Position numbers and translations under genes: made by a program
Notes under the pieces: model-generated
Database searches by the model: none
What the model was told of the DNA's origin: nothing
Seen by the model: the letters and a program-made list of their open reading frames with translations, nothing else
Assembly: GCF_009917525.1 (NCBI RefSeq)
Contig: NZ_QZDU01000006.1
Coordinates: 62,001-126,000, forward strand
Reading direction: 5' to 3'
Origin: Acutalibacter sp. 1XD8-36
GTDB taxonomy: Bacteria; Bacillota; Clostridia; Oscillospirales; Acutalibacteraceae
Length of the DNA: 64,000 bases
Shown: one piece after another, positions 1-64,000 of the stretch
Layout of the letters: every line of letters starts with the position of its first letter
Numbering within the stretch: the first letter of the stretch is position 1

Positions 1-43
1 TACACCCGGCCCTGTGGGCCAGGTCTTTATACGTCCGTCCCAT
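1..43 (-). CDS. Partial small phage-type protein (N-terminal 14 residues only)
   Basis: A leftward reading frame starts with ATG at 43 and runs off the window edge. The visible residues are MGRTYKDLAHRAGC. A GGAGGGG ribosome-binding site lies 3 to 9 bases upstream and overlaps the end of the preceding gene, so the two are probably co-transcribed. Too little is visible to name a function. Confidence 0.5.
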   Translation of the reverse strand, partial: MGRTYKDLAHRAGC

Positions 44-53
44 TTGTCCCCTC

Positions 54-236
54 CTAACGGTAGAGCGTCACCGGCTCAATCGCGGCCTTGCGCCGCTCAA
101 AATCCTCCTTAGGTATGAGCCATTTTGAGCTCCTGTCCACTATCTTTTTCAGCTTGGTGTCCCATATCAGGGTGGTCTCCACGAAGGTCTCCCCGTCCTG
201 GCCCACGCCGCAGCTGGTCCATTTCTCCAGTGCCAT
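54..236 (-). CDS. Hypothetical small phage-type protein, 60 aa
   Basis: A short leftward gene with ATG at 236. Its stop at 54-56 overlaps the ribosome-binding site of the next gene, the usual packing of a phage early operon. The protein is mixed charged, with a WTSCGVGQDGE stretch near its N terminus, and shows no membrane segment. No family is recognised; placement between phage-type genes is the only functional clue. Confidence 0.55.
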   Translation of the reverse strand: MALEKWTSCGVGQDGETFVETTLIWDTKLKKIVDRSSKWLIPKEDFERRKAAIEPVTLYR

Positions 237-262
237 ATGTATACTCTCCTTTCTATATCAGT

Positions 263-526
263 CTATGCTTTAGGGGTTGTACAGCGTGCGCCGAGTTGGG
301 GAACAGTTTCCATCGCCCCGAGCGATAATTGCTCAAATGGATCTTTCTTCACAAAGTTTGCTATTGTTACAACACCGAACTGCTTACACGTTATCTCGAC
401 CTGCCAGGAAATGCTTTCGGACGGTTGCCTGTTTTCCTTCATCGTAAGCCGCAGTTCCCTTAACAGTGAAGCCACTTCACCGGCAGATGTCGCTTTTGCC
501 GGGTAGAATGCAGGCGGCTGGTGCAA
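263..526 (-). CDS. Hypothetical phage-type protein, 87 aa
   Basis: A leftward reading frame of 87 codons lying between the Rha-like gene and the 60-aa gene, all in the same direction. The start is ATG at 526, although no strong ribosome-binding site is visible before it, so a start at the internal Met of LTMKENRQ is possible. The protein is soluble and has no motif I recognise. It is called a gene because of its position in a same-strand series. Confidence 0.4.
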   Translation of the reverse strand: MHQPPAFYPAKATSAGEVASLLRELRLTMKENRQPSESISWQVEITCKQFGVVTIANFVKKDPFEQLSLGAMETVPQLGARCTTPKA

Positions 527-541
527 ACTCTCAAACCGGTT

Positions 542-850
542 CTACATGTCCTCGAATGCTGTGACATAGGCGACAGTAAAGAGGACACCTTTCTCTCCGG
601 TGAGCTTATTGGCAATCATGTCGCAGCCCTTTTTAGTGATGAGATAGCAAGGCTGCTCTTTGTTTTGGGCACTTACATAGGTGCTTGGGATGAAGAAGTC
701 GGACGGTCCAAATTTGGGCTCTCCTGACTTTTCCATGATTTCAATGTAACCCGCAATATTGCGGAGTAGGTGTTTGTGCTGCTTTCCTACCATCTCCGCA
801 ACCTCGCGGCTGTCTATGGCCTGTTGGCCGTTAATGTTTTTGACCGTCAT
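542..850 (-). CDS. Rha-family phage regulatory protein (pRha N-terminal domain)
   Basis: The protein matches the N-terminal domain of phage Rha regulators: a SREVAEMVGKQHKHLLRNI segment early, then the FFIPSTYVSAQNKEQPCYLITKKGCDMIANKLTG core. Rha is a phage-encoded regulator that interferes with infection of hosts lacking IHF; its biochemical role in Gram-positive hosts is unclear. The start is taken as ATG at 850, because GGAAGGAG sits 8 bases before it; the longer frame would begin at a TTG inside that site. At 102 residues it has only the Rha domain and no C-terminal ANT domain. It overlaps the upstream gene by 20 bp. Confidence 0.75.
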   Translation of the reverse strand: MTVKNINGQQAIDSREVAEMVGKQHKHLLRNIAGYIEIMEKSGEPKFGPSDFFIPSTYVSAQNKEQPCYLITKKGCDMIANKLTGEKGVLFTVAYVTAFEDM

Positions 851-1064
851 TTCGTTCGCTCCTTCCAATAGTTGATATACGTAAGGCTACTGGCTGCTTT
901 AACAAAAAATGTTGGCATGTGTCGAAAGGGCCCCTGTTCTTCATTCTAGGATAGACACAGTGCCCACAATATAGCTCGTCTCCGTCCCGGGTATAGTGCT
1001 GACGAAAGTGCTCGCAGTTATAGCAGCACTCTGTCTGCGGTTCGATATTAATTTTGAAATACAT
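831..1064 (-). CDS. Small cysteine-rich phage-type protein, 77 aa
   Basis: The protein begins MYFKINIEPQTECCYNCEHF and has paired cysteines and histidines (CCYNCEH, then YCGHC, then DTCQHF), consistent with a small zinc-binding fold. A GGAGGAAC ribosome-binding site precedes ATG at 1064. Its 3' end overlaps the Rha gene by 20 bp, so the two are translationally linked. Similar short CxxC proteins are common in Clostridia prophages but have no known role. Confidence 0.55.
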   Translation of the reverse strand: MYFKINIEPQTECCYNCEHFRQHYTRDGDELYCGHCVYPRMKNRGPFDTCQHFLLKQPVALRISTIGRSERNDGQKH

Positions 1065-1141
1065 TTTGTTCCTCCTTGCCTTTTTGTTCTTACCGTGGTA
1101 TTCTTTTAGTGAACTGTCCTATTCGTGTACCTTTATGTTCT

Positions 1142-1327
1142 TTAGCTAAACAGTTCTTCCACTGTCCGCCCAAGCGCTTTAGCTATCCGAATGGCCGTTT
1201 TCACTCCAGGTTCTCTCATATCGTATTCATATCTCTGATATGCTATTTCTGATATACCTGTTTCTTTAGCTACCTGCGCTTGTGTTTTTCCTGCCGCTTT
1301 TCGAGCGCTTTTTAGCAATTCGTTCAC
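1142..1327 (-). CDS. XRE-family HTH regulator (Cro-like), 61 aa
   Basis: This is a single helix-turn-helix domain: RKAAGKTQAQVAKETGISEIAYQRYEYDMREPG is the classic XRE signature. The start is GTG at 1327 with AGAAGGTG close upstream. It is transcribed divergently from the XRE gene at 1432, and the two share a 104-bp region with a 7-bp-arm palindrome. The recognition helices of the pair are very alike (AYQRYEY versus GYQRYEY), so they probably compete for the same operator, as in a CI/Cro switch. Confidence 0.8.
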   Translation of the reverse strand: MNELLKSARKAAGKTQAQVAKETGISEIAYQRYEYDMREPGVKTAIRIAKALGRTVEELFS

Positions 1328-1349
1328 AGCACCTTCTCTTTCTAGTTTA

Positions 1350-1365
1350 ACTACCAGTTGGTAGT
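1350..1365. promoter_or_regulatory. Palindromic operator between divergent XRE genes
   Basis: Perfect inverted repeat ACTACCA-GT-TGGTAGT with 7-bp arms and a 2-bp centre, in the only non-coding space between the two divergent XRE genes. It is the obvious binding site for one or both of them. Confidence 0.6.
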
Positions 1366-1431
1366 GTATTCATGATAACACCACCAAACGGATATGTCAA
1401 GCTTTTTTATAATTGGCAAGGAGGAAATTTT

Positions 1432-1830
1432 ATGACTTTTGCAGAACGACTCAAAAAACTACGTTTAGCTAGAGATTTAACGCAAAAAGACGTGTATGAG
1501 GCCGTTGGTATGTCTGCCATAGGTTACCAGCGATATGAATATGGGCAAAGGGAGCCCGCTTATCAACAGTTAATCGCTCTTGCCGACTTCTTCGATGTTC
1601 CCACAGACTATCTTCTGGGCCGCGGCGTGTTCGCCAACTGGGACGAGCTCATGGATGAAAAGAGCCGCTTGTTGATTATCGCGTCCATTGAATCTCATTT
1701 CCCTGAATTGAAGAAACTCAACCTGTCTCATGCTGACGAGCGCAAGCTCATGAAGGTTTTGCCCTCTTTCATTGCTTTGATTGAGTTTTCCGATGATATG
1801 AAAGAGAGTTCTATTACCTATAAAATTTAG
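1432..1830 (+). CDS. XRE-family repressor (CI-like), 132 aa
   Basis: An N-terminal helix-turn-helix (AERLKKLRLARDLTQKDVYEAVGMSAIGYQRYEYGQREP, about residues 4-45) ends in the DVPTDYLLGR motif typical of XRE repressors. A C-terminal region of about 65 residues follows, without the S24 peptidase residues, so it cannot be a RecA-cleaved repressor. ATG at 1432 is chosen because GGAGGAAA lies directly upstream. It is divergent from the Cro-like gene at 1142-1327. Confidence 0.8.
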   Translation: MTFAERLKKLRLARDLTQKDVYEAVGMSAIGYQRYEYGQREPAYQQLIALADFFDVPTDYLLGRGVFANWDELMDEKSRLLIIASIESHFPELKKLNLSHADERKLMKVLPSFIALIEFSDDMKESSITYKI

Positions 1831-2060
1831 TTCAGCTTGCTTTCTATTTCTGATCAGTAGCTGCTCAGACCGAGTTTGCCGGAATGCACGAAGCACTTGG
1901 CTCCATTGATATGCGCTCCAACATCTTCACTGACCTTAATACTAATAACGAGGTGAACCATCGCCCTGCCGCCCAGCAATGGGCGGTGTGTACTCCGTAA
2001 ATTCAGCGAACATCTACTACCAGCTGCTTTCTTGTGGTGCAACACGAGAGAGCAGTTTTG
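1831..2060. other. Intergenic stretch, no convincing gene
   Basis: A rightward frame of 47 codons runs from about 1851 to 2000 (…EFAGMHEALGSIDMRSNIF…) and ends at a normal stop, but it lacks a start and a ribosome-binding site. It may be the tail of a decayed gene. Nothing else is seen here. Confidence 0.35.
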
Positions 2061-2330
2061 TTATGAGCTGTTTTTCGTGTGAACCCTATGACCCTGCCCA
2101 TTATTCGCGTGTTGCGCGACATATTGGGCAAAAAATATATTGTTTAGCTCTTCTGCACTAAGGTCAAGAAGCGAGGCAATCTTATCAGCTTCCTCAATGG
2201 TAAAGGCACCGCCTCCACCATTGAGGCGCCTGTATAGAGTACTTGGAGTAATCCCTACTGCGGTCGCAACAGAATCTATATTCATCCGGCGCTCTACAAT
2301 TTTGCCTCGCAGCTTGTCTGTATTAACCAT
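2061..2330 (-). CDS. XRE/Cro-like phage regulator, 89 aa
   Basis: The protein contains a helix-turn-helix of the form KIVERRMNIDSVATAVGITPSTLYRRLNGGGGAFTIEEADKIASLLDLS, typical of phage Cro/anti-repressor proteins in Bacillota. ATG at 2330 is chosen over the upstream frame because AGGAGGTGGAAGG directly precedes it. It is divergent from the S24 repressor at 2511 and shares an operator region with it. Its own -35/-10 is TTGACA (2398-2393) and TAATAT (2375-2370). Confidence 0.75.
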   Translation of the reverse strand: MVNTDKLRGKIVERRMNIDSVATAVGITPSTLYRRLNGGGGAFTIEEADKIASLLDLSAEELNNIFFAQYVAQHANNGQGHRVHTKNSS

Positions 2331-2369
2331 CCTTCCACCTCCTTTTTTCGCGTTTTGTGCGACACCCAT

Positions 2370-2398
2370 ATATTACCATACATATCTGGGCTTGTCAA
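2370..2398 (-). promoter_or_regulatory. Promoter of the 2061-2330 regulator
   Basis: On the minus strand TTGACA is followed by a 17-bp spacer and TAATAT. The 10-bp-arm palindrome at 2404-2424 sits immediately upstream of the -35. Confidence 0.65.
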
Positions 2399-2403
2399 CC
2401 CTA

Positions 2404-2424
2404 TTTTCGCAAAATTTGCGAAAA
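2404..2424. promoter_or_regulatory. Operator: perfect 10-bp-arm palindrome
   Basis: TTTTCGCAAA, one central A, then TTTGCGAAAA: a perfect inverted repeat. A second, shorter copy of its core (GCAAATTTGC at 2451-2460) overlaps the -35 of the rightward promoter. A third, degenerate TTTCGC…GTGCGA pair lies at 2347-2362 downstream of the leftward promoter. This three-site layout is that of a phage immunity switch. Confidence 0.7.
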
Positions 2425-2448
2425 TTTTTATTTTTTCTCCCTTTGCTA

Positions 2449-2477
2449 TTGCAAATTTGCGAAACCTGTGTTATTAT
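2449..2477 (+). promoter_or_regulatory. Promoter of the S24 repressor gene, overlapped by an operator
   Basis: TTGCAA, a 17-bp spacer and TATTAT. The palindrome GCAAATTTGC (2451-2460) covers the -35 hexamer, which would allow autorepression. Confidence 0.55.
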
Positions 2478-2510
2478 TGCATTACCTCACAGGAAAGGGA
2501 GTGGAATGCC

Positions 2511-3134
2511 TTGAAGATAGGTGACCGCATAAGGCGGAGAAGGGAAGACCTTCACATTTCAGTAGATGAAGTTGCAAAAAGACTTGGAAAACATCGTGCA
2601 ACTATATACCGCTATGAAAGTGATGAAATACGCACTTTGCCAACAAATGTTCTTGAGCCTCTGGCGGCTGTTCTGGAGACTACCCCTGCCGCTCTTATGG
2701 GCTGGGAGCCTTTCGAGGAGAGCATGCCTGAAAATGTTATCCCCCTCCCTAAAACCTATACCATCCCTCTTGTAGGCACCATAGCCTGCGGGCAGCCCAT
2801 CACAGCTATCCAGGAAGATACCGAGGTGGTGGAGGTGCCGGAGTATATTCACGCTGATTTTGCCCTGCGGTGTAAAGGTGACAGCATGATAAATGCCAGG
2901 ATTTTTGATGGTGATATGGTATATATCCGGCAGCAGGAGCAGGTTGAAAATGGTGAAATCGCCGCTGTCCTTATTGAAGACGAGGCCACGTTAAAGAAAG
3001 TATTCCTTTTTCATGACAGGATTGTTTTAGAGCCTGCAAACCCTCTTTTTGAGCCCCTTATTTATAGGCAGGAAGAGATGAATAGCGTGCGGATATTGGG
3101 TAAGGCAGTGGCTTTTACCAGCGCTATACGATAG
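2511..3134 (+). CDS. LexA/CI-like repressor with S24 self-cleavage peptidase domain
   Basis: An N-terminal helix-turn-helix (RRRREDLHISVDEVAKRLGKHRATIYRYE) is joined to a C-terminal S24 peptidase domain. The catalytic serine is in CKGDSMINARIFDGD and the general-base lysine in EATLKKVF. A likely autocleavage site is the Cys-Gly in VGTIACGQPI, where LexA has Ala-Gly. Proteins of this type hold a prophage silent and are cleaved when RecA is activated by DNA damage. The start is taken as TTG at 2511: the nearby ATG at 2506 hits a stop after two codons, and AAAGGGAG lies about 10 bases before the TTG. It is divergent from the Cro-like gene. Confidence 0.85.
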   Translation: MKIGDRIRRRREDLHISVDEVAKRLGKHRATIYRYESDEIRTLPTNVLEPLAAVLETTPAALMGWEPFEESMPENVIPLPKTYTIPLVGTIACGQPITAIQEDTEVVEVPEYIHADFALRCKGDSMINARIFDGDMVYIRQQEQVENGEIAAVLIEDEATLKKVFLFHDRIVLEPANPLFEPLIYRQEEMNSVRILGKAVAFTSAIR

Positions 3135-3155
3135 AGAATAAATGAGGGCTTTTAT

Positions 3156-3218
3156 ATGAAGTGCACGAGATGTGGCGGGAATATTCCGTCAGGGGAGGGT
3201 ACCGGGGGTTTGCAATAA
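3156..3218 (+). CDS. Tiny zinc-ribbon-like peptide, 20 aa, possibly truncated
   Basis: The frame MKCTRCGGNIPSGEGTGGLQ looks like the first half of a small zinc ribbon; family members normally continue to a second CxxC. Here a stop follows before it. It may be a decayed remnant rather than a functional peptide. The ribosome-binding site is weak. Confidence 0.3.
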   Translation: MKCTRCGGNIPSGEGTGGLQ

Positions 3219-3252
3219 GAGCTATTTTGAGGGAAATAGTGAGAGAAAACGC

Positions 3253-3281
3253 TTGACATAGTGCGGCACATATGCTATAAT
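3253..3281 (+). promoter_or_regulatory. Consensus sigma-A promoter
   Basis: TTGACA, a 17-bp spacer and TATAAT, perfect in both hexamers. The transcript would start near 3288 and carry the 48-aa gene at 3312. Confidence 0.85.
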
Positions 3282-3311
3282 ATAAACATCCAAAGGAAGG
3301 GAGCGCCTACT

Positions 3312-3458
3312 ATGACAGAGAAAGAGCGGCAAGATACAAAGCTGGCTACGCTCTATGAGCTAAGACTACTTTTTACGAATGGAGAAAAGCAAGAATACTC
3401 CATCAAGGAAATCGTAGAACTGCTGGACAAAATTGCAATGGCAAAAGACCAAAAATAG
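3312..3458 (+). CDS. Small hypothetical protein, 48 aa
   Basis: ATG at 3312 follows AAGGAAGGGAG at good spacing and a perfect sigma-A promoter. The protein is charged and helical (EKERQDTKLATLYELRLLF…IKEIVELLDKIAMAK), with no cysteines or membrane segment. Its strong promoter and place beside phage regulators suggest a small early-expressed accessory protein; no family is recognised. Confidence 0.65.
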   Translation: MTEKERQDTKLATLYELRLLFTNGEKQEYSIKEIVELLDKIAMAKDQK

Positions 3459-3518
3459 CCAGGAGGGGGCGGAAAAACCGCCCCTTACTCTGCGTATAGA
3501 ATCACTGGAGTTGATGAA

Positions 3519-3689
3519 ATGTCAGAAAAAAAAGAAACGCCTCAGGAAAGATACCATAAGGCGCATACTGTCAATGTTAATATCCGGCTGATGAAAAATA
3601 CAGAGCAGGACATCATTGAAAAACTCGCCAGCGTACCCAACAAGGCCGGATACATTAAAAGCCTGATTCGGGCTGATATGGGAAAATGA
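3519..3689 (+). CDS. Ribbon-helix-helix-type regulator, 56 aa
   Basis: The sequence has the plan of an Arc/MetJ-like ribbon-helix-helix protein: a short beta strand (HTVNVNIRLMKN) then two helices (TEQDIIEKLASVPNKAGYIKSLIRADM). CTGGAG lies 8 bases before ATG at 3519. Such proteins act as DNA-binding autorepressors or antitoxins in mobile elements. The gene ends just before a strong hairpin at 3694-3746. No toxin partner is obvious next to it. Confidence 0.65.
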   Translation: MSEKKETPQERYHKAHTVNVNIRLMKNTEQDIIEKLASVPNKAGYIKSLIRADMGK

Positions 3690-3746
3690 AAAAGCCGCTT
3701 TCAATGCGAGCGTTCGTTGGCAGTGAAGGCTCGCATTGAAAGTGGC
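3686..3746 (-). terminator. Intrinsic terminator for the abortive-infection gene
   Basis: An 18-bp stem with one G-U pair (arms 3694-3711 and 3729-3746) and a 17-nt loop. On the minus strand it is followed by TTTTT. It lies just beyond the stop of the gene at 3779-4612 and separates the two convergent genes. Confidence 0.8.
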
Positions 3747-3778
3747 AAGCAATGAGACCGGGTACGGCACACCGTCAC

Positions 3779-4612
3779 CTAAGCAATGATTTTTTCCCAG
3801 TCAGCCGGAAAACCTATGCGCTTCAGTTCAATAAGGTCTCTGTATTTTTCTATTGTCGCACACAAGCCGGGGGCAAATGAATTTGTCCAGCCGATACTGT
3901 CAGAATATAGCAGCTTTAATACTACAATATAGTCGAAAAGCCTGTTCCCCAGCTGTATACCAAAGCCTTTAGGCGTTCTGGGGACACCGGGAAGCTTCGC
4001 GTCATATAGTCTGGAATAGTGGGCGCAGAAGTTTCTCAATATCGTCAGGTTTTTCAGCCAGCTTTTCATATGTTTATCAGAGGGCACAGCGAAAGCTTTG
4101 GCAATACCTTTTTGGTCCGCCCTTTTCATATCGGCATAAAAAAGCGAGAGCTCTCCCATGCTGAAAAGTTCGATAATCACCCAAATCGGAAATTTCCCGG
4201 AATACTTTTCGTTGTGGTGCTGTACAAACGGTTGCTGTTTGTTGTGCTCCTTTTCTCTTTCAATATGTTCCAGGAAATTCTCGTGATTATGCCTTTCGGA
4301 AAAGTTTGCCTTGTCCAAATACCCCAGGGCGCCGTATCTGTGCCCGAAAAAGTAGGCGATTTGAGAGCGTAGAGCCAATTCGATTTCCTCGATGACCGGA
4401 AAAAGGAGCTTTCTCATATCGTGGTCAAACTGATATATTCCAACCACCTGAGAAAAATTTGTGCCGCTTATGTACTTGTCCTCTTGAGTTTTGAATGGCA
4501 AAAAATATGCAGTCAGCCTGTAATAGTTCACTCTCTTCAAAAATTCCAGCGCGGACTGCTCGTCGTCAATGATACACCCACGCTTCGCAATTTTCTCTAA
4601 CTGCTGGCACAA
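3779..4612 (-). CDS. Abi_2 family (AbiD/AbiF-like) abortive infection protein
   Basis: The protein matches the Abi_2 family of phage-exclusion proteins: the family opening CIIDDEQSALEFLKRVNYYRLTAYFLPF, a central FGHRYGALGYLD segment, and a C-terminal RNFCAHYSRLY. The last fits the R-x4-6-H active-site motif of HEPN ribonucleases. Such proteins block phage growth at the cost of the infected cell. The frame opens at a TTG (4612) with only a poor ribosome-binding site, and a stop lies four codons further upstream. About ten residues usual at the N terminus of the family appear to be missing. It may be slightly truncated or use an unusual start. A strong terminator follows it. Confidence 0.8.
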   Translation of the reverse strand: MCQQLEKIAKRGCIIDDEQSALEFLKRVNYYRLTAYFLPFKTQEDKYISGTNFSQVVGIYQFDHDMRKLLFPVIEEIELALRSQIAYFFGHRYGALGYLDKANFSERHNHENFLEHIEREKEHNKQQPFVQHHNEKYSGKFPIWVIIELFSMGELSLFYADMKRADQKGIAKAFAVPSDKHMKSWLKNLTILRNFCAHYSRLYDAKLPGVPRTPKGFGIQLGNRLFDYIVVLKLLYSDSIGWTNSFAPGLCATIEKYRDLIELKRIGFPADWEKIIA

Positions 4613-4796
4613 TATATTGTATCACAACCTAACCTTTTGCGTTTTCTAAGACCACACCTCCCCCCAGCGGCGGCGCACTGAGGGGACCATCCTCCAGCCG
4701 GAACGGCGCGCATAATCTGCGTAACCGCTCACAATTCTTATTACTATGGGAGTAGTGGGCTTTTTTATGCCCTCTTCCACGAAAGGATGAATCGAA

Positions 4797-6245
4797 ATGG
4801 AAAACCCCCGGAAGATTTGCGCTGCCTACATCCGGGTCAGCACCCACGACCAGGAGGAGTACAGCCCGGACAGTCAGCTAAGGCTTATACGCGACTATGC
4901 AAAAAGCAACGGCTATGTCCTGCCTGAGGAGTACATATTCAAGGACGACGGCATAAGCGGGCGGACTGCACAGAAGCGCCCGGGCTTCATGTCCATGATA
5001 GCCGCAGCGAAGGAGAAGCCCAGGCCCTTTGAAACAATCCTAGTCTGGAAGTTCAGCCGGTTTGCCCGGAATCAGGAGGAGAGCGTGGTATATAAATCCC
5101 TTCTGAAGAAGGAAAACGGCATTGATGTAATCAGCATATCCGAGCCCTTAATGGAGGGGCCCTTCGGCGGACTTATCGAGCGCATTATCGAGTGGTTTGA
5201 CGCCTTCTACAGTGCAAACCTTGGGGCCGAGGTCCGGCGCGGCATGACCGAGCGGGCCAGCCGCGGGCTCCCGGTGAGCGTTGCGCCGCTGGGATATACA
5301 TACCAGAACAAAGCCTTTGTGGTTATCCCCCGGGAGGCCGACACCGTTCGGGCTATATACCGGGACTTCCTGGGCGGCATCACCATGATAAGCATAGCAA
5401 AGAAGCTGAATATGCAGGGCGTCAGAACAAAGCGCGGCGGACCCTGGGAAAACCGTACCGTGCGGTATATCCTGACAAACCCGGTCTATACCGGCAAGGT
5501 GCGCTGGTGCAGGGACGGCGTGAACGACTACCACGGCTCCGCTCTGCTGGACGGCACAATGATAGTGGAGGGTGAGCACGAGGCCATCATCTCCCAGGAG
5601 GAGTTCGATGCCGTCCAGCGGCGCATTGAGGACTACCAGCGCCGTTATAAGGGCTCCGCCCCAAAGGCTCAGCGCCAGGAGGTCTCACGTATGCTCCAGG
5701 GCATAGTTAAGTGCAGCGCCTGCGGCGGCACCCTTAGCTTTACCGGGGCCGGGATGAACTGCGTCCAGTATGTCCACGGAAAATGCAGGGTGTCCCATTA
5801 TATCACAGTCAAAAAGCTTGAGGAGCTGGTACTCTGCTCCATAGAGGAGCAGCTGGATAGCCTAAAGCTGAATATCATCTCCCGCCAGAGCCCCGACCGG
5901 GAGGCCGAGCGCCAGCGCCTTGAGCAGCTGCTCCGCCGGGAGGAGAGCGTCCTGCAGCGGTACAGGGAATCCTATGCCGCGGGGGTAGACACCCTGGAGG
6001 AGTACCGGGCCAATAAAGCCGCCAGCGAAGCCCGCACCCTGGAGCTGCAGAAGTCCTTGGCCGGATTGCAGAAGCCTGCAAAAGCCGACCCCGCTGCCTT
6101 TGCCAAAAAGCACCGCAACGCAATCCAGGCGCTGAAAAACGCTCAGCTGACGGCCCAGGAGAAAAACGCCCTGCTGCGGGGCTTTGTGGACCATGTGGTG
6201 TTTTTCAAGGACACTAAGCGGGTTGAGGTGGTGTATTATGTGTAG
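4797..6245 (+). CDS. Large serine recombinase (site-specific integrase), 482 aa
   Basis: The N-terminal resolvase domain (about residues 6-150) has the catalytic serine in YIRVSTHDQ (Ser15) and the arginine-rich VWKFSRFARN segment. A recombinase domain follows (about 170-290), then a zinc ribbon (KCSACGG…C…HGKC) and a coiled coil (about 365-440). This is the architecture of phage and ICE integrases. These enzymes join attP and attB without a repeat-rich target and need a directionality factor to excise. Its place in a phage-like region truncating cotJC suggests it integrated that region. The start ATG at 4797 follows GAAAGGA. Confidence 0.9.
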   Translation: MENPRKICAAYIRVSTHDQEEYSPDSQLRLIRDYAKSNGYVLPEEYIFKDDGISGRTAQKRPGFMSMIAAAKEKPRPFETILVWKFSRFARNQEESVVYKSLLKKENGIDVISISEPLMEGPFGGLIERIIEWFDAFYSANLGAEVRRGMTERASRGLPVSVAPLGYTYQNKAFVVIPREADTVRAIYRDFLGGITMISIAKKLNMQGVRTKRGGPWENRTVRYILTNPVYTGKVRWCRDGVNDYHGSALLDGTMIVEGEHEAIISQEEFDAVQRRIEDYQRRYKGSAPKAQRQEVSRMLQGIVKCSACGGTLSFTGAGMNCVQYVHGKCRVSHYITVKKLEELVLCSIEEQLDSLKLNIISRQSPDREAERQRLEQLLRREESVLQRYRESYAAGVDTLEEYRANKAASEARTLELQKSLAGLQKPAKADPAAFAKKHRNAIQALKNAQLTAQEKNALLRGFVDHVVFFKDTKRVEVVYYV

Positions 6246-6303
6246 GCGTGAAATAAAGGAGAGACAGGCGTTTACCCATCTCCCCTTTTGCTTCTTCTAT
6301 CCG

Positions 6304-6636
6304 CTACACGCAGCTTTTCTCTGTCTCTTTAAGCCCTGAAAGTCTCCCTGCATTAAACAGAAGTGCGTAGAATCGTACTAACCGCCTCCACTCGCGTGCC
6401 CTCGGAGTCCACATATTGTGGTGCTTTGCAAAGTTTACAAGGAAGTCGTATAAATCCGTTCCCGGCCCAGGAGGCTCGGTGTCGCTGGCCTCCTGAACAG
6501 AAACGTGAACAACCTGGGAGCTGATAGGGAACCGCTCGTTTTTGTCAATCCAGATTTGCATGGCCATATCCAAATCGCGTGGGTCGCAGTTGGTGATGCC
6601 GTGGTAGTCGATGTTGACAGCAAAATAATTTAGCAT
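6304..6636 (-). CDS. Hypothetical accessory protein, 110 aa
   Basis: A leftward gene starting MLNYFAVNIDYHGITNCDPRDLDMA; it overlaps the upstream gene by 7 bp, so the two are translationally coupled. The protein is soluble with a tryptophan-rich C-terminal half (HNMWTPRAREWRRLVRFYALL). I do not recognise a family. It converges on the serine recombinase gene. Confidence 0.55.
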   Translation of the reverse strand: MLNYFAVNIDYHGITNCDPRDLDMAMQIWIDKNERFPISSQVVHVSVQEASDTEPPGPGTDLYDFLVNFAKHHNMWTPRAREWRRLVRFYALLFNAGRLSGLKETEKSCV

Positions 6637-6839
6637 TTCTTCACCTCCGCTTTGGCAGCACGGTAGCCCTTGGCCTGACCATAATTAAAAGCAAGTTTAA
6701 TGCTGTCATAAGGCTTCTCACGAGCCATATTAATTAGGTCCCACATCTCGGCTACTTGCAGGCTATACCTGATGTTTGAAAAGCCGGTTTTCTTGGTGTA
6801 CTTCTTCATCTGTTCAATTTTCGCAACTTGGCTACTCAT
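6630..6839 (-). CDS. Hypothetical small accessory protein, 69 aa
   Basis: Starts MSSQVAKIEQMKKYTKKTGFSNIRYSLQVAEMWDLINMAREKPYDSIKLAFNYGQAKGY. A GGAGGAAT ribosome-binding site precedes ATG at 6839. Strongly helical and basic; small proteins with this NYGQAKGYRAAKAE ending recur in Clostridia mobile DNA, with no established role. It is followed by the overlapping 110-aa gene. Confidence 0.55.
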   Translation of the reverse strand: MSSQVAKIEQMKKYTKKTGFSNIRYSLQVAEMWDLINMAREKPYDSIKLAFNYGQAKGYRAAKAEVKKC

Positions 6840-6915
6840 TTCTTATATTCCTCCTTGATTTCCACCAAAGAGGGTGCTATAATAGATTTGGCACCATTTG
6901 GTGTGTGGTTTTTAA

Positions 6916-6952
6916 GGCGTTGCCCGGTGATTGGTAGTCGGAGGGCAATGCC
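6916..6952 (-). terminator. Hairpin directly after the ribbon-helix-helix gene
   Basis: Arms 6916-6925 and 6943-6952 (10 bp with one wobble) begin at the base next to the stop codon of the gene at 6953-7126. No long U-run follows on the minus strand, so it may attenuate rather than fully stop transcription into 6839. Confidence 0.4.
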
Positions 6953-7126
6953 TTATTTCTTTATGTCTGGCTTTAACCGTTTAATCCCTCGGCGTATCGC
7001 TTCCATCTGGCTGATTTTTTCTTGTTGAGAATACTGCTCTAATATGGCCTTGCTTTCCTCATCAACACGAACAGTCAGTTTATACGGTTTAGGGTTATCG
7101 GTAGGCCTCCCCATTTTGGGGGTCAT
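6953..7126 (-). CDS. Ribbon-helix-helix protein (MGRPTDNPK type), 57 aa
   Basis: The protein reads MTPKMGRPTDNPKPYKLTVRVDEESKAILEQY…, a known small regulator type with a basic N-terminal arm, one beta strand (YKLTVRVD) and two helices ending in the conserved MEAIRRGI segment. These are Arc-like DNA-binding proteins common on plasmids and ICEs. ATG at 7126 follows GAGGTGAT. Inverted TTTTGAC/GTCAAAA arms flank its promoter, which suggests autoregulation. Confidence 0.75.
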   Translation of the reverse strand: MTPKMGRPTDNPKPYKLTVRVDEESKAILEQYSQQEKISQMEAIRRGIKRLKPDIKK

Positions 7127-7139
7127 CTCATCACCTCAC

Positions 7140-7182
7140 TTTTGACAGTCATAATTATAAACTATTGGCAGTCAAAAGTCAA
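7140..7182 (-). promoter_or_regulatory. Promoter with flanking operator arms
   Basis: Minus strand TTGACT (7182-7177), 17-bp spacer, TATAAT (7159-7154). TTTTGAC at 7140-7146 and GTCAAAA at 7171-7177 form an inverted repeat around the -10, and GACAGTCA/GGCAGTCA form a direct repeat. Likely site for the encoded ribbon-helix-helix protein. Confidence 0.65.
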
Positions 7183-7221
7183 CCCTTTTTCCAGAAATCA
7201 TTTGAAAAGATTAAAAAAGGA

Positions 7222-7250
7222 TTGACAACACGTGCGATACGTGTTATAAT
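7222..7250 (+). promoter_or_regulatory. hicAB promoter with an operator in the spacer
   Basis: TTGACA (7222-7227), a 17-bp spacer and TATAAT (7245-7250). The spacer contains the inverted repeat AACACGT-GCGAT-ACGTGTT (7227-7245), a natural site for autorepression by the DNA-binding domain of HicB. Confidence 0.75.
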
Positions 7251-7272
7251 ATTCTTGTAGGGAGGGGGAAAT

Positions 7273-7449
7273 ATGAAAGATAAAGACCTGCTAAAGATTT
7301 TGAAGAAAGATGGTTGGGAAGTCGTTAGAATACACGGTAGCCATCATGTTCTTCAAAAAGGGGACAATATCACGGTAGTTCCTATACACGGCAAGGATGT
7401 CCCCACTGGCCTGCTGAATAAAATTTTGAAGGATGCGGGGCTAAAATAA
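7273..7449 (+). CDS. hicA: HicA mRNA interferase toxin
   Basis: A 58-residue double-stranded-RNA-binding-fold toxin: MKDKDLLKILKKDGWEVVR, then the active histidine in HGSHHVLQKGD, then TVVPIHGKDVPTGLLNKILKDAGL. HicA cleaves mRNA and tmRNA without ribosomes and is neutralised by HicB. It is preceded by GGAGGGGG and a consensus promoter with an operator, and is followed after 27 bp by hicB, the normal gene order. All conserved residues appear present, so it is probably active. Confidence 0.93.
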   Translation: MKDKDLLKILKKDGWEVVRIHGSHHVLQKGDNITVVPIHGKDVPTGLLNKILKDAGLK

Positions 7450-7476
7450 GCCCCCTCCTTTTAGGAGGTATGTCTC

Positions 7477-7848
7477 ATGATGTTCGTCTATCCCGCAATT
7501 TTCCACCAGGAGGAGGACGCTTATTGGGTGGAATTTCCAGACCTGCCCGGCTGCCAGAGCTTTGGCGGTACCCTGAACGAGACAATGGAAGGGGCACAAG
7601 AGGCATTGGCGGCCTATGCGCTCACCTTGTTAGAGCAAGGTAAAAACCTTGCTGCCCCTTCTGATATATCTGCCATAGACCCAGCAGGCGGGTTCACCTC
7701 TTTGGTAGCCTGCTCCGTTGACCCGTACAAAGACACCCGTGCTGTAAAGAAGACCCTGACCATCCCCGCGTGGCTAAATGACCGAGCTGTGGCGATGGGA
7801 GTAAATTTCTCACAGGTTTTACAAGACGCATTGCTCTCAAAAATATAG
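7477..7848 (+). CDS. hicB: HicB antitoxin
   Basis: The N-terminal half (about residues 1-60) is the degenerate RNase H-like HicB fold (FHQEEDAYWVEFPDLPGCQSFGGTLNETMEGAQEAL). The C-terminal part (KKTLTIPAWLNDRAVAMGVNFSQVLQDAL) is a ribbon-helix-helix DNA-binding domain. It should bind HicA and, with it, the palindrome in the promoter. AGGAGGT precedes the double ATG at 7477/7480. The gene ends about 50 bp before the truncated catalase, at the edge of the element. Confidence 0.92.
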   Translation: MMFVYPAIFHQEEDAYWVEFPDLPGCQSFGGTLNETMEGAQEALAAYALTLLEQGKNLAAPSDISAIDPAGGFTSLVACSVDPYKDTRAVKKTLTIPAWLNDRAVAMGVNFSQVLQDALLSKI

Positions 7849-7898
7849 GTATCTATGCTGAAATTAAACTTCTTTTCCTTCATTATCACATCTTGACA

Positions 7899-8340
7899 TA
7901 TCTTGGGCCCCACGGCGAAATAGGCGCGTCACTGCGATACCTGAGCCAGAGGTACGCCATGCCCTACCCGGAGCTTAGCGCTATATTGACGGATATAGGT
8001 ACCGAAGAACTAGCCCACCTTGAAATGGTCGGCACTATCGTCTACCAGCTGACTCGCTGCCTTACCCCCGAGCAGATTGAGGAGGCGGGTTTTTCCGACT
8101 ATTTCGTGGACCACACCACAGGCGTATATCCCCAGGCTGCCTCCGGCGTGCCGTTCTCCGCGGCAACCTTTGCCGTCACCGGCGACCCCATAGCCGATTT
8201 GAACGAGGACCTTGCAGCAGAGCAGAAGGCGCGGCTCAGCTACGACAACATCCTGCGCTTTGCCGACGACCCGGATGTGGCCGAGCCCATCAAGTTCCTG
8301 CGGGAGCGGGAAGTCGTGCACTATCAGCGCTTCGGCGAAG
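7899..8340 (+). pseudogene. cotJC: Manganese catalase / CotJC, middle fragment (5' and 3' ends displaced)
   Basis: From about LGPHGEIGASLRYLSQRYAMP the frame follows the CotJC/manganese catalase family through GTEELAHLEM (metal ligands), AAEQKARLSYDN, and REREVVHYQRFGE. The usual first 35-40 residues are absent: the frame upstream runs into the end of the hicB region. At the glutamate of QRFGE the homology stops exactly at a 10-bp repeat, and the real C terminus (GLRILTDRLDSKNFYAFNP…) lies 12.8 kb away at 21,159-21,230. As it stands the fragment would read on into element DNA for about 60 meaningless residues. CotJC belongs to the spore coat in Bacillus; it disproportionates peroxide using a di-manganese centre. 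Confidence 0.85.
8331..8340. repeat. attL core, TTCGGCGAAG
   Basis: Ten-base direct repeat at the left edge of the 12.8-kb element. Identical to 21,150-21,159. Host catalase sequence lies to its left, element sequence to its right. Confidence 0.88.
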
Positions 8341-8366
8341 CAAACCATACTGATTTAAGCAGATTT

Positions 8367-8408
8367 TATCCCCTGTGGGCGGCTCACAGGGGATATTTGT
8401 CTCCTTTT
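8367..8408 (+). terminator. Intrinsic terminator just inside the left end
   Basis: A perfect 11-bp stem (8,367-8,377 with 8,385-8,395) and a 7-nt loop, followed by a T-rich tract ending TTTTTT. It would stop transcripts entering from the interrupted catalase gene 27 bp after the junction. Confidence 0.75.
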
Positions 8409-8420
8409 TTATTCGGATAT

Positions 8421-8864
8421 TCAGCCGCAGACCTGTCCCTCTTCATAGCACACCCGGATATAATCCCGAGGCTGGTAATAAAAATCACTATTGTAGTTGG
8501 AGATCGCAGTATTTATCCATGAGGTGTATACCTCCACCAAACGGTCAATGATGTGCTCCTCGTCATCGCCGGAAATGTCCTCAATCAACCGCTCGTAGAC
8601 CTCGCCAATCGTCCAGTAGTCGGGTACGTCATACCGACAGGATGCTACGTTATCGAAAGCGCCTTTCGGAATATTCAAGTTCGTAATGAAGTCATCCGCT
8701 ATTTTTTCAATCGGCTCACAGTGAAAAACGTCTGCGTAACGGTAGATACGCCTGATGGTTTTCTCTCCCATAACGCGAACCAGCTCGGAGCGATTCAATT
8801 TTTGCTGCCTACCGATATATTCAATCAGGCTACAAGTATAGAATAATGCGCTGTTATTCTTCAT
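8421..8864 (-). CDS. DUF3791-like protein, probable antitoxin partner of DUF3990
   Basis: The N-terminal region (SALFYTCSLIEYIGRQQKLNRSELVRVMGEKTIRRIYRYADVFHCEPIEKIADD) resembles the DUF3791 family, usually encoded next to DUF3990 ADP-ribosyltransferase-like proteins. About 70 further residues are acidic and helical (ERLIEDISGDDEEHIIDRLVEVY). The first frame overlaps the upstream DUF3990 gene by up to 23 bp, depending on whether GTG at 8876 or ATG at 8864 is used, so the two are translationally coupled. Role inferred from this pairing: neutralising the toxin. Confidence 0.65.
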   Translation of the reverse strand: MKNNSALFYTCSLIEYIGRQQKLNRSELVRVMGEKTIRRIYRYADVFHCEPIEKIADDFITNLNIPKGAFDNVASCRYDVPDYWTIGEVYERLIEDISGDDEEHIIDRLVEVYTSWINTAISNYNSDFYYQPRDYIRVCYEEGQVCG

Positions 8865-9324
8865 CCCGGACTTCACTTCCCTTCACAAACGACAGCGTAG
8901 TTAAGGCTCTGTCCGTATGGAAACTGATCTGATGGGTTGGCCTTTTGAACTTTGCAAGCTCCCAAAAGGCTTCTCTGCTGATTTTTCCGTCCGCAAAGTT
9001 CTGGACATAGTTGAAAATAGTGTCATTAGCCATAGGGCCTTCTACGATGTCATAGTCATGAGGATGTCCCAAACGGCAGGACACGATGAAATCCAGCCAT
9101 TCCTCCGTCATTTCCGTGAACCGTTTTACTCTCAAACTATCGTCAGGCATATAGAGATACTCACTTAAATAGCCGACGCCATCAAACCGAACAGCCCACC
9201 GGGTAGCTTGTTCTCGAATTAATGTGCAGTAAAAGCCAAAGTAAAAGTCTTTATTGTACTTCTGAAGCCGTATCTCTGGCGATTTGACCAATACTTTGCT
9301 GCCATGGTAGAGAATCATGCCCAT
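8854..9324 (-). CDS. DUF3990 family protein, ADP-ribosyltransferase-like toxin candidate
   Basis: The N terminus ILYHGSKVLVKSPEIRLQKYNKDFYFGFYCTLIREQATRWAVR is diagnostic of DUF3990, whose fold belongs to the ADP-ribosyltransferase superfamily. The YHGS and DFYFGFYCT segments correspond to the NAD-binding H-Y type motifs, and QATRWA is the usual following helix. The enzyme's target is unknown. GGAGGAAT precedes ATG at 9324, and a good promoter lies at 9351-9379. With the overlapping DUF3791-like gene it forms a likely toxin-antitoxin unit guarding the element. Confidence 0.75.
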   Translation of the reverse strand: MGMILYHGSKVLVKSPEIRLQKYNKDFYFGFYCTLIREQATRWAVRFDGVGYLSEYLYMPDDSLRVKRFTEMTEEWLDFIVSCRLGHPHDYDIVEGPMANDTIFNYVQNFADGKISREAFWELAKFKRPTHQISFHTDRALTTLSFVKGSEVRDEE

Positions 9325-9350
9325 TCCTCCTTGTTAGATTCTTTAAGCCT

Positions 9351-9379
9351 ATTATACTTCCTCAATAGCTGAAAATCAA
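9351..9379 (-). promoter_or_regulatory. Promoter of the DUF3990 operon
   Basis: Minus strand TTGATT, 17-bp spacer, TATAAT; start predicted about 20 bp before the GGAGGAAT ribosome-binding site. Confidence 0.7.
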
Positions 9380-9398
9380 CTCAACAGCCGACTATCTG

Positions 9399-9435
9399 CA
9401 AAAAATAACCGCCAGAGCATCAAAGCCCTGACGGT
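9399..9435 (-). terminator. Intrinsic terminator of the recombinase gene
   Basis: Arms 9,408-9,418 and 9,425-9,435 (11 bp with two wobbles) followed on the minus strand by TATTTTTT, directly after the recombinase stop. Confidence 0.75.
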
Positions 9436-9438
9436 CTG

Positions 9439-10968
9439 CTATATGTTCCAAAGCACCTTCGTGCTGCCATCCTCGCTGATAACAATTTTATGTATCATAA
9501 TCATAGCGACAGCCTTTTTGCGCTTGTAGTCGGCAGTCCTCCATGACTTCGCCAGATTGACAACAACATTGGTTTCATCATCACGGCTTTTCAAGTCCTC
9601 TATCCGCTCATACAGAGCCAGCCGGTCCCTCTTGAGCTGGGTAGCCTTTTGATTTGCCAGCGCCAGAAGGTCATCGTTGAATCCACCCGCCAGCATAGTG
9701 TCCAAAAGCTGTTTCTCCGACTTCTCAATAGCCTTGATTTTCAGCTTCAGCTCGTTGACCTCTGCCGTGTCTCCCTTTCGGGTGGTGCGGTTCATCTCCT
9801 TCAGATCTGCCAGCTTCGCGGAGATGCACTCATAAACCATATTCTCCAAATCCTCGGCGTAGATCGTCACCTTCGGCCCTGTACAGGTTTTCTTGTGGGA
9901 TCTTCCGGTGCAGTTGAAATACCGCCGTATCTCGCCACTCTTGTTGATCTTCCCCTTAATGGTGGTCATGGTGTGGCCGCACTTCTCACAGACCACCTTC
10001 CCTGCCAGCCAGCTGGTAGGGTTGCTGACGCTGTTCCCAATCTGACGGTTCTTCTCCAGCTTCCGCTGGCATCTGAGCCAGATGTCAGAATCAACAATAC
10101 CGGGGTGGGTTAAGAGCACCAGCTTCATATCCGACCAATCTGGGCTGCTGGGGTCATGCTTAGTGTGACCGTAGAGCTGCGCCCCATTCTCCCCGGTGAA
10201 CATGGACACGTCTGTGACCATCTGAACGCCGTGGCGGTCATAGTAGTCGTATACATCGGAATCGGCCTTGACGTAGATAGGGTTCTTTAGCAATGTGGAC
10301 AGCTTCGCCGTCGTCCAACTGCTGCCATTCAGGGGCTGCTTCCCCTCGGCTACCAGAATATCCAGGAGCCGCCGCAGGGACACGCTCTCCTGAGCGTAGA
10401 CCTCAAAGATATAGCGTACCTCCTCTACCTCAGCGGGGATTGGATTCAGCTTTTTAGTCTTGACGTTATGGATGACTGTCGGAACCAGCTCGAAGCCATA
10501 GGGCTGGCGGCCGCCCATATAGAACCCCATTTCACTGCGGTGGGCATATGCCTGGGTGACACGGTTGATAATGGATGTCCGCTCAAACTCGGCGAACACC
10601 ATCAGGAGCTTGACGATCATTTCACCATAAGGCGAGGATGTGTCAAAAGACTCCTGAGAGGACACGAACTCAACCTTGTGCTCCTTGAACTCCTGCAAAA
10701 TGTTCACAAAATCCGATAAAGAACGGCTGATACGGTCCAGCTTGTAGACAATGACCTTTTTGACCTTCCCCTGCCGCACCAGCTTCATCATCTTCTGGAA
10801 GCCGTCCCGATTGACATTGCCGCCGGAGAAGCCGTTGTCCACAAAGGTTATGATCTTTTCGTCCCGCTCATCGGGCTTAATAACAGACCTGCAATACTCA
10901 AGCTGGGTTTCGCAGCTAATGCTGTTCTCCCGCTCCACCGACTTACGGGCATACAGAATGATCGCCAT
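9439..10968 (-). CDS. Large serine recombinase of the 12.8-kb element, 509 aa
   Basis: Resolvase domain about residues 2-145 with the catalytic serine in LYARKSVE (Ser10) and the conserved VYKLDRISRS. The recombinase domain follows (about 165-290), then a zinc beta ribbon (CEKCGHTM…FNCTG) and a C-terminal coiled coil ending in KKAVAMIMIHKIVI. The start is ATG at 10,968, where GGGGGTGTGTCAA precedes it, rather than the GTG three codons upstream. It lies 1.1 kb inside the left end of the element and is the natural candidate for its integrase, acting at the TTCGGCGAAG core. A 51-aa gene precedes it. Confidence 0.92.
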   Translation of the reverse strand: MAIILYARKSVERENSISCETQLEYCRSVIKPDERDEKIITFVDNGFSGGNVNRDGFQKMMKLVRQGKVKKVIVYKLDRISRSLSDFVNILQEFKEHKVEFVSSQESFDTSSPYGEMIVKLLMVFAEFERTSIINRVTQAYAHRSEMGFYMGGRQPYGFELVPTVIHNVKTKKLNPIPAEVEEVRYIFEVYAQESVSLRRLLDILVAEGKQPLNGSSWTTAKLSTLLKNPIYVKADSDVYDYYDRHGVQMVTDVSMFTGENGAQLYGHTKHDPSSPDWSDMKLVLLTHPGIVDSDIWLRCQRKLEKNRQIGNSVSNPTSWLAGKVVCEKCGHTMTTIKGKINKSGEIRRYFNCTGRSHKKTCTGPKVTIYAEDLENMVYECISAKLADLKEMNRTTRKGDTAEVNELKLKIKAIEKSEKQLLDTMLAGGFNDDLLALANQKATQLKRDRLALYERIEDLKSRDDETNVVVNLAKSWRTADYKRKKAVAMIMIHKIVISEDGSTKVLWNI

Positions 10969-11009
10969 TTGACACACCCCCTTTCCTCATGGTAAAATGT
11001 ATGTACTCC

Positions 11010-11165
11010 CTATGCGGGAATACGCTTTTCCGTTCTTGTCAAAGCCAGAAACAGCTCTTCTTTAAGCCGCTCCCGATTGGCTGGGTCCTCTTCATGGACA
11101 GTAAAATGCTCTACACGGTGTTTCCGGTCTTTGATGTCCGTGTACTCATCTTTTAGATTAGCCAT
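11010..11165 (-). CDS. Small charged protein, 51 aa, upstream of the recombinase
   Basis: ATG at 11,165 follows AGGAGGTATTGCA, a strong ribosome-binding site; the longer upstream frame has none. The product (MANLKDEYTDIKDRKHRVEHFTVHEED… ending LALTRTEKRIPA) is highly charged and has no known family. It ends 41 bp before the recombinase start and is on the same strand. Small charged proteins next to serine integrases can be recombination directionality factors; here that is only a possibility. Confidence 0.6.
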   Translation of the reverse strand: MANLKDEYTDIKDRKHRVEHFTVHEEDPANRERLKEELFLALTRTEKRIPA

Positions 11166-11256
11166 TGCAATACCTCCTAGATGGCCCCACACAGGGCCAA
11201 TGTCGATCTCATCCATTACGATAATATGCGTGAAGCCGCGGCATATTTCGTGGATG

Positions 11257-11302
11257 AATAGTAAAAACCAAGAGCACATCCGCGCCCTTGGTTTTTACTA
11301 TT
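11257..11302. terminator. Bidirectional hairpin after hsdS
   Basis: Perfect 16-bp inverted repeat (11,257-11,272 and 11,287-11,302) with a 14-nt loop; the arms contain AAAAA/TTTTT so it can act as a terminator on either strand. It lies 15 bp beyond the hsdS stop. Confidence 0.75.
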
Positions 11303-11316
11303 ATATTCGAATCACG

Positions 11317-12678
11317 CTATAATATTTCCTTCACCATCTCCCCCGCCCATTCCTCCTCCGGGTTATTCGTTCCCAATTCCCCACGGAACGCGCGGGCTAA
11401 AATCGCCTTTTTCATGTTGTCGATCTGGGAGAGGACAGCTTCGGCGGCTTCTTTGGCTTGCTGCTCTTTTTTCAGAATCTTATCCAAGGCAACGACAACT
11501 TCTTCTTGTTCTTCAACAGATGGAATGGGAAGCTCTATCTTTTGCAGTTTTTTTGCATTTACACCCGGCTGTGCAATGCCTGCACTAAACTCTGTAATTT
11601 GCTGCCAATAACTTGGTGATTGCATAAAGTAATATAAATATCTTGCCATTAGCCCTGCCTGTTTCATCGTCAGCCGAATCAAGTATGAGGCAAAAACCGC
11701 TTTTACGTCATCCGCAATCAGATAGCTTTTCCCTGTAGTTGCGCCTGTGCGTGCTATCACGATGTCGCCCTGCTTCATCGAGTATTTCTCAAAATCGTCC
11801 TTTGAAATCGCACAATATGGAACCTTGTCCCAATTAACAACGCCATCTTGTATATCGGTGATACGCAAAAACTTTGGGCCAACTGGTTCTTGTGTGGCGC
11901 TCTCCGTATATCCATACTGCGAATTCGTATATTTGCCAAATGTGGATGTACGCCATTTGTCTGCGCCACGCTTGTTTCTCCACCGCTCCGTCAGCTCCCC
12001 CGTAAATGCCTTATGAAGAATTGCAGACTTCCGCAGCTCAAAACCGTCCACCACTGCTTGGGCCTTTTCCTTCGCCTCATCCAGCTTGGCGAACAGGCTT
12101 TCAAGGCGGGAGACAATACGGTGCTGTTCTGAAAAGGGGGGGAGCGGAAACGGAATTGCTTCCAAATCACTCTTTCGTATTGCTGGAACAGTTGTAGCAT
12201 TCGTGTATGTGTATAAGTCAAGCCCAAGGGTCCAATAAAACGCATAGTGCCAAAAACATTCCTTAGCTTGAAAGGCCATAAGATTATTATCAATGCAACA
12301 CGGTACAGCATTGATGCTCCTGCGGTTTAAGCGAATAGCCTCGCCAATCTTTGCAAAAATAATTGATTGACTTGGTATCAATGCAGCTTTTAATTTTGCT
12401 CTAATTTCTTCGTTAATAGTATTGCTATTATCATATAAAATCCCATTTACATCGGAATATTTCAAACTTCCAACTTTGTAAAAAGGAATTTGATATTCAG
12501 CAAAACCTTGATATTCATTTTTGAAAGTACTTCCGGCAGTAAACTCGCCGATATTGCCCCAATAAATCCAGCACCAATTCTCAGGAATCGGATACGGCTG
12601 CTCCTCTGCTGGCACAAGGGCTTGTTGCAGCTTTTCCTCTGGCGACAGTTCTTTTGCCGCCTTTTTCCCTCTTGCCAT
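11317..12678 (-). CDS. hsdS: Type I restriction-modification specificity subunit HsdS
   Basis: Two target-recognition domains, each followed by a conserved helical spacer: the first runs to about residue 200 and ends in PFPLPPFSEQHRIVSRLESLFAKLD, the second to about 410 and ends in PIPSVEEQEEVVVALDKIL. HsdS fixes the bipartite DNA target of the HsdM methylase and the HsdR nuclease. The 453-residue length is normal. The first base of ATG at 12,678 is shared with the hsdM stop (TGATG), so translation is coupled. No spare hsdS fragments or inverted repeats for phase variation are present. Confidence 0.95.
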   Translation of the reverse strand: MARGKKAAKELSPEEKLQQALVPAEEQPYPIPENWCWIYWGNIGEFTAGSTFKNEYQGFAEYQIPFYKVGSLKYSDVNGILYDNSNTINEEIRAKLKAALIPSQSIIFAKIGEAIRLNRRSINAVPCCIDNNLMAFQAKECFWHYAFYWTLGLDLYTYTNATTVPAIRKSDLEAIPFPLPPFSEQHRIVSRLESLFAKLDEAKEKAQAVVDGFELRKSAILHKAFTGELTERWRNKRGADKWRTSTFGKYTNSQYGYTESATQEPVGPKFLRITDIQDGVVNWDKVPYCAISKDDFEKYSMKQGDIVIARTGATTGKSYLIADDVKAVFASYLIRLTMKQAGLMARYLYYFMQSPSYWQQITEFSAGIAQPGVNAKKLQKIELPIPSVEEQEEVVVALDKILKKEQQAKEAAEAVLSQIDNMKKAILARAFRGELGTNNPEEEWAGEMVKEIL

Positions 12679-14096
12679 CAGTCCACCTCCGACAGGGCCT
12701 TCAGCTCATTCACCACGCTCTGCAAGAGGTCCACCGCTTCTTCCAGCTGCGCAATGGCTTCCTCGCCGCTCTCAATCGGGTCGGGCAAATCGTCATAGTC
12801 AACCATGGAATCATCCCGAATCAGCCCCAAATCCAGGCTGTTGCCCTTCTGGGCGATCTGCTCCCGGGTGAACACGCTCCACCGCTCATCCTGCACAGCC
12901 CGACGGTCTGCGGCCTCAAACGCCGCCTCAAAGTCCGCGAAATGCTCCGTTTTCAGCGGATTTGTCTTGCCGAAAGAGGGCATATTGGTACGTAGGTCAT
13001 AGAACCAGACCTCCTGGGTATTGCCCTTGTCCGTCCTTCCCCGGGTGAAAAACAGCACGTTGGTCTTGACCCCCTGGGCGTAGAAAATGCCGGTGGGCAG
13101 ACGCAGAACCGTGTGCAGATTGCACTTGTCCATCAGGTCAATTCGGATTTTCTCACCCTCGCCGTCGGCAAAGAGGACGTTATCCGGCAGCACCACAGCG
13201 GCGCGGGCCTTTCCGTCCGCGTTCAGACTGCGGTAAATATGCTGCAAAAAGTTCAGCTGCTTGTTGCTGGTGGTGTAGGTGAAGTCGTCGCGGGTGGCGC
13301 GTTCGCCGCCCTTCTTCGTTCCAAAGGGAGGATTGGTGAGGACCACGTCATAGCCCCGCATACTTTTACCGAGATTGGACAGGGTATCGCCCAGCGTGAT
13401 GGTCCCCTCCATGTTGTGCAGCATGGCGTTCATCAGAGCCAGACGGTGGGTATCATGTACCAGCTCCATGCCAGTAAAGGCCTCCGTGCGCTCAAAGGCG
13501 GCGGTGTCTGCGTCCAGGTCAAAGAAGTCATCGGTCTGGTCCGCAACATACCGATGGGCGGCGATCATAAAGCCGAACGTGCCGCAAGCGGGGTCGTTGC
13601 AGCGTTCCTTCGGCTGAGGCTTCACCAGACGGGTCATGACATCAATCAGCACCCGGGGCGTGAAATACTGTCCCGCTCCCGACTTCTTCTCGTTGGCGTT
13701 CTTCTCCAAAAGGCCCTCGTACAGATTGCCAAGCCCCTCTTCCCGGGCAGAAAACCAGTCCAGCCCGTCAATGGTGGTGATAATCTTTTCCAGGTTCTTC
13801 GGTTCGTCAATGTTGGTGGCCGCGCCCTGATAGATTTCCCGCACACGGCCTGTACAGCTCTCGCCCAGGTGGTTCAGCAGCTCCTTATAGAATTTCTTCA
13901 ATTCAATGCCGCTTTTGGCGGTGAGGCTGTCCCAGTGATAAGCCTCCGGGATCTGGCTCTCTGCCCCCGTCTCCTTCGCCATTTTCAAAAACAGGATATA
14001 GGTCAGCTCCGTCACATACTGGTGATAGGTGATGCCGTCGTCACGGAGAACATTACAGAGGTTCCAGAGCTTGGAGACAATTTCCTGTGTCGTCAT
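12678..14096 (-). CDS. hsdM: Type I restriction-modification DNA methyltransferase subunit HsdM
   Basis: An N6-adenine methyltransferase with the SAM-binding motif DPACGTFGF (residues 168-176) and the catalytic NPPF (255-258, in VVLTNPPFGTKKGG). The N-terminal region carries the usual HsdM helical bundle and a GLGNLYEGLLEK…GQYFTPR segment. With two HsdM and one HsdS it methylates the host sites. ATG at 14,096 overlaps the hsdR stop by 4 bp (ATGA). Confidence 0.96.
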   Translation of the reverse strand: MTTQEIVSKLWNLCNVLRDDGITYHQYVTELTYILFLKMAKETGAESQIPEAYHWDSLTAKSGIELKKFYKELLNHLGESCTGRVREIYQGAATNIDEPKNLEKIITTIDGLDWFSAREEGLGNLYEGLLEKNANEKKSGAGQYFTPRVLIDVMTRLVKPQPKERCNDPACGTFGFMIAAHRYVADQTDDFFDLDADTAAFERTEAFTGMELVHDTHRLALMNAMLHNMEGTITLGDTLSNLGKSMRGYDVVLTNPPFGTKKGGERATRDDFTYTTSNKQLNFLQHIYRSLNADGKARAAVVLPDNVLFADGEGEKIRIDLMDKCNLHTVLRLPTGIFYAQGVKTNVLFFTRGRTDKGNTQEVWFYDLRTNMPSFGKTNPLKTEHFADFEAAFEAADRRAVQDERWSVFTREQIAQKGNSLDLGLIRDDSMVDYDDLPDPIESGEEAIAQLEEAVDLLQSVVNELKALSEVD

Positions 14097-17000
14097 GCGA
14101 TTTTCCCTCCATCATCGTACAGATACTCGTTCAGCTCCAGGATAATGCTTTCCAGTTTATTTCCAAACACTTTGTTGATCTTCGCAAAGCCGCCTTGTGC
14201 CTTGAAGCGCCCATCCTCGTCAAATACGGTCACATTCAGCACAGATTCTTCCATCAGGTATTTTTCCATTCTGGTAATCCAGTTAAGCTCCTGCTTGGAG
14301 AAGGTATGCGCCTTTTTCAGCTTGTCCACCGCGCGTCTGATTCTGGCCTCATGGGAAATCAGGGTGGAGCCGATAGCGTACCGGCGAATCAGGCTGATAA
14401 TATCGGCGGCGATTTCCTCGTTGGTCATCTGGGAAACAGCCGTATTCAGCTGCTGGGTGGTAAAGCCCTCCCTGTCCAGCGTCAGGCGTAGGGAGCGCAG
14501 CCCCTCGCGGGTCAGCTCCTTCGGCCTTGTGCAGACGATGTTCAAGGCGGCGATCTCATTCAGATTGCTCTTGACATAGTTTGCGAATGCGTCCAGATAA
14601 TCCTCGGGCTTGCTGCCGCTGCCGTAGCCTCTGGTATGCTCCAAAAGCTCATCCTCGTGGTCGGAGATCACCACAGAGCGGCGGCCATCCGGCTTGAACT
14701 GCGCCAGCATTTTGAATAGCTCCGTATTGGCAAGCAGACGGTTTTTGGCGTCCTCCGGCCTGCGCTGCTGAATGTCGTCAATGAACTGGGTGGGGTCTTG
14801 TCCCCCGGTCATGCTGATAAAATGTTCCATGGTTTCAGCATCCATGCGCCGTTTTTTCCGTTGCAGCTTTGCAAGGATTTGATCGATCTGATTTTGCACC
14901 TGGCGTTCATCCTCCAGAACCTCCAGGCCATCCAAAAGCTGCTCAAATGTTGCGCTGGGGTTGGCAACGACGGGCTTCATGGTGTTGACCGCTTCCAGAG
15001 AATCATAAACGCCAACGGGGTCGTAGATTTCAAAATGGGTCTTGTGGATATCAGGACAGCGGCGGGTGGCACGGCCCATCATCTGCTCAAACAGGATACG
15101 GGATTTCACACGGCGCATAAATACCAATGTTGTGATTGCGGGAACATCGATTCCCGTCGTCAGCAAATCCACTGTTACGACAACGCTGGGAAAGCGTTCG
15201 TTCTTGAAGCGCTTGATGGCGTCCTTTACCTTTTTCTTGTTGCCGCCGCCTACAGAGCCGGTGATTTTCATAATGGCGTCATTGTCCACGCCCTTTTCCG
15301 TATAAATCTCCTTCAGAATTTTTACGATTAAATCAGCATGGTCATCATTGACGGCAAAAATCAAGGTTTTCCCCTGAACATCCGGACTATCCGGGTCAAT
15401 ATCACGGGCGATTTCAGCCAAAACCGTCCGATTAAACGGCTCTGTTATGACCTGGCAGTTGAAGGCATCCACATCAAAATCCAATTCATCTTCCAACAGC
15501 TCAGAATTGGTGACCTCACCCGTCACAGGGTCATACCGTACAACGGTATCGCCCCTCTTGTAATGAATGCCCTCCGCGCTTAATTTGGTGGATATCCTAT
15601 GGGGAGCGTCATGGTCAACCAGATACCCCTCGATCACCGCCTCCCGGTATGTATACTTGAATACAGGCTGTCCGAAAATCTTGGTGGTCTGTAGGGCTGG
15701 CGTTGCGGTCAGCGCAATTTTCACAGCGTCAAAATACTCTACAACGCAGCGGTATTTGCTCTGATAATCGATCTGATCCCGGTAAAGGACTTCATCCTCG
15801 CCCATTTCCTTATCCAGGATATAGCCTCGGTGCGCTTCGTCGATGATAACCAAATCATAGTCAGAAACAGCGGGCATGGTATCCTCGTCATTGTACAGGA
15901 TTCGCTTGACCATGCTCTGAACCGTGGCAATCTGGATACGAGTCTCACGGTCTATATCCTTATCCTCTAAACCCTTGATATTGTATATATCATCAAGGGT
16001 CATTAAGTCCTCCAGCTTGACCTCCTGGAATACGTCAGAGGCCTGTTCACCTAAAGCGGTTCTGTCCACCAGGAAAAGGATTCTGCGGAACCGTCCCGTT
16101 TTCAGGAAACGGTAGATCATACCCAGGATGGTTCTGGTCTTGCCCGTTCCTGTCGCCATGGCAAGCAGGACATTACGTTGGCCGTTGATAATTGCTTCCT
16201 CGGCGGCCTTTATCGCTCTGACCTGATATTCATAGAGACTCAGGCCGTCCTTGTCACGCAGCAGGTCATAGGGCATCTCCTGCAAGTCCTGATTCCTTGC
16301 GGAAATATCCTTGTCAAGCAGCTCTATAATCCCCTCCGGGCTCATCCAGCCCCGCAGAGCTTTTGGCGCATTATCGGGCTGCCTCAAATCCAAAAACCAT
16401 ATACCGCTTTTGGTGTCGTACTGCTCTAAATACGGCCTTCCGTTGGTGGCAAAGGTGAGCGGCACTTTATAGCTTCCCCATGTTCCAATCTGATAGGCTT
16501 TATCAGCACTGCGGATATTTCGGGAGTAATCTTTGCACTGATAGTCGATGACAGATGGAATATCCTTATGGCTCGCCTTCGCTTCGACCGTTGCGACCAA
16601 CTGCATACCAACGAATAGAGCATAATCCACATAGCCCCGATTGCCAACCGTAGAATCAGTAGGCCATTCAGCAATAGCGATATTGCGCCCCTTGGCAGGA
16701 CGTGTTCCCTTGGAATAGCGCAGCTGCTCTGTATCGGCCTCCCAGCCAACCTTGCGCAGCTGCTCGTCGATTAGATAGCGTGTTTCCGCCTCGGATTTGA
16801 CTCGCTGGCTTGCGGCTTTGGCGGACTGCTTCTTTCGGACTTCCTTTTCCATGGTGGGAGCCGCCGCCGCTGCCCTTTCCGCCTCTTCGATCAGCTGTGT
16901 CTCCTGAGCCTGTTCGCTCTGCTGATTGACACTGACGGGTTCCAGTGTTTCAGATGGCATGACAAACGGTTGATTTTGATAATTCCAGTCCCCATAGGTC

Positions 17001-17359
17001 TGCATAAACCATTCGCATAGACTGTACGCCATTTGAAGCAATGTCTTTCCGTCTTCTACAGAAGCGTAGTTTTCATGTGTAGCCTTATTGCGGCTGATGC
17101 GCAGGGCATGAAGGACCTCCTTTAAGTCGCGGGTAATCATACCCTCGCGGAAGAGGCTGTTGATTCTGACTGCGGCTGTGTTATCCTGGGGCAGAGGGAT
17201 TCTATCATAGGTGAAACACAAATTAACAATCGTTTCGCCGATCATTCCCAATTTCATCAGGCAGGAGTTAGAATCGCTATATAAATATTTTTCTGCCAGT
17301 TCACCGAAATTTGCCAGCACGGGGAAATGACTGTTCAAAAACGCAAAGTTTGATTTCAT
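14093..17359 (-). CDS. hsdR: Type I restriction endonuclease subunit HsdR
   Basis: A 1,088-residue translocating nuclease. Residues 1 to about 130 are a DUF4145-like helical domain (RISRNKATHENYAS). The PD-(D/E)xK nuclease is at about 190-310, with Asp245 and Glu259-Ala-Lys261. Helicase motifs follow: ATGTGKT (402-408), DEAH (507-510) and TATPA (551-555), then the C-terminal coupling domain. It hydrolyses ATP to pull DNA past the complex and cuts unmodified DNA. It is the first gene of the hsdRMS operon, with AGGAGACGG before ATG. Domain order matches the EcoEI/EcoAI type. Confidence 0.96.
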   Translation of the reverse strand: MKSNFAFLNSHFPVLANFGELAEKYLYSDSNSCLMKLGMIGETIVNLCFTYDRIPLPQDNTAAVRINSLFREGMITRDLKEVLHALRISRNKATHENYASVEDGKTLLQMAYSLCEWFMQTYGDWNYQNQPFVMPSETLEPVSVNQQSEQAQETQLIEEAERAAAAAPTMEKEVRKKQSAKAASQRVKSEAETRYLIDEQLRKVGWEADTEQLRYSKGTRPAKGRNIAIAEWPTDSTVGNRGYVDYALFVGMQLVATVEAKASHKDIPSVIDYQCKDYSRNIRSADKAYQIGTWGSYKVPLTFATNGRPYLEQYDTKSGIWFLDLRQPDNAPKALRGWMSPEGIIELLDKDISARNQDLQEMPYDLLRDKDGLSLYEYQVRAIKAAEEAIINGQRNVLLAMATGTGKTRTILGMIYRFLKTGRFRRILFLVDRTALGEQASDVFQEVKLEDLMTLDDIYNIKGLEDKDIDRETRIQIATVQSMVKRILYNDEDTMPAVSDYDLVIIDEAHRGYILDKEMGEDEVLYRDQIDYQSKYRCVVEYFDAVKIALTATPALQTTKIFGQPVFKYTYREAVIEGYLVDHDAPHRISTKLSAEGIHYKRGDTVVRYDPVTGEVTNSELLEDELDFDVDAFNCQVITEPFNRTVLAEIARDIDPDSPDVQGKTLIFAVNDDHADLIVKILKEIYTEKGVDNDAIMKITGSVGGGNKKKVKDAIKRFKNERFPSVVVTVDLLTTGIDVPAITTLVFMRRVKSRILFEQMMGRATRRCPDIHKTHFEIYDPVGVYDSLEAVNTMKPVVANPSATFEQLLDGLEVLEDERQVQNQIDQILAKLQRKKRRMDAETMEHFISMTGGQDPTQFIDDIQQRRPEDAKNRLLANTELFKMLAQFKPDGRRSVVISDHEDELLEHTRGYGSGSKPEDYLDAFANYVKSNLNEIAALNIVCTRPKELTREGLRSLRLTLDREGFTTQQLNTAVSQMTNEEIAADIISLIRRYAIGSTLISHEARIRRAVDKLKKAHTFSKQELNWITRMEKYLMEESVLNVTVFDEDGRFKAQGGFAKINKVFGNKLESIILELNEYLYDDGGKIA

Positions 17360-17710
17360 AGTACCGTCTCCTTGCTGGTATTTTGTAAAAATGAAGTTGC
17401 ATTTTCAGATTTATGATGCTTGAATCTTTTGTCAGATGGTTTTTTAGAATCTGCTGGGATAAGCCAGGTTTTCCCTTTCTTGATTGCACCCTATAGCCGC
17501 CCATCTGCACATCTTGATTCAAAATAAATCCAGTATTTATTATACATCATATATCGGAATAACGCAACAAAGTATTCCTTGCAAACTGTTCTACGGGAGT
17601 TCATACCACTCTTATTGCCATTTTATAAGTTATATCTGATATAACATCAAAATCCGATTGACTACAAGCTATACTATGTGTTATCCTATACAAGAGAGGA
17701 GTTGATCGTC
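17360..17710. other. Divergent intergenic region between hsdR and the first AAA_14 gene
   Basis: AT-rich, 351 bp. It holds a perfect 8-bp-arm palindrome (17,629-17,645) and, on the plus strand, a possible TTGACT/TATCCT promoter (17,657-17,686, 18-bp spacer). The hsdR promoter is not clear by eye. Confidence 0.5.
17629..17645. promoter_or_regulatory. Palindrome upstream of the AAA_14 gene
   Basis: GTTATATC-T-GATATAAC, perfect 8-bp arms, 12 bp before a possible -35. A candidate operator; no regulator is encoded next to it. Confidence 0.45.
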
Positions 17711-18886
17711 ATGGTTATACGAGAGAACTATCTGGCGAAAATCCGTCCCTTTATCGGCAAGGACATCATCAAGGTACTGACCGGCATCCGGCGCGGCGGG
17801 AAAAGCGTCCTGTTGGAACAGATTCGTGACGAGATAGGCAGCCCTAATACCATCTTTCTAAACTTTGAGGATTTGGGAAACCAACACCTATGCGAATATA
17901 ACGCCCTTCATGACTATGTATGTGAGAAAATCGGAGACAGCAAGGAACAATTCTACCTGTTCTTCGATGAGGTTCAAGAGGTGCAGGGCTGGGAGAAGGC
18001 AGTCAACTCCCTGCGGGTGAAGTTCCATGCGGACATCTACATCACCGGCTCCAACTCCCGGCTGCTGTCCGGCGAACTGGCTACCTATATTGCCGGGCGG
18101 TATATTTCCTTTGTTGTATACCCCTTTTCCTTTACTGAGTTTCAAATGGCTGACCCCGGACTTACTTTCCATCAATACATCCAGTATGGCGGCATGCCCT
18201 TTCTGTCCAGCATCAACTTCGAGCCGGAGATCAGCAAGAACTACCTCCAGGACATCTTCAACTCGGTGGTGCTGAAGGATATTGTCAAGCGCAACAACAT
18301 CCGGGACGTTGACCTATTGGAGCGCATCATTGCCTATGCCCTGGCCAACGTAGGAAGGAGCTTTTCCGCCACCAGCATCTCCAAGTTCTTCAAGGCGGAA
18401 AACCGCACCGTAGCCCCCGAAACGATCCTGAACTATCTGAAAGCCTGTGAGGAAGCCTATTTTCTGTATCGCTTCAAGAGCCAGGACATCAACGGTAAGA
18501 AGGTATTGAAGGTCAACGAAAAATACTATGTGGCCGATCACGGACTGCGGGAAGCTGTCATCGGCTCGAACCTTCAAAATGTGGAGATCGTTCTGGAAAA
18601 CATCGTGGGCCTGGAACTACTTCGCCGGGGGTACAAGGTCTACGTTGGCCGTGTCGGGACGAAGGAAATCGACTTCGTGGGCGAGAAACAGGGGGACAAG
18701 CTGTATGTGCAGGTCTGTTACCTGCTCAGTGATGAAGCTACCATCCAGCGGGAATTTGGTTCGCTGTTGGAGGTCAGGGACAACTATCCGAAACTGGTTC
18801 TGTATAAAGAAGGCTCCTTCCGGGGGAACTATGAGGGTATCCCGGCGATGAGGATTGAGGACTGGTTGGCTGGAAAAAATGTGTGA
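17711..18886 (+). CDS. AAA_14/DUF4143 ATPase, first of a pair
   Basis: The P-loop is in TGIRRGGKSVLLEQI (about residues 25-39) and the Walker B in LFFDEVQEV, followed by the sensor-like ITGSNSRLL. The C-terminal half is DUF4143, with a nuclease-like EIDFVGEKQGDKLYVQV segment. Proteins of this family are widespread and of unknown cellular role; they are often in mobile DNA. ATG at 17,711 is chosen because GAGAGGAG precedes it at the right spacing. The next gene encodes a second, divergent member of the family. Confidence 0.88.
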   Translation: MVIRENYLAKIRPFIGKDIIKVLTGIRRGGKSVLLEQIRDEIGSPNTIFLNFEDLGNQHLCEYNALHDYVCEKIGDSKEQFYLFFDEVQEVQGWEKAVNSLRVKFHADIYITGSNSRLLSGELATYIAGRYISFVVYPFSFTEFQMADPGLTFHQYIQYGGMPFLSSINFEPEISKNYLQDIFNSVVLKDIVKRNNIRDVDLLERIIAYALANVGRSFSATSISKFFKAENRTVAPETILNYLKACEEAYFLYRFKSQDINGKKVLKVNEKYYVADHGLREAVIGSNLQNVEIVLENIVGLELLRRGYKVYVGRVGTKEIDFVGEKQGDKLYVQVCYLLSDEATIQREFGSLLEVRDNYPKLVLYKEGSFRGNYEGIPAMRIEDWLAGKNV

Positions 18887-18958
18887 AAACTGCGTTGTAT
18901 TCCCCGAAAAAATGTGTTATACTATTCCTGATCCCACACAAGAAGGGCTGGTAATGTG

Positions 18959-20251
18959 ATGAAGCGAAACGCCTTAGACGCTCTGATCCAGTGGCAGCAC
19001 AGCGAAGACCGCAAGCCCATGGTACTCAAGGGCGCTCGGCAGGTTGGCAAGACCTGGCTCATGAAGGAATTCGGGCAAGGCTGCTACGAACATTCCGTTT
19101 ACTTCAACTTTGATGAAGAGGACGAATTGAAGTCCATCTTTGAAGCCAATAAAAACCCCCAGCGGATCATCGAATTGCTGTCAATGATCGTCGGTGAGAA
19201 GATACTTCCCGGCAAGACCCTGGTGATTTTTGACGAGATACAGGAGTGTCCCGCCGCCCTCAACGCCTTGAAATACTTCAAGGAAAGGGCCAACGAGTAC
19301 CATATTATTTCGGCTGGCAGTCTCCTGGGGACGCTGCTGGCCCAGCCAAAGTCCTACCCGGTGGGCATGGTGAACCTGCTGGACCTCTCCCCTCTTACCT
19401 TCGATGAATTTCTGGCGGCTGTGGAGCCTTCCCTGTATGAGTTCTACTGCGGCATCCAGAAGGAGCAGCCTATTGAGGAGATTTTCCACCGCCGTCTGAT
19501 GGAAGCCTGCAATAACTACTTCATCATTGGCGGGATGCCGGAGTGCGTGGCCTTATGGATAAAATACAAAGACCCGGCTAAGGTGGCTCAGATCCAGCGG
19601 GAGCTGATTGAGATATATGAAAACGACTTCTCCAAGCACAACGGCAAGGTCAACAGCGGCCGCATTCTGATGGTTTTCCGCAGCATCGTCTCCCAGCTTG
19701 CAAAAGCCAATGAGAAATTCATGTACGGTGCTGTCCGGGAAGGAGGACGGGCCAGAGACTTTGAGGAAGCGATAGAATGGCTCGTTTCTGCCGGGATGCT
19801 GAACCGGGTCTACAATATCTCCAAGCTGGAGCATCCTCTTGCCGCTTTTGACAAGCTGGATCAGTTCAAGCTCTTTGTCTTTGACACCGGCCTGCTCAAG
19901 CAGATGGCGGGGATCGACAACAGCGCAATTCTGTTGAAAAGCGATTACCAATTCAAAGGCCCCCTGACCGAGAATTTTGTTTTGCAGCAGCTCCGAGGCC
20001 AGTTCGAGGTAGAACCCCGCTACTACTCCGACAAAAACGGTGAGATTGATTTTGTGGTGCAATACGGAACAGAGATCATCCCCATTGAGGCCAAGGGCGG
20101 CGAGGACAAATCAGCCCCTTCCTTCAAGCGGTATATTGCTGAAAAGCAGCCGGAACACGCTCTGCGATTCTCTAAGCGTGGCTACCGGAAGGATGGGTAT
20201 ATTACCAATCTTCCGCTATATCTGGCGAAAAAAACAAGGGAACTGCTTTAG
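18959..20251 (+). CDS. AAA_14/DUF4143 ATPase, second of a pair
   Basis: P-loop in KGARQVGKTWLMKEFG (about residues 23-38), Walker B in LVIFDEIQECPAAL, then SAGSLLG. The C-terminal DUF4143 region contains NGEIDFVVQYGTEIIPIEAKGG, the E…D…ExK pattern of a PD-(D/E)xK fold. It is only distantly similar to its neighbour, so the pair is not a recent duplication. ATG at 18,959 or GTG at 18,956 are both possible. Together with the restriction system it suggests a defence-type cargo, but no defence role for this family is established. Confidence 0.88.
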   Translation: MKRNALDALIQWQHSEDRKPMVLKGARQVGKTWLMKEFGQGCYEHSVYFNFDEEDELKSIFEANKNPQRIIELLSMIVGEKILPGKTLVIFDEIQECPAALNALKYFKERANEYHIISAGSLLGTLLAQPKSYPVGMVNLLDLSPLTFDEFLAAVEPSLYEFYCGIQKEQPIEEIFHRRLMEACNNYFIIGGMPECVALWIKYKDPAKVAQIQRELIEIYENDFSKHNGKVNSGRILMVFRSIVSQLAKANEKFMYGAVREGGRARDFEEAIEWLVSAGMLNRVYNISKLEHPLAAFDKLDQFKLFVFDTGLLKQMAGIDNSAILLKSDYQFKGPLTENFVLQQLRGQFEVEPRYYSDKNGEIDFVVQYGTEIIPIEAKGGEDKSAPSFKRYIAEKQPEHALRFSKRGYRKDGYITNLPLYLAKKTRELL

Positions 20252-20289
20252 CGGCTATACTTTAGAGAAAAAAGAGGACATCCAATCAT

Positions 20290-21060
20290 ATGACCAATGA
20301 AAAAGTATTCCAAATGGATTTTGGGAAAGTCTACGAACTTCTTTTGAATAAGGCAGTCAAGAAGGGGCGTACACAAACGGAAGTTGATGAAGTTATCTTC
20401 TGGCTGACAGGACACAATACAGAAAGTTTGGAAAAGGCCCTTACATCCTCGGTCTGCTACGGAGACTTTTTCCGCAACGCACCCGCCCCCAATCCCAATC
20501 GGACGCTGATAAAGGGTGTGGTCTGCGGCATACGGGTGGAGGAAATCGAAGACCCTCTCATGCGAGAAATCCGGTACTTGGATAAGCTCATCGACGAGCT
20601 TGCCAAGGGCAAGCCTATGGAAAAGATTCTGCGGAAACAGGAGGAACCAACCATGTGGGTATGCCCCAAATGCGGCCGGTCATTTCGCAGAAAAGAGCAG
20701 GATCATTATTGTGGGAAAGCGCCGGAGACGATCGAGGAATACATCCTCAGCCAGCCGGAAGAGGTGCAGCCTTATCTGCGCCAAGTCAATGACGCCATTA
20801 AAGGCAGCATCCCGGAGGCCAAGGAAAAGATCTCCTGGAGTATGCCCACCTATTGGAAGGGCCGCAACCTGATCCAGTTCGCGGCTTTCAAACGGCACAT
20901 CGGCCTTTATCCCGGCCCAGAGGCTGTGGAGGTGTTTGCCGACAGATTGACGGACTATAAGACCAGCAAAGGAGCCATTCAGATCCCCTACAGCAAGCCG
21001 CTCCCGTTAGAGTTGATAGGAGAGATCGCGGCGTGGTGCGGGACAAATAACCAGAAATAG
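20290..21060 (+). CDS. DUF2200-zinc ribbon-DUF1801 fusion protein
   Basis: Residues 1 to about 118 match DUF2200 ([24 protein letters not shown]…[12 protein letters not shown]…[33 protein letters not shown]). A zinc-binding CPKCGRSF…DHYC linker is at about 123-142. From about 146 on it is DUF1801 ([23 protein letters not shown]…[11 protein letters not shown]…IGLYPG), an iron-chaperone-like fold. Neither domain has a firm function. Last cargo gene before the right end of the element; a terminator follows at 21,092. Confidence 0.8.
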
Positions 21061-21091
21061 GGACTTGTCCGCACATTTTTCAGCCCACTGA

Positions 21092-21137
21092 AAAAGCCCC
21101 AGAACCCTTGCAAACACTGGGCTCCGGGGCTTTTACT
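21092..21137 (+). terminator. Intrinsic terminator at the right end of the element
   Basis: AAAAGCCCC (21,092-21,100) pairs with GGGGCTTTT (21,126-21,134), with an inner hairpin between them. It lies 13 bp before the attR core and ends transcription from the DUF2200 gene before it enters the catalase remnant. Confidence 0.8.
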
Positions 21138-21149
21138 TAAATCGCTAAT

Positions 21150-21159
21150 TTCGGCGAAG
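21150..21159. repeat. attR core, TTCGGCGAAG
   Basis: Second copy of the 10-base repeat. Element sequence lies to its left; to its right the catalase frame resumes at the glycine codon. Confidence 0.88.
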
Positions 21160-21230
21160 GCCTGCGCATTCTAACCGACCGCCTGGACAGCAAGAATTTC
21201 TACGCCTTCAACCCCTCCTTCGACAAGTAG
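21150..21230 (+). pseudogene. cotJC: Manganese catalase / CotJC, displaced C-terminal 26 codons
   Basis: The frame reads FGEGLRILTDRLDSKNFYAF, then NPSFDK and stop, the conserved end of clostridial CotJC/manganese catalases. It shares the codons FGE with the fragment ending at 8,340, so splicing at the repeat gives HYQRFGEGLRILT without a frame change. It has no start of its own. A terminator (21,253-21,290) follows at the distance expected of the original gene end. Confidence 0.85.
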
Positions 21231-21252
21231 GCAAGGCACAAATGCAAAAAGT

Positions 21253-21290
21253 AAAGGCCGGCAGGACAGCCCTGTCGGCCTTTATGCTTT
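21253..21290. terminator. Bidirectional terminator, cotJC / 21299 gene
   Basis: 13-bp stem with one wobble (21,253-21,265 and 21,271-21,283), loop ACAGC, flanked by A-rich and T-rich sequence on both sides. Serves the catalase gene on the plus strand and the 21,299-22,625 operon on the minus strand. Confidence 0.8.
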
Positions 21291-21298
21291 ATATGAGG

Positions 21299-21796
21299 CT
21301 ATCTCCGCCTGGCCCAGCCAAACAGCCCCGACTCGCCGAACATCTTCACACTCTTAAGCCACCCCGGTTCAATCCTCTCCAGCACCACCTGGGGGCACTC
21401 GTAAGTGCTGAGCTTGCGCTGGTTCTTTAAATCCTCCATCAGCTCATTATACCTGCGCACGGAGATTTCCTCGCAGTCCGGGCGCAGCACCTTATAGTTT
21501 CCGGGCTTTGAGAACTTGAAGGCGTAGATAAAGTCGGCCCAGATTCCGTACTCGGTTATATGCACAAACTCCTCAGGCACATCCATGGTGAGGCGTACGG
21601 AGCCTGATACCTTCCCTCCGGTGTTCTGCTTTTTGCCCTTTACCACCGCGAAGACCGGGCACTCGCAGTGGAGCCCCAGCATGTCTATCAGCGCGTTATA
21701 CTCCCCGCGGAGGCCGAGGTTGGGCTTTGCCCGGTAGACCTCGCCGCTTCTCAGGGTGCGGAGCACCACCTTGGACTGGTAGGTTTGCAGTATCAT
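21299..21796 (-). CDS. Hypothetical protein, 165 aa (DUF3841-like), coupled to ADP-ribosylglycohydrolase
   Basis: Starts MILQTYQSKVVLRTLRSGEVY. The TYQSKVVLRTLRSGEVY opening and the later GSVRLTMDVPEEFVHITEYGIW segment look like the DUF3841 family, but I am not certain. No catalytic motif is evident. ATG at 21,796 lies one base after the stop of the ADP-ribosylglycohydrolase gene (TGAGATG), with AGGAGAAAGGGG upstream, so the two are translationally coupled and probably act together. Confidence 0.6.
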   Translation of the reverse strand: MILQTYQSKVVLRTLRSGEVYRAKPNLGLRGEYNALIDMLGLHCECPVFAVVKGKKQNTGGKVSGSVRLTMDVPEEFVHITEYGIWADFIYAFKFSKPGNYKVLRPDCEEISVRRYNELMEDLKNQRKLSTYECPQVVLERIEPGWLKSVKMFGESGLFGWARRR

Positions 21797-21797
21797 C

Positions 21798-22625
21798 TCA
21801 GGTTTCCCCTTTCTCCTCTTTCTCCCGCCTGTACTCCTCCGGGGTCTTTACAGCCCAGTCATACAGGTATGTGTCAAAGGCGCCCACCCGGTTGGGGCGG
21901 ATAAGGTAGCGCCGAAGCAGCGCGTCCTCGTCCTGGCCGGTGCCGCCGTAAAAGGCGTCCGCTATGCCCCCGGCTATACAGCCCACCGTGTCCGTGTCGC
22001 ACCGCACGCTGTACACATTCCTTATGCAGCTCTCCCAGTCCTCAGACTCCAAAAAGCAGCGTATTGCCAAGGGCATTGTGCCCATGGCGGTCACGTCAAA
22101 CCTGCCGAAGGGCCGGTACAGGAACAGGGGGCGCGCCACGGTGTATTTATAGCGCCTGCGCATATAATATGCTATCTCGGCCTTGCTGGCCCCGGTGCGG
22201 GCCATAAATACCGCCGCAGCCGTAGCTATGGCTGCCCTGATTCCCTCATAGTGGTCGTGGGTGCAGACGGAGCTCTGCCTTGCCTCCCGCTCAACATCCT
22301 CCAGGGTGTCAAAGTAAAGGCCTATATAGCTCACCCGCATGGCAGAGCCGTTGCCGTAGCTGTTATAGCCCTTCTCAGAGTGGGCGTGCAGCCAGTTCTT
22401 GAACATGGGCCCGTAGCCCGCCTGCATGTACCGCCGCCCGAAGCGCTGGTAGGCCCGGAAATACGGCACACCTGTGAGCACAGCGTACTTTGTGGCGATG
22501 GTGAGCACAGTGTCGTCGGTGTACTTGCTCATGCCGTTAAAGAGCTCCTCACGCCGCCAGTCGAATTTCTCAGGCCTTGTAAACTCAAACCGCGACCCGG
22601 CGATATCGCCCAGTATTGCCCCGTA
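21798..22625 (-). CDS. ADP-ribosylglycohydrolase family protein (DraG/ARH3-like)
   Basis: The N terminus VYGAILGDIAGSRFEF, the di-magnesium motifs YTDDTVLTIAT and RCDTDTVGCIAGGIADA, and the SYGNGSAMRV segment are the hallmarks of enzymes that remove ADP-ribose from proteins or small molecules. The start is uncertain. An ATG at 22,658 gives 11 extra residues, but it overlaps a TATAAT at 22,665-22,660, which would place the transcript start downstream of it. GTG at 22,625, with GGGGGTG 6 bases before it, begins exactly where the family begins. Coupled to the 165-aa gene. Confidence 0.88.
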   Translation of the reverse strand, partial: YGAILGDIAGSRFEFTRPEKFDWRREELFNGMSKYTDDTVLTIATKYAVLTGVPYFRAYQRFGRRYMQAGYGPMFKNWLHAHSEKGYNSYGNGSAMRVSYIGLYFDTLEDVEREARQSSVCTHDHYEGIRAAIATAAAVFMARTGASKAEIAYYMRRRYKYTVARPLFLYRPFGRFDVTAMGTMPLAIRCFLESEDWESCIRNVYSVRCDTDTVGCIAGGIADAFYGGTGQDEDALLRRYLIRPNRVGAFDTYLYDWAVKTPEEYRREKEEKGET

Positions 22626-22700
22626 CACTCCACACACCCCCGGCTCTTTTGCGTCCATTATAACATGGCGCCGGTTAAATTACTATTTGGCATATTGCAC

Positions 22701-22730
22701 AAAAAGAACGCCGGACCATCCAGGCCCGGC
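22701..22730 (-). terminator. Intrinsic terminator after the DUF1540 gene
   Basis: Minus strand GCCGGGCC-TGGAT-GGTCCGGC followed by GTTCTTTTTG. Confidence 0.75.
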
Positions 22731-22753
22731 GCCATTTGCTTATGGGTTTTCGC

Positions 22754-23080
22754 TTAGCCCTCGCGGAAGGTGCAGCACTCGGTGCCGGATTTGCCGGTCA
22801 CATCGTCGCAGCAGCAGCCCACGCAGACACACTCGGCCTCGCACCTGCAGTCGTTATTATAGGTGCAATTCTTGGCCTTGCAGTCGATGGCTGTCTCCGC
22901 GGACGCGCAGCCGCAGGAGCCTGCACTGTTGCTGCTCCCGCCGCGAGGCTCGAAGGACTCGCAGCAGGTCTGGCGGCTCTCCCGGGCGCCGGGACCCTCA
23001 ACCTTGATACCGGGCAGGTCGCAGAAGTTGTGCTCGTTATGGCGGCAGGCGGTCACTGAACATTCAAGCTTGTTTCTCAT
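22754..23080 (-). CDS. Cysteine-rich protein with two DUF1540 repeats
   Basis: Two DUF1540 units: about residues 5-45 (LECSVTACRHNEHNFCDLPGI … TCCESF) and about 64-105 (AIDCKAKNCTYNNDCRCEA … TECCTF). They are joined by a Gly/Ser linker. The spacing of 16 or more cysteines indicates metal or disulphide stabilisation. The family is typical of spore-forming Clostridia and has no assigned biochemistry. It is transcribed alone, with a terminator after it. Confidence 0.88.
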   Translation of the reverse strand: MRNKLECSVTACRHNEHNFCDLPGIKVEGPGARESRQTCCESFEPRGGSSNSAGSCGCASAETAIDCKAKNCTYNNDCRCEAECVCVGCCCDDVTGKSGTECCTFREG

Positions 23081-23148
23081 GGTAAATGCCCCCTATATTA
23101 TAGAAAGTGGTCGGACAGGGGTTAGTATTGCCGCAAAGCATCAAATTA

Positions 23149-24309
23149 TCAGCCCTCCGGGAAAAGGGAGTTCAGGTCCTCCACCCGCTGGTAGGTATTT
23201 GCAGCGGTGGCGCTGTTCATAAAGAGCACATCGGTTATGCCGTTATCCCTTATAAAGTCCGGCAGGCTCCCGGAAAAGCTCCTGAAGTCTATCATATATA
23301 CCTCGTCAAAGCTGGCGCCCATAAATGCCCCGGCAGCGTTGCCGTAGGATTCCTTTACCACTGCAAGCTTTCTGTTCATATATGAATTTTCATTCTGTAT
23401 GCGCACACATGGCAGGTCGCCCCAGAGGAACATGCTGTAGCCCATGGAGGCGTCGCTGCTGTTCACGCCGTCCAGCTGGGAGAAGTCATAGCCGTCGTAG
23501 CTCATAGCGGCCTTATAGGGGTATCCGGGCTCGAAGGTCTCGATATGGTCCGGGTTGTCATACAGGCAGTCCTCGCCGGTGACCTCGGCAAGATAGCCGT
23601 AGAAGTCCCGCTCGTGGCTCACAGCGTTAAACTGCTCCAGAGACGTACAGGGCACCTGGGCAACTTTGCAGAACTCCTCATAGGCGTAGTAGGCCCCCCG
23701 GGCGGTCCAGTGGGTGTCGGTGTTGAAATAGAGGTACTCCTCCTTATGCTGGTCCAGGGCGTCGCAGATGTCAACGGGCTGGGCGTATTTATAGGTGCTG
23801 TAGATATATCGTATATTGTCCTTTTGTGAGCCGCAGCCAAGGCTGTCCCGAAGCCTCTCCGGCAGGCCGTACTCGCTGTGGTTGGGGACTATCATATTAT
23901 ATACCTTCACATCGGCGGGCAGGTCCCTTGCAAAGCCGTCTATAGCCTGGGCGTAGGGATCCGAGGCCTCGTCGTAGCCGTAGAACAGTTCAAAGGCCAT
24001 ATTGTTCCAGATGTATATGCCCTCAGAGAGATAGCCGTCCTCGCCGTTGTCAGGTATGGGGCCGGGAGTGGGCGTTGGCTCCGGCGTAGGTGATGGAGTG
24101 GGCGCCGGAGTAGGCGTGGGCTCTGCCTCAGACTCCACGGCAGAGGATACAGGTGCCGGGCTGGGCCCCTTTGCCTCCTGCTCCTTATCCCTTAGGCCCA
24201 GCTCACGGACAAGGAGTATGCCCGCAGCCAGCAGGCCGGTGAGTATAATTATTACAGCTATAATGAGCCAGAGGCTCGGTCGATTGTCCGCATGATGCTT
24301 GCCTGGCAT
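23149..24309 (-). CDS. DHHW-family membrane-anchored SGNH/AlgX-like protein
   Basis: One transmembrane anchor (about residues 13-35), then a Pro/Thr-rich linker (TPTPAPTPSPTPEPTPTPG), then a DHHW domain of about 270 residues outside the membrane. The family motif appears as FNTDTHWTARGAYYAYEEF, with MIVPNHSEYGLP before it and VKESYGNA late. These domains resemble AlgJ/AlgX O-acetyltransferases that modify exported polysaccharides. No MBOAT partner is next to it, so the acyl donor route is unknown. It stands alone between two terminated genes. Confidence 0.82.
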   Translation of the reverse strand: MPGKHHADNRPSLWLIIAVIIILTGLLAAGILLVRELGLRDKEQEAKGPSPAPVSSAVESEAEPTPTPAPTPSPTPEPTPTPGPIPDNGEDGYLSEGIYIWNNMAFELFYGYDEASDPYAQAIDGFARDLPADVKVYNMIVPNHSEYGLPERLRDSLGCGSQKDNIRYIYSTYKYAQPVDICDALDQHKEEYLYFNTDTHWTARGAYYAYEEFCKVAQVPCTSLEQFNAVSHERDFYGYLAEVTGEDCLYDNPDHIETFEPGYPYKAAMSYDGYDFSQLDGVNSSDASMGYSMFLWGDLPCVRIQNENSYMNRKLAVVKESYGNAAGAFMGASFDEVYMIDFRSFSGSLPDFIRDNGITDVLFMNSATAANTYQRVEDLNSLFPEG

Positions 24310-24392
24310 AGGGGTCAGCTCCTTCCACTTTTATCCAGCCCCTAAATCATACCAGAATTTCCCCGGTAAAGCAAGCAAAGGCTAAAACTTTC

Positions 24393-25025
24393 TCAATCTT
24401 TCAGAATAAACCTCCCCAAAAGCTGCATGGCTATGAAGGCTACAATGCAGGTGACAAGTGTCTCGGGTATCATGTACATGCCGTTATAGCAGGTGGAGTA
24501 GATTATCCCAAGCTGTGGGCCGGTGAGGTAGCTGAGCCCGGGGAAGAAGTTTGCCACCAGCTCCTGCATATAGCCCACTTCCATAAACTGGGCCCAGAGC
24601 AGCCAGCCTGAGAGTATGGACGAAACATACCGCAGAAGTCCGGCTATAAGGCAGCCCAGGGTAAAGGCCGCGGGGTCATGCTTTATTTTGCCCCGGAATA
24701 TCCCCGCAAGGCCCAGCACCGTGAAGGCCAGCAGGTAGTCGAGGAATATGGAGCCGGCTACAGTCGCGCCGGATATGCCCTTGAGGGCGTCCAGGCCAAA
24801 GAGCAGCTGCAGCACGCTGAAGGTGAAGCCGGCCCCAAGGCCCCATTTTATCCCGGAGCGGAAGCTGAAAAGCATTACCGGCAGCATGGAGCAAAGGGTA
24901 ATTGAGCCGCCGTACGGCAGGTCGAAAACCTTCACAAAGGACAGCGCTGTCCCCAGGGCCACGAGAACTCCGGCAAGGACCAGGTTCTCCACATTTTTCG
25001 GGCGTGTGTTTGATGTGTTGTTCAT
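24393..25025 (-). CDS. thiT: ThiT, thiamine-binding S component of an ECF transporter
   Basis: A 210-residue protein with about six membrane helices. The ThiT signature is visible: PYGGSITLCSMLPVMLFSFRSGIKWGLGAGF, then the LDYLLAFTVLGLAGIF helix. ThiT binds thiamine and works with a shared EcfAAT energising module encoded elsewhere. The ATG at 25,025 follows AAAGGGAAA. The long leader contains a TPP riboswitch and terminator, so expression should fall when thiamine pyrophosphate is plentiful. Confidence 0.92.
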   Translation of the reverse strand: MNNTSNTRPKNVENLVLAGVLVALGTALSFVKVFDLPYGGSITLCSMLPVMLFSFRSGIKWGLGAGFTFSVLQLLFGLDALKGISGATVAGSIFLDYLLAFTVLGLAGIFRGKIKHDPAAFTLGCLIAGLLRYVSSILSGWLLWAQFMEVGYMQELVANFFPGLSYLTGPQLGIIYSTCYNGMYMIPETLVTCIVAFIAMQLLGRFILKD

Positions 25026-25060
25026 TTAGCATTTCCCTTTCTCAAAAAGATTATTTTTGA

Positions 25061-25102
25061 AAAATGAAAAGCGCCGCCCGGAAAAAATTTTCCGAACAGC
25101 GC
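25061..25102 (-). terminator. Riboswitch-controlled terminator of thiT
   Basis: Minus strand stem GCGC…CGGAA / TTCCG…GCGC followed by TTTTCATTTTT. It lies between the TPP aptamer and thiT. Confidence 0.8.
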
Positions 25103-25140
25103 AGAAGCTCCCAAAAGTATAGAATAAGCTTGGGAAAATG

Positions 25141-25285
25141 AGATGCTTCCTCCGTCGGTATTATCCGCCTCAGGTTCATAGGGTCTAAGCTCGCAGCTCC
25201 TCTCAGCACACCCGGGCCATCGTACCATAAGCCCGGGGACCTGCCAAAGCAGCGCTCTGGCAAGGTCCGCTCCCCTGCTCTTCAT
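25141..25285 (-). ncRNA. TPP riboswitch (THI element)
   Basis: On the minus strand, in order: GGGGAGC, a long variable P3 extension made of two hairpins, GCTGAGAGGAG, AGACCCTATGAACCTGA, and GGCGGATAATACCGACGGAGGAA. These are the conserved TPP-aptamer segments that bind the pyrimidine and the pyrophosphate. The promoter at 25,297-25,325 starts the transcript a few bases before it. Confidence 0.95.
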
Positions 25286-25296
25286 TTTTCGGTTTT

Positions 25297-25325
25297 ATTC
25301 TAGCCTATGTCCTTCTATTTGTCAA
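25297..25325 (-). promoter_or_regulatory. Promoter of the thiT leader
   Basis: Minus strand TTGACA, 17-bp spacer, TAGAAT. Confidence 0.8.
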
Positions 25326-25373
25326 TAGCGAATTTCTCCGGCACTGTCCAATGGCCTTTGCATAAATTTGCTA

Positions 25374-25413
25374 TTGCTTTTTCCCGGCTCATGGTTTATA
25401 ATACTTTATAAAG
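25374..25413 (+). promoter_or_regulatory. Promoter and possible operator of the LacI-type gene
   Basis: TTGCTT, 17-bp spacer, TATAAT (25,397-25,402), followed at once by the palindrome CTTTATAAAG (25,404-25,413) over the expected start point, which suggests autorepression. Confidence 0.6.
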
Positions 25414-25444
25414 AATTTATAAAAACGCTGGTGGTGTTTCAGTT

Positions 25445-26548
25445 ATGAAAGCAAAAGACCTTGCCAAAAAGCTGGGAGTTTCCCCCGCGACCATGTCCCT
25501 GGTGCTGAACAATAAGCCGGGTATCAGCAGCGCTCTGAGAAAGTCCCTTTTGGAGCAGATACATGAGCTTGGCTATGGGCAGATGCTGTGCGAGTCCTGC
25601 AGGGAGGGCTCGGCCCCGGGGCAGCAGGCGGCGGTGAAGGCAGAGGAGCCCGGCGGGGGCGGCTGCGCCTGCAAGTCCATTGCGTATTTTATCTACCATG
25701 AGCACGACTACCTGGAGGATATGAATGACCCGTATAACTTCTTCTCCGGGGTTCTGGAGGGCATAGAGGCCGAGGCCTGGGAGCATGACTACTACCTGAT
25801 AATGCTCCACGCCGGGCGGTACAAGAAGGCGACCATTGAGGAGCAGCTCCGCCGGGCGGGGAACGTGGCGGGAGTCATTGTGCACCCCTGCTCTATTGAC
25901 GAGAAGATTGCCGAGACCGTAAGGTCGCTGCCGGTGCCCTGCGTGTTTATGGACACCTACACCGACTCCACCTGGCAGCCGCCCTCGGTGTGTATCAGCA
26001 ACAGCCAGGGAATGCACCGGGTGGTGCGGCACCTGAAGGAGCTGGGGCACCGCCGCATAGGCTACGTGTCAAGCGGCTGGGAGAACCTTCTGAACCTGGA
26101 GCGCCGCCGCTGCTTTAGGGAGGCCATGAGGGACTTCGGGCTTTGCTGCAGCGAGAGCGACTTCTTCACAGCCGGGGAGGAGAGTGGCCTAGTGGACTAT
26201 ACCAGCCTTTCGGGGGATTTCGGGAGCGCCGGGAGCCTGCCCACGGCTATGGTCTGCGAAAACGACCGCCAGGCTTGGCGGACTATAATGGCTCTGCAGG
26301 CTGTTGGCAAGAGGGTCCCCGAGGATGTGTCTGTGGTGGGCTTTGACGACGGGGCCATCTGCACCACCATTGAGCCGAACATCACCACAATCCACAATTC
26401 GCCCCAGCTTATGGGCCGCCAGTGCGTGCTCATGCTGGAAAACCTCCTGCGCCTGAAGGACCTGGGAGAGGAGGCCTGGCTGCGCTATGAGCTGCCCGCA
26501 AGCCTGATTTTAAGGGAAAGCACAGGGCCCGCGCCCCTTGAACTGTAA
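25445..26548 (+). CDS. LacI-family transcriptional regulator
   Basis: The N-terminal helix-turn-helix is typical (AKDLAKKLGVSPATMSLVLNNKPGISSALRKSLLEQIHELGY). A periplasmic-binding-type effector domain follows from about residue 75 and ends RQCVLMLENLLRL. An insert at about 45-74 (CESCREGSAPGQQAAVKAEEPGGGGCACK) holds three or four cysteines and is unusual for the family. No sugar operon is adjacent, so the effector is unknown; the next gene is a monocistronic lipoprotein. Confidence 0.9.
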   Translation: MKAKDLAKKLGVSPATMSLVLNNKPGISSALRKSLLEQIHELGYGQMLCESCREGSAPGQQAAVKAEEPGGGGCACKSIAYFIYHEHDYLEDMNDPYNFFSGVLEGIEAEAWEHDYYLIMLHAGRYKKATIEEQLRRAGNVAGVIVHPCSIDEKIAETVRSLPVPCVFMDTYTDSTWQPPSVCISNSQGMHRVVRHLKELGHRRIGYVSSGWENLLNLERRRCFREAMRDFGLCCSESDFFTAGEESGLVDYTSLSGDFGSAGSLPTAMVCENDRQAWRTIMALQAVGKRVPEDVSVVGFDDGAICTTIEPNITTIHNSPQLMGRQCVLMLENLLRLKDLGEEAWLRYELPASLILRESTGPAPLEL

Positions 26549-26581
26549 GAAAATATTAATAAATTGTAACTATTGAAGCTC

Positions 26582-26639
26582 TTGACATTGTTCTTTTTCA
26601 GAGTTATAATTATTCGCGGCTTGGGATTACTCCAAGCCG
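26582..26639 (+). promoter_or_regulatory. Promoter plus 5' leader hairpin of the DUF4854 lipoprotein
   Basis: TTGACA (26,582-26,587), 17-bp spacer, TATAAT (26,605-26,610). The transcript would begin with the hairpin CGGCTTGG-gattact-CCAAGCCG (26,617-26,639), which may stabilise the mRNA. Confidence 0.75.
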
Positions 26640-26668
26640 TAATCTATGATTAGAAAGGTGAACCTAAA

Positions 26669-27253
26669 ATGAAAAAGAATGTTCTACGTACACTGGCCGC
26701 TGTGCTGGCCCTGACAATGCTGTTCTCACTGGCCGCCTGCGGCGACGACAAGGGCTCCGGCAGCTCCACCCCCAGCTCCAGCGAGACCAGTTCCGCAGCT
26801 GACGACAGCTCCAGCGAGTCCAGCACCGAGGAGTCCAGCTCTGAGGCTGAGGATAGCTCCGAGGAGAGCTCTGCGGCCTCCACCGGCGCTGCCGACGGCG
26901 TGTTCCCCACCGTCAAGGCTTTCCTGGAGGACCCCACCACTAAGGCCCAGCTGGACGCTTCCATCGAGCAGATGCTCGGCGGCGATGATTCCATGGACGT
27001 GACCCTGGAGGGCACTGAAGACACCCTGATTTATATGTTCAAGTTCAGCGACGAGGCCCTGGAGGGCGCCGATGAGAGCACTCTGAAGGCTAATCTTGAT
27101 GAAGGTCTCAACGAGGCGACTTTCGTATCCACCTTCGAGAACATCGCCGGCACTGTTGCTCAGGTTGTCGAGGCTGATAGCGTCAAGGTCAAGGTTGTTT
27201 ATGCCAAGGCTGACGGCACCGAGATTGCCAGCAAGGAGTACACCGGTAAGTAA
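26669..27253 (+). CDS. DUF4854 lipoprotein
   Basis: A lipoprotein signal peptide ends at the lipobox LAAC (Cys24). A Ser/Glu-rich low-complexity linker (about residues 28-70) leads to a DUF4854 domain of about 120 residues (FPTVKAFLEDPTTKAQLD … VFAKADGTEI type). The protein should sit on the outer face of the membrane. Function is unknown. Consensus promoter, strong SD (AAAGGTG) and dedicated terminator indicate high monocistronic expression. Confidence 0.85.
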   Translation: MKKNVLRTLAAVLALTMLFSLAACGDDKGSGSSTPSSSETSSAADDSSSESSTEESSSEAEDSSEESSAASTGAADGVFPTVKAFLEDPTTKAQLDASIEQMLGGDDSMDVTLEGTEDTLIYMFKFSDEALEGADESTLKANLDEGLNEATFVSTFENIAGTVAQVVEADSVKVKVVYAKADGTEIASKEYTGK

Positions 27254-27272
27254 TTTACAGCTAACATAGCAG

Positions 27273-27304
27273 AAAAGCCTCAGGGTCAAAACCCTGAGGC
27301 TTTT
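27273..27304 (+). terminator. Intrinsic terminator of the DUF4854 gene
   Basis: AAAAGCCTCAGGGT-CAAA-ACCCTGAGGCTTTT, perfect 14-bp stem. Confidence 0.9.
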
Positions 27305-27315
27305 GCTATTGGAGT

Positions 27316-27627
27316 TTACATCCGGCTCCTGTATCTGCGGTAAACATTGCTGCCAAGGGCGAGGGCTGCAACGAGGGCGCAGGCCCCCAGCAGCACCCAC
27401 ATGCCAAGGGAGAAGAAGCCCCGCAGGTCCATGGCGGGCCAGTCTGTGAGGCAGCCAAACCCATGGGTGAAAGGGGTCAGCATAAGGTCGAAGACAGCCC
27501 CCACCGCCCTTATGCCGAAGCTAAAGACGGCCCCGAAGAACCGCAGGCTTAAATCAGCCACCCAGGAGAGAAGCTTCCAGGCGTAGCCGAACATGGTGAA
27601 GAACAGGTCAAAGATAGATAGTGTCAT
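27316..27627 (-). CDS. Small hydrophobic membrane protein, 103 aa
   Basis: Begins MTLSIFDLFFTMFGYAWKLLSWVADLSLRFFGAVFSF. Two or three amphipathic to hydrophobic segments, the last (LGMWVLLGACALVAALALG, about residues 73-92) a clear membrane helix, followed by a basic end NVYRRYRSRM. It lies 24 bp after the ABC permease gene on the same strand, so it may be a late member of that operon. No family is recognised. Confidence 0.6.
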   Translation of the reverse strand: MTLSIFDLFFTMFGYAWKLLSWVADLSLRFFGAVFSFGIRAVGAVFDLMLTPFTHGFGCLTDWPAMDLRGFFSLGMWVLLGACALVAALALGSNVYRRYRSRM

Positions 27628-27651
27628 GTTAATACCCCCTGTATATTGTTT

Positions 27652-29682
27652 TTAGTTTGTGCTCTCGACTATACGGTAGTAGGTGCGGGCGGTGAGCAGG
27701 TAGATGACAAGGTAGAACATACTGAACACCAGCACACAGCCTGCCATGGACATGATTATCAGGTTAAAATTCACCATCTCCATGAGCATTAGTATCTTTT
27801 GCAGCATTGGGAAGGCGAAGCACAGGTGTATAAGGGCCATTAAGAGTGGCAGGAAGAAGACCATCAGGACCTGGCTGTGGATACTGCGCTTTACCTCCTG
27901 GTGGCTCATGCCCACCTTCTGCATGATGTCAAAGCGCTTTGCGTCCTCGTACCCTTCCGAGACCTGCTTATAGTAGATGATGAGCACGGTGCCCATGAGG
28001 AACATTGCCCCCATAAAGAGCCCTAGGAAGAATATCCCGCCAAAGAGCCCGGTGGCGTCCTCGCGCTCGCTTACGATATTGCGGCAGTAGTAGCTGAGTC
28101 CCCAGCCGTTTGTGCCGAGGCACTCCCAGCTTTTGCTGGTATCCATGACCCATCCCAGAAGCTCGTCGTAAACAGATACTATCTTCTCAGGGTCATGGCC
28201 GGCTATATCAAAGTATAAGAAATAAGATGGGTCCACCCAGGGCTCGTCGGAGGATATGCCTTCGCCGGGATTTTGCAGGCGGCCGTCCACTATCAGCTCC
28301 GGGTCGTTTATCACAAGGCCGTAGTTCTCGATATTATCATAATTGCTGAATTTGGAGTCGGTGTAGGGCATGTCTATTTTCTCCACCTGATAGGTCCTGC
28401 CGAAGACGGAGACGGTTTCGCTGTCAAATTTATTGCCCGGGTCGCATAGGAGAACCTTCCCGCTGTCGAGAGTGTAGTCCGTTTTGGCGAAGGCGTTATA
28501 ATCGTCTAAGGCGAAGATGGTGAAGAAGGCATAAACAGTGCCATACGCGGTTTCGTTCCTGAACTCGAAGCCGTCCCCCTGCCGGATAGCTCCCAGGTCC
28601 CAGGCGCGGTAGGTGAGCACATCATCCATCTGTGCGCTGTGGGCGGCTGCCGTCTCCTCCGCCTTAGCCTTTACCGAATCGAACTCATCCTGCAGGACGC
28701 CGGTGAAGCTCACATTTATATCCCGGGCACAACGGCTGCGCACCATGTCCTCTGTGCCTGTATATAGTGAGAAGGTGGTGGACACCGTCACCAGCAGGCA
28801 GGTAAACAGGATACAGATTGAGGCAAGTCCGGCGGCATTCTGCTTCATGCGGTAGAGCATACCTGAGACGGTGGTGAAGTGCCGGGTCTTATAGTAGAAG
28901 CCCTTGTTTTTCTTCAGGAGCTTGAGCATGGCTGTTATACCCACCATAAAGAGGAGGTATGTGCCCAGAATGACCAGTATTACAGCCACAAAGAACATTG
29001 TCAGGGCCGCTACAGGGTCCTCGATGGTGACAGCCATATAGTACCCGGCCCCCAGCAGTCCGGCGCCGATAATAGCCAGGAGCCAATGGGCCTTGGGCTC
29101 CTTCTCCCCTGTCTCCCCGCCGTGGAGCAGCTCAATGGGCTTTGACAGCCGCACCTGCAGGATATTATAGAGGGCTGTTGCCAGGAAGATACAGGCAAAG
29201 AGTATGATTGTGTTCCTGATGCCTGAGATGGGTATCACAAAGGGGATGAGCCCGGGCATACCAAGTAATTGCTCCAGGATAAGGAAGAATACCTTGGAGA
29301 ATATCACTCCGAAGCCGATACCCATTATAAGGCATACGGCGGCGGTCATAAAGGTCTCGGTGAGTATGACCCCGGCAATATGCCGCTTCTCCATGCCTAG
29401 GATATTGTATAGTCCCAGCTCCTTTTTCCGGCGCTTCATAAGGAAGCTGTTGGTGTAAAAGAGGAATATCGCGCCGAATATGGCTATGACATAGGTGCCA
29501 AGCTCCAAGGCCGCGCCGGAGCTTGTGACTCCGTAGAATTTTGAGCCCCTGGTCCCCATGGTGAGGGCGAAGAGCATATAGTACATCATGATTATCCCGG
29601 AGCCCGAGAGCAGGTAGGGCACCGTTACCCGGTAGCTGCTTTTAATGTTGTGGACCGCAAGCTTTGGATAGAGCTTAAACAT
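27652..29682 (-). CDS. BceB-type ABC transporter permease (FtsX-like)
   Basis: About ten membrane helices in the BceB plan. The N terminus is FKLYPKLAVHNIKSSYRVTVPYLLSGSG, an FtsX core follows (RRKKELGLYNILGMEKRHI), and a large extracellular loop of about 200 residues lies between helices 7 and 8. The protein ends with a second FtsX-like unit. These permeases remove peptide antibiotics from lipid II-cycle targets and form the sensor with a BceS kinase. ATG at 29,682 overlaps the ATPase stop by 8 bp; an earlier in-frame Met lies inside the ATPase gene. Partner: the ATPase at 29,675. Confidence 0.92.
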   Translation of the reverse strand: MFKLYPKLAVHNIKSSYRVTVPYLLSGSGIIMMYYMLFALTMGTRGSKFYGVTSSGAALELGTYVIAIFGAIFLFYTNSFLMKRRKKELGLYNILGMEKRHIAGVILTETFMTAAVCLIMGIGFGVIFSKVFFLILEQLLGMPGLIPFVIPISGIRNTIILFACIFLATALYNILQVRLSKPIELLHGGETGEKEPKAHWLLAIIGAGLLGAGYYMAVTIEDPVAALTMFFVAVILVILGTYLLFMVGITAMLKLLKKNKGFYYKTRHFTTVSGMLYRMKQNAAGLASICILFTCLLVTVSTTFSLYTGTEDMVRSRCARDINVSFTGVLQDEFDSVKAKAEETAAAHSAQMDDVLTYRAWDLGAIRQGDGFEFRNETAYGTVYAFFTIFALDDYNAFAKTDYTLDSGKVLLCDPGNKFDSETVSVFGRTYQVEKIDMPYTDSKFSNYDNIENYGLVINDPELIVDGRLQNPGEGISSDEPWVDPSYFLYFDIAGHDPEKIVSVYDELLGWVMDTSKSWECLGTNGWGLSYYCRNIVSEREDATGLFGGIFFLGLFMGAMFLMGTVLIIYYKQVSEGYEDAKRFDIMQKVGMSHQEVKRSIHSQVLMVFFLPLLMALIHLCFAFPMLQKILMLMEMVNFNLIIMSMAGCVLVFSMFYLVIYLLTARTYYRIVESTN

Positions 29683-30451
29683 TGCCCTGCGCCCCCTCTC
29701 TGCCGGTGGCAAGGACCGTAAGGGTTTCGGAAATGCTCTGGTACATCTGGTCGTCGGTCTGGCTGCCCCGGTATATCTGGTGGAACACCTGGCCGTCCTT
29801 TATAAAGAGCACCCTCCCCGCACGGCTGGCGGCCTGTATGGAGTGGGTCACCATCAGGACCGTCTGGCCTGAGGCGTTCACCTTTGAGAAGATGTCCATT
29901 ATCTGCCCGGCTGAGCGGGAGTCCAAGGCTCCGGTGGGCTCGTCGGCAAGTATCAGCTGGGGCTGGGTTATAATGGCCCTTGCTATGGCTACCCGCTGCT
30001 TCTGGCCCCCGGATATTTCATAGGGGAATTTTCCCAGGAGCTCTGCTATGCCAAGGCTCATTGCAATGGGCTCCAGGCGCTGGCGCATTTCGGGATACTT
30101 CTTCCCCGCCAGGACCAGGGGCAGGAAGATGTTGTCCTGGACGGAGAAGGTATCAAGAAGGTTGAAATCCTGGAAGACAAAGCCCAGGTTGTCCCGGCGG
30201 AAGGCGGATATCTCAGACTCCTTCAGGCTGGTGATATCCCGCATGTTAAGGTACACCTTGCCGGAGGTGGGCTTATCCAGGGCAGCTAAAATGTTCAGGA
30301 GGGTGGTCTTGCCGGAGCCGGATTCGCCCATTATGGCGGCGAACTCCCCCTCCTCCACAGTAAAGCTCACGTCCTGGAGGGCGTGGACCTGGGCGCCGCC
30401 CAGACGGTTTGAATAGGTCTTTTTCAGGTGTTCTACATTTAAAACTGGCAT
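29675..30451 (-). CDS. BceA-type ABC transporter ATPase
   Basis: Walker A GESGSGKTT (about residues 42-50), Q-loop VFQDFNLLD, signature SGGQKQR, Walker B LILADEPTG and switch THSI are all present. The 258-residue length is normal for the peptide-antibiotic resistance (BceA/MacB-like) class. It energises the permease at 27,652. The promoter region (30,485-30,560) carries three CTTACA boxes, the likely site of the response regulator at 31,594. Confidence 0.93.
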   Translation of the reverse strand: MPVLNVEHLKKTYSNRLGGAQVHALQDVSFTVEEGEFAAIMGESGSGKTTLLNILAALDKPTSGKVYLNMRDITSLKESEISAFRRDNLGFVFQDFNLLDTFSVQDNIFLPLVLAGKKYPEMRQRLEPIAMSLGIAELLGKFPYEISGGQKQRVAIARAIITQPQLILADEPTGALDSRSAGQIMDIFSKVNASGQTVLMVTHSIQAASRAGRVLFIKDGQVFHQIYRGSQTDDQMYQSISETLTVLATGREGAQGNV

Positions 30452-30484
30452 ATATAAATCTCCTTTACGTTTTTTGCATGGTTT

Positions 30485-30560
30485 AAGTATAGCGGGTAAT
30501 TCTTACAAAATCCATAAGCTGGGCTTACAAAATGGGGCCGTCAGCTTACAGTTTTGTAAG
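30485..30560 (-). promoter_or_regulatory. Regulated promoter of the BceAB-type genes with three phased boxes
   Basis: CTTACAAAAT occurs at 30,502 and 30,524, and CTTACAGTTTTGTAAG, an inverted pair, at 30,545-30,560. The starts are 22 and 21 bp apart, two helical turns, as expected for a response regulator dimer array. On the minus strand a TATACT -10 lies at 30,490-30,485, without a good -35, typical of an activator-dependent promoter. Confidence 0.7.
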
Positions 30561-30567
30561 GTTGGGC

Positions 30568-30593
30568 AAAAAAAGAAGCCCTTACAGGGCTTC
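30568..30593 (-). terminator. Intrinsic terminator of the two-component genes
   Basis: GAAGCCC-TGTAA-GGGCTTC on the minus strand followed by seven Ts; it overlaps the stop codon of the kinase. Confidence 0.88.
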
Positions 30594-31581
30594 AGTCCTT
30601 CGGCAGGGCCGGGCGGTCCAGATACAGCAGCACCGTGGTGCCCCTGCCCGGCTGGGATTTTATCTCAAAGGACGTTTGCATCTTGTCTAAAACCGACTTG
30701 CAGAGGTACAGCCCCAGCCCGGTGCTGGAGCGCTCGGCCCGCCCGTTCTGCCCGGTAAACCCGCGCTCGCACACCCGGGGCAGGTCGGCGGGGTTTATGC
30801 CCACGCCGGTGTCACAGACAGAGAGCACATGCCCCGGGCCCATGGAGATGGTTATGCCGCCGGACACGGTATATTTGACCGCGTTGGAGATAAGCTGCTC
30901 CAGCACGAAAAGCAGCCATTTTTCGTCGGTTATAACCCTGTCGTCAAAGTCCTCAAGGTCCACCCGGAGCTTCTTATATATGAACTGGGACGCAAACTTT
31001 TTCACGGCTTTTGAGACAATGGGCCGCACCTGGCAGCTTTCCAGGCGCAGGTCCGAGCTGATGGAGTGCAGGCGCAGATACCCTAAGAGCATCTCCATAT
31101 AGCGCTCTATTTTAAACAGCTCCTGGCGCAGGGCCTCGGCCTCTGGCACGCTCCCGGACTGGAGTATCAGGCCCATGGCGGCTAAAGGGGTCTTTACCTG
31201 GTGCACCCATAGGGTGTAGTAGTCCATAAGCTCCTCCTGGCGGGTGGCGGCCTGGCTCTCAAGGTCGGCGGCCCGGGTTCGCAGGAGCTCCATGGTCTCA
31301 AGGACGAGCTCCATAGGAAGTGGGCCTTCCATTGCAGCAGGCTCCGGGGAGCCCTGTAATGCAGAACACTTTACAGCTTTAAGCCGCCGCACGCTCCGGC
31401 AGTACCTGACAAAGTCGGGCACGGACATGACTATCGCCAGGGTGATAGCTATAAGGGCGCAGTAGCCTATCTGGGAGAGCCTTAGGCCGTAGAGGAGCAT
31501 AAGCCCGGCTATGGCTGCAAAGAGCAGGAGCCCGCAGAGCAGCACCCGGCGGCGGTCAATGAGATATCTGAAAAACAGCAT
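30592..31581 (-). CDS. BceS-type intramembrane-sensing histidine kinase
   Basis: Two membrane helices near the N terminus (about residues 10-31 and 36-55) are separated by almost no extracellular loop, as in intramembrane-sensing kinases. The phospho-accepting histidine is His127 in WVHQVKTPL. The ATPase domain has the N box (QLISNAVKYTV), G1 (CDTGVGI) and G2 (STGLGLYLCK). It should sense through the ABC permease rather than bind drug itself. It lies 12 bp after the response regulator. Confidence 0.92.
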   Translation of the reverse strand: MLFFRYLIDRRRVLLCGLLLFAAIAGLMLLYGLRLSQIGYCALIAITLAIVMSVPDFVRYCRSVRRLKAVKCSALQGSPEPAAMEGPLPMELVLETMELLRTRAADLESQAATRQEELMDYYTLWVHQVKTPLAAMGLILQSGSVPEAEALRQELFKIERYMEMLLGYLRLHSISSDLRLESCQVRPIVSKAVKKFASQFIYKKLRVDLEDFDDRVITDEKWLLFVLEQLISNAVKYTVSGGITISMGPGHVLSVCDTGVGINPADLPRVCERGFTGQNGRAERSSTGLGLYLCKSVLDKMQTSFEIKSQPGRGTTVLLYLDRPALPKD

Positions 31582-31593
31582 AGAGCCCTCCGT

Positions 31594-32262
31594 TTAACTG
31601 AACTGGTAGCCCAGGCCCTTCCTGGTGACAAGAGTGCCCTCAAGCCCCACAGACTCAAGCTTTTTGCGCAGGCGGGAGACATTTACCGTCAGGGTGTTGT
31701 CGTCTATAAAGCTCTCGCTCTCCCATAGGCGCACCATCAGGTCCCCGCGGCTCACTGTATGCCCACCGTTCTCCATTAGCACCTGGAGTATGCGGAACTC
31801 GTTCTTGGTGAGCTCCAGCTTCCCGCCGGGGCCGGCGACGGTCTCGGCTCCCAGGTCCAGTATTGCCGGGCCGTACTCTAAAAGGTTCGTGCTGCCAAGC
31901 AGGGAGTAGGTGCGGCGGAGCACGGCCTGAATCTTAGCTGTGAGCACCGTCAGGTCGAAGGGCTTTGCTATGAAGTCGTCGCCCCCGAGCTCGATAGCCG
32001 TTACGATATTTATATTGTCCGAGGCCGAGGACAGGAAGACCACAGGCACCTTGGAGCGCTTTCTCAGCTCCTGGCACCAGTAGTAGCCGTTATGCACCGG
32101 CAGGCCGATGTCCAGCAGCACCAGGTGCGGGTCGAAGTCCAGCAGCTCCTCCAGAACCCGGGAGAAATCCTCCACGGCCCGGGCCTGATAGCCCCACAGG
32201 GACAGGTGCTCGCAGACGGTGCGGCAGATGACCGGGTCATCCTCAACAATAAATATCTTATA
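31594..32262 (-). CDS. BceR-type response regulator (OmpR family)
   Basis: Receiver domain with acidic pair Glu8-Asp9-Asp10, phospho-acceptor Asp52 in VLLDIGLP, and Lys in FIAKPFD. A winged-helix output domain follows from about residue 125 (ELTKNEFRILQVLMENGGHTVSR). ATG at 32,262 overlaps the stop of the HAD gene (ATGTATAA), so it is translationally coupled to it; the longer frame lies inside that gene. Predicted to bind the CTTACA boxes before the ABC genes. Confidence 0.92.
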   Translation of the reverse strand, partial: YKIFIVEDDPVICRTVCEHLSLWGYQARAVEDFSRVLEELLDFDPHLVLLDIGLPVHNGYYWCQELRKRSKVPVVFLSSASDNINIVTAIELGGDDFIAKPFDLTVLTAKIQAVLRRTYSLLGSTNLLEYGPAILDLGAETVAGPGGKLELTKNEFRILQVLMENGGHTVSRGDLMVRLWESESFIDDNTLTVNVSRLRKKLESVGLEGTLVTRKGLGYQFS

Positions 32263-32956
32263 CATTCCGGAGTATCTCCCGGATATCCTCATAGCTCTCC
32301 GCCCGCCAGGTATAGCCGAGAGCGCTGCGCTCCCTGGTCCAGGCCCCGGGCGGGTCGTACCAGATGCTTCGGAGTCCGGCGTTTACGGCCCCCTGGATAT
32401 CTGAGCTGGGTGAGTCTCCGATAACTACGGCCTCGTCCGGGGTGAAGCCGGGGATATGCCCGGCAACGTAGTCAAAGTAGCGCTTGTCCGGCTTGCCCAC
32501 GCCAACGGCCTCGGAGACAAATACCTCCTTAAAGTATGGGGCAAGGCCTGAGTGCCTGAGCCTTGGGAACTGGCTCACCACGTTGCCGTTGGTTATAATA
32601 TAGAGCTGATATGTAAAGCTCAGCTCCTTTACAAGCTCTACGGCCCCGGGATAGGCCGTGCCTGTTTCGGCCAGTGCTGTAAAGTATCTCTCATTTACAG
32701 CTTCCGGGTCACCGGACAGGCCGGACTCCGACAGGAACTCCACAAAGCGGGTGATATAGAGCTCCTGCTTTGTGCACTCCCCCCGCTCAAAGCGGTCCCA
32801 GGCCCGGTTATTGCAGGCATCATAGCAGTCCAGAAGCCCCTTTGAGTAGGGCCGCTGGTCGGAGAAGCAGGCGTCATACATTATTTTGAAGGAGCGGACC
32901 ATGTCGGCGGGGAAGTCCAAGAGGGTATAGTCGGCGTCGAAGAGAAGAAAGCGCAT
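32258..32956 (-). CDS. yjjG: HAD hydrolase, YjjG-type noncanonical pyrimidine nucleotidase
   Basis: HAD motif I is FDADYTLLDF, motif II ITNG, motif III GKPDKRYFD, and motif IV VIGDSPSSDIQGA. The cap and overall length (232 aa) match YjjG enzymes, which remove phosphate from noncanonical nucleotides. It is the first gene of an operon with the response regulator and kinase, an unusual partner whose logic is unclear. Promoter at 32,991-33,019. Confidence 0.85.
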   Translation of the reverse strand: MRFLLFDADYTLLDFPADMVRSFKIMYDACFSDQRPYSKGLLDCYDACNNRAWDRFERGECTKQELYITRFVEFLSESGLSGDPEAVNERYFTALAETGTAYPGAVELVKELSFTYQLYIITNGNVVSQFPRLRHSGLAPYFKEVFVSEAVGVGKPDKRYFDYVAGHIPGFTPDEAVVIGDSPSSDIQGAVNAGLRSIWYDPPGAWTRERSALGYTWRAESYEDIREILRNV

Positions 32957-32990
32957 ATGACCATCCTTTCACGCATATTATCATAGAGAA

Positions 32991-33019
32991 ATTATACCCG
33001 CTTTTTAAGCCGGTGTCAA
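32991..33019 (-). promoter_or_regulatory. Promoter of the HAD/two-component operon
   Basis: Minus strand TTGACA, 17-bp spacer, TATAAT. Confidence 0.85.
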
Positions 33020-33037
33020 TCTCGGGAGGACAAGTCT

Positions 33038-34300
33038 ATGAGGAAATCAGGGTCAATAGGGCGCGGCTTTATCAAGTATTTCGTGCTGTGGCTGGCATTG
33101 GCAGGAGCCGTGGGGGCGGTATGGCTTTTGGGCGGCGGTGAGAGCAGCGGGCTGGTGGAGCCGGCAGAGCCTGAGGTAAGGCCGGAGCCTACAGCAGAAC
33201 CTGAGGAGATGGATGTCAAGGTCCCGCAGTCCTCGGAGCGGGGTGAGCTTGCCGGTGTATGGGTGCCGTACATGTCCCTTAATGTGCCGGAGCACACCAA
33301 GGAGGCCTTTGAAGCCAACTTTAAAAGTATAGCCGACAGCGCCAGGGAGAAGGGCCTCAATGCCCTGTTTGTGCACGTGCGGCCCTTCTCAGACGCGCTG
33401 TATCCCTCGGAGCTCTACCCCTGGTCCCATATACTCACCGGCACCCAGGGGCAGGACCCGGGCTTTGACCCGTTAAAATTCATGGTGGAGTATACCCACA
33501 GCCTGGGCATGGAGTTCCACGCCTGGATAAACCCTCTGCGGGTACAGACCACCGAGACCCCCAGCCAGCTATCCGGGCCTATAGCAGACCTTAAAGCGGA
33601 CGCGCCCTACTACTTCATGGAGTGGCAGGGGGCGCTGTATCTGGACCCGGCGTACCCCTATGTGCGCACGCTGATAGCCAAGGGCGCGGCGGAAATAGCG
33701 GAGAAGTATCCGGTGGACGGCATTCACTTCGACGACTATTTTTATCCCTCACAGGACGGGAGCCTGGACGCCGAGGCCTACCAGCTGCACGTGGAGACAG
33801 TCTCAGAGCCGCTGGAGCTCCAGGACTGGCGCAGGGCGAACATCAACGCCATGGTAGCCGAGGTATATGACCGTGTGAAGTCCATGAGCCCAGAGGTACA
33901 GTTTGGCATTTCACCCCAGGGGAATATCGAAAACGACTTGAATATGGGCGCGGATGTAGAGGCCTGGTGTGCTGTGCCTGGGTATATAGACTATGTCTGC
34001 CCCCAGGTGTACTACGGCTTTGAAAACCCGGGGCTGAACTACACCCAGGCCCTGGAGGACTGGCAGGGGATGTACAGGCGTAAAGGCCTTGAGCTTTACA
34101 TCGGTCTTGCGCTGTACAAGGCCGGGGACAGCTCCCAGGGCGAGGCCTGGACAGGCGGGGACGTGATAAGCAGGCAGATAAAGGCTGCCAGGGAGCTACC
34201 CTGTAATGGGGTTATACTTTACAGCAGCGACTTTCTTGACGCCGAGCAGACTGGCACGGAGATGAAGAACGCCGTGGAGACCCTTGCCGGCGTAGATTAG
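33038..34300 (+). CDS. Glycoside hydrolase-like 10 (GHL10/YngK) protein, secreted or anchored
   Basis: N-terminal membrane segment about residues 12-32, an acidic linker, then the GHL10 domain: ELAGVWVPYMSLN, LNALFVHVRPFSDALYPSELYPWS, MEFHAWINPLRV, and VDGIHFDDYFYP, whose acidic residues are the likely active site. Late in the domain comes the QVYYGFENP region. These enzymes are thought to act on cell-wall glycans outside the membrane. Same strand as the rhamnosidase gene, 77 bp before it. Confidence 0.88.
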   Translation: MRKSGSIGRGFIKYFVLWLALAGAVGAVWLLGGGESSGLVEPAEPEVRPEPTAEPEEMDVKVPQSSERGELAGVWVPYMSLNVPEHTKEAFEANFKSIADSAREKGLNALFVHVRPFSDALYPSELYPWSHILTGTQGQDPGFDPLKFMVEYTHSLGMEFHAWINPLRVQTTETPSQLSGPIADLKADAPYYFMEWQGALYLDPAYPYVRTLIAKGAAEIAEKYPVDGIHFDDYFYPSQDGSLDAEAYQLHVETVSEPLELQDWRRANINAMVAEVYDRVKSMSPEVQFGISPQGNIENDLNMGADVEAWCAVPGYIDYVCPQVYYGFENPGLNYTQALEDWQGMYRRKGLELYIGLALYKAGDSSQGEAWTGGDVISRQIKAARELPCNGVILYSSDFLDAEQTGTEMKNAVETLAGVD

Positions 34301-34377
34301 CATATCGGCCATTTACAAACCCGGCACAAATATGCTATCATAGCATCGAGAAAATGTCCCTCGAAAGGAATGATAGC

Positions 34378-36729
34378 ATGGAGTTCAGGATACCAAACAG
34401 CAAGTGGATATGGGCAAGTGACCCCGGTGTGCTGAAAAGCACCAGTGCGAATCTTGTGCTTTTCAGAAAGAGCTTCGAGATTGGCGAGGCGCGTCAGTGC
34501 AGGCTGCGGGTCTCGGCGGACGCAAGGTATAAGCTGTACTGCAACGGCGGGCTTATCGCCCTGGGCCCTGCCAAGGGCGACAGGAGCGTATGGTACTATG
34601 ACGAGGTAGACTTGACGCCGTATCTTCGCCCGGGAAAAAACGTGCTCTGCGCCCAGGTGCTGCAGTATCCCACCGGGCATAACCTGGGAAGCCACGGCGT
34701 GTTCCGCACCAATACCCCCGGGCTCTATGTGGAGGAGATTTACGATGGCCTCAAGGAGCCGGTCATGCAGACCACCGGTGAGACCGCGGCAGATACTGAG
34801 GACACCAGGGCCCATGGGTGCATAGGGCTGACTGCGGACGGCAGCTGGCGCTGGCACTACGTTGGTGGATTCAGTGTGGTACAGGAGGCCATGGGCTTTG
34901 CGCCGCTGATGTTTATGGAGAAGGTGGAGGCGGACCCGGCCCTCTTAGGCTGGACCCTGCCGGACTTTGACGACTCAGCCTGGCAACACGCCCGGCCCTA
35001 CAGCCTTTTTGAAATGCGCAGCTCCGTGGTGCCGGGAAACCTGCTGCCAAGGCCTATACCCCAGGTGTACAGGGAGGACAGGCAGTTTGAGGGGGTTGTG
35101 CAGGCCATTAAGTCCGGGAGCAGTGTGAGGGACTGGGAGAATATGCTCCGGGGAGAGGGCGTTGTGAGCCTGCCCGCAAACTCCGAGGAGATAATAGACA
35201 TAAGCGCGGGCTGTGAGGAGACCGGGTTCCTGTCTTTGCGCTTAGCCGGAGGCGGTGGCGCTGAGATATGCCTGCTCTGCTCGGAGGCCTACGGAGTGAA
35301 GACCGGGGACGGCCCGTTTGACCCCTTTATAAAGAAGGACCGCTGTGATAATGTCAACGGAGATTTAAATGGGTTTACAGACGTGTACACAGTGGCGGGC
35401 GGCGGCACGGAGTCTATGCCTGAGGCATATGAACCCTTCTGGTTCCGCACATTCAGGTTTATACGCCTGACTGTAAGGACCGGGGACAGCCCTCTGACTA
35501 TATCCGGCTTTGATTACCAGGAGACAGGCTATCCCCTGGAGGTCAAAACAAAAATCGAGACCTCCGACCCGGCTATGGAAAAAATCTGGGAGATAAGCGA
35601 GCGCACCCTGCGCCGCTGTATGCAGGAGACCTACACCGACTGCCCATTCTATGAGCAGCTGCAATACGCCATGGACTCCCGCAGCCAGATACTCTACACC
35701 TATATGGTCTCCGGGGACGACCGGCTTGCCAGGGCCTGTATGGACGACTTCCGGCGCTCCCAGCGCTATGACGGCATGATAAACTGTTCTTACCCCTGCT
35801 ATGAGCCAAACATAATCCCGGGCTTTGCCGTCTACTATATCCTGATGCTGTGGGACCATATGATGTTCTTCGGGGATAAGGGCTTCCTCAGGGGACATCT
35901 GGCCTGCATGGACGGCATACTGAATTTCTTCGGCAGTAATTTAGACGGGCGCGGGCTGGTGGGCAAAATCGGCGGTGTGAACGGACGCTCCAGGTACTGG
36001 TCCTTTATCGACTGGACGGACCAGTGGGACGAGACCAGCGGAGTCCCATGTGCTACACTAAAAGGGCCCATCACAATGGAGAGCCTTCTGTATGTGTACG
36101 GCCTGCAGGCAGCGGCGGAGGTGTCGGAGTTTGTGGGCAGGAGGGGTACGGCTGAGGAGTACCGCGCCCGGGCGGAAAGCGTTCAGGCGGCGGTGCGTGA
36201 GCACTGCACAGGCCGCAATGGGATGATAACCGACGGCCCGGGGGTAGAGGAGTACAGCCAGCACTGCCAGGTGTTCGCCCTGCTGACAGATACCCTCTCC
36301 GTTGAGCAGTCCAGGGCAAATATCTCAGAGACCCTTGATAACCCTGGGGAGTATGCCCAGTGCTCTGTGGCTATGGCATACTATCTTTTTAGGGCCCTTG
36401 AAAAAGCCGGGATGTATGAGCGCACTGAAAAGCTCTGGGACATCTGGCGGGAGATGGTGGAGAATAACCTTACCACCTGCGTCGAGGACAATGTCCGGGG
36501 CCGCAGCGATTGCCACGCCTGGGGAGCCCTGGCGCTGTATGAGCTCCCGGCGGTGGTGCTGGGGGTCAGGCCTTCGGCCCCGGGATTTGCAAAAGTTGAG
36601 GTAAAACCGGTACCCGGGCACTTTACCTGGGCCAGGGGATGCGTAGCCACGCCCCGGGGGGAGGTCCGGGTAAGCTGGAGGGCTGACGGAAAAGGCGGAA
36701 TCGAGGTAGAGACTGAAGGGGCTTTGTAA
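34378..36729 (+). CDS. GH78-type alpha-L-rhamnosidase
   Basis: About 783 residues. The N-terminal beta domains include WIWASDPG and RVSADARYKLYCNG. The catalytic six-hairpin barrel starts about residue 390 with the family motif TYTDCPFYEQLQYAMDSRSQILYTYM. Later come SFIDWTDQWDE, which holds acidic active-site residues, and DNVRGRSDCHAWGA. The C-terminal beta domain ends the protein. There is no signal peptide, so it should act in the cytoplasm on imported rhamnosides. ATG at 34,378 follows GAAAGGA; a possible promoter TTTACA/TATCAT lies at 34,312-34,341. Confidence 0.88.
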   Translation: MEFRIPNSKWIWASDPGVLKSTSANLVLFRKSFEIGEARQCRLRVSADARYKLYCNGGLIALGPAKGDRSVWYYDEVDLTPYLRPGKNVLCAQVLQYPTGHNLGSHGVFRTNTPGLYVEEIYDGLKEPVMQTTGETAADTEDTRAHGCIGLTADGSWRWHYVGGFSVVQEAMGFAPLMFMEKVEADPALLGWTLPDFDDSAWQHARPYSLFEMRSSVVPGNLLPRPIPQVYREDRQFEGVVQAIKSGSSVRDWENMLRGEGVVSLPANSEEIIDISAGCEETGFLSLRLAGGGGAEICLLCSEAYGVKTGDGPFDPFIKKDRCDNVNGDLNGFTDVYTVAGGGTESMPEAYEPFWFRTFRFIRLTVRTGDSPLTISGFDYQETGYPLEVKTKIETSDPAMEKIWEISERTLRRCMQETYTDCPFYEQLQYAMDSRSQILYTYMVSGDDRLARACMDDFRRSQRYDGMINCSYPCYEPNIIPGFAVYYILMLWDHMMFFGDKGFLRGHLACMDGILNFFGSNLDGRGLVGKIGGVNGRSRYWSFIDWTDQWDETSGVPCATLKGPITMESLLYVYGLQAAAEVSEFVGRRGTAEEYRARAESVQAAVREHCTGRNGMITDGPGVEEYSQHCQVFALLTDTLSVEQSRANISETLDNPGEYAQCSVAMAYYLFRALEKAGMYERTEKLWDIWREMVENNLTTCVEDNVRGRSDCHAWGALALYELPAVVLGVRPSAPGFAKVEVKPVPGHFTWARGCVATPRGEVRVSWRADGKGGIEVETEGAL

Positions 36730-36747
36730 GAAGCCTATAAAAGTTTA

Positions 36748-36774
36748 AGCCGGCCGGGTACTCCCCGGCCGGCT
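36748..36774. terminator. Hairpin between convergent genes
   Basis: AGCCGGCCGGG-TACTC-CCCGGCCGGCT, perfect 11-bp arms; no clear U-run on the plus strand, so termination is inferred from position. Confidence 0.6.
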
Positions 36775-36791
36775 CACGTTATTCTACGGCC

Positions 36792-38003
36792 CTAAGCGGC
36801 CTCTTTATCTTCGATGTCCTGTTTATAGGAGCTGTTGCACTGTTCCAGCATAGTTTCGGCAAAAATCCCATACCCCATTGTGGGGTCGTCCATAAATACA
36901 TGCGTCACAGCGCCGCAGAGCTTGCCATCCTGCAAAATCGGCGCGCCGCTCATTCCCTGCACGATTCCCCCGGTGCTCTCCAGCAGCCTCTTGTCCGTCA
37001 CGCTTATCACCAGGTTTTTAGTTGGCTGGTCGGCGGGGTTGACCTTCTTTATCTCCGCGGAATAGAGCCGCGGGCCGCTGCCGTCGATACTTGCCAATAT
37101 CTCAACCGGCCCGGGCTTCACTTCGTCCCGGGACAGCACGTCCATTGGCGTGCCCTCCTTCGGGCTGTCAAGAGTTCCATAAACGCCGGTTTCGTTGTTG
37201 GCCAGGAGCCTGCCCATGGACTCGTCTGAGGAGAAATAGCCCCTCAGCTGCCCGGGCTCGCCCCTCTGCCCCTTGACTATGCCGCAGAGGGTGATGGCGG
37301 CAGGCTCGCCGGTTTTTAAGGTCATGACGCTGCCCGCGTCCGCGTCGCAGATGCCGTGGCCCAGGCCCGCGAACATGCCGGTGTTGGGGTCATAGAAGGT
37401 CAGGGTGCCAACGCCCGCGGCACTGTCCCGGACCCACATGCCTGTGCGGAAGGCGCCCTCGCCGAACACCGGGGTCACAGTGGTCTCGAACTCCTTCTCC
37501 CCCCGGCGCACCCTGAAGGTGACGCTCTGGCCCTGGCTCTGGCCGATATAGGCGGCAAGGTCCGAGTTGCTGCCTATGGTCATGCCGTCGGCCTCTATAA
37601 GATAGTCACCGGCGCGCAGCCCGGCCTCGGCAGCGGGGCAGCAGATACCGCCCGTGGTATAAATATCAGAGAGGGAGGCAACAATAACCCCGTCTGTGAA
37701 AAGCTTTATACCGAAGGCCTCTCCCAGGGGTATCACCTGCCCGTCCTCTGCCTTTTGGACCGCTTTAGCTTCCGGCGGCTGGCTTGCAGTCTCAAAGGCC
37801 GCCGCCTCCTGCACCCCCGGCTCAATGGACGGCTCCTCAAGGCCCAGCACACCGACTGTGGCAAGCATACATACCGCCGTTATCCCCACGCTCATTGCAA
37901 AGGTGTGCAGGGCCCCGCAGAAAGCCCTTTTCTTTCCAAATTTTTGATTATCCTCACATTTCAAATGCTTCACCCGCTTTCGGGGCAAGACTAAAAGCGG
38001 CAT
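36792..38003 (-). CDS. spoIVB: SpoIVB peptidase (S55)
   Basis: N-terminal membrane segment (about residues 33-54), a PDZ domain (about 95-180, with AEAGLRAGDYLIEADG), then the S55 serine peptidase. The triad is His216 (GLGHGICD), Asp337 (SVTDKRLL) and Ser352 (GMSGAPI); the Asp-Ser spacing of 15 equals that in Bacillus subtilis. SpoIVB is made in the forespore and triggers pro-sigma-K processing across the septum. The start is uncertain: the ATG at 38,003 lies in a small hairpin, and GTG 37,973 or TTG 37,964 are alternatives. Its long leader holds a structured RNA and a terminator. Confidence 0.95.
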   Translation of the reverse strand: MPLLVLPRKRVKHLKCEDNQKFGKKRAFCGALHTFAMSVGITAVCMLATVGVLGLEEPSIEPGVQEAAAFETASQPPEAKAVQKAEDGQVIPLGEAFGIKLFTDGVIVASLSDIYTTGGICCPAAEAGLRAGDYLIEADGMTIGSNSDLAAYIGQSQGQSVTFRVRRGEKEFETTVTPVFGEGAFRTGMWVRDSAAGVGTLTFYDPNTGMFAGLGHGICDADAGSVMTLKTGEPAAITLCGIVKGQRGEPGQLRGYFSSDESMGRLLANNETGVYGTLDSPKEGTPMDVLSRDEVKPGPVEILASIDGSGPRLYSAEIKKVNPADQPTKNLVISVTDKRLLESTGGIVQGMSGAPILQDGKLCGAVTHVFMDDPTMGYGIFAETMLEQCNSSYKQDIEDKEAA

Positions 38004-38068
38004 AAATAAATCCCGCTTTCGGCCCCGTTTTTAATTTGCCACAGGAAAAAGCAATTATGATGGAAATT

Positions 38069-38119
38069 AAAAACGCTTCTGTATCTGTTGTGCATGAGAG
38101 CACAGATAATACAGAAGCG
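38069..38119 (-). terminator. Strong intrinsic terminator upstream of spoIVB
   Basis: Minus strand CGCTTCTGTAT (38,119-38,109 complement) pairs with ATACAGAAGCG, continued by an inner ATCTGTG/CAC…AGAT stem, then TTTTT at 38,073-38,069. Because it precedes the gene, it either ends an independent RNA or attenuates spoIVB. Confidence 0.8.
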
Positions 38120-38140
38120 AGAATTTTTGGTCTGCCGCAA

Positions 38141-38214
38141 CTACCGGGCACAGCGGTGGCATGCCCATAAATCCATGGGTCCGCACTCCGGCTATTGCCG
38201 GTCTCGCCCGGTAG
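38141..38214 (-). ncRNA. Candidate structured RNA, three-way junction (riboswitch-like), unassigned
   Basis: P1: CTACCGGGC (38,141-38,149) with GCCCGGTAG (38,206-38,214), 9 bp. P2: GCGG (38,153) with CCGC (38,181), continued by CCCAT/ATGGG after an asymmetric bulge. P3: CCGGC-TATT-GCCGG (38,188-38,201). The fold is followed on the minus strand by a terminator and then spoIVB, the usual arrangement of a riboswitch or leader. I do not recognise a known class. The strand is inferred from the terminator; a stand-alone RNA is also possible. Confidence 0.5.
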
Positions 38215-38431
38215 AAGGGACAGTAAACGTGCATGAAATAAGTATACGATGATATTAGGCAAATAATGTTATGTTTTTACCGTCTTAGTGTAGGCTGTTC
38301 ACCTCCTTTGCTTTCGATGGTATTAGTATACAGCAGAATTATGAAAAACCTATCAAGCCCATATAAAAGAATTGTGAGATTTTTATGAACGCATTGTAAA
38401 CTGCGGCCCATGTATAGACAGGACCTCCCAG

Positions 38432-38460
38432 TTGAATTTTCCGGGAATATGTGCTATACT
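38432..38460 (+). promoter_or_regulatory. Promoter of the 2-oxoacid oxidoreductase operon
   Basis: TTGAAT, 17-bp spacer, TATACT; start about 38,467. Confidence 0.75.
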
Positions 38461-38499
38461 ATTATATAAGTACGCAAAAGCGCGAAGGGAGGCCTCAAA

Positions 38500-39150
38500 A
38501 TGCCCATCACTGTTATCTGCGGCCACTACGGTTGCGGCAAGACAAACCTCGTATTAAACCTGGCGCTGGAAGCGGCTGGAAGCGGCCCTGTCACCCTTGT
38601 GGATTTGGACATTGTAAACCCCTACTTCCGCTCCTCGGACTATGGGGAGCTGCTGAAAAATAAGGGCGTGCGGCTGATAGCCCCGGTGTTCGCCGGGACT
38701 ACTTTGGACACGCCGACCCTGCCGCCGGAGATACAGTCCATATTTGCCCCGGGAGCGGGCAGGGTAATCATAGACTCCGGCGGTGACGACGCCGGGGCCA
38801 CGGCCCTGGGCGGGCTGAGCCACGGGCTCAAGAGGTCAGGGTATGAGCTTATATATGTTATAAACCGCTATAGGGCCCTCTCCCAGAGCCCGCAGGAATG
38901 CGCGGAGCTCCTTCGGGAGATAGAGGGGGCCGCGCGGCTTCTGGCCACTGGGATAGTCAATAACTCCCATCTGGGGGTGGAGACAGAGCTTTGGCATGTG
39001 CTGGAGTCTCTGGACTTTGCAAGGACCGCGGCTGAGCTTACCGGCCTGCCCCTGCTGTACTCCACCGTGCCGGACTTTGCCCTGGACGGCAGGGAGCCGC
39101 CGGAGGGCTTTAAGGCTGTTGGACGGCTTGTGAAATTTGCCTGGGAATAA
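38500..39150 (+). CDS. P-loop nucleotide-binding protein linked to the oxidoreductase operon
   Basis: Walker A is CGHYGCGKTNLVLNL (residues 6-20), Walker B-like VTLVDLDIVNPYFRS, and a later RVIIDSGGDDAGATALGG. The fold is that of CobQ/ParA-like ATPases. Genes of this type often head vor/kor operons in Clostridia, but their biochemical role (maturation or cofactor handling) is not known. GGGAGG precedes ATG at 38,500; the ferredoxin gene follows after 48 bp. Confidence 0.85.
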   Translation: MPITVICGHYGCGKTNLVLNLALEAAGSGPVTLVDLDIVNPYFRSSDYGELLKNKGVRLIAPVFAGTTLDTPTLPPEIQSIFAPGAGRVIIDSGGDDAGATALGGLSHGLKRSGYELIYVINRYRALSQSPQECAELLREIEGAARLLATGIVNNSHLGVETELWHVLESLDFARTAAELTGLPLLYSTVPDFALDGREPPEGFKAVGRLVKFAWE

Positions 39151-39198
39151 CTGAGATTTATATATATCGAATAATTTAAGTTAAGGAGGTATAGATAT

Positions 39199-39405
39199 AT
39201 GCCTAAGATAACCGTAGACGAGAGCGTCTGCAAGGGCTGCGGCCTGTGCGCCAACGCCTGCCCGCTGAAGATTATCTCCCTGGATACCGGGAGACTGAAT
39301 TTAAAGGGCTACCACCCCGCAAGGCTGATGGAGCCCGGCAGGTGCACCGGCTGCGCGTCCTGCGCGGCAATGTGCCCCGACACCGCCATAACTGTGGAAA
39401 AATAA
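39199..39405 (+). CDS. 4Fe-4S ferredoxin subunit of 2-oxoacid:ferredoxin oxidoreductase
   Basis: Two clusters are bound by CKGCGLCANACP and CTGCASCAAMCP, the classic 2[4Fe-4S] pattern. It passes electrons from the TPP-dependent subunit to free ferredoxin. AAGGAGG precedes the start. It is the first subunit gene of the complex encoded downstream (delta, alpha, beta, gamma order). Confidence 0.93.
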   Translation: MPKITVDESVCKGCGLCANACPLKIISLDTGRLNLKGYHPARLMEPGRCTGCASCAAMCPDTAITVEK

Positions 39406-39427
39406 CCGGAAAAGAGGTTGAAGCCAA

Positions 39428-40474
39428 ATGAAAGTATTGATGAAAGGCAACGAGGCCCTGGGTGAGGCCGCGATTCGGGCGGGCTGCCGCCATTTCTTCG
39501 GCTACCCCATCACCCCTCAGACGGAGCTTGCGGCCTATATGTCAAAGCGTATGCCCAAGATTGGGGGTACATATCTCCAGGCCGAGTCCGAGATAGCCGC
39601 GGTAAACATGGTGCTGGGAGCGTCGGCGGCAGGCGTGCGGGCCATGACCTCCTCATCCTCCCCGGGAATCAGCCTGAAGTCCGAGGGCATATCATATATG
39701 GCAGGCTCAGACCTGCCGGCGCTGATAATAAACGTCCAGCGGGGCGGCCCGGGGCTCGGGGGCATACAGCCCTCCCAGGCCGACTACTGGCAGGCAACAA
39801 AGGCCACAGGCCACGGGGATTTCCAGGTGCTGGTCTTCGCGCCCTCCACTGTCCAGGAGATGGTGGATTTGGTGTCCGACGCCTTCGATACCGCCGACCG
39901 CTGGCGTATGCCCGCCATGATACTTGCTGACGGTATGCTGGGCCAGATGATGGAGCCGGTAGAGCTCCCCGAGGAGGGTGAGCATGCCTCCACAGAGAAG
40001 CCCTGGGCCGCAAACGGCCATAGCAACAAGCGTGAGCACAACATCATAAACTCCCTGTACCTAACCCCGGATAAGCTGGAGGAGCTGGTAGTTGAGCGCT
40101 ATAAGCGTTACGAGCAGGTAAAAGCTACGGAGCAGCGGGCCGAGGAGTACCTATGTGACGACGCGGACGTAATAATTGTGGCCTACGGAGCCTCCTCAAG
40201 GGTGGCCAGAAGTGCTGTGAACAAGGCCCGTGAGAAGGGCGGAAAGGTGGGCCTCCTGCGGCCCATAACCCTATGGCCCTTCCCCACCGGCGCGCTGCAG
40301 AAAGCGGCGGGCCACGCAAAGGCCTTCCTCACTGTTGAGATGAGCATGGGCCAGATGGTGGACGACGTGAAGCTCGCCATTGACTGCAGGGTGCCCGTGC
40401 ACTTCTTCGGGCGCACAGGCGGCATAATCCCGACCCCCGGCGAGGTGCTGGCGGAAGTGGAGAAGCTTCTGTAA
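39428..40474 (+). CDS. vorB: 2-oxoacid:ferredoxin oxidoreductase alpha subunit (VorB/KorA type)
   Basis: The pyrimidine-binding region starts MKGNEALGEAAIRAGCRHFFGYPITPQTE, and the domain continues ESEIAAVNMVLGASAAGVRAMTSSSSPGISL. The second domain starts about residue 235 (DADVIIVAYGASSRVARSAV). This is the annotation family of branched-chain 2-oxoacid (VorB) oxidoreductases, although 2-oxoglutarate cannot be excluded from sequence. It oxidatively decarboxylates the 2-oxoacid to acyl-CoA, reducing ferredoxin. Follows the ferredoxin gene after 22 bp. Confidence 0.9.
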   Translation: MKVLMKGNEALGEAAIRAGCRHFFGYPITPQTELAAYMSKRMPKIGGTYLQAESEIAAVNMVLGASAAGVRAMTSSSSPGISLKSEGISYMAGSDLPALIINVQRGGPGLGGIQPSQADYWQATKATGHGDFQVLVFAPSTVQEMVDLVSDAFDTADRWRMPAMILADGMLGQMMEPVELPEEGEHASTEKPWAANGHSNKREHNIINSLYLTPDKLEELVVERYKRYEQVKATEQRAEEYLCDDADVIIVAYGASSRVARSAVNKAREKGGKVGLLRPITLWPFPTGALQKAAGHAKAFLTVEMSMGQMVDDVKLAIDCRVPVHFFGRTGGIIPTPGEVLAEVEKLL

Positions 40475-40503
40475 GGACTATAGAGAAAGGAAGGGTCTAA
40501 TAT

Positions 40504-41271
40504 ATGGCAACAATATTTCAGAAACCCCACGCCCTGACCGACGCCCCACTGCACTACTGCCCGGGCTGCACCCACGGCATTGTGCACCGTCTGGTGGCCC
40601 AGGCCATCGACGAGCTGGGGGTGGAGGGCCGCACCGTTGGGGTGGCCTCGGTGGGCTGCTCGGTGATGTGCTATGACTATTTCGCCTGCGACATGGTCCA
40701 GGCCCCCCACGGCAGGGCCCAGGCGGTTGCTACCGGACTCAAGCGGGCAAAGCCAGATAATGTGATATTTACATACCAGGGCGACGGAGATTTGGCAGCT
40801 ATCGGCACGGCCGAGACCGTCCATGCGGCGACCAGGGGGGAAAACCTCACCGTTATCTTCATCAACAACGCCATATACGGCATGACCGGCGGGCAGATGG
40901 CCCCCACCTCCCTGCCGGGGCAGATAACCCAGACCACCCCCTATGGGCGGGACACGGACACTGCCGGGTACCCGGTGAAGGTCTGCGAGCTCCTGTCCAC
41001 CCTGGACGGCGTGGCCTTTGCCCAGAGGGTGACTGTGGACTGTGTGAAGAATGTGAATATAGCCCGGAAAGCCATTAAAAAAGCATTTCAGAACCAGCTG
41101 GACGGCAAGGGCTACTCCATAGTCGAGGTGCTCTCCACCTGCCCCACCAACTGGGGGCTGACCCCTGTGGAGTCCCTTGAGTGGCTCCGGGAGAATATGA
41201 TACCCTACTATCCCTTAGGGGTATATAAGGACATAGACGCCGGGGTGAAGAAGGGGGGCGCGTCACAGTGA
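40504..41271 (+). CDS. 2-oxoacid:ferredoxin oxidoreductase beta subunit (TPP-binding)
   Basis: The TPP-binding motif is GDGDLAAIGTAETVHAATRGENLTVIFINNAIYGMTGGQMAPTS. The N terminus CPGCTHGIVHRLVAQAIDELG provides iron-sulphur ligands typical of the family. Pairs with the alpha subunit at 39,428. GAAAGGAAGG precedes ATG at 40,504. The gamma gene overlaps its stop by 4 bp (GTGA). Confidence 0.93.
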   Translation: MATIFQKPHALTDAPLHYCPGCTHGIVHRLVAQAIDELGVEGRTVGVASVGCSVMCYDYFACDMVQAPHGRAQAVATGLKRAKPDNVIFTYQGDGDLAAIGTAETVHAATRGENLTVIFINNAIYGMTGGQMAPTSLPGQITQTTPYGRDTDTAGYPVKVCELLSTLDGVAFAQRVTVDCVKNVNIARKAIKKAFQNQLDGKGYSIVEVLSTCPTNWGLTPVESLEWLRENMIPYYPLGVYKDIDAGVKKGGASQ

Positions 41272-41801
41272 AGGACCTGAATATGGTGTTCGCGGGCTTC
41301 GGGGGCCAGGGCGTGCTCTTTGCCGGGAAGGTAGCGGCCTACGCCGGGCTTATAAAGGGCAAGGAAATTTCCTGGCTGCCCTCCTACGGCCCTGAAATGC
41401 GCGGGGGCACGGCAAACTGCAGCGTCTGTATTTCCGACGAGCCCATCGGCTCGCCCCTTATCACCGCGCCGAACTATCTTATAGCCATGAACCTCCCCTC
41501 TCTGGAGCGCTTTATCGACGGAGTGGAGCCGGGCGGGACGGTGATACTGGACAGCTCCCTTATTGACCGAGAGATATCCCGCGGGGATATTACCGTTTAC
41601 CGGGTGCCATCCTCAAGGCTGGCGGAGGAGAACGGGCTTACAGGGCTCTCGAATATGATACTTGTGGGGAAGCTTTTCCATGAGCTGGGCTTCTGTACGG
41701 ACGAGGTGCTGGACGAGGCCATGCAGAAGTGTATACCCCAGAGGAAGGCCGCTATGCTGGAGCTGAACCGTAGGGCTGTGGCTTTGGGGGCTCGGCAGTA
41801 A
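41268..41801 (+). CDS. 2-oxoacid:ferredoxin oxidoreductase gamma subunit
   Basis: The family signature is GFGGQGVLFAGKVAAYAGLIKGKEISWLPSYGPEMRGGTANCSVCIS. It completes the four-subunit complex (delta, alpha, beta, gamma). Start GTG at 41,268 overlaps the beta stop. A strong terminator (41,814-41,846) closes the operon. Confidence 0.93.
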   Translation: MKDLNMVFAGFGGQGVLFAGKVAAYAGLIKGKEISWLPSYGPEMRGGTANCSVCISDEPIGSPLITAPNYLIAMNLPSLERFIDGVEPGGTVILDSSLIDREISRGDITVYRVPSSRLAEENGLTGLSNMILVGKLFHELGFCTDEVLDEAMQKCIPQRKAAMLELNRRAVALGARQ

Positions 41802-41813
41802 TAGGTAAGTATT

Positions 41814-41846
41814 TACCCGCTTCTTTGCAGAAGCGGGTATTTTTTG
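41814..41846 (+). terminator. Intrinsic terminator of the oxidoreductase operon
   Basis: TACCCGCTTC-TTTGCA-GAAGCGGGTA followed by TTTTTTG. Confidence 0.92.
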
Positions 41847-41888
41847 TTTTATTATTGGGCTTTTTCGCTGTCGCTCAGTCGCAAGACC

Positions 41889-41905
41889 GTGGGACGCCGT
41901 CCCAC
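41889..41905. repeat. Short GC-rich palindrome, REP-like
   Basis: GTGGGACG-C-CGTCCCAC between the operon terminator and the eno stop. Palindromes of this kind, in a TGTCGCTCAGTCGCAAGAC-type context, recur in intergenic DNA of this bacterial group, but only one copy is seen here. Confidence 0.35.
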
Positions 41906-41939
41906 ACCCTGCAAGGGAAGCACGCTCCCCTTGACCCCA

Positions 41940-43172
<1,233 letters not shown>

Positions 43173-43213
43173 TCACCTTCCAAAAAAATTTTTCCTATTT
43201 TCAGTATTGCACA

Positions 43214-43242
43214 TTGCAAGGCAAAATAAACCATGGTAAACT
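43214..43242 (+). promoter_or_regulatory. Probable promoter of the GNAT/serine hydrolase genes
   Basis: TTGCAA, 17-bp spacer, TAAACT, 30 bp before the first ATG. Confidence 0.55.
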
Positions 43243-43271
43243 AAAAACAGAAAACCGAATGGAGGTGCTCT

Positions 43272-43799
43272 ATGGCACAGAAGGAATTTCATATAGAGAC
43301 TGAACGGCTTATTTTAAGGCGCTATAAAAACAGCGACCTTGAGGGCCTGTACCGGTACCTGTCAGACCCTGAGACAGTCCGCTACGAGCCCTATCGTCCC
43401 ATGAGCCGGGAGGAGACCGGTGAGGAGCTGCAAAGGCGCATAGCCTCCAATGAGATGATAGCCGTGGAGCTCCGGGACGGCTGCGGGCTCATAGGCAATG
43501 TGTACCTTGGCAGGCGGGAGTTCCAGTCCATGGAGCTGGGCTTTGTCTTTAACCGGGAGTACTGGGGGAAGGGCTATGCCTCCGAGAGCTGCCGGGCGGT
43601 GCTTGAAAAGGCCTTCGGGGAGGGCGTGCACCGGGTATATGCCGAGTGCGACCCGGAGAATGAAAACTCCTGGCGGCTGCTGGAGGCCCTGGGCTTCCAG
43701 CGGGAGGGATACCTGCGGCAGAATGTCTACTTCTGGACGGACGAGAACGGCCGGCCCATCTGGAAGGACACATATATTTATGGTAAGCTTCACATATAA
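43272..43799 (+). CDS. GNAT N-acetyltransferase (RimJ/RimL type)
   Basis: The fold is recognisable from ETERLILRRYKNSDLEGLYRYLSDPETVRYEPY, the acetyl-CoA loop FNREYWGKGYASESCRAVLE, and the ending ENENSWRLLEALGFQREGYLR. The substrate may be a protein N terminus or a small amine; sequence does not say. GGAGGTG precedes ATG at 43,272. The serine hydrolase gene follows after 24 bp. Confidence 0.88.
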   Translation: MAQKEFHIETERLILRRYKNSDLEGLYRYLSDPETVRYEPYRPMSREETGEELQRRIASNEMIAVELRDGCGLIGNVYLGRREFQSMELGFVFNREYWGKGYASESCRAVLEKAFGEGVHRVYAECDPENENSWRLLEALGFQREGYLRQNVYFWTDENGRPIWKDTYIYGKLHI

Positions 43800-43823
43800 A
43801 AATAAAGAAAAGAGGTAATACTT

Positions 43824-45353
43824 ATGAACTTCCAAAGAGTCACGCCGGAATCTGTTGGCATACCCTCCGGCGCAATTCTGGACATGCTGGACCAGCTTTA
43901 CCGCGAGGGCATTGAAATGCACTCCTTCAAGCTCCTGCGCCACGGGAAGGTCTGCGCCGAGGGCTCCTGGGCCCCCTACGCGCCAGAGACCCAGCACATC
44001 CTGTTCTCCTTCAGCAAGAGCTTTACAAGCACCGCCATAGGCTTTGCCGTGCAGGAGGGCATTATTTCCCTGGACGAGCGGCTTATTGACATCTTCCCGG
44101 ACAAGGCCCCTGAGGAGCCCGGGGAGAACCTAAAAAAATGCCAGGTGAGGCACCTTCTTATGATGGGCTGCGGGCATAAGACGGAAATAGAATGGGCCTC
44201 TGGCGGCAGCAGCGACTGGGTAGAGCTGTTCCTCCACCACCCCTTTGTCTATGAGCCGGGGACCCACTTCCTGTACAATACCGCCGGCACCAATATGCTC
44301 TGCGCCATTTTAAAGAGAAAGACCGGCCTTGACATGACCGAGTTCTTGAAGCCCCGCCTCTTTGAGCCCCTGGGCATGGGTGAGATACACTGTGTTAAAA
44401 TGCCCGACGGCGTGGAGATGGGCGGCGCCGGCATGTCCGTCACCATTGAGGAGATGGCCCGCTTTGTGCAGTTTATAGCCAATAAGGGCAGCTGGGAGGG
44501 CAATCAGCTATTGAACCCGGAGTGGTTTGACCTTGCCACCTCAAAGCAGATTGAGAACGCCGGGGCCGGCTGGGGCGGCGACCCGGACTGGCAGGCGGGG
44601 TACTGCTTCCAGTTCTGGCGCTGCGCCCCCGACGGCGTGTTCCGCGGGGACGGCGCCTACGGGCAGTACGGCGTTGTTATGACAAAGCAGGACGCTGTGC
44701 TGGTGATACACTCCTCCTCAATGAAGCTTCAGGCGGTGCTCACCGCCGTCTGGGAGAAGCTGTTGCCCGAAATGCGGGATGAGCCGCTGGCAGAGGACCA
44801 TAGGGCTCATCATATGCTGGAGAAGCGCCTGGAGAGGCTGGAGCTCAACACCATGCTTGGCGTGCATAACCCCGGCGCTGAGGCGTCCCTAAACGGCGCG
44901 GTGTATGTGCCAAAGGGCCATGTGCCTGGGCTCCGGGACATAGTTGGCGGCCCGGGTTGCTTCGCCCCGGAGGGCGGCTCCCTGGAGAGCGTCACATTTA
45001 AGTTTGAGGGCACCAGGGCTCAGCTTCTGTGCAAAGAGGACAGAGGGGAGTATACCCTGGACCTGGGTATGGAGGGGCATTTCGTCACAAGCTTAGTCCA
45101 CGGCGTGCCCTTTGGGGCCAACTCAAGCTGGCGGGCCCACGACACGCTTGAGGTACACCTGGTGAATACCAAGGTGGTAATGGGCAAGAGGTTCCTCTTT
45201 AAGTTCAGCGGCAGTGAGCTTACAGTGACCGGAACGCCGACCCTGCCGGAGGCTATAAGCCTTGGGGATGTGCAAAGCTCAGAGCTCCGCTTTGAGCTTT
45301 CTGAGGGAGAGATAAACACCAAGACCAGGATGTACTGGGAAGTAAACGACTAA
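43824..45353 (+). CDS. Serine hydrolase of the beta-lactamase/class C family
   Basis: The catalytic SxxK motif is Ser62-Phe-Ser-Lys65 in LFSFSKSFTSTA. A YxN-like LYNTAGTNMLCAIL follows near residue 155. The catalytic domain runs to about residue 330; the last 170 residues form a beta-rich domain (YTLDLGMEGHFVTSLVHGVPFG). There is no signal peptide, so it is probably a cytoplasmic esterase or peptidase rather than a drug-degrading enzyme. Confidence 0.87.
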   Translation: MNFQRVTPESVGIPSGAILDMLDQLYREGIEMHSFKLLRHGKVCAEGSWAPYAPETQHILFSFSKSFTSTAIGFAVQEGIISLDERLIDIFPDKAPEEPGENLKKCQVRHLLMMGCGHKTEIEWASGGSSDWVELFLHHPFVYEPGTHFLYNTAGTNMLCAILKRKTGLDMTEFLKPRLFEPLGMGEIHCVKMPDGVEMGGAGMSVTIEEMARFVQFIANKGSWEGNQLLNPEWFDLATSKQIENAGAGWGGDPDWQAGYCFQFWRCAPDGVFRGDGAYGQYGVVMTKQDAVLVIHSSSMKLQAVLTAVWEKLLPEMRDEPLAEDHRAHHMLEKRLERLELNTMLGVHNPGAEASLNGAVYVPKGHVPGLRDIVGGPGCFAPEGGSLESVTFKFEGTRAQLLCKEDRGEYTLDLGMEGHFVTSLVHGVPFGANSSWRAHDTLEVHLVNTKVVMGKRFLFKFSGSELTVTGTPTLPEAISLGDVQSSELRFELSEGEINTKTRMYWEVND

Positions 45354-45360
45354 AAATAAG

Positions 45361-45390
45361 GGCCGGGCTGGTGATAAACACAGCCCGGCC
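45361..45390. terminator. Bidirectional terminator
   Basis: GGCCGGGCTG-gtgataaaca-CAGCCCGGCC, perfect 10-bp stem with AAAAATAA before and TTAGGTTTTA after. Ends both the serine hydrolase and rubrerythrin genes. Confidence 0.85.
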
Positions 45391-45397
45391 TTAGGTT

Positions 45398-45937
45398 TTA
45401 ATAATTCTCGGGTTTTACACGGAAGTAGGACTGCGGATGGGCGCACACTGGGCAGACCTCCGGGGCCTTGCTGCCCACACAGATATGGCCGCAGTTCATG
45501 CACTGCCAGATGGCGTCGCCGTCCTTGGAGAATACCAGCTTGTCCTCAATGTTCTTTAAGAGCTTGCGGTAGCGCTCCTCGTGCTCCTTCTCAATCTTCG
45601 CAACGCCCTCAAAGAGCGCCGCTATCTGGTCGAAGCCCTCCTCCTTGGCGGTTTTGGCAAACTCCGCATACATGTCGGTCCACTCGTAGTGCTCCCCCTC
45701 GGCGGCGGCCTTGAGGTTTTCCTCGGTAGTGCCGATGCCGCCGTTTAAGAGCTTAAACCACATCTTGGCGTGCTCCTTCTCATTGTCGGCGGTCTCCTGG
45801 AATATCTCGGCTATCTGCTGATAGCCGTCCTTCTTGGCTTTGCTGGCAAAATAGGTGTACTTGTTCCTGGCCTGGCTCTCCCCGGCAAAGGCGGTGAGCA
45901 GGTTGGCCTCGGTCTTGCTTCCCTTGAGTTCCGGCAT
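45398..45937 (-). CDS. rbr: Rubrerythrin
   Basis: A ferritin-like di-iron domain ([69 protein letters not shown]) is joined to a C-terminal rubredoxin domain with CMNCGH and CPVCAH. It reduces hydrogen peroxide in anaerobes. ATG at 45,937 is chosen for its TGGAGGTA ribosome-binding site; the open frame upstream is non-coding. Notably, it would be the main visible peroxide defence here, since the catalase gene is broken. Confidence 0.95.
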
Positions 45938-45977
45938 GGTTTTGTACCTCCAGTAAAATATAATGTCTATAGCCAAT

Positions 45978-46006
45978 ATTATAGCCAGATTCCGGGCAAA
46001 AGTCCA
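45978..46006 (-). promoter_or_regulatory. Promoter of rubrerythrin
   Basis: Minus strand TGGACT, 17-bp spacer, TATAAT. Confidence 0.7.
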
Positions 46007-46055
46007 TGCGTCCAGGAAAATAATTGTAAAATTATCATGAAGCCCCCGGGAGGTG

Positions 46056-46084
46056 TTGAAAAACCGCGATAGAGGGAGTATACT
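46056..46084 (+). promoter_or_regulatory. Promoter of the zinc-ribbon membrane protein
   Basis: TTGAAA, 17-bp spacer, TATACT. Confidence 0.7.
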
Positions 46085-46115
46085 AAAAATAAAAAACAAG
46101 TGAGGTCGTGTTTTT

Positions 46116-46511
46116 ATGTGGTATGAACGCTTGCAGCGCTTTCTCTACGGCCGCTACGGCACAGATAAGCTGAGCATTGCCATCTTGGTCGCGGGGCTTC
46201 TGCTGTCCCTTATAGGCAGCCTGCTGTTCTGGCCCATCACCCTGCTGGCAGACGCACTCTATATCTGGGCTCTGTTCCGCACCTTTTCCCGGAACATACC
46301 CGCCCGTCAGAGAGAGTACGCCGCCTTCCTGCGGTTTTGGACTCCTGCCGAAAACTGGCTGCGCAAAAAAAAGCAGCGCTTTTCCCAGCGCAAAGAGTAT
46401 AAATACTTCAAATGCCCCAGCTGCCGCCAGGAGCTGCGTGCGCCCAGGGGCAGGGGGAAGATAGAGGTCACCTGCCAGAAGTGCCATAACGTGTTCCGCA
46501 CGAAGACCTGA
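46116..46511 (+). CDS. Membrane protein with C-terminal zinc ribbon, 131 aa
   Basis: Two membrane helices (about residues 20-55) lead to a basic linker and a zinc ribbon, [24 protein letters not shown]. This arrangement is common in Clostridia and has no known function. The zinc ribbon resembles those of RNA- or protein-binding factors. The permease gene follows after 23 bp. Confidence 0.8.
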
Positions 46512-46534
46512 GGAGTTAGGAGGATAGTAAGAGG

Positions 46535-47713
46535 ATGTATTTTAGGGATGAAAAAAGCCGTGACTGGCTGAAAGTGGGCAGTATTCTGCTGATTCTGGCG
46601 GCGCTCCTGGCTATGGCTGTGCTGCGCTTCGACCAGGTCTGGGGGGCCCTGAGGACTCTCGGGAACACCCTCTCCCCTGTGCTTGGGGGGCTGGTGATTG
46701 CCTATATACTGAACGTATTCGTGCACTTTTTTGAGGATATAGCTTTTAAGCCCTTTGAAAAAACCAAGTCAAATATATGGGATAAGCTGCGGCGTCCTGT
46801 GTCGGTGACGCTGGCGTATCTTGTGGTGATACTTCTGGTGGTGTTTATTGTCTGCTTTATAATCCCCAGCCTGGTGGATTCAATGAGCGTGCTGACCGTC
46901 ACCATCCAGCATAACCTGCCCATATACGCAAACCAGGTCATGGCCTGGGCCAACGATATGGCCCGGGAGCACGACCTGACATTTGTACAGGAGTTTTTAA
47001 AAGACTTTAACTGGAGCTCCCTTCTCAACATGCTGGGCGACGCGACCAAATTCACCACGGAAATACTTTCCCAGCTCTTTAACGTGACGGCAAATCTGGC
47101 CTCCGGCGTGTTCGCCATGATAATGGGCTTTATCTTCTCGGTATACATGCTCTCCGGGAAGGAGAAGCTTATCCGTGGCACAAAGGACGCGCTCAGGGCG
47201 TTTCTGCCCAAGCGGGCCTCCACTGTTATCGCAAGGGTGGCAAGGCTCTCAAACCAGGTGTTCTTCTCGTTTATCCAGGGCCAGCTTACCGAGTGCGTAA
47301 TACTGGGGGTGCTGTGCTATATCGGCATGAGCATACTGCGGCTGGACTACGCCCTGCTCATATCCTCGGTGGTGGCCCTTGGGGCGCTGATACCTATTCT
47401 CGGGGCCTATATCGGCGCCGGGGTCGGGGCGTTTATACTGCTCCTGGTGCACCCGCTGGACGCTTTGATATTTGTGGTGTTTTTAGTGATACTCCAGCAG
47501 CTTGAGGGGAACCTGATTTACCCGAGAGTCGTGGGGTCGTCTATCGGGCTCCCGCCGATTTGGACGATATTTGCGGTGACCTTCTGGGGGGGAGTCCTGG
47601 GGATACCGGGTATCTGGATAGGCACGCCCCTGACAGCGGTGGTTTACCGGCTGTTCAGGGAGCAGGTTTATAAGCGGCTGCGCAGGCCGAAGCTGGAGCG
47701 GGGGGAATACTAG
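46535..47713 (+). CDS. AI-2E family transporter (YdiK/PerM-like permease)
   Basis: About eight membrane helices, with the family features: an N-terminal pair of helices, a long soluble loop (about residues 110-200), and the conserved end IPILGAYIGAGVGAFILLLVHPLDALIFVVFLVILQQLEGNLIYPRVVGSSIGLPP. Family members export AI-2 or exchange Na+/H+; the substrate here cannot be deduced. GTG/ATG choice is not in doubt: ATG 46,535 follows GGAGGA. Confidence 0.9.
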   Translation: MYFRDEKSRDWLKVGSILLILAALLAMAVLRFDQVWGALRTLGNTLSPVLGGLVIAYILNVFVHFFEDIAFKPFEKTKSNIWDKLRRPVSVTLAYLVVILLVVFIVCFIIPSLVDSMSVLTVTIQHNLPIYANQVMAWANDMAREHDLTFVQEFLKDFNWSSLLNMLGDATKFTTEILSQLFNVTANLASGVFAMIMGFIFSVYMLSGKEKLIRGTKDALRAFLPKRASTVIARVARLSNQVFFSFIQGQLTECVILGVLCYIGMSILRLDYALLISSVVALGALIPILGAYIGAGVGAFILLLVHPLDALIFVVFLVILQQLEGNLIYPRVVGSSIGLPPIWTIFAVTFWGGVLGIPGIWIGTPLTAVVYRLFREQVYKRLRRPKLERGEY

Positions 47714-47751
47714 GAGCTTTGCCCCACTTAATAAACAGAAAGCAGTCAGTA

Positions 47752-48507
47752 TTACCTCTGAAACTCCGTCATGTTCTGCCAATACCTCATAGGCATATTT
47801 CCCCGGCGAAGGGCTGGGTTAATGCGCCCCTCAACGGCGATGGTGTCGTAGAACAGCCGCCATAGCTCCTGGAAGTGGGTCTCCTCCTCCGAGGGCTCGG
47901 GCAGGTCAAGGCTGTCCGCCTGGAAGAACTCCCGCTTGCGGCCCGCCGACTGGTAGACGAAGCCCATGCCGTGGGTCTTGTCAAATATAACAAGGTTCTC
48001 GGTGTTAAAACGCTCACAGAAGTGCGGGGCTACCAGGGGCAGCACCATATTGTTGGGGGTTATCATAGACGCGAGAAATCCCCCGCAGTCCGCAAAGCGC
48101 ATGAACTCCACGTGGTAGTGGGCCTCGTTTTTAAGGTAGAGCAGGGCTTTATCAATGGCGTGCACGTCCGGGTCAACGCTCAGCTTCGTGACCCTGGCGC
48201 CGTTGCGGTAGCCCTTGAGAATGAAGCGAATCAGCCGGAGCTCCTTATCCTCCATGCAGCACAGGAAGCCCTTTCGCACCATGTCCTGGGCGAGGGGGGA
48301 AATCCTCACGCTTAGTGAGCGCTCCACCCGGGCGGCAAGCCTTTCGTCTGTGTCCACAGCCTTTATACCGAACAGGGTGCCCTGGGGTTCGTCCAGAAGC
48401 TGGACGCCCTGGGGCAGTTTCTTGTCAAAAAAGCACTGGGCCACGCAGCAGAGAAAGCCCTGGTACGTGCCGTCGTAGCGGTAGACTATATTTGCCCCGT
48501 CAGACAT
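47752..48507 (-). CDS. TIGR03915-type putative DNA repair protein (DUF4130)
   Basis: The N terminus NIVYRYDGTYQGFLCCVAQCFFDKK, the middle KALLYLKNEAHYHVEFMRF, and the C-terminal PMRYWQNMTEFQ are those of the TIGR03915 family. Its genes almost always follow a TIGR03916 radical SAM gene, as here, with a 22-bp overlap. The uracil-DNA-glycosylase-related family suggests base repair, but the substrate is unknown. It is last in an operon with dinB. Confidence 0.88.
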   Translation of the reverse strand: MSDGANIVYRYDGTYQGFLCCVAQCFFDKKLPQGVQLLDEPQGTLFGIKAVDTDERLAARVERSLSVRISPLAQDMVRKGFLCCMEDKELRLIRFILKGYRNGARVTKLSVDPDVHAIDKALLYLKNEAHYHVEFMRFADCGGFLASMITPNNMVLPLVAPHFCERFNTENLVIFDKTHGMGFVYQSAGRKREFFQADSLDLPEPSEEETHFQELWRLFYDTIAVEGRINPALRRGNMPMRYWQNMTEFQR

Positions 48508-49793
48508 TTTACACCATCCTCTCTAACCGGCGCGAAGAATGATAACTGCTCGGGCGGGTCCACCTTCCGCTGGCCCAGCCCGCGCTCGCTTATGGCCCCG
48601 GCTATGACCGCAGGGTTGTCAGTGGGCAGCGGGGAGGCGCTCTTGCCGCTGCATACTATAAAGTACCTGGCACGCTTCAGGACTACACCCAGCTTTTTAA
48701 GGCCGTCAAAATCCAACCTGCACTGCCGCCGGGCGGAGCGTATGCGCATGGCTGACTTTACACCAATGCCCGGGACGCGCAGGAGCATTTCATAGGGGGC
48801 GGTGTTTATCTCCACAGGGAAATGCTCCATGTGGTTTACTGCCCAGTTGCATTTTGGGTCAAGAAGGGGGTTAAAGTCCGGGTGCTCCTCGTCAAGAATC
48901 TCCCCGGCGGTGAAGCCGTAAAATCTGAGGAGCCAGTCGGCCTGATAGAGCCGGTGCTCCCGAAGGAGCGGAGGCGGGGTGTCTATAGCCGGGAGCGCCC
49001 TGTCCGAGACCACAGGCATATATGCAGAGAAGAAGACGCGCTTGAGGCTGTACTTTTTGTACAGGCCCTCGGTGAGGTTCAGTATCTGCCGGTCGCTCTC
49101 AGGGCTGGCGCCGATTATCATCTGGGTGGACTGCCCCGCCGGAACAAACCTGGGCGCGGCCTTATACTTCACTATCTCCCGGCTGTTTTGGGCAATGCCG
49201 TCACGAATCTGGGCCATGGGGGTGAGTATCTTCTCCTTGGACTTTTGGGGGGCCAGTAGCTTCAGGCTCTGCTGGGAGGGCAGCTCGATGTTTACGCTCA
49301 TCCTGTCGGCATAGCGCCCCAGCTGCTCTGTAAGCCGCGGGCTGGCCCCGGGGATGGCCTTAATGTGCACATATCCCCAAAAGCCGCAGTCGTCCCGGAG
49401 CATTTTAACTGCCGAGAGCATTAGTTCGCAGGTGTAGTCCGGGTTTTTTGCCACCGCCGAGGACAGGAACAGTCCCTCGATGTAGTTCCGGCGGTAAAAC
49501 TGCATGGTGAGCTCACAGAGCTCCCGTGGGGTAAAGCTGGCGCGCCTGCAGTCGGTGGAGCGGCGGTTGACGCAGTAGGTGCAGTCGAATGCGCAGTCGT
49601 TGCTCATTAGCACCTTCAGAAGGGAGATACACCTGCCGTCGGCGGCGAAGCTATGGCATATCCCGGCCTTGGCAGCGGTGCCAAGCTTCCCCTCCATGCC
49701 CGGGCGGTCCACCCCGCTGGAGGTACAGGCTACGTCGTATTTCGCCGCGTCCGTCAGTATCTCCAGCTTCTTAAAGATATCCAGCTCACTCAT
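48486..49793 (-). CDS. TIGR03916-type radical SAM protein, putative DNA modification/repair
   Basis: A radical SAM core with the 4Fe-4S motif CAFDCTYC (CxxxCxxC) at about residues 68-75, NIELPSQQSLKLLAPQK, and AAPRFVPAGQSTQMIIGAS. It ends with a helix-hairpin-helix DNA-binding segment (LLRVPGIGVKSAMRIRSAR). It overlaps dinB by 8 bp and the TIGR03915 gene by 22 bp. Likely DNA-lesion processing under SOS control; the reaction is not known. Confidence 0.9.
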   Translation of the reverse strand: MSELDIFKKLEILTDAAKYDVACTSSGVDRPGMEGKLGTAAKAGICHSFAADGRCISLLKVLMSNDCAFDCTYCVNRRSTDCRRASFTPRELCELTMQFYRRNYIEGLFLSSAVAKNPDYTCELMLSAVKMLRDDCGFWGYVHIKAIPGASPRLTEQLGRYADRMSVNIELPSQQSLKLLAPQKSKEKILTPMAQIRDGIAQNSREIVKYKAAPRFVPAGQSTQMIIGASPESDRQILNLTEGLYKKYSLKRVFFSAYMPVVSDRALPAIDTPPPLLREHRLYQADWLLRFYGFTAGEILDEEHPDFNPLLDPKCNWAVNHMEHFPVEINTAPYEMLLRVPGIGVKSAMRIRSARRQCRLDFDGLKKLGVVLKRARYFIVCSGKSASPLPTDNPAVIAGAISERGLGQRKVDPPEQLSFFAPVREDGVKCLTGQI

Positions 49794-50982
49794 ACTCGTC
49801 CTCCTTGCGTGGCCTTACCGCGAAAGCCCGGTTAATGCTTGCGGCGCCGTATTTTTCCCGAACGCGGTCCACCACGCTCTCAAGCTGCTCCCGGCGCCTT
49901 AATCCTTCGGAGTCCTCGAAGAAGCTCACCTGGCTCTCCCCCTCTGGCACAAGCCTTCCTGCACGCACACCCAGCAGACGTATGGCCCAGCGCCTGCTCT
50001 CCCGGCAGTATAATTCCCAGGCGGCCTCGTATATGGACCTGGAGTCACAGACCGCCGTTAAAAGCTGCCTTTGCCGCTGTACCTCCTGGAACTGGTTATT
50101 GCGTATGGTTATCTGCACCTCCCCTGCCCTGAGCCCATTCCTGCGCAGGCGGGTGGCCACGGTCTCGGAGAGGCTGGAAAGGGTCTCGCGCACCTCGCTT
50201 TCGGAGGTGATATCCCTTGGCAGGGTAGTGCTGCTGCCGATGGACTTGGGGTCCTCGTGGGCATCTACATTCTGCACCGGGGTATCGTCCAGGCCGTTGG
50301 CGTAGAGCCAGAGGGTCTCACCGGTGCGGCCCATCAGCTGGCGCATTACGGTGAACTCCATCTTCGCAATGTCCCCAATGGTATAGATACCGTACTTTTT
50401 CAGGGCCGCCTGGGTGGTGGGGCCCACCAGCAGGAGCTCCCCGGCGGGAAGCTTCCAGATAATGCTCTCCATCTCAGCATGGCCGAACTCCGTGACGGCG
50501 TCGGGCTTCCTGTAGTCGCTGCCAAGCTTGGCGAAAACCTTATTATAGGATACCCCCACAGATACCGTAAGGCCCAGCTCGCTTTTCACCCGGGCGCGTA
50601 TCTGCTCGGCTATCTCCCTGCCGGAGCCAAAGAGCTTTTCGCTGCCGTACACGTCCAGCCAGCACTCGTCCAGGCTGAAGGCCTCCACGCGGTCTGTATA
50701 GTCACAGTATATTTTCTTCGCCATAGCCGAGAACATTGTGTAGCGCTCATGGTGGGGCGGCACGAGCTGCAGCCCCGGGCACTTGCGCATGGCCTGCCAG
50801 ATGGGTTCCGCTGTCTGTACGCCGCTCTTTTTTGCCAGCATGTTCTTAGCCAGTATTATCCCGTGCCTGCTCTCCTTATCCCCAGCCACAGCCATGGGCA
50901 CGTCCCTGTATTCCGGGGCATACAGCGTCTCAACCGAGGCATAGAAATTGTTCATGTCCACGTGTAAAATACCGTTCTCCAT
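49786..50982 (-). CDS. dinB: Y-family DNA polymerase IV
   Basis: Palm-domain motifs LHVDMNNFYASVE (metal-binding Asp) and AFSLDECWLDV (Asp-Glu pair), HhH region AALKKYGIYTIGDIAKM, and the little-finger domain in the last 130 residues. It copies past damaged bases at the cost of errors. The promoter at 51,008-51,036 carries a LexA-type box. It is first in a three-gene SOS operon with the radical SAM and TIGR03915 proteins. Confidence 0.94.
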   Translation of the reverse strand: MENGILHVDMNNFYASVETLYAPEYRDVPMAVAGDKESRHGIILAKNMLAKKSGVQTAEPIWQAMRKCPGLQLVPPHHERYTMFSAMAKKIYCDYTDRVEAFSLDECWLDVYGSEKLFGSGREIAEQIRARVKSELGLTVSVGVSYNKVFAKLGSDYRKPDAVTEFGHAEMESIIWKLPAGELLLVGPTTQAALKKYGIYTIGDIAKMEFTVMRQLMGRTGETLWLYANGLDDTPVQNVDAHEDPKSIGSSTTLPRDITSESEVRETLSSLSETVATRLRRNGLRAGEVQITIRNNQFQEVQRQRQLLTAVCDSRSIYEAAWELYCRESRRWAIRLLGVRAGRLVPEGESQVSFFEDSEGLRRREQLESVVDRVREKYGAASINRAFAVRPRKEDEYE

Positions 50983-51007
50983 GGGGCCGCCTCCTTTACC
51001 TGACTAT

Positions 51008-51036
51008 ATTATAGAACGTGCGTTCGCATATGTCAA
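51008..51036 (-). promoter_or_regulatory. SOS promoter with LexA-type box in the spacer
   Basis: Minus strand TTGACA, a 17-bp spacer, TATAAT. The spacer contains CGAACGCACGTTC, which fits the Gram-positive LexA box GAAC-N4-GTTC exactly and would block RNA polymerase binding until LexA is cleaved. Confidence 0.9.
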
Positions 51037-51060
51037 GTATTTTTTTACGGAGGGAAAAAA

Positions 51061-51399
51061 TTACAGCCCACGGCTGCGCAGGCATGCGATAAGCACCTTC
51101 TCCCTCTCGGTGAGGTCGCCGATGGTCCGTGGGTCCTCTGAGGGATGGTGCTTTACACGGAAACGGTGTGGGTCAACGGCTGGCTGTGCTCCCGGCAGGA
51201 CAAGTTGGTCCAGGGTCACGCCAAACATCCTGGAGAGCTTTACCAGGGTCTCCACATCCGGCTGGCTCTTGCCGGTCTCATAATAGGCGTAGGTGGAGCG
51301 CACAACGCCGAGAGCCGCCGCCACGTCCCGCTGGGTATAGCCGCAGGCAAGACGGAGGCTACGCAGATTCGTCCGAAGGTATAGGCGGTAGTCAAGCAT
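51061..51399 (-). CDS. XRE-family regulator, copy A (112 aa)
   Basis: The helix-turn-helix is LRSLRLACGYTQRDVAAALGVVRSTYAYYETGKSQPDVETLVKLSRMFGVTLDQLVLPG. The C-terminal tail ends in DLTEREKVLIACLRSRGL. It is closely similar, including the tail, to the gene at 51,800-52,138. It is divergent from a small Cro-like gene at 51,525 across a region with tandem 19-bp repeats. No target genes other than the neighbours are evident. Confidence 0.85.
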   Translation of the reverse strand: MLDYRLYLRTNLRSLRLACGYTQRDVAAALGVVRSTYAYYETGKSQPDVETLVKLSRMFGVTLDQLVLPGAQPAVDPHRFRVKHHPSEDPRTIGDLTEREKVLIACLRSRGL

Positions 51400-51420
51400 A
51401 TTTTCACCTCAATTCTGCCG

Positions 51421-51470
51421 GTTAAAAGTATAATTTTAACTCTTTATGGTTATTTTAACCCTTTAGGGTT
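51421..51470. promoter_or_regulatory. Operator cluster between divergent regulators
   Basis: Two 19-bp direct repeats, ATTTTAACYCTTTAKGGTT, stand head to tail at 51,433-51,451 and 51,452-51,470. The second is itself a palindrome (TAACCC-TTTA-GGGTTA). A further palindrome GTTAAAA…TTTTAAC covers 51,421-51,440. A TATAAT lies inside at 51,429. Confidence 0.7.
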
Positions 51471-51524
51471 AGCTTTGTCAACCCATTTCTTTTATCCTCA
51501 ATTTGCAGAGGAGAGGTGATAGAA

Positions 51525-51767
51525 GTGGAACTTAAAGAGGTAATAACCAACAGAATTCTGGCCCTGTGCCAGCAGAGGGGGATATCGGTGAATAAGCTGT
51601 GCAATATGAGCGGGGTTACACAGTCTACGGTGAACAACATCATCAACAGGAAAAACAACACCACAACTGTGTCAACTATTAAGAAGCTATGCGACGGGCT
51701 GGATATAACCCTGGGTGAGTTTTTCTCAACAGAGGAGTTCGACCGGCTGGAGCAGGAGATACGATAA
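51525..51767 (+). CDS. Small XRE/Cro-like regulator, copy A (80 aa)
   Basis: The sequence ELKEVITNRILALCQQRGISVNKLCNMSGVTQSTVNNIINRKNN is a helix-turn-helix, ending LCDGLDITLGEFFSTEEFDRLEQEIR. GTG at 51,525 follows AGAGGTGAT; GTG at 51,516 is possible. It is the counterpart of the gene at 52,252 (both end FDRLEQEIR). Divergent from copy A of the 112-aa regulator. Confidence 0.75.
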   Translation: MELKEVITNRILALCQQRGISVNKLCNMSGVTQSTVNNIINRKNNTTTVSTIKKLCDGLDITLGEFFSTEEFDRLEQEIR

Positions 51768-51799
51768 ATAAAATAAAAAAGCCCCCGGATGGGGGCGGG

Positions 51800-52138
51800 T
51801 CATTTTTTCACACTGCGCAGCCAGGCGATAAGCTGCTTCTCCTCATTGGTAAGCTCTCCAATGGTCTGGGGGTCAGTGGAGGGGCGGCGCCTCACCCGGT
51901 CGCAGGTGTGTTCCACCAAAGGCTGCTCCTCCTGAATAATAAGCTGGTCCAATGTAACCCCAAACATCTTGGCCAGCTTGGTGATGGCCTCAAGGTCCGG
52001 GCAGGTTTTGCCGGTCTCATAGTAGGTATAGGCGGGGCGGGACAGACCGAGCACTGTCGCGACATCGTCCTGGGTGTAGCCGCAGGCCAGGCGGAGCTTG
52101 CGGAGGTTTTCACTCAGGAAGTTTTTATAGTCAGACAT
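51800..52138 (-). CDS. XRE-family regulator, copy B (112 aa)
   Basis: Same architecture as the gene at 51,061: LRKLRLACGYTQDDVATVLGLSRPAYTYYETGKTCPDLEAITKLAKMFGVTLDQLIIQE, with the tail ELTNEEKQLIAWLRSVKK. ATG at 52,138 follows AAGGGG. A consensus-like promoter is at 52,170-52,198. It is divergent from the small regulator at 52,252, so the whole two-gene unit appears to be duplicated in tandem. Confidence 0.85.
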   Translation of the reverse strand: MSDYKNFLSENLRKLRLACGYTQDDVATVLGLSRPAYTYYETGKTCPDLEAITKLAKMFGVTLDQLIIQEEQPLVEHTCDRVRRRPSTDPQTIGELTNEEKQLIAWLRSVKK

Positions 52139-52169
52139 ATTGACACCCCTTATTTCAGATTGTAAGACC

Positions 52170-52198
52170 ATTATAGCACACATCTTTTAATTACGCAA
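52170..52198 (-). promoter_or_regulatory. Promoter of copy B regulator
   Basis: Minus strand TTGCGT, 17-bp spacer, TATAAT. Confidence 0.7.
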
Positions 52199-52251
52199 GC
52201 TCGTATACTCATGTGCGTCAGTCTGGATACACTGTCCTTGAGGTGATTTTT

Positions 52252-52494
52252 TTGTATGTTAAGGACGCTGTAGTTATGAGATTTGTGCAAATATGCGCCG
52301 AGAGGGGTATCAAGTATAATGAGTTAGCAACTATGTCTGGTGTTACACCGTCAACTGTATACAGTATGATGGATGAGCGTCGCCGCCACCTTCATATTGA
52401 CGTTATCAAAAAACTCTGTGACGGCTTGGATATAAGCCTTGCTGAATTCTTTTCAGGGCCTATTTTCGACAGGCTGGAGCAGGAGATACGGTAG
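52252..52494 (+). CDS. Small XRE/Cro-like regulator, copy B (80 aa)
   Basis: DAVVMRFVQICAERGIKYNELATMSGVTPSTVYSMMDERRRHLHIDVIKKLCDGLDISLAEFFSGPIFDRLEQEIR: the same fold and ending as the gene at 51,525. The start is TTG at 52,252 with AGGTGAT before it, which gives exactly the same length as copy A. The longer frame from 52,213 has no ribosome-binding site. Confidence 0.75.
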   Translation: MYVKDAVVMRFVQICAERGIKYNELATMSGVTPSTVYSMMDERRRHLHIDVIKKLCDGLDISLAEFFSGPIFDRLEQEIR

Positions 52495-52554
52495 GAAAGT
52501 CTACCTGACCTGAGAGCCATGGAGCAACGGCAGATAAGCTCTGCACATAAACAA

Positions 52555-52592
52555 AAAATCCCCCGGACGGTTAGTCCAGAGGGATTTCTTTT
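52555..52592 (+). terminator. Intrinsic terminator after copy B
   Basis: AAATCCC…GGAC-ggtta-GTCC…GGGATTT followed by CTTTTG. Confidence 0.7.
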
Positions 52593-52667
52593 GTTGCAGC
52601 TATTAAACATATTGGATTGGTATCTACACTATAATACGCGATACCCCATCCCAAAACTCAAGCAAAA

Positions 52668-53360
<693 letters not shown>

Positions 53361-53378
53361 TTCCGCTTCCCCCTTCCC

Positions 53379-53804
53379 TTAGTCTACAACTTCAACGCCC
53401 ATGCTGCGGGCGGTTCCGGCTATCATGCTCATAGCGGCCTCAAGAGACCCGGCGTTCAAGTCGGGCATCTTGGTCTCGGCTATCTTCTGGACCTGCTCTT
53501 TTGTAATCTTAGCGACCTTCTTCTTGTTGGGCTCGCCCGAGGCGGTCTCAATGCCTGCGGCCTTCTTTATGAGCACTGCCGCGGGGGGAGTCTTGGTGAT
53601 GAAGGTGAAGGAGCGGTCGGCATACACGGTGATGACTACGGGGATTATCATGCCCACGTCATTCTTTGTGCGCTCGTTGAACTCCTTGGTAAATGCCATG
53701 ATGTTCACGCCGTGCTGGCCCAGAGCAGGGCCCACAGGGGGGGCCGGAGTGGCTTTTCCGGCGGGGATTTGGAGCTTAATAAAGCCCGTTACCTTTTGTG
53801 CCAT
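53379..53804 (-). CDS. rplK: 50S ribosomal protein L11
   Basis: 141 residues with [39 protein letters not shown], the thiostrepton-binding N-terminal domain, and the C-terminal RNA-binding domain [48 protein letters not shown] precedes ATG. The 193-bp leader after nusG contains a hairpin and may host L1 autoregulation. Confidence 0.97.
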
Positions 53805-53877
53805 TGTCTAATTACCTCCAATATTGTGGTGCAAGCGGTGTCAGCATACAATATTTACTGATACCTCCCACTTGTGT

Positions 53878-53902
53878 AAAGGTTTTCTTTATAAAAACCT
53901 TT
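53878..53902 (-). promoter_or_regulatory. Leader hairpin upstream of rplKA
   Basis: AAAGGTTTT-CTTTATA-AAAACCTTT, perfect 9-bp arms, in the 193-bp nusG-rplK spacer. It may attenuate readthrough from nusG or form part of an L1-binding leader; sequence alone does not decide. Confidence 0.45.
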
Positions 53903-53997
53903 TACTGCTGTTTGCTTATCTTTATCTTAATTGCAGATTAAAAGCGGTCGCAATCCGAACTTACTTTGAATAAGGCTGATTAACTTTAGTTTAAGCC

Positions 53998-54519
53998 TTA
54001 CATCAGCTCCGCCTGGTCCAGCTCCAGCTCCACAGGGGTGTCCCGTCCAAACATGGACACTGTTACGCGCACCATGTTCTTCTCCGGCTCCAGGTCCTCC
54101 ACCACACCGATGAAGCCCTCCAGAGGGCCCTCGGTTATGCTCACAGTGTCTCCGACCTTGTAGCTGACCTCTATCTGGTGTTTTTCTATCCCAAGATTTG
54201 CAACCTCCTGGTCTGTAAGCGGGACAGGCTTGCTGGACGGCCCGACAAAGCCGGTGCAGCCCCGGATGTTCCGCACCGCATACCAGCTCTCGTCGGTCAT
54301 CACCATCTTCACTATCACGTACCCGGGGAACACCTTGCGCTCAACTTCCTTGCGCCGTCCGTCGTCGGTTATCTCCGTGACCATCTCCGTGGGCACGCGT
54401 ATCTCCTGTATCAGGTCCTCCATCTGGCGGTTCTCAACCGTTGTCTTCAGGTTGGATGCCACCTTGTTCTCATAACCCGAATAGGTATGCACCACATACC
54501 ATTTTGCTTCCTCCGCCAT
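53998..54519 (-). CDS. nusG: Transcription termination/antitermination protein NusG
   Basis: NGN domain ([26 protein letters not shown], then [31 protein letters not shown]) and C-terminal KOW domain ([22 protein letters not shown]). It binds RNA polymerase and couples it to the ribosome or Rho. It follows secE after 32 bp in the conserved order. Confidence 0.97.
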
Positions 54520-54551
54520 GGGCTCCCCTCCCGGAAATTTTTAGTGAAACT

Positions 54552-54800
54552 TTATGCTGCAACATTCATCACAAGCCCCAAAAGGTTCATGAACGCCGTG
54601 TCCAGCAGGAATACGAACAGCCCCAGGACAATTATCGTCGCCAGCACGACGCCGGTATTTTTAAACGTGGCCTTGGGTGTGGGCCATACTATCTTCTTAA
54701 CCTCGCCCCTGCAGTCCTTCACGAACTTCGCGACCTTGCGCCCGAAGGCGGCTATGGACTTGGGGTTCTGCTTAGTTTCGGTCTTCTTAGTCTCTGCCAT
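54552..54800 (-). CDS. secE: Preprotein translocase subunit SecE
   Basis: An 82-residue protein with a charged N terminus and the SecE core KFVKDCRGEVKKIVWPTPKATFKNTGVVLATIIVLGLFVFLLDTAF, which holds the amphipathic helix and the single membrane segment. Part of SecYEG. Position between rpmG and nusG confirms the call. Confidence 0.96.
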   Translation of the reverse strand: MAETKKTETKQNPKSIAAFGRKVAKFVKDCRGEVKKIVWPTPKATFKNTGVVLATIIVLGLFVFLLDTAFMNLLGLVMNVAA

Positions 54801-54812
54801 CCGTCCCGCTCC

Positions 54813-54962
54813 TCACTTTGTCTCCCTGTGCAGGGTATGCTTCCGGCAGAACCGGCAGTACTTGTTCATTTCCAGCCTGTCAGGGTCGTTCTTCTTGTTC
54901 TTCTTTGTGAGATAGTTCCTCTGCTTGCACTCTGTGCAGGCCAGCACAATCTTAACTCGCAT
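54813..54962 (-). CDS. rpmG: 50S ribosomal protein L33
   Basis: A 49-residue protein ([20 protein letters not shown] … [18 protein letters not shown]) with the two CxxC pairs of the zinc-binding form. GGAGGTGCCGATAAA lies before ATG at 54,962. First gene of the rpmG-secE-nusG-rplK-rplA cluster, 12 bp before secE. Confidence 0.96.
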
Positions 54963-55069
54963 TTTATCGGCACCTCCATAGTTTTATTTGGTATGCGCCG
55001 GTGTGCCCGGCGCTTTGCCTCCCTCAAAAGCGGGCGCAAAAACAAAAGCCCCTGCTCAGAGGTATATTC

Positions 55070-55098
55070 AGTATAGCACCTCTTAAAGTGTTTGTCAA
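55070..55098 (-). promoter_or_regulatory. Promoter of the rpmG-secE-nusG cluster
   Basis: Minus strand TTGACA, 17-bp spacer, TATACT. Confidence 0.85.
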
Positions 55099-55116
55099 CC
55101 CTAAAAAGCACAAGAC

Positions 55117-55899
55117 TTAGCTTAGCCGGGCCTCTACCTTCTTGCCCCGCTGCTTCTTCTTTTTCTCTGGCCTGATGTTCTTGCCTATGAGCCTGCGGGC
55201 GGGCTTCGCGGACTTCTTCAGCTCGTCCCCAAGGCGCTCATAAAGCACCTCATAGCTCTCCTTTGTCAGGCCGTCTATCACCACATAGGTGACTATGGAC
55301 CGCAGGTCCAGGTCGCCGTTCTTGTACATGTCGTCCAGAAGCCCGGCAAGCTTCCCCACCAGCTCGCTGTCCGGGTAGCTCTTTAACAGCGACTCGATTT
55401 CCGGCAGCAGGTGCCCCTTTATAAATGTAATATACCGCACCTGCCCGTAGACTATCTTCTCCTCGTTGAGGGCGTCCTTGGAGCCGGGGAACATGTGCAC
55501 GAGCCGGTTTACAAAGAACATGGGGTCCACGGTGCGCTCGCGGCCCTTGGAGCGCTTGCGCTGCTGCTGGACCATCTGCACCCTTTTTGGCCCCTGGATT
55601 ATCTCCAGAAAGTCGTTTATAATGCTCTCCGCGTCGGAGCGGTCCCCGGTCTGCTCGTCAAAAAGCCAGGTGGAGAGGGTACGCCATTCCCCGGGCTTGC
55701 CGTCGGGGTCGAGGTTGGCGGAGCGCAGAAAGAAGCTTTTATGCCTGCGGTCATACAGCAGGCTGTACGCCACTTCCTCCGCGGCGAATATAGCCGCCTG
55801 GCCCTGGGGGTCCTCCATAGGCGCGGGCTCACTAAAGCCCTGCTTGGTGAGTTCCCCGGAGAGGGCGGTGCTTATAAGCTGAAAAGCGTTAAAATCCAA
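55117..55899 (-). CDS. Conserved hypothetical protein, 260 aa
   Basis: A soluble, largely helical protein beginning MDFNAFQLISTALSGELTKQG and ending in a lysine-rich tail (IGKNIRPEKKKKQRGKKVEARLS) that suggests nucleic-acid or ribosome contact. The middle contains PMFFVNRLVHMFPGSKDALNEEKIVYGQVRYITFIKGHLLPEI. I do not know its function. It is upstream of, and on the same strand as, the ribosomal cluster but has its own context: a separate promoter (55,070-55,098) lies after it. Confidence 0.75.
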   Translation of the reverse strand: MDFNAFQLISTALSGELTKQGFSEPAPMEDPQGQAAIFAAEEVAYSLLYDRRHKSFFLRSANLDPDGKPGEWRTLSTWLFDEQTGDRSDAESIINDFLEIIQGPKRVQMVQQQRKRSKGRERTVDPMFFVNRLVHMFPGSKDALNEEKIVYGQVRYITFIKGHLLPEIESLLKSYPDSELVGKLAGLLDDMYKNGDLDLRSIVTYVVIDGLTKESYEVLYERLGDELKKSAKPARRLIGKNIRPEKKKKQRGKKVEARLS

Positions 55900-55993
55900 G
55901 TGATATCAACTCCAAAACCAGTGTATTTTTGTATTATAACATGGGCCGTTTAGGTTGTCAAATGAAAGGGAAAGAAATTTCGCAAAAAAACAC

Positions 55994-56022
55994 TTGCCAA
56001 TTCCATCAGGATGTGCTATAAT
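55994..56022 (+). promoter_or_regulatory. tRNA promoter
   Basis: TTGCCA, 17-bp spacer, TATAAT, 14 bp before the tRNA. Confidence 0.85.
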
Positions 56023-56036
56023 ATTCAGGCAGGTAC

Positions 56037-56113
56037 GGACCATTAGCTCAGTTGGTTAGAGCAACCGGCTCATAACCGGTCGGTCCGGGGTTCGAGTCCC
56101 TGATGGTCCACCA
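56037..56113 (+). tRNA. tRNA with CAU anticodon (probably Ile2, lysidine-modified; elongator Met possible)
   Basis: A complete cloverleaf: acceptor GGACCAT/ATGGTCC, D arm TAGCTCAGTTGGTTAGAGC, anticodon arm CCGGCTCATAACCGG, T arm CGGGGTTCGAGTCCCTG, and an encoded CCA. The anticodon is CAU. The GGACC acceptor and CTCATAACC loop resemble the Gram-positive tRNA-Ile2 read by TilS rather than elongator Met, but the two cannot be separated with certainty by eye. Confidence 0.95.
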
Positions 56114-56132
56114 CCAGCGTGACGCTGGACTC

Positions 56133-56170
56133 AATTCGCGCACCCACTAATGTGGGTGCGCGAATTTTTT
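56133..56170 (+). terminator. Intrinsic terminator of the tRNA gene
   Basis: AATTCGCGCACCCAC-TAAT-GTGGGTGCGCGAATT, perfect 15-bp stem, then TTTT. A second small hairpin CCAGCG-TGA-CGCTGG (56,114-56,128) directly follows the CCA end. Confidence 0.93.
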
Positions 56171-56223
56171 GCCCGCGAGTAGGCGGCATCTTTTTAAGCA
56201 CTGTAGGGCCCAAAATGGGACCC

Positions 56224-57201
56224 TTAAAACAGCAAGTCAAAATTAACCGGCGTATAAAACAGCCTGCGGACCTCCCCCGGCTCCCTCGTCTTCCCCAGCA
56301 CCCACATCAGCTTTGTGACCGTGGACTCCAGCGTCATATCATAGGGCTCCAGCAGTCCGGCCCGCTCCCTCAGCCTGTGGCCCACCTGGTACACCGACAG
56401 GTCGCTGCCCTCCTGGGGCACCTGGGTAGCCAAAACTACCGTTTTGCCCGCCTGCAGTATCCTGTCAAGCTCGGAGAGGTACACGTCCGGTATGCCGCCC
56501 ACGCCGTAGCTCTCTATAATAAGCCCGTCGCAGCGGTCCCCTATGGCGCTGAAGGCCCCCTCAGGCAGGCCGGGGATAAGCTTTATAAGCGCGACCCTCT
56601 GGCAGAGCTCCCTTGTAAACACCGGCCTGCCGCTCTCCCTGAACGGTATAAACCGCAGCACCCGCTGGTCCCTGAGCTCTGCAAGCTCCGGGAAGTTTAT
56701 GCTTGTAAAAGCGTTATAGCTCTTTGTGCGGGTCTTCCTGGCCCTGGTGCCCGCAATGACCCGCCCGCCGAACACGATACAGACCCCGCTGTCCCCGCTG
56801 CAGGCGTACCTGAAGCTGTCCATCAGGTTCTGCCTGGCGTCAGTGTCCTCTGCGTCTATGGGCCGCTGGGCGCCGGTAAGCACCAACGGCTTGCTGGTAT
56901 TCTGCACAAGGTATGAGAGCGCGGCGGCGGTATAGGCCAGGGTATCGGTGCCGTGACAGATAACAAAGGCGTCAAAGCTGTCATAATTCCTCTCTATCAC
57001 CCCGCCCAGCAGCAGCCAGTCCCCGGGAGAGATATTTGTGCTGTCCAGATTAAGCGGCTGCACCACCTCCACCTGGCAGAATTTGCGCACATCCGGCACC
57101 TGCGCCAGCAGCTCCTCTGCAGAGAGCCCCGGGGCCAGCCCCGAGAGGGTCTTCCTTGAGGCTATAGTGCCGCCGGTGGCAATAAGCAGTATCTTTTTCA
57201 T
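56224..57201 (-). CDS. ansA: Type I L-asparaginase
   Basis: Two active-site regions are present: ILLIATGGTIASRKT near the N terminus and FVICHGTDTLAYTAAALSYL near residue 80. The 325-residue length suits the cytoplasmic type. It hydrolyses asparagine to aspartate and ammonia. ATG at 57,201 follows GGTGGAG; the longer frame overlaps the promoter. It shares a palindromic promoter region with the divergently encoded phosphatase-acetyltransferase fusion. Confidence 0.92.
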   Translation of the reverse strand: MKKILLIATGGTIASRKTLSGLAPGLSAEELLAQVPDVRKFCQVEVVQPLNLDSTNISPGDWLLLGGVIERNYDSFDAFVICHGTDTLAYTAAALSYLVQNTSKPLVLTGAQRPIDAEDTDARQNLMDSFRYACSGDSGVCIVFGGRVIAGTRARKTRTKSYNAFTSINFPELAELRDQRVLRFIPFRESGRPVFTRELCQRVALIKLIPGLPEGAFSAIGDRCDGLIIESYGVGGIPDVYLSELDRILQAGKTVVLATQVPQEGSDLSVYQVGHRLRERAGLLEPYDMTLESTVTKLMWVLGKTREPGEVRRLFYTPVNFDLLF

Positions 57202-57224
57202 AGGCTCCACCTCTATGTTATAGG

Positions 57225-57291
57225 TTGCAATTTTATGATTCATATAGTATACTCTAAGCAGAAGTATACTATATTAGCCGTAAAATGTAAA
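57225..57291. promoter_or_regulatory. Overlapping face-to-face promoters joined by a 12-bp-arm palindrome
   Basis: Plus: TTGCAA (57,225-57,230), 17 bp, TATACT (57,248-57,253). Minus: TTTACA (57,291-57,286), 17 bp, TATACT (57,268-57,263). The two -10 boxes are the arms of the palindrome ATATAGTATACT-n9-AGTATACTATAT (57,242-57,274). The start points fall between them, so the promoters are mutually exclusive. Confidence 0.7.
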
Positions 57292-57313
57292 GCCCCATGG
57301 AAAGAGGTCAAAT

Positions 57314-58177
57314 ATGAAGATACTATTCGTCTGCACAGGCAACACCTGCCGCAGCCCTATGGCCGAGGGCCTGTTCCGCGCCCTGGCACCGGAGCACACC
57401 TGCTCCAGCGCGGGCCTTGCCGCCATCCCCGGGCAGCCGGCCTCACCCCAGGCCGTCGCCTGCTGTGAGGAGGTAGGGGCCGATATCTCCGGCCACCGCT
57501 CCCGCCAGCTCACCCGGGAGGAGCTCTCAAGCTGGGAGCTCTTTGTCCCCATGACCCGGGCCCACGGGGAGGTGCTCAAGGGCGCGGGAGTGCCCCCGGA
57601 AAAGCTGTACCTGCCCCATGATATAGGCGACCCCTTCGGCGGTGACCTGGACACGTACCGGGCCTGCCGGGACCGTATAGCCGGGGAGCTCTCCCGCCTT
57701 CGGGACTCTCTTGGCTGCGCGCGGATAGTCCCCATGGAGGAGCGGCACCTAAAGGAGATTTCCGCAATAGAAAACGCCTGCTTCTCCCTGCCCTGGAGCC
57801 TCCAGGCCTTCCGGGAGGAGCTGATAAACCCCAGCGCCGTGTATGCCGCGGCGGAGCTGTCCGGACATACCGTTGGCTACGGCGGTATGCGCCACGCCGC
57901 CGGGGAGTTCTATATTGACAATATCGCCGTGTCCCCATCCCACAGAAGGCGTGGCATTGCCCGGCAGATAATGTCATACCTCATAGGCTGCGCCCAAAAG
58001 CATGGGGGCTCCTTTATCTCCCTGGAGGTGCGGCCCTCAAACGCACCGGCTATCGCCCTTTACGAGAGCCTGGGCTTTAAAAGGGCCGGCCTGCGCCGGG
58101 ATTTTTATGAGAAGCCCCGGGAGGACGGGCTGATATACACTCTGGATTTTGAGCAAAAGGAGGACATGCCATGCTGA
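57314..58177 (+). CDS. Fusion of low-molecular-weight protein phosphatase and RimI acetyltransferase
   Basis: Residues 1 to about 130 are an LMW phosphatase: P-loop VCTGNTCRSPMAEG with catalytic Cys7 and Arg13, and the general-acid region HDIGDPFGGDLDTY. Residues about 137-285 are a RimI-like GNAT (MEERHLKEISAIENACFSLPWSLQAFREEL … IDNIAVSPSHRRRGIARQIM … SNAPAIALYESLGF), which acetylates the N terminus of ribosomal protein S18 in other bacteria. The join at about 130-136 has no long linker. The stop overlaps tsaD by 7 bp. RimI next to TsaD is common; the phosphatase fusion is not. Confidence 0.9.
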   Translation: MKILFVCTGNTCRSPMAEGLFRALAPEHTCSSAGLAAIPGQPASPQAVACCEEVGADISGHRSRQLTREELSSWELFVPMTRAHGEVLKGAGVPPEKLYLPHDIGDPFGGDLDTYRACRDRIAGELSRLRDSLGCARIVPMEERHLKEISAIENACFSLPWSLQAFREELINPSAVYAAAELSGHTVGYGGMRHAAGEFYIDNIAVSPSHRRRGIARQIMSYLIGCAQKHGGSFISLEVRPSNAPAIALYESLGFKRAGLRRDFYEKPREDGLIYTLDFEQKEDMPC

Positions 58178-59184
58178 TACTGGGAATAGAGACCTCCTGC
58201 GACGAGACCGCCGCGGCAGTGGTTGAGGACGGCCGCAGGGTGCTCTCGTCGGTGGTGGCAAGCCAGATAGAGGAGCACAGGATATACGGCGGCGTGGTGC
58301 CGGAGATAGCCTCCCGCAGGCATAGCGAGGCCATAACCGCCGTTGTAAACGGCGCCCTCAGCAAAGCAGAGGTCACGCTTGCCGATATCTCCGCTATAGC
58401 CGTAACCTACGCCCCCGGGCTTATCGGGGCCCTTCTGGTGGGGGTGAATTTTGCCAAGGGTCTGGCCCTCTCGGCGGGGCTGCCGCTGGTGCCCGTCCAC
58501 CATCTTCGGGGGCATATCGCCTCCAATTATCTCAGCCACCCGAAGCTTCAGCCAGCCTTTTTGTGCCTGGTGGTGTCCGGCGGGCATTCCCATATAGTGG
58601 ATGTACAGGATTACGACACACTCAATGTGGTGGGCCGCACCCGTGACGACGCCGCAGGAGAGGCCTTTGACAAGGCCGCCCGGGCCATGGGTATCCCCTA
58701 TCCCGGCGGGGTGGAGCTGGACAGGATAGCCGAGGGAGGCGACCCCGGCAGGTATTCCCTCCCCCGGCCCAGGGTCGATGGCTCAAGGTACGACTTCAGC
58801 TTCTCTGGCCTGAAGACCGCCGCCCTGAATATCCTCCATAACGCCCGGCAGAGAGGCGAGGAAATAAGCGTCCCTGACCTGTGCGCCAGCTATCGCCGGG
58901 CCGTGGTGGACTACCTTCTGGACCATTTTTCCCTGGCTGTCAGGGAGCGCGGCGCCCGGCATATAGCGGCAGCCGGAGGCGTCTCCGCCAACCGGCTACT
59001 GAGAAGGGAGCTGGAAAACCTGAGCCGTGAGACCGGCGCGGCGCTGTACCTCCCGGAGCTGAAATACTGCGGGGACAACGCCGCCATGATAGCCTCCCAG
59101 GGGTATTACGAGTTCCTAAAGGGCCATACTGCCGGCATGAGCCTTAACGCCTTCCCCCAGAGGGATATCAGCGCAGGGCTCTAG
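58171..59184 (+). CDS. tsaD: tRNA threonylcarbamoyladenosine transferase TsaD
   Basis: Starts [21 protein letters not shown], with the iron-binding [24 protein letters not shown], and [12 protein letters not shown]. At 337 residues it is full length. With TsaB and TsaE it transfers threonylcarbamoyl to A37 of ANN-decoding tRNAs. It overlaps the fusion gene by 7 bp and converges on trmB with a 4-bp overlap. Confidence 0.96.
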   Translation: [337 protein letters not shown]

Positions 59185-59828
59185 GGCTTCCTTGCCCTGA
59201 GAGCCTTGGTCCTGATACCCTCGGCGGTAAATTTCACCTCGTGCTCGGTGAGTATATTTCCCGGGTCATTTAACGAGTGCAGGTCCTTTGTGTCAAAATA
59301 CACCTCAAACCCAGCCTCATTTAAGTACCGCTTTGTGGCAAGATACAGGTCGTCGTTGTCGGTCTTAAACCAGAGCTCCCCGCCCTCTGATAAGAGAGGC
59401 TTATACTTCTCCAGCTGCCTTGTATGGGTCAGGCGGCGCTTATGGCAGTGGGCGGCGGGCCAGGGATTGCAGAAGTTGATTATCAGCCTGTCCACCTCAT
59501 TTGGGGCAAAGAGCTCATTCAGGCGCTCTATATTGTAGTAGCACAGGAGCAGATTGTCCGGCTCACGCTCCCCGAAGGCCTCCTGTATGTTCCTGCGGCC
59601 CACGCCTAAAATGTCATAGCTTATATCTATGCCCACAAAATTCACCTGTGGCTGGGCCAGCGCCTCCCCCGCAAGATATACACATTTCCCGCAGCCCAAG
59701 TCCAGATACAGCGGCCTTTTTTCCCCGAAACGCTCCTGCCAGCAGCCTTTGAGCTCCTGTGGGCTCTCAATATAGTATGGGCACGCAGCCAGCTCCGGCC
59801 TGGCCCAGGCTTTTTTTCTTATACGCAT
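59181..59828 (-). CDS. trmB: tRNA (guanine-N7-)-methyltransferase TrmB
   Basis: The SAM-binding motif is PLYLDLGCGKCVYLAGEAL, followed by NFVGIDISYDILG and the family motif IINFCNPWPAAHCHKRRLTH (usually NFPDPWPK). ATG at 59,828 follows GGGAGGACAAA; the frame upstream (to 59,927) is not coding. It methylates G46 of tRNA. The 3' end overlaps tsaD by 4 bp. Confidence 0.93.
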   Translation of the reverse strand: MRIRKKAWARPELAACPYYIESPQELKGCWQERFGEKRPLYLDLGCGKCVYLAGEALAQPQVNFVGIDISYDILGVGRRNIQEAFGEREPDNLLLCYYNIERLNELFAPNEVDRLIINFCNPWPAAHCHKRRLTHTRQLEKYKPLLSEGGELWFKTDNDDLYLATKRYLNEAGFEVYFDTKDLHSLNDPGNILTEHEVKFTAEGIRTKALRARKP

Positions 59829-59950
59829 TTTGTCCTCCCAAAGCTTTTGTCCCTCTATTTTATCATTCTCCGCTGACAAAATCAACTTGAAACTTTCCTT
59901 CATATAGTGTAAAATAGGATTAAACAAATAACCGAAAGGATAATTTTACC

Positions 59951-60805
59951 ATGAGCAGAAAAGCCTTGGCCCTGGAGGGCGGGTCCCTCAGGTGTCTTTT
60001 CACCTGCGGGGCAACAGACCTGATGATGGATGAGGGCCTACAGTGGGACGGCATAATAGGCGTGTCCGCCGGGGCGCTCACCGGGGTGAATATAGTCTCC
60101 GGCCAGAGGGGGCGCACCGCCCAGGTAAACCTGGGCTATGTGAACGACCCCCGCTATATGGGCTTTCGCAGCCTGATAAAGCACAGGAGCATTTTTAATT
60201 TTGATTTTCTCTTCGGCGAGCTCAGCGACACCCTGCTGCCCTTAGACCGGGAGACGTTTATAAACTCTGAGATAAAATACACCGCCGTAGCTACCAGCTG
60301 CATAGACGGCAGGGTGAGGTACTACGAAAAGAGCGAAATTCCAGACATATACCCGGCTATCCGGGCCAGCGCCAGCCTGCCCCTTTTATCCCCCATGGTG
60401 ACGGTTGGGGGGGAGCCCTGCCTTGACGGAGGCCTGTCCGTCTCCGTGCCCTACCAAAGGCCCCTGGACGAGGGCTACGATAAGGTAGTTGTAATCACGA
60501 CCCGGGAGCACGGCTACCGCAAGGAGCCGGTGTCAAGGGCCATGGCCCGAGTCTATGCCAGGGCATACAGAAAATACCCGGAATTAGTGCGGGCTATCCT
60601 CAACGTGCCCCGGCACTATAACGCCGAGATGGACGAGATAGACCATCTGGAGGCACAGGGCAGGATATTTGTGATACGCCCCCGGGAGCCTGTCACCGTC
60701 TCCCGCACGGAAAAAAACGTGGCAAAGCTTCAGGACCTCTATGACCGCGGGCAGGAGGCCTGCCGCATCGCCCTGCCGAAGCTCCGGGAGTATCTTGAAA
60801 GCTAG
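59951..60805 (+). CDS. Patatin-like phospholipase family protein
   Basis: Catalytic dyad: serine in GVSAGALTG (about residues 38-46) and aspartate in DGGLSVSVPYQRP. The oxyanion loop is ALEGGSLRCLF at the N terminus. There is no signal peptide, so it acts in the cytoplasm or at the inner face of the membrane. The type is common in Clostridia (YjjU-like). It may release fatty acids from lipids; the substrate is not known. Confidence 0.9.
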   Translation: MSRKALALEGGSLRCLFTCGATDLMMDEGLQWDGIIGVSAGALTGVNIVSGQRGRTAQVNLGYVNDPRYMGFRSLIKHRSIFNFDFLFGELSDTLLPLDRETFINSEIKYTAVATSCIDGRVRYYEKSEIPDIYPAIRASASLPLLSPMVTVGGEPCLDGGLSVSVPYQRPLDEGYDKVVVITTREHGYRKEPVSRAMARVYARAYRKYPELVRAILNVPRHYNAEMDEIDHLEAQGRIFVIRPREPVTVSRTEKNVAKLQDLYDRGQEACRIALPKLREYLES

Positions 60806-61092
60806 CCTGTAAGCTTCTTCCAGAGCTTAGAAGCCAGGCTCTCGCTGGGTGGCGGCGCGTCGCACCTCACCAGCACGATGTCCCCGCCAATCATATCTAT
60901 GTCCCGCCAGGGGATAACCGTGTCCGGCTCCCGGCCCAGCAGCCCGAACAGCCTGGACCTGCCGTAGACCACAAGGGCCGTGATTTTGGCTGTGCTCGTG
61001 TCTATCTCCACATCGCAGACAAAGCCCAGCCTCCCGCCGTTTTTAACGCTTATGACCTCCTTCATCCGCAGGTCGCCCATTCTGCAAGGCAT
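60802..61092 (-). CDS. YlmC/YmxH family sporulation protein (PRC barrel)
   Basis: A small PRC-barrel protein: MGDLRMKEVISVKNGGRLGFVCDVEIDTSTAKITALVVYG, then TVIPWRDIDMIGGDIVLVR. The YlmC/YmxH family is found in endospore-forming Bacillota. The C-terminal tail ESLASKLWKKLTG is unusual. A start at 61,080 (MGDLRM) is equally likely. It converges on the patatin gene with a 4-bp overlap. Confidence 0.85.
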   Translation of the reverse strand: MPCRMGDLRMKEVISVKNGGRLGFVCDVEIDTSTAKITALVVYGRSRLFGLLGREPDTVIPWRDIDMIGGDIVLVRCDAPPPSESLASKLWKKLTG

Positions 61093-61162
61093 AGCCGAAC
61101 CCCCTCTCTAAATATATTTCTATGTGAGGGCAAAAAATATATTACAGAAAGAAGGAAAAAGC

Positions 61163-61699
61163 ATGAACATCTGGCACGATATCTCCCCGAAGCGTATAAA
61201 GTCAGACGACTTTTTCGCGGTTATCGAGATTTCAAAGGGCAGCAAGTCCAAGTACGAGCTGGACAAGGACACCGGCCTCTTAAAGCTGGACCGCGTCCTC
61301 TACACCTCCACCCACTATCCTGCAAACTACGGCTTTATCCCCCGCACCTACGCAAACGACGGCGACCCCTTGGATGTGCTGGTGCTCTGCTCCGAGAACA
61401 TAATCCCCATGTCCCTTGTGCGCTGCTACCCCATCGGCGTTATAATCATGGACGACGGCGGCTCCGAGGACGAGAAGATAATCGCCATCCCCTTCGACGA
61501 CCCCACCTACAACAGCTATAGGAGCATTTCACAGCTCCCAATGCACATCTTTGAGGAGATGAGGCATTTCTTCAAGGTCTATAAGCAGCTCGAGCAGGAC
61601 AAGAACACCGAGATAAGCGAGGCCAGGGGGCCCGATGACGCCAAGGCAGTCATAGACGCCTGCCTGGACAGGTATTTAAACGATTTCTGCAAGACCTGA
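61163..61699 (+). CDS. ppa: Inorganic pyrophosphatase
   Basis: A family I pyrophosphatase: NIWHDISPKRIKSDDFFAVIEISKGSKSKYELDKDTGLLKLDRVL, then YPANYGFIPRTYANDGDPLDVLVL with the metal-binding aspartates, and HFFKVYKQLE. It drives biosynthesis by hydrolysing PPi. ATG at 61,163 follows GAAGGAAAAA. Terminator at 61,710. Confidence 0.95.
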   Translation: MNIWHDISPKRIKSDDFFAVIEISKGSKSKYELDKDTGLLKLDRVLYTSTHYPANYGFIPRTYANDGDPLDVLVLCSENIIPMSLVRCYPIGVIIMDDGGSEDEKIIAIPFDDPTYNSYRSISQLPMHIFEEMRHFFKVYKQLEQDKNTEISEARGPDDAKAVIDACLDRYLNDFCKT

Positions 61700-61709
61700 G
61701 CAGACAGAA

Positions 61710-61747
61710 AACGGAGATGGGAATGTATCCCATCTCCGTTGCTTTTA
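61710..61747 (+). terminator. Intrinsic terminator of ppa
   Basis: AACGGAGATGGG-aatgtat-CCCATCTCCGTT followed by GCTTTTA; perfect 12-bp stem. Its end touches the stop codon of the small gene on the other strand. Confidence 0.9.
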
Positions 61748-61882
61748 CTGCTCAAGGCCCTTGATATAGGACACCAGCAGCTGCTTCACTTCCTCTGCCG
61801 TATAGGTCTTGTCCGGCTGGGACTCGACCACCTGCGTCAGGTCGAACGCCATAGCCTTCTGGGCAATGAGTTCTATAGACAT
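61745..61882 (-). CDS. Small hypothetical protein, 45 aa
   Basis: The frame MSIELIAQKAMAFDLTQVVE … TYTAEEVKQLLVSYIKGLEQ starts with ATG at 61,882. GGAGATT lies directly before it, between the stop of the upstream gene and the start, so the two are translated together. The protein is short and helical; no family recognised. Confidence 0.65.
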   Translation of the reverse strand: MSIELIAQKAMAFDLTQVVESQPDKTYTAEEVKQLLVSYIKGLEQ

Positions 61883-61892
61883 AGTAATCTCC

Positions 61893-63083
61893 TTATGCGT
61901 TTACATTCCATCCAGACCGCTCGATACGCTCCTTAGTCTCCCGCTGGGCCTGCTCCCTATAATACCAGCGCGGCGCAACCTGGAAGTTCTTCATAAACTT
62001 ATTCACCGCCACAAGCTCTTTCCTGCCGGCAGGCCGGAACTGTAATAACTCCGCCAAATTCTTTATATCCGACGGCAGGTCGTGGCCGATGCTGAAGTCA
62101 AAGCTGCTTGAAATAAGCATATCCTCATACATGGCCCACACGGTGGATTTCGGACTTGGAACCTCGTCCCCCTCGACCATGACAACGTCCTCATTCCGGC
62201 CCTCGGCCTCATAGAACCACTTGAACCCCTCGGGCGGCACCATATCAAAATCCAGTATCCACTTTTCATTAATAGGCTGCACGGGGCTGCCTGGAATATA
62301 GTCGCTCTCGCCGGAGACTGCGGAATTGAAGTTATAAAGGCTGTTCTTGCCAATGGCCTTATAGTCTGGAATCTCAAACTGGTCGAAGCCTTTCTCCGAG
62401 GCCATATCCTTGGCCTTGCCGCTTATGGCCCCGATGGCGCGCTCGCTCATATAGTAGTAATCGGCGTTGTAGTAGTGCCAGCCACGGTTGTACTTCGAGC
62501 AGAGCGCCTTGCCCTCAGCGTTGTTATGTTCCGCCGCCGACTTCAATATAGCACCCCGGAAACAGTCATAGGCGAAGGATAGCTCTGCCTCGTCGAAGCC
62601 GCTCAGCGACTGGAACGGGTACTGCTTCTCCTTACAGATACCTATAAACTTCTCCGCGAGACTCTGAAATTTATCGGCAAGCTCACTCTCGGTTATTTCC
62701 CCATCAAAGAAACTGTCGGCAATGTTTGCCATAGACTGCTTCATGCTCTGGATGTCCTCCGATATTTTTGAGCTGCATCCCGCGCCGTAGTAGAACATAT
62801 CCTTTACATTCTCCAACTGTTTCCAGTGTGGCTGATTCATAGAGTCATCTATAGTCCAGCCTATAGCGTTCATCTGGTCGGCATTGAGGGTATATTCAGT
62901 CTTAGCCCCCGTAAGCCGCTTGAGAACTCCCCCTCCGACCTCTACATCTTCCGTACCTGTGACAGCGGTATGCGTTACCCTGCCGGGTTCGCCATAGAAA
63001 ACAGGCTTACCGTTCTCAATCCTGACATTCATGCCTTCACCTTTACCCTTATATTTTTTATGTATATCTATCTCCAGGTCCAT
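61893..63083 (-). CDS. Conserved hypothetical protein, 396 aa
   Basis: A soluble protein without signal peptide or known motif. Notable segments: YTLNADQMNAIGWTIDDSMN, FYYGAGCSSKISEDIQSMKQ, and SKYNRGWHYYNADYYYMSERAIGAISGKAKDMASEKGF. ATG at 63,032 (MNVRIENGKPVFYGEPG), with AGGTGAAGGC before it, is an alternative start. It is followed after 10 bp by the 45-aa gene. I cannot assign a function; the repeated YY-rich middle suggests a structural or binding role. Confidence 0.7.
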   Translation of the reverse strand: MDLEIDIHKKYKGKGEGMNVRIENGKPVFYGEPGRVTHTAVTGTEDVEVGGGVLKRLTGAKTEYTLNADQMNAIGWTIDDSMNQPHWKQLENVKDMFYYGAGCSSKISEDIQSMKQSMANIADSFFDGEITESELADKFQSLAEKFIGICKEKQYPFQSLSGFDEAELSFAYDCFRGAILKSAAEHNNAEGKALCSKYNRGWHYYNADYYYMSERAIGAISGKAKDMASEKGFDQFEIPDYKAIGKNSLYNFNSAVSGESDYIPGSPVQPINEKWILDFDMVPPEGFKWFYEAEGRNEDVVMVEGDEVPSPKSTVWAMYEDMLISSSFDFSIGHDLPSDIKNLAELLQFRPAGRKELVAVNKFMKNFQVAPRWYYREQAQRETKERIERSGWNVNA

Positions 63084-63213
63084 CGTTCCTAACTTAGAAG
63101 CTTCTCTTATACTCTCTATCGGCGGGAATTAAGAAAAAGTTTAGGCCCGGCTTCAATATTTGCCAAATTTCTGCGACTATATATATGATACCAGAGAAAA
63201 GGAGCTTAAGCAT

Positions 63214-64000
63214 ATGAAAAAACTGTTTCTGTCCGCACTATTATTAATGCTCTGCCTGCTGCCCGCCTGCGGGAGACCCGCAGTAGAGCCCGCCGCTTCC
63301 CCCGCGCCCTCCCCCTCTCCAACCCCTATACATACCCCTATGCCTACCCCGGAAGCAGCTGAAGCCCCGGCGCTTGAAAACGCCTGGGGCTCCGCGCTCA
63401 TAATCAATGTCAGCGAAGGCGGCCTTATAGTTCTGCTGGACGACCCTAATGGTACGGCGCGAATGCCCATGCCCGATAAGATAGGCTTTGCCTCTGAGGA
63501 ACTGGGCACAGAGCTTCTGCCCGGCATGACCGTAGAGCTCGCCGGAATCGGGGGCGGCATACTGCTCACCTCTCCCGCACAAATAAACCCAAGTGAGCTT
63601 ATGGCTGTGTCCTATGACGGCGGGCTTATAAACCTGTACCGTGAGATGCTCTGCGAGCTTGAGGGCCGCAGCCCGGAGCTGGACGAGGGCACCGGCTTTA
63701 TCTGCATAGACCTGCATAACGCCGCAAACCTCCCCTTTGGCGCCGGCGGGGCCATCACCTGGTGCGCGGGCCTATGGTTTAGCAGGGACGTCCTCAGCGG
63801 CACCCTGGGCTGGCTCAATGATAACGGATACCTCAGCGGCCCAAACCTGCACTGGAAGGACGGCGTATTTATCGAGCTTCGGACCGAGGACGTAACCGAG
63901 GACAGCTTCACGCTTATCTGCACTAAGCAGCGCAGCCGGGAAGAAAAGCTCTGCATGACTGTAAAGGCCGAAAAATCCGACGGGCTCTGGACCTGGCGGG
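63214..64000 (+). CDS. Partial lipoprotein with Pro/Thr-rich linker (3' end outside window)
   Basis: Signal peptide MKKLFLSALLLMLCLLPAC with the lipobox at Cys19, then a proline-rich linker (SPAPSPSPTPIHTPMPTPEA), then a domain beginning NAWGSALIINVSEGGLIVLLDD. The first part looks like an OB-like small barrel; the rest, from about residue 135 (LINLYREMLCELEGRSPELDEGTGFICIDL), is unassigned. AAAAGGAG precedes ATG at 63,214. The frame is open to the window edge at 64,000. Confidence 0.8.
   Translation, partial: MKKLFLSALLLMLCLLPACGRPAVEPAASPAPSPSPTPIHTPMPTPEAAEAPALENAWGSALIINVSEGGLIVLLDDPNGTARMPMPDKIGFASEELGTELLPGMTVELAGIGGGILLTSPAQINPSELMAVSYDGGLINLYREMLCELEGRSPELDEGTGFICIDLHNAANLPFGAGGAITWCAGLWFSRDVLSGTLGWLNDNGYLSGPNLHWKDGVFIELRTEDVTEDSFTLICTKQRSREEKLCMTVKAEKSDGLWTWR

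Follow-up and report, generated by a model that had tools for sequence, protein, structure and literature searches.

The cotJC gene of Acutalibacter sp. 1XD8-36 is divided into three pieces because two elements with large serine recombinases (LSRs) occupy conserved sites A and D within it. The original prediction, made on the window (64,000 bases of one 176-kb contig, here C62), was that two unrelated LSR elements in a single cotJC mark an integration hotspot. This holds but falls short of the full picture: at least 93 of the genomes sampled have a split cotJC, the breaks recur at five sites, and each site has an LSR family of its own. The wider pattern constitutes a strong, testable finding, and developmental excision is its best explanation. 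We consider it quite probable that the elements are skin-like, that is, that their excision in the mother cell rebuilds a gene for a spore-coat manganese-catalase-like protein.

A coat gene in three pieces

In the window, the catalase frame begins abruptly at position 7905 (GGGCCCCACGGCGAA; GGGCCCCACGGCGAAATAGGC; GPHGEIGASL), past hicB and a stretch of 56 bases. The prediction that cotJC is truncated here at its 5' end, at the edge of a second serine-recombinase region, was thus borne out. So was the assignment of the preceding DNA to hicB, which follows hicA, and its 3' flank; this flank (7849-7904) is the half of the attachment site that belongs to element 1, and the recombinase proposed for the same region does contain Resolvase and Recombinase domains. 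The frame had been placed at LGPHGEIGASL, of which everything from GPHG onward stands and the leading Leu falls outside CotJC; the N-terminal part is indeed missing, and at 31 codons it is slightly shorter than the 35-40 residues expected. Extension to the left, as had been suggested, located the 5' piece with the GGGCC core at the left end of element 1, 23 kb away (C62:46617-46711; L003:6617-6711). It comprises 31 codons (MFVYEKRLQHPVRIKNPNPKLAKIIMSQYGG) and terminates in CAGTATGGCGGGCC. A PF05067 search of the whole genome gave no second complete copy of cotJC.

Through PF05067, a motif and a CotJC profile, the three pieces were placed on one contig and one strand, in the correct order. PF05067 matched cotJC twice in the genome (HMM positions 1-33 at C62:46617-46715 and 29-191 at C62:69899-70345, window 7899-8345), and the short 3' piece was caught by the motif and the CotJC profile (C62:83132-83227). 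Immediately 5' of the first piece lies cotJA (PF11007), with a small ORF between the two that is named cotJB by position only. The identity of the protein as CotJC follows from the PF05067 match, the adjoining cotJA, and the conservation of E35, E65, H68, E136 and H169, which we take from Mn catalases to be manganese ligands. SpoIVA is also encoded by this genome. Removal of both elements on paper yields a frame of 198 codons with no stops.

The 5' and middle pieces share GGGCC (5 bp), and the middle and 3' pieces share TTCGGCGAAG (10 bp). When the ends of each element are re-closed, inverted arms surround the core (TTATCACAT...ATGTGATAT for element 1 and CTTAAATC...GATTTAAG for element 2), as is expected of serine-integrase attP sites. 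Both elements thus lie inside a sporulation gene whose parts are colinear, share a core and rejoin in frame, with a recombinase near the end of the element. The recombinases are of about 500 residues, with an N-terminal resolvase and a recombinase domain (PF00239, PF07508), and match LSR structures; the closest solved relative of the site-A family is SprA (YokA).

Table 1. Features of the split cotJC locus. Positions refer to the window unless prefixed with C62.
Feature	Position	Strand	Basis or remark
Element 1, apparently defective prophage at cotJC site A	C62:46707-69904, 23,198 bp		GGGCC join, phage genes
Element 1, right part	1..7904		left 15.3 kb outside window
Abi_2-like abortive-infection gene, element 1	3779..4612	-	PF07751, E 6e-56
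Large serine recombinase, element 1, site-A family	4797..6245	+	PF00239 + PF07508; A clade 100/100; profile search
hicA toxin gene, cargo, right end of element 1	7273..7449	+	PF07927
hicB antitoxin gene, cargo, element 1	7477..7848	+	PF15919
Element half of attR, site A	7883..7904	+	arm TTATCACAT, inverted as ATGTGATAT in other half-site
Site-A core GGGCC	7905..7909	+	common to end of 5' piece
cotJC middle piece (host DNA flanked by both elements)	7905..8340	+	PF05067
Element 2, restriction-modification island with LSR, cotJC site D	8331..21149, 12,819 bp		Pfam, joins
Site-D core TTCGGCGAAG (10 bp)	8331..8340	+	second copy 21150-21159
Large serine recombinase, element 2, site-D family	9439..10977	-	PF00239 + PF07508 + PF13408; D clade 100/100
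Small ORF (MANLKDEYTDIKDR...), candidate directionality factor, just upstream of LSR	11010..11165	-	longer frame 11010-11279
Sigma-E-like promoter candidate ATA-N15-CATATTAT preceding small ORF	11221..11246	-	single consensus match, within longer frame
Type I restriction-modification hsdS, hsdM, hsdR, element 2 cargo	11317..17359	-	Pfam
Two AAA_14/DUF4143 ATPase genes, element 2 cargo	17678..20251	+	Pfam
cotJC 3' piece (FGEGLRILTDRLDSKNFYAFNPSFDK)	21150..21231	+	motif, CotJC profile, join

Element 1 also contains repressor-like genes and, beyond the window, genes for baseplate, tape-measure, holin, endolysin, helicase and Sak4-like proteins. It looks like a defective prophage: the proteins searched include tail, lysis and replication functions, and none could be recognised as belonging to the head or to packaging. 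Outside element 1, immediately before cotJA, lie genes for the large subunit of a phage terminase and for a CI-like repressor (L003:3209-6087; C62:43209-46087); they may be what is left of another prophage, or a module that was displaced. No phage genes were recognised among the proteins of element 2 that were searched. Likely phage-defence cargo is found in both elements, namely the Abi-like gene and the type I restriction-modification genes. In an IMG/VR contig from another sample, the site-D LSR region is 95% identical in DNA to that of the window and the adjoining cotJC 79%, which suggests that the recombinase module was transferred between hosts.

Recurrent break sites and their recombinases

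With the CotJC protein of this strain as a query, 49 of 60 relatives gave a match, many in two pieces, and a profile of intact CotJC (A1) matched in 325 of 394 genomes of the order. Coordinates were taken for 154 of these 325, picked for a low or intermediate best score, and 148 were tabulated; both flanks of at least one break were found in 93 of the tabulated genomes, and both flanks of two or more breaks in 22. Fragment pairs on the same contig are in order and orientation in 51 of 52 cases, with elements of 2.8 to 91 kb. The breaks recur in four zones, A (~codon 31), B (62-65), C (~136) and D (~176), and at five sites when divided by LSR family (A, B1, B2, C and D), zone B being composed of B1 and B2. 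Their cores fall on codons of invariant residues that are putative manganese ligands or neighbours of these. Metal-site codons vary least and would therefore offer LSRs a stable target, in a gene used in a dying cell.

The joins have no stop in 52 of 57 cases among relatives. Stops are retained in G065, G181 and G328, and one in the B join of G267 arises from omission of a micro-exon. Because the join search admitted only in-frame cuts, an in-frame result is to some extent built in; independent evidence comes from the shared cores, which recur. Between the split cotJC of the window strain and its relatives, dN/dS is 0.01-0.10, like that of intact pairs, with dS so close to saturation that constraint after insertion carries no timing; dN/dS was accordingly dropped as a means of dating the insertions.

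For comparison of the recombinases, 80 stretches were fetched, and an LSR was found at one end of almost every element. A tree of 64 LSRs gave five groups, A (12), B1 (20), B2 (5), C (14 at junctions) and D (10), each supported at 100/100. LSR clade and cotJC site correspond with no exceptions among junction LSRs, and changes of site label across the tree are minimal except that B is two groups. The stem of each family is a long branch, of 1.4-3.4 changes per column. At this length the families look old and appear to have reached cotJC independently of one another; relations between them are unsure because some long branches meet.

The association was followed across all 394 genomes with a profile of the A-family LSRs (E <= 1e-100), which returned 33 matches, one per genome. 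Of these, 32 lie beside a cotJC fragment: 30 within 2 kb of a tabulated fragment, mostly at less than 60 bases, together with those of G069 and G190. The exception is that of G159, on a contig without a cotJC fragment, and two genomes (G237 and G393) show evidence of a break at site A and no A-family LSR above the threshold. In a check on sequences from outside the profile set, five contigs (L053, L059, L073, L098 and L104) proved to have an A-family LSR immediately preceding a cotJC that is broken at site A.

The most divided gene is that of G267 (C1:205516-289000), in which six colinear pieces span 83 kb and all five elements are present, measuring 7.3 (A), 15.4 (B1), 33.7 (B2), 12.4 (C) and 14.0 kb (D). 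Each junction is adjoined by one LSR of its own family. The third piece is a micro-exon at 228456 that codes for GTEE and amounts to 9-13 bases, depending on how the core is counted; the six pieces join in frame into a CotJC without stops. In G071, three elements occupy cotJC on one contig.

Splits of cotJC are also present outside the order. Four of the class loci checked carry an LSR of family A or B next to cotJC; in G695, the LSR belongs to neither family. The cotJC of G695 (L205:9964-11565) looks split, and the nearby LSR is a poor fit to all five families and may represent a sixth. In Flavonifractor sp. An82 (L081:11387-13195), ~1 kb separates a cotJC match from an LSR with a relationship to the site-C family (311 bits). 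The 91-kb site-C element of G405 has three further LSR genes in a row (L158:1-4428) besides the junction LSR. Two loci are irregular: in the single-contig genome G022 (C1:2862849-2954868), the first of three pieces lies on the opposite strand, as a large inversion ending within the divided gene would produce, and in G020 (C50:40877-81345), the 5' piece is on the wrong side of the remaining pieces. Rearrangements or assembly errors probably account for both.

Control of excision and competing explanations

In the proposed mechanism, the LSR would be inactive in excision until a mother-cell promoter of the sigma-E type drives synthesis of a small directionality factor. The elements would then leave in the dying mother cell, where cotJC would be rebuilt, and the forespore would retain the interrupted gene. 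An element excised only from a dying cell, and kept in the copy passed on, would be both cheap and inherited.

Candidates for such a factor exist in three families. Just upstream of the LSR in C, D and B1 there is often a small ORF (~45-75 codons), and profiles built from four or five of these ORFs each found new members only upstream of same-family LSRs. No conserved small ORF was found upstream of the LSRs of family A, to which element 1 belongs. The pattern ATA-N15-18-CATANNNT occurs upstream of 12 of 29 small ORFs versus 10 of 506 other ORFs at the same loci (p about 2e-11), having been narrowed after a looser version gave 13 hits versus the 1.7 expected from shuffles. Sporulation promoters directly before the LSRs were also considered and rejected, as the sigma-E and sigma-K hits (2 and 2, versus 1.0 and 1.3 expected) show no excess; the signal was confined to the DNA before the small ORFs. 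In the skin element of C. difficile, the small directionality factor CD1234 is under sigma-E and SpoIIID, and the recombinase is made throughout (PMC5025042). In view of this precedent and of the sigma-E-like promoters, the small ORFs are proposed to be directionality factors. The candidate in element 2 is weak: its similarity to the site-D small-ORF family is slight and was seen by eye, and the site-D profile missed it. The promoter candidate before it is likewise weak on its own.

The most serious alternative, which we nevertheless regard as unlikely, is that cotJC is a plain hotspot, combining conserved metal-site codons with dispensability, in which insertion inactivates the gene and the elements leave as ordinary mobile DNA, with no programmed excision. 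CotJC is reported to be dispensable in the species studied, and its interruption might therefore be tolerated without excision. Such a reading fits the placement of the cores within the most conserved codons and the phage origin of element 1 and some others. It also fits the fact that no excised or joined DNA was seen. Two IMG/VR contigs were compared as possible sources of excised circles: one matched the window exactly wherever the two were aligned, the other has cotJC beside the same LSR, and neither gave an excised form. However, the pieces of cotJC are nearly always free of stops, even where there are six in one gene, and intact pieces would bring an inactivated gene no gain in strains with several elements. 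Moreover, sigma-E-like promoters precede the small ORF and LSR, and three of the five LSR families have a family-specific small ORF.

It is very doubtful that the middle piece is expressed unjoined, as a truncated protein that has taken on another role. Although this piece is open for more than 200 codons, running into both elements, the putative metal-ligand residues are distributed over the pieces, the element-encoded ends vary between genomes, and one piece in G267 is the micro-exon of 9-13 bases. Least credible of all is a fusion of unrelated contigs within cotJC during assembly or binning, which separate-contig fragments in several draft genomes and the odd order or orientation in G020 and G022 might suggest, but which is already refuted for most cases by genomes assembled as one contig or nearly complete (G370, G405, G365 and G071), in which the pieces are colinear on the same contig, by exact cores and family-specific LSRs that recur in many independent assemblies, and by the window arrangement itself, all on one contig.

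Excision in the mother cell thus remains the preferred explanation. In its general form, which is reasonably likely, this explanation has multiple independent excisions restoring cotJC as a routine part of development in Clostridia, five unrelated LSR families having converged on five metal-site-codon sites of a 0.6-kb gene; in some strains with all five elements and the micro-exon, the mother cell would have to remove every one.

Relation to known elements and significance

The closest parallel is skin in sigK of C. difficile (LSR CD1231, factor CD1234), an LSR element that likewise splits a mother-cell gene and whose excision rebuilds it (PMC5025042). The target of skin is a sigma factor, its small directionality factor is sigma-E-driven, and its excision has been shown, whereas the cotJC elements lie in a coat catalase gene, involve several sites and elements, have candidate factors only and are known from sequence. 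SP-beta in spsM of Bacillus subtilis (SprA/SprB; PMC4191935) resembles element 1 as a phage-type element in a spore-envelope gene, but it is a complete active phage, a single element at one site, and element 1 looks defective. Like element 2, gin in gerE of Bacillus cereus ATCC10987 is a non-phage island with restriction genes and a serine recombinase (PMC5595907); unlike element 2, it has three recombinases and a single site in a regulator gene. The prophage-like yin in yabG of Clostridium botulinum also sits in a spore-coat-related gene (PMC10747680), although it is confined to one strain and the cotJC splits recur across the order and beyond. The phi027 prophage of C. difficile R20291 is described as adjacent to a CotJC-like gene (PMC11222575, PMC12122855), whereas the cotJC elements split the gene.

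Outside spore-formers, heterocyst genes of cyanobacteria can each hold several interruption elements, which leave in a terminally differentiated cell, as proposed here for cotJC (PMC4874684). At most four per gene are reported, compared with five in the cotJC of G267; the four in nifD of Rivularia are the most per gene in the literature searched (PMC4874684). The interrupted sporulation genes listed to date are sigK, spsM, spoVFB, gerE and yabG (PMC10747680). In the literature searched, where subscription journals were thinly covered, no description was found of an interrupted cotJC or of more than one element in any sporulation gene.

Sporulation genes with inserted elements were previously known as isolated cases; here five LSR lineages target one coat gene. 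In many genomes, annotation would record cotJC as absent or incomplete. The loci supply new LSRs with assigned attachment sites and, for a single gene, a large natural set in which LSR, core and candidate directionality factor are variously combined. Both flanks of at least one break are present in 93 of the 325 profile-matching genomes of the order, so split cotJC would be widespread among gut spore-formers. The split gene also poses a testable question, namely why mother-cell genes, which an element can leave at no cost to itself, accumulate mobile DNA.
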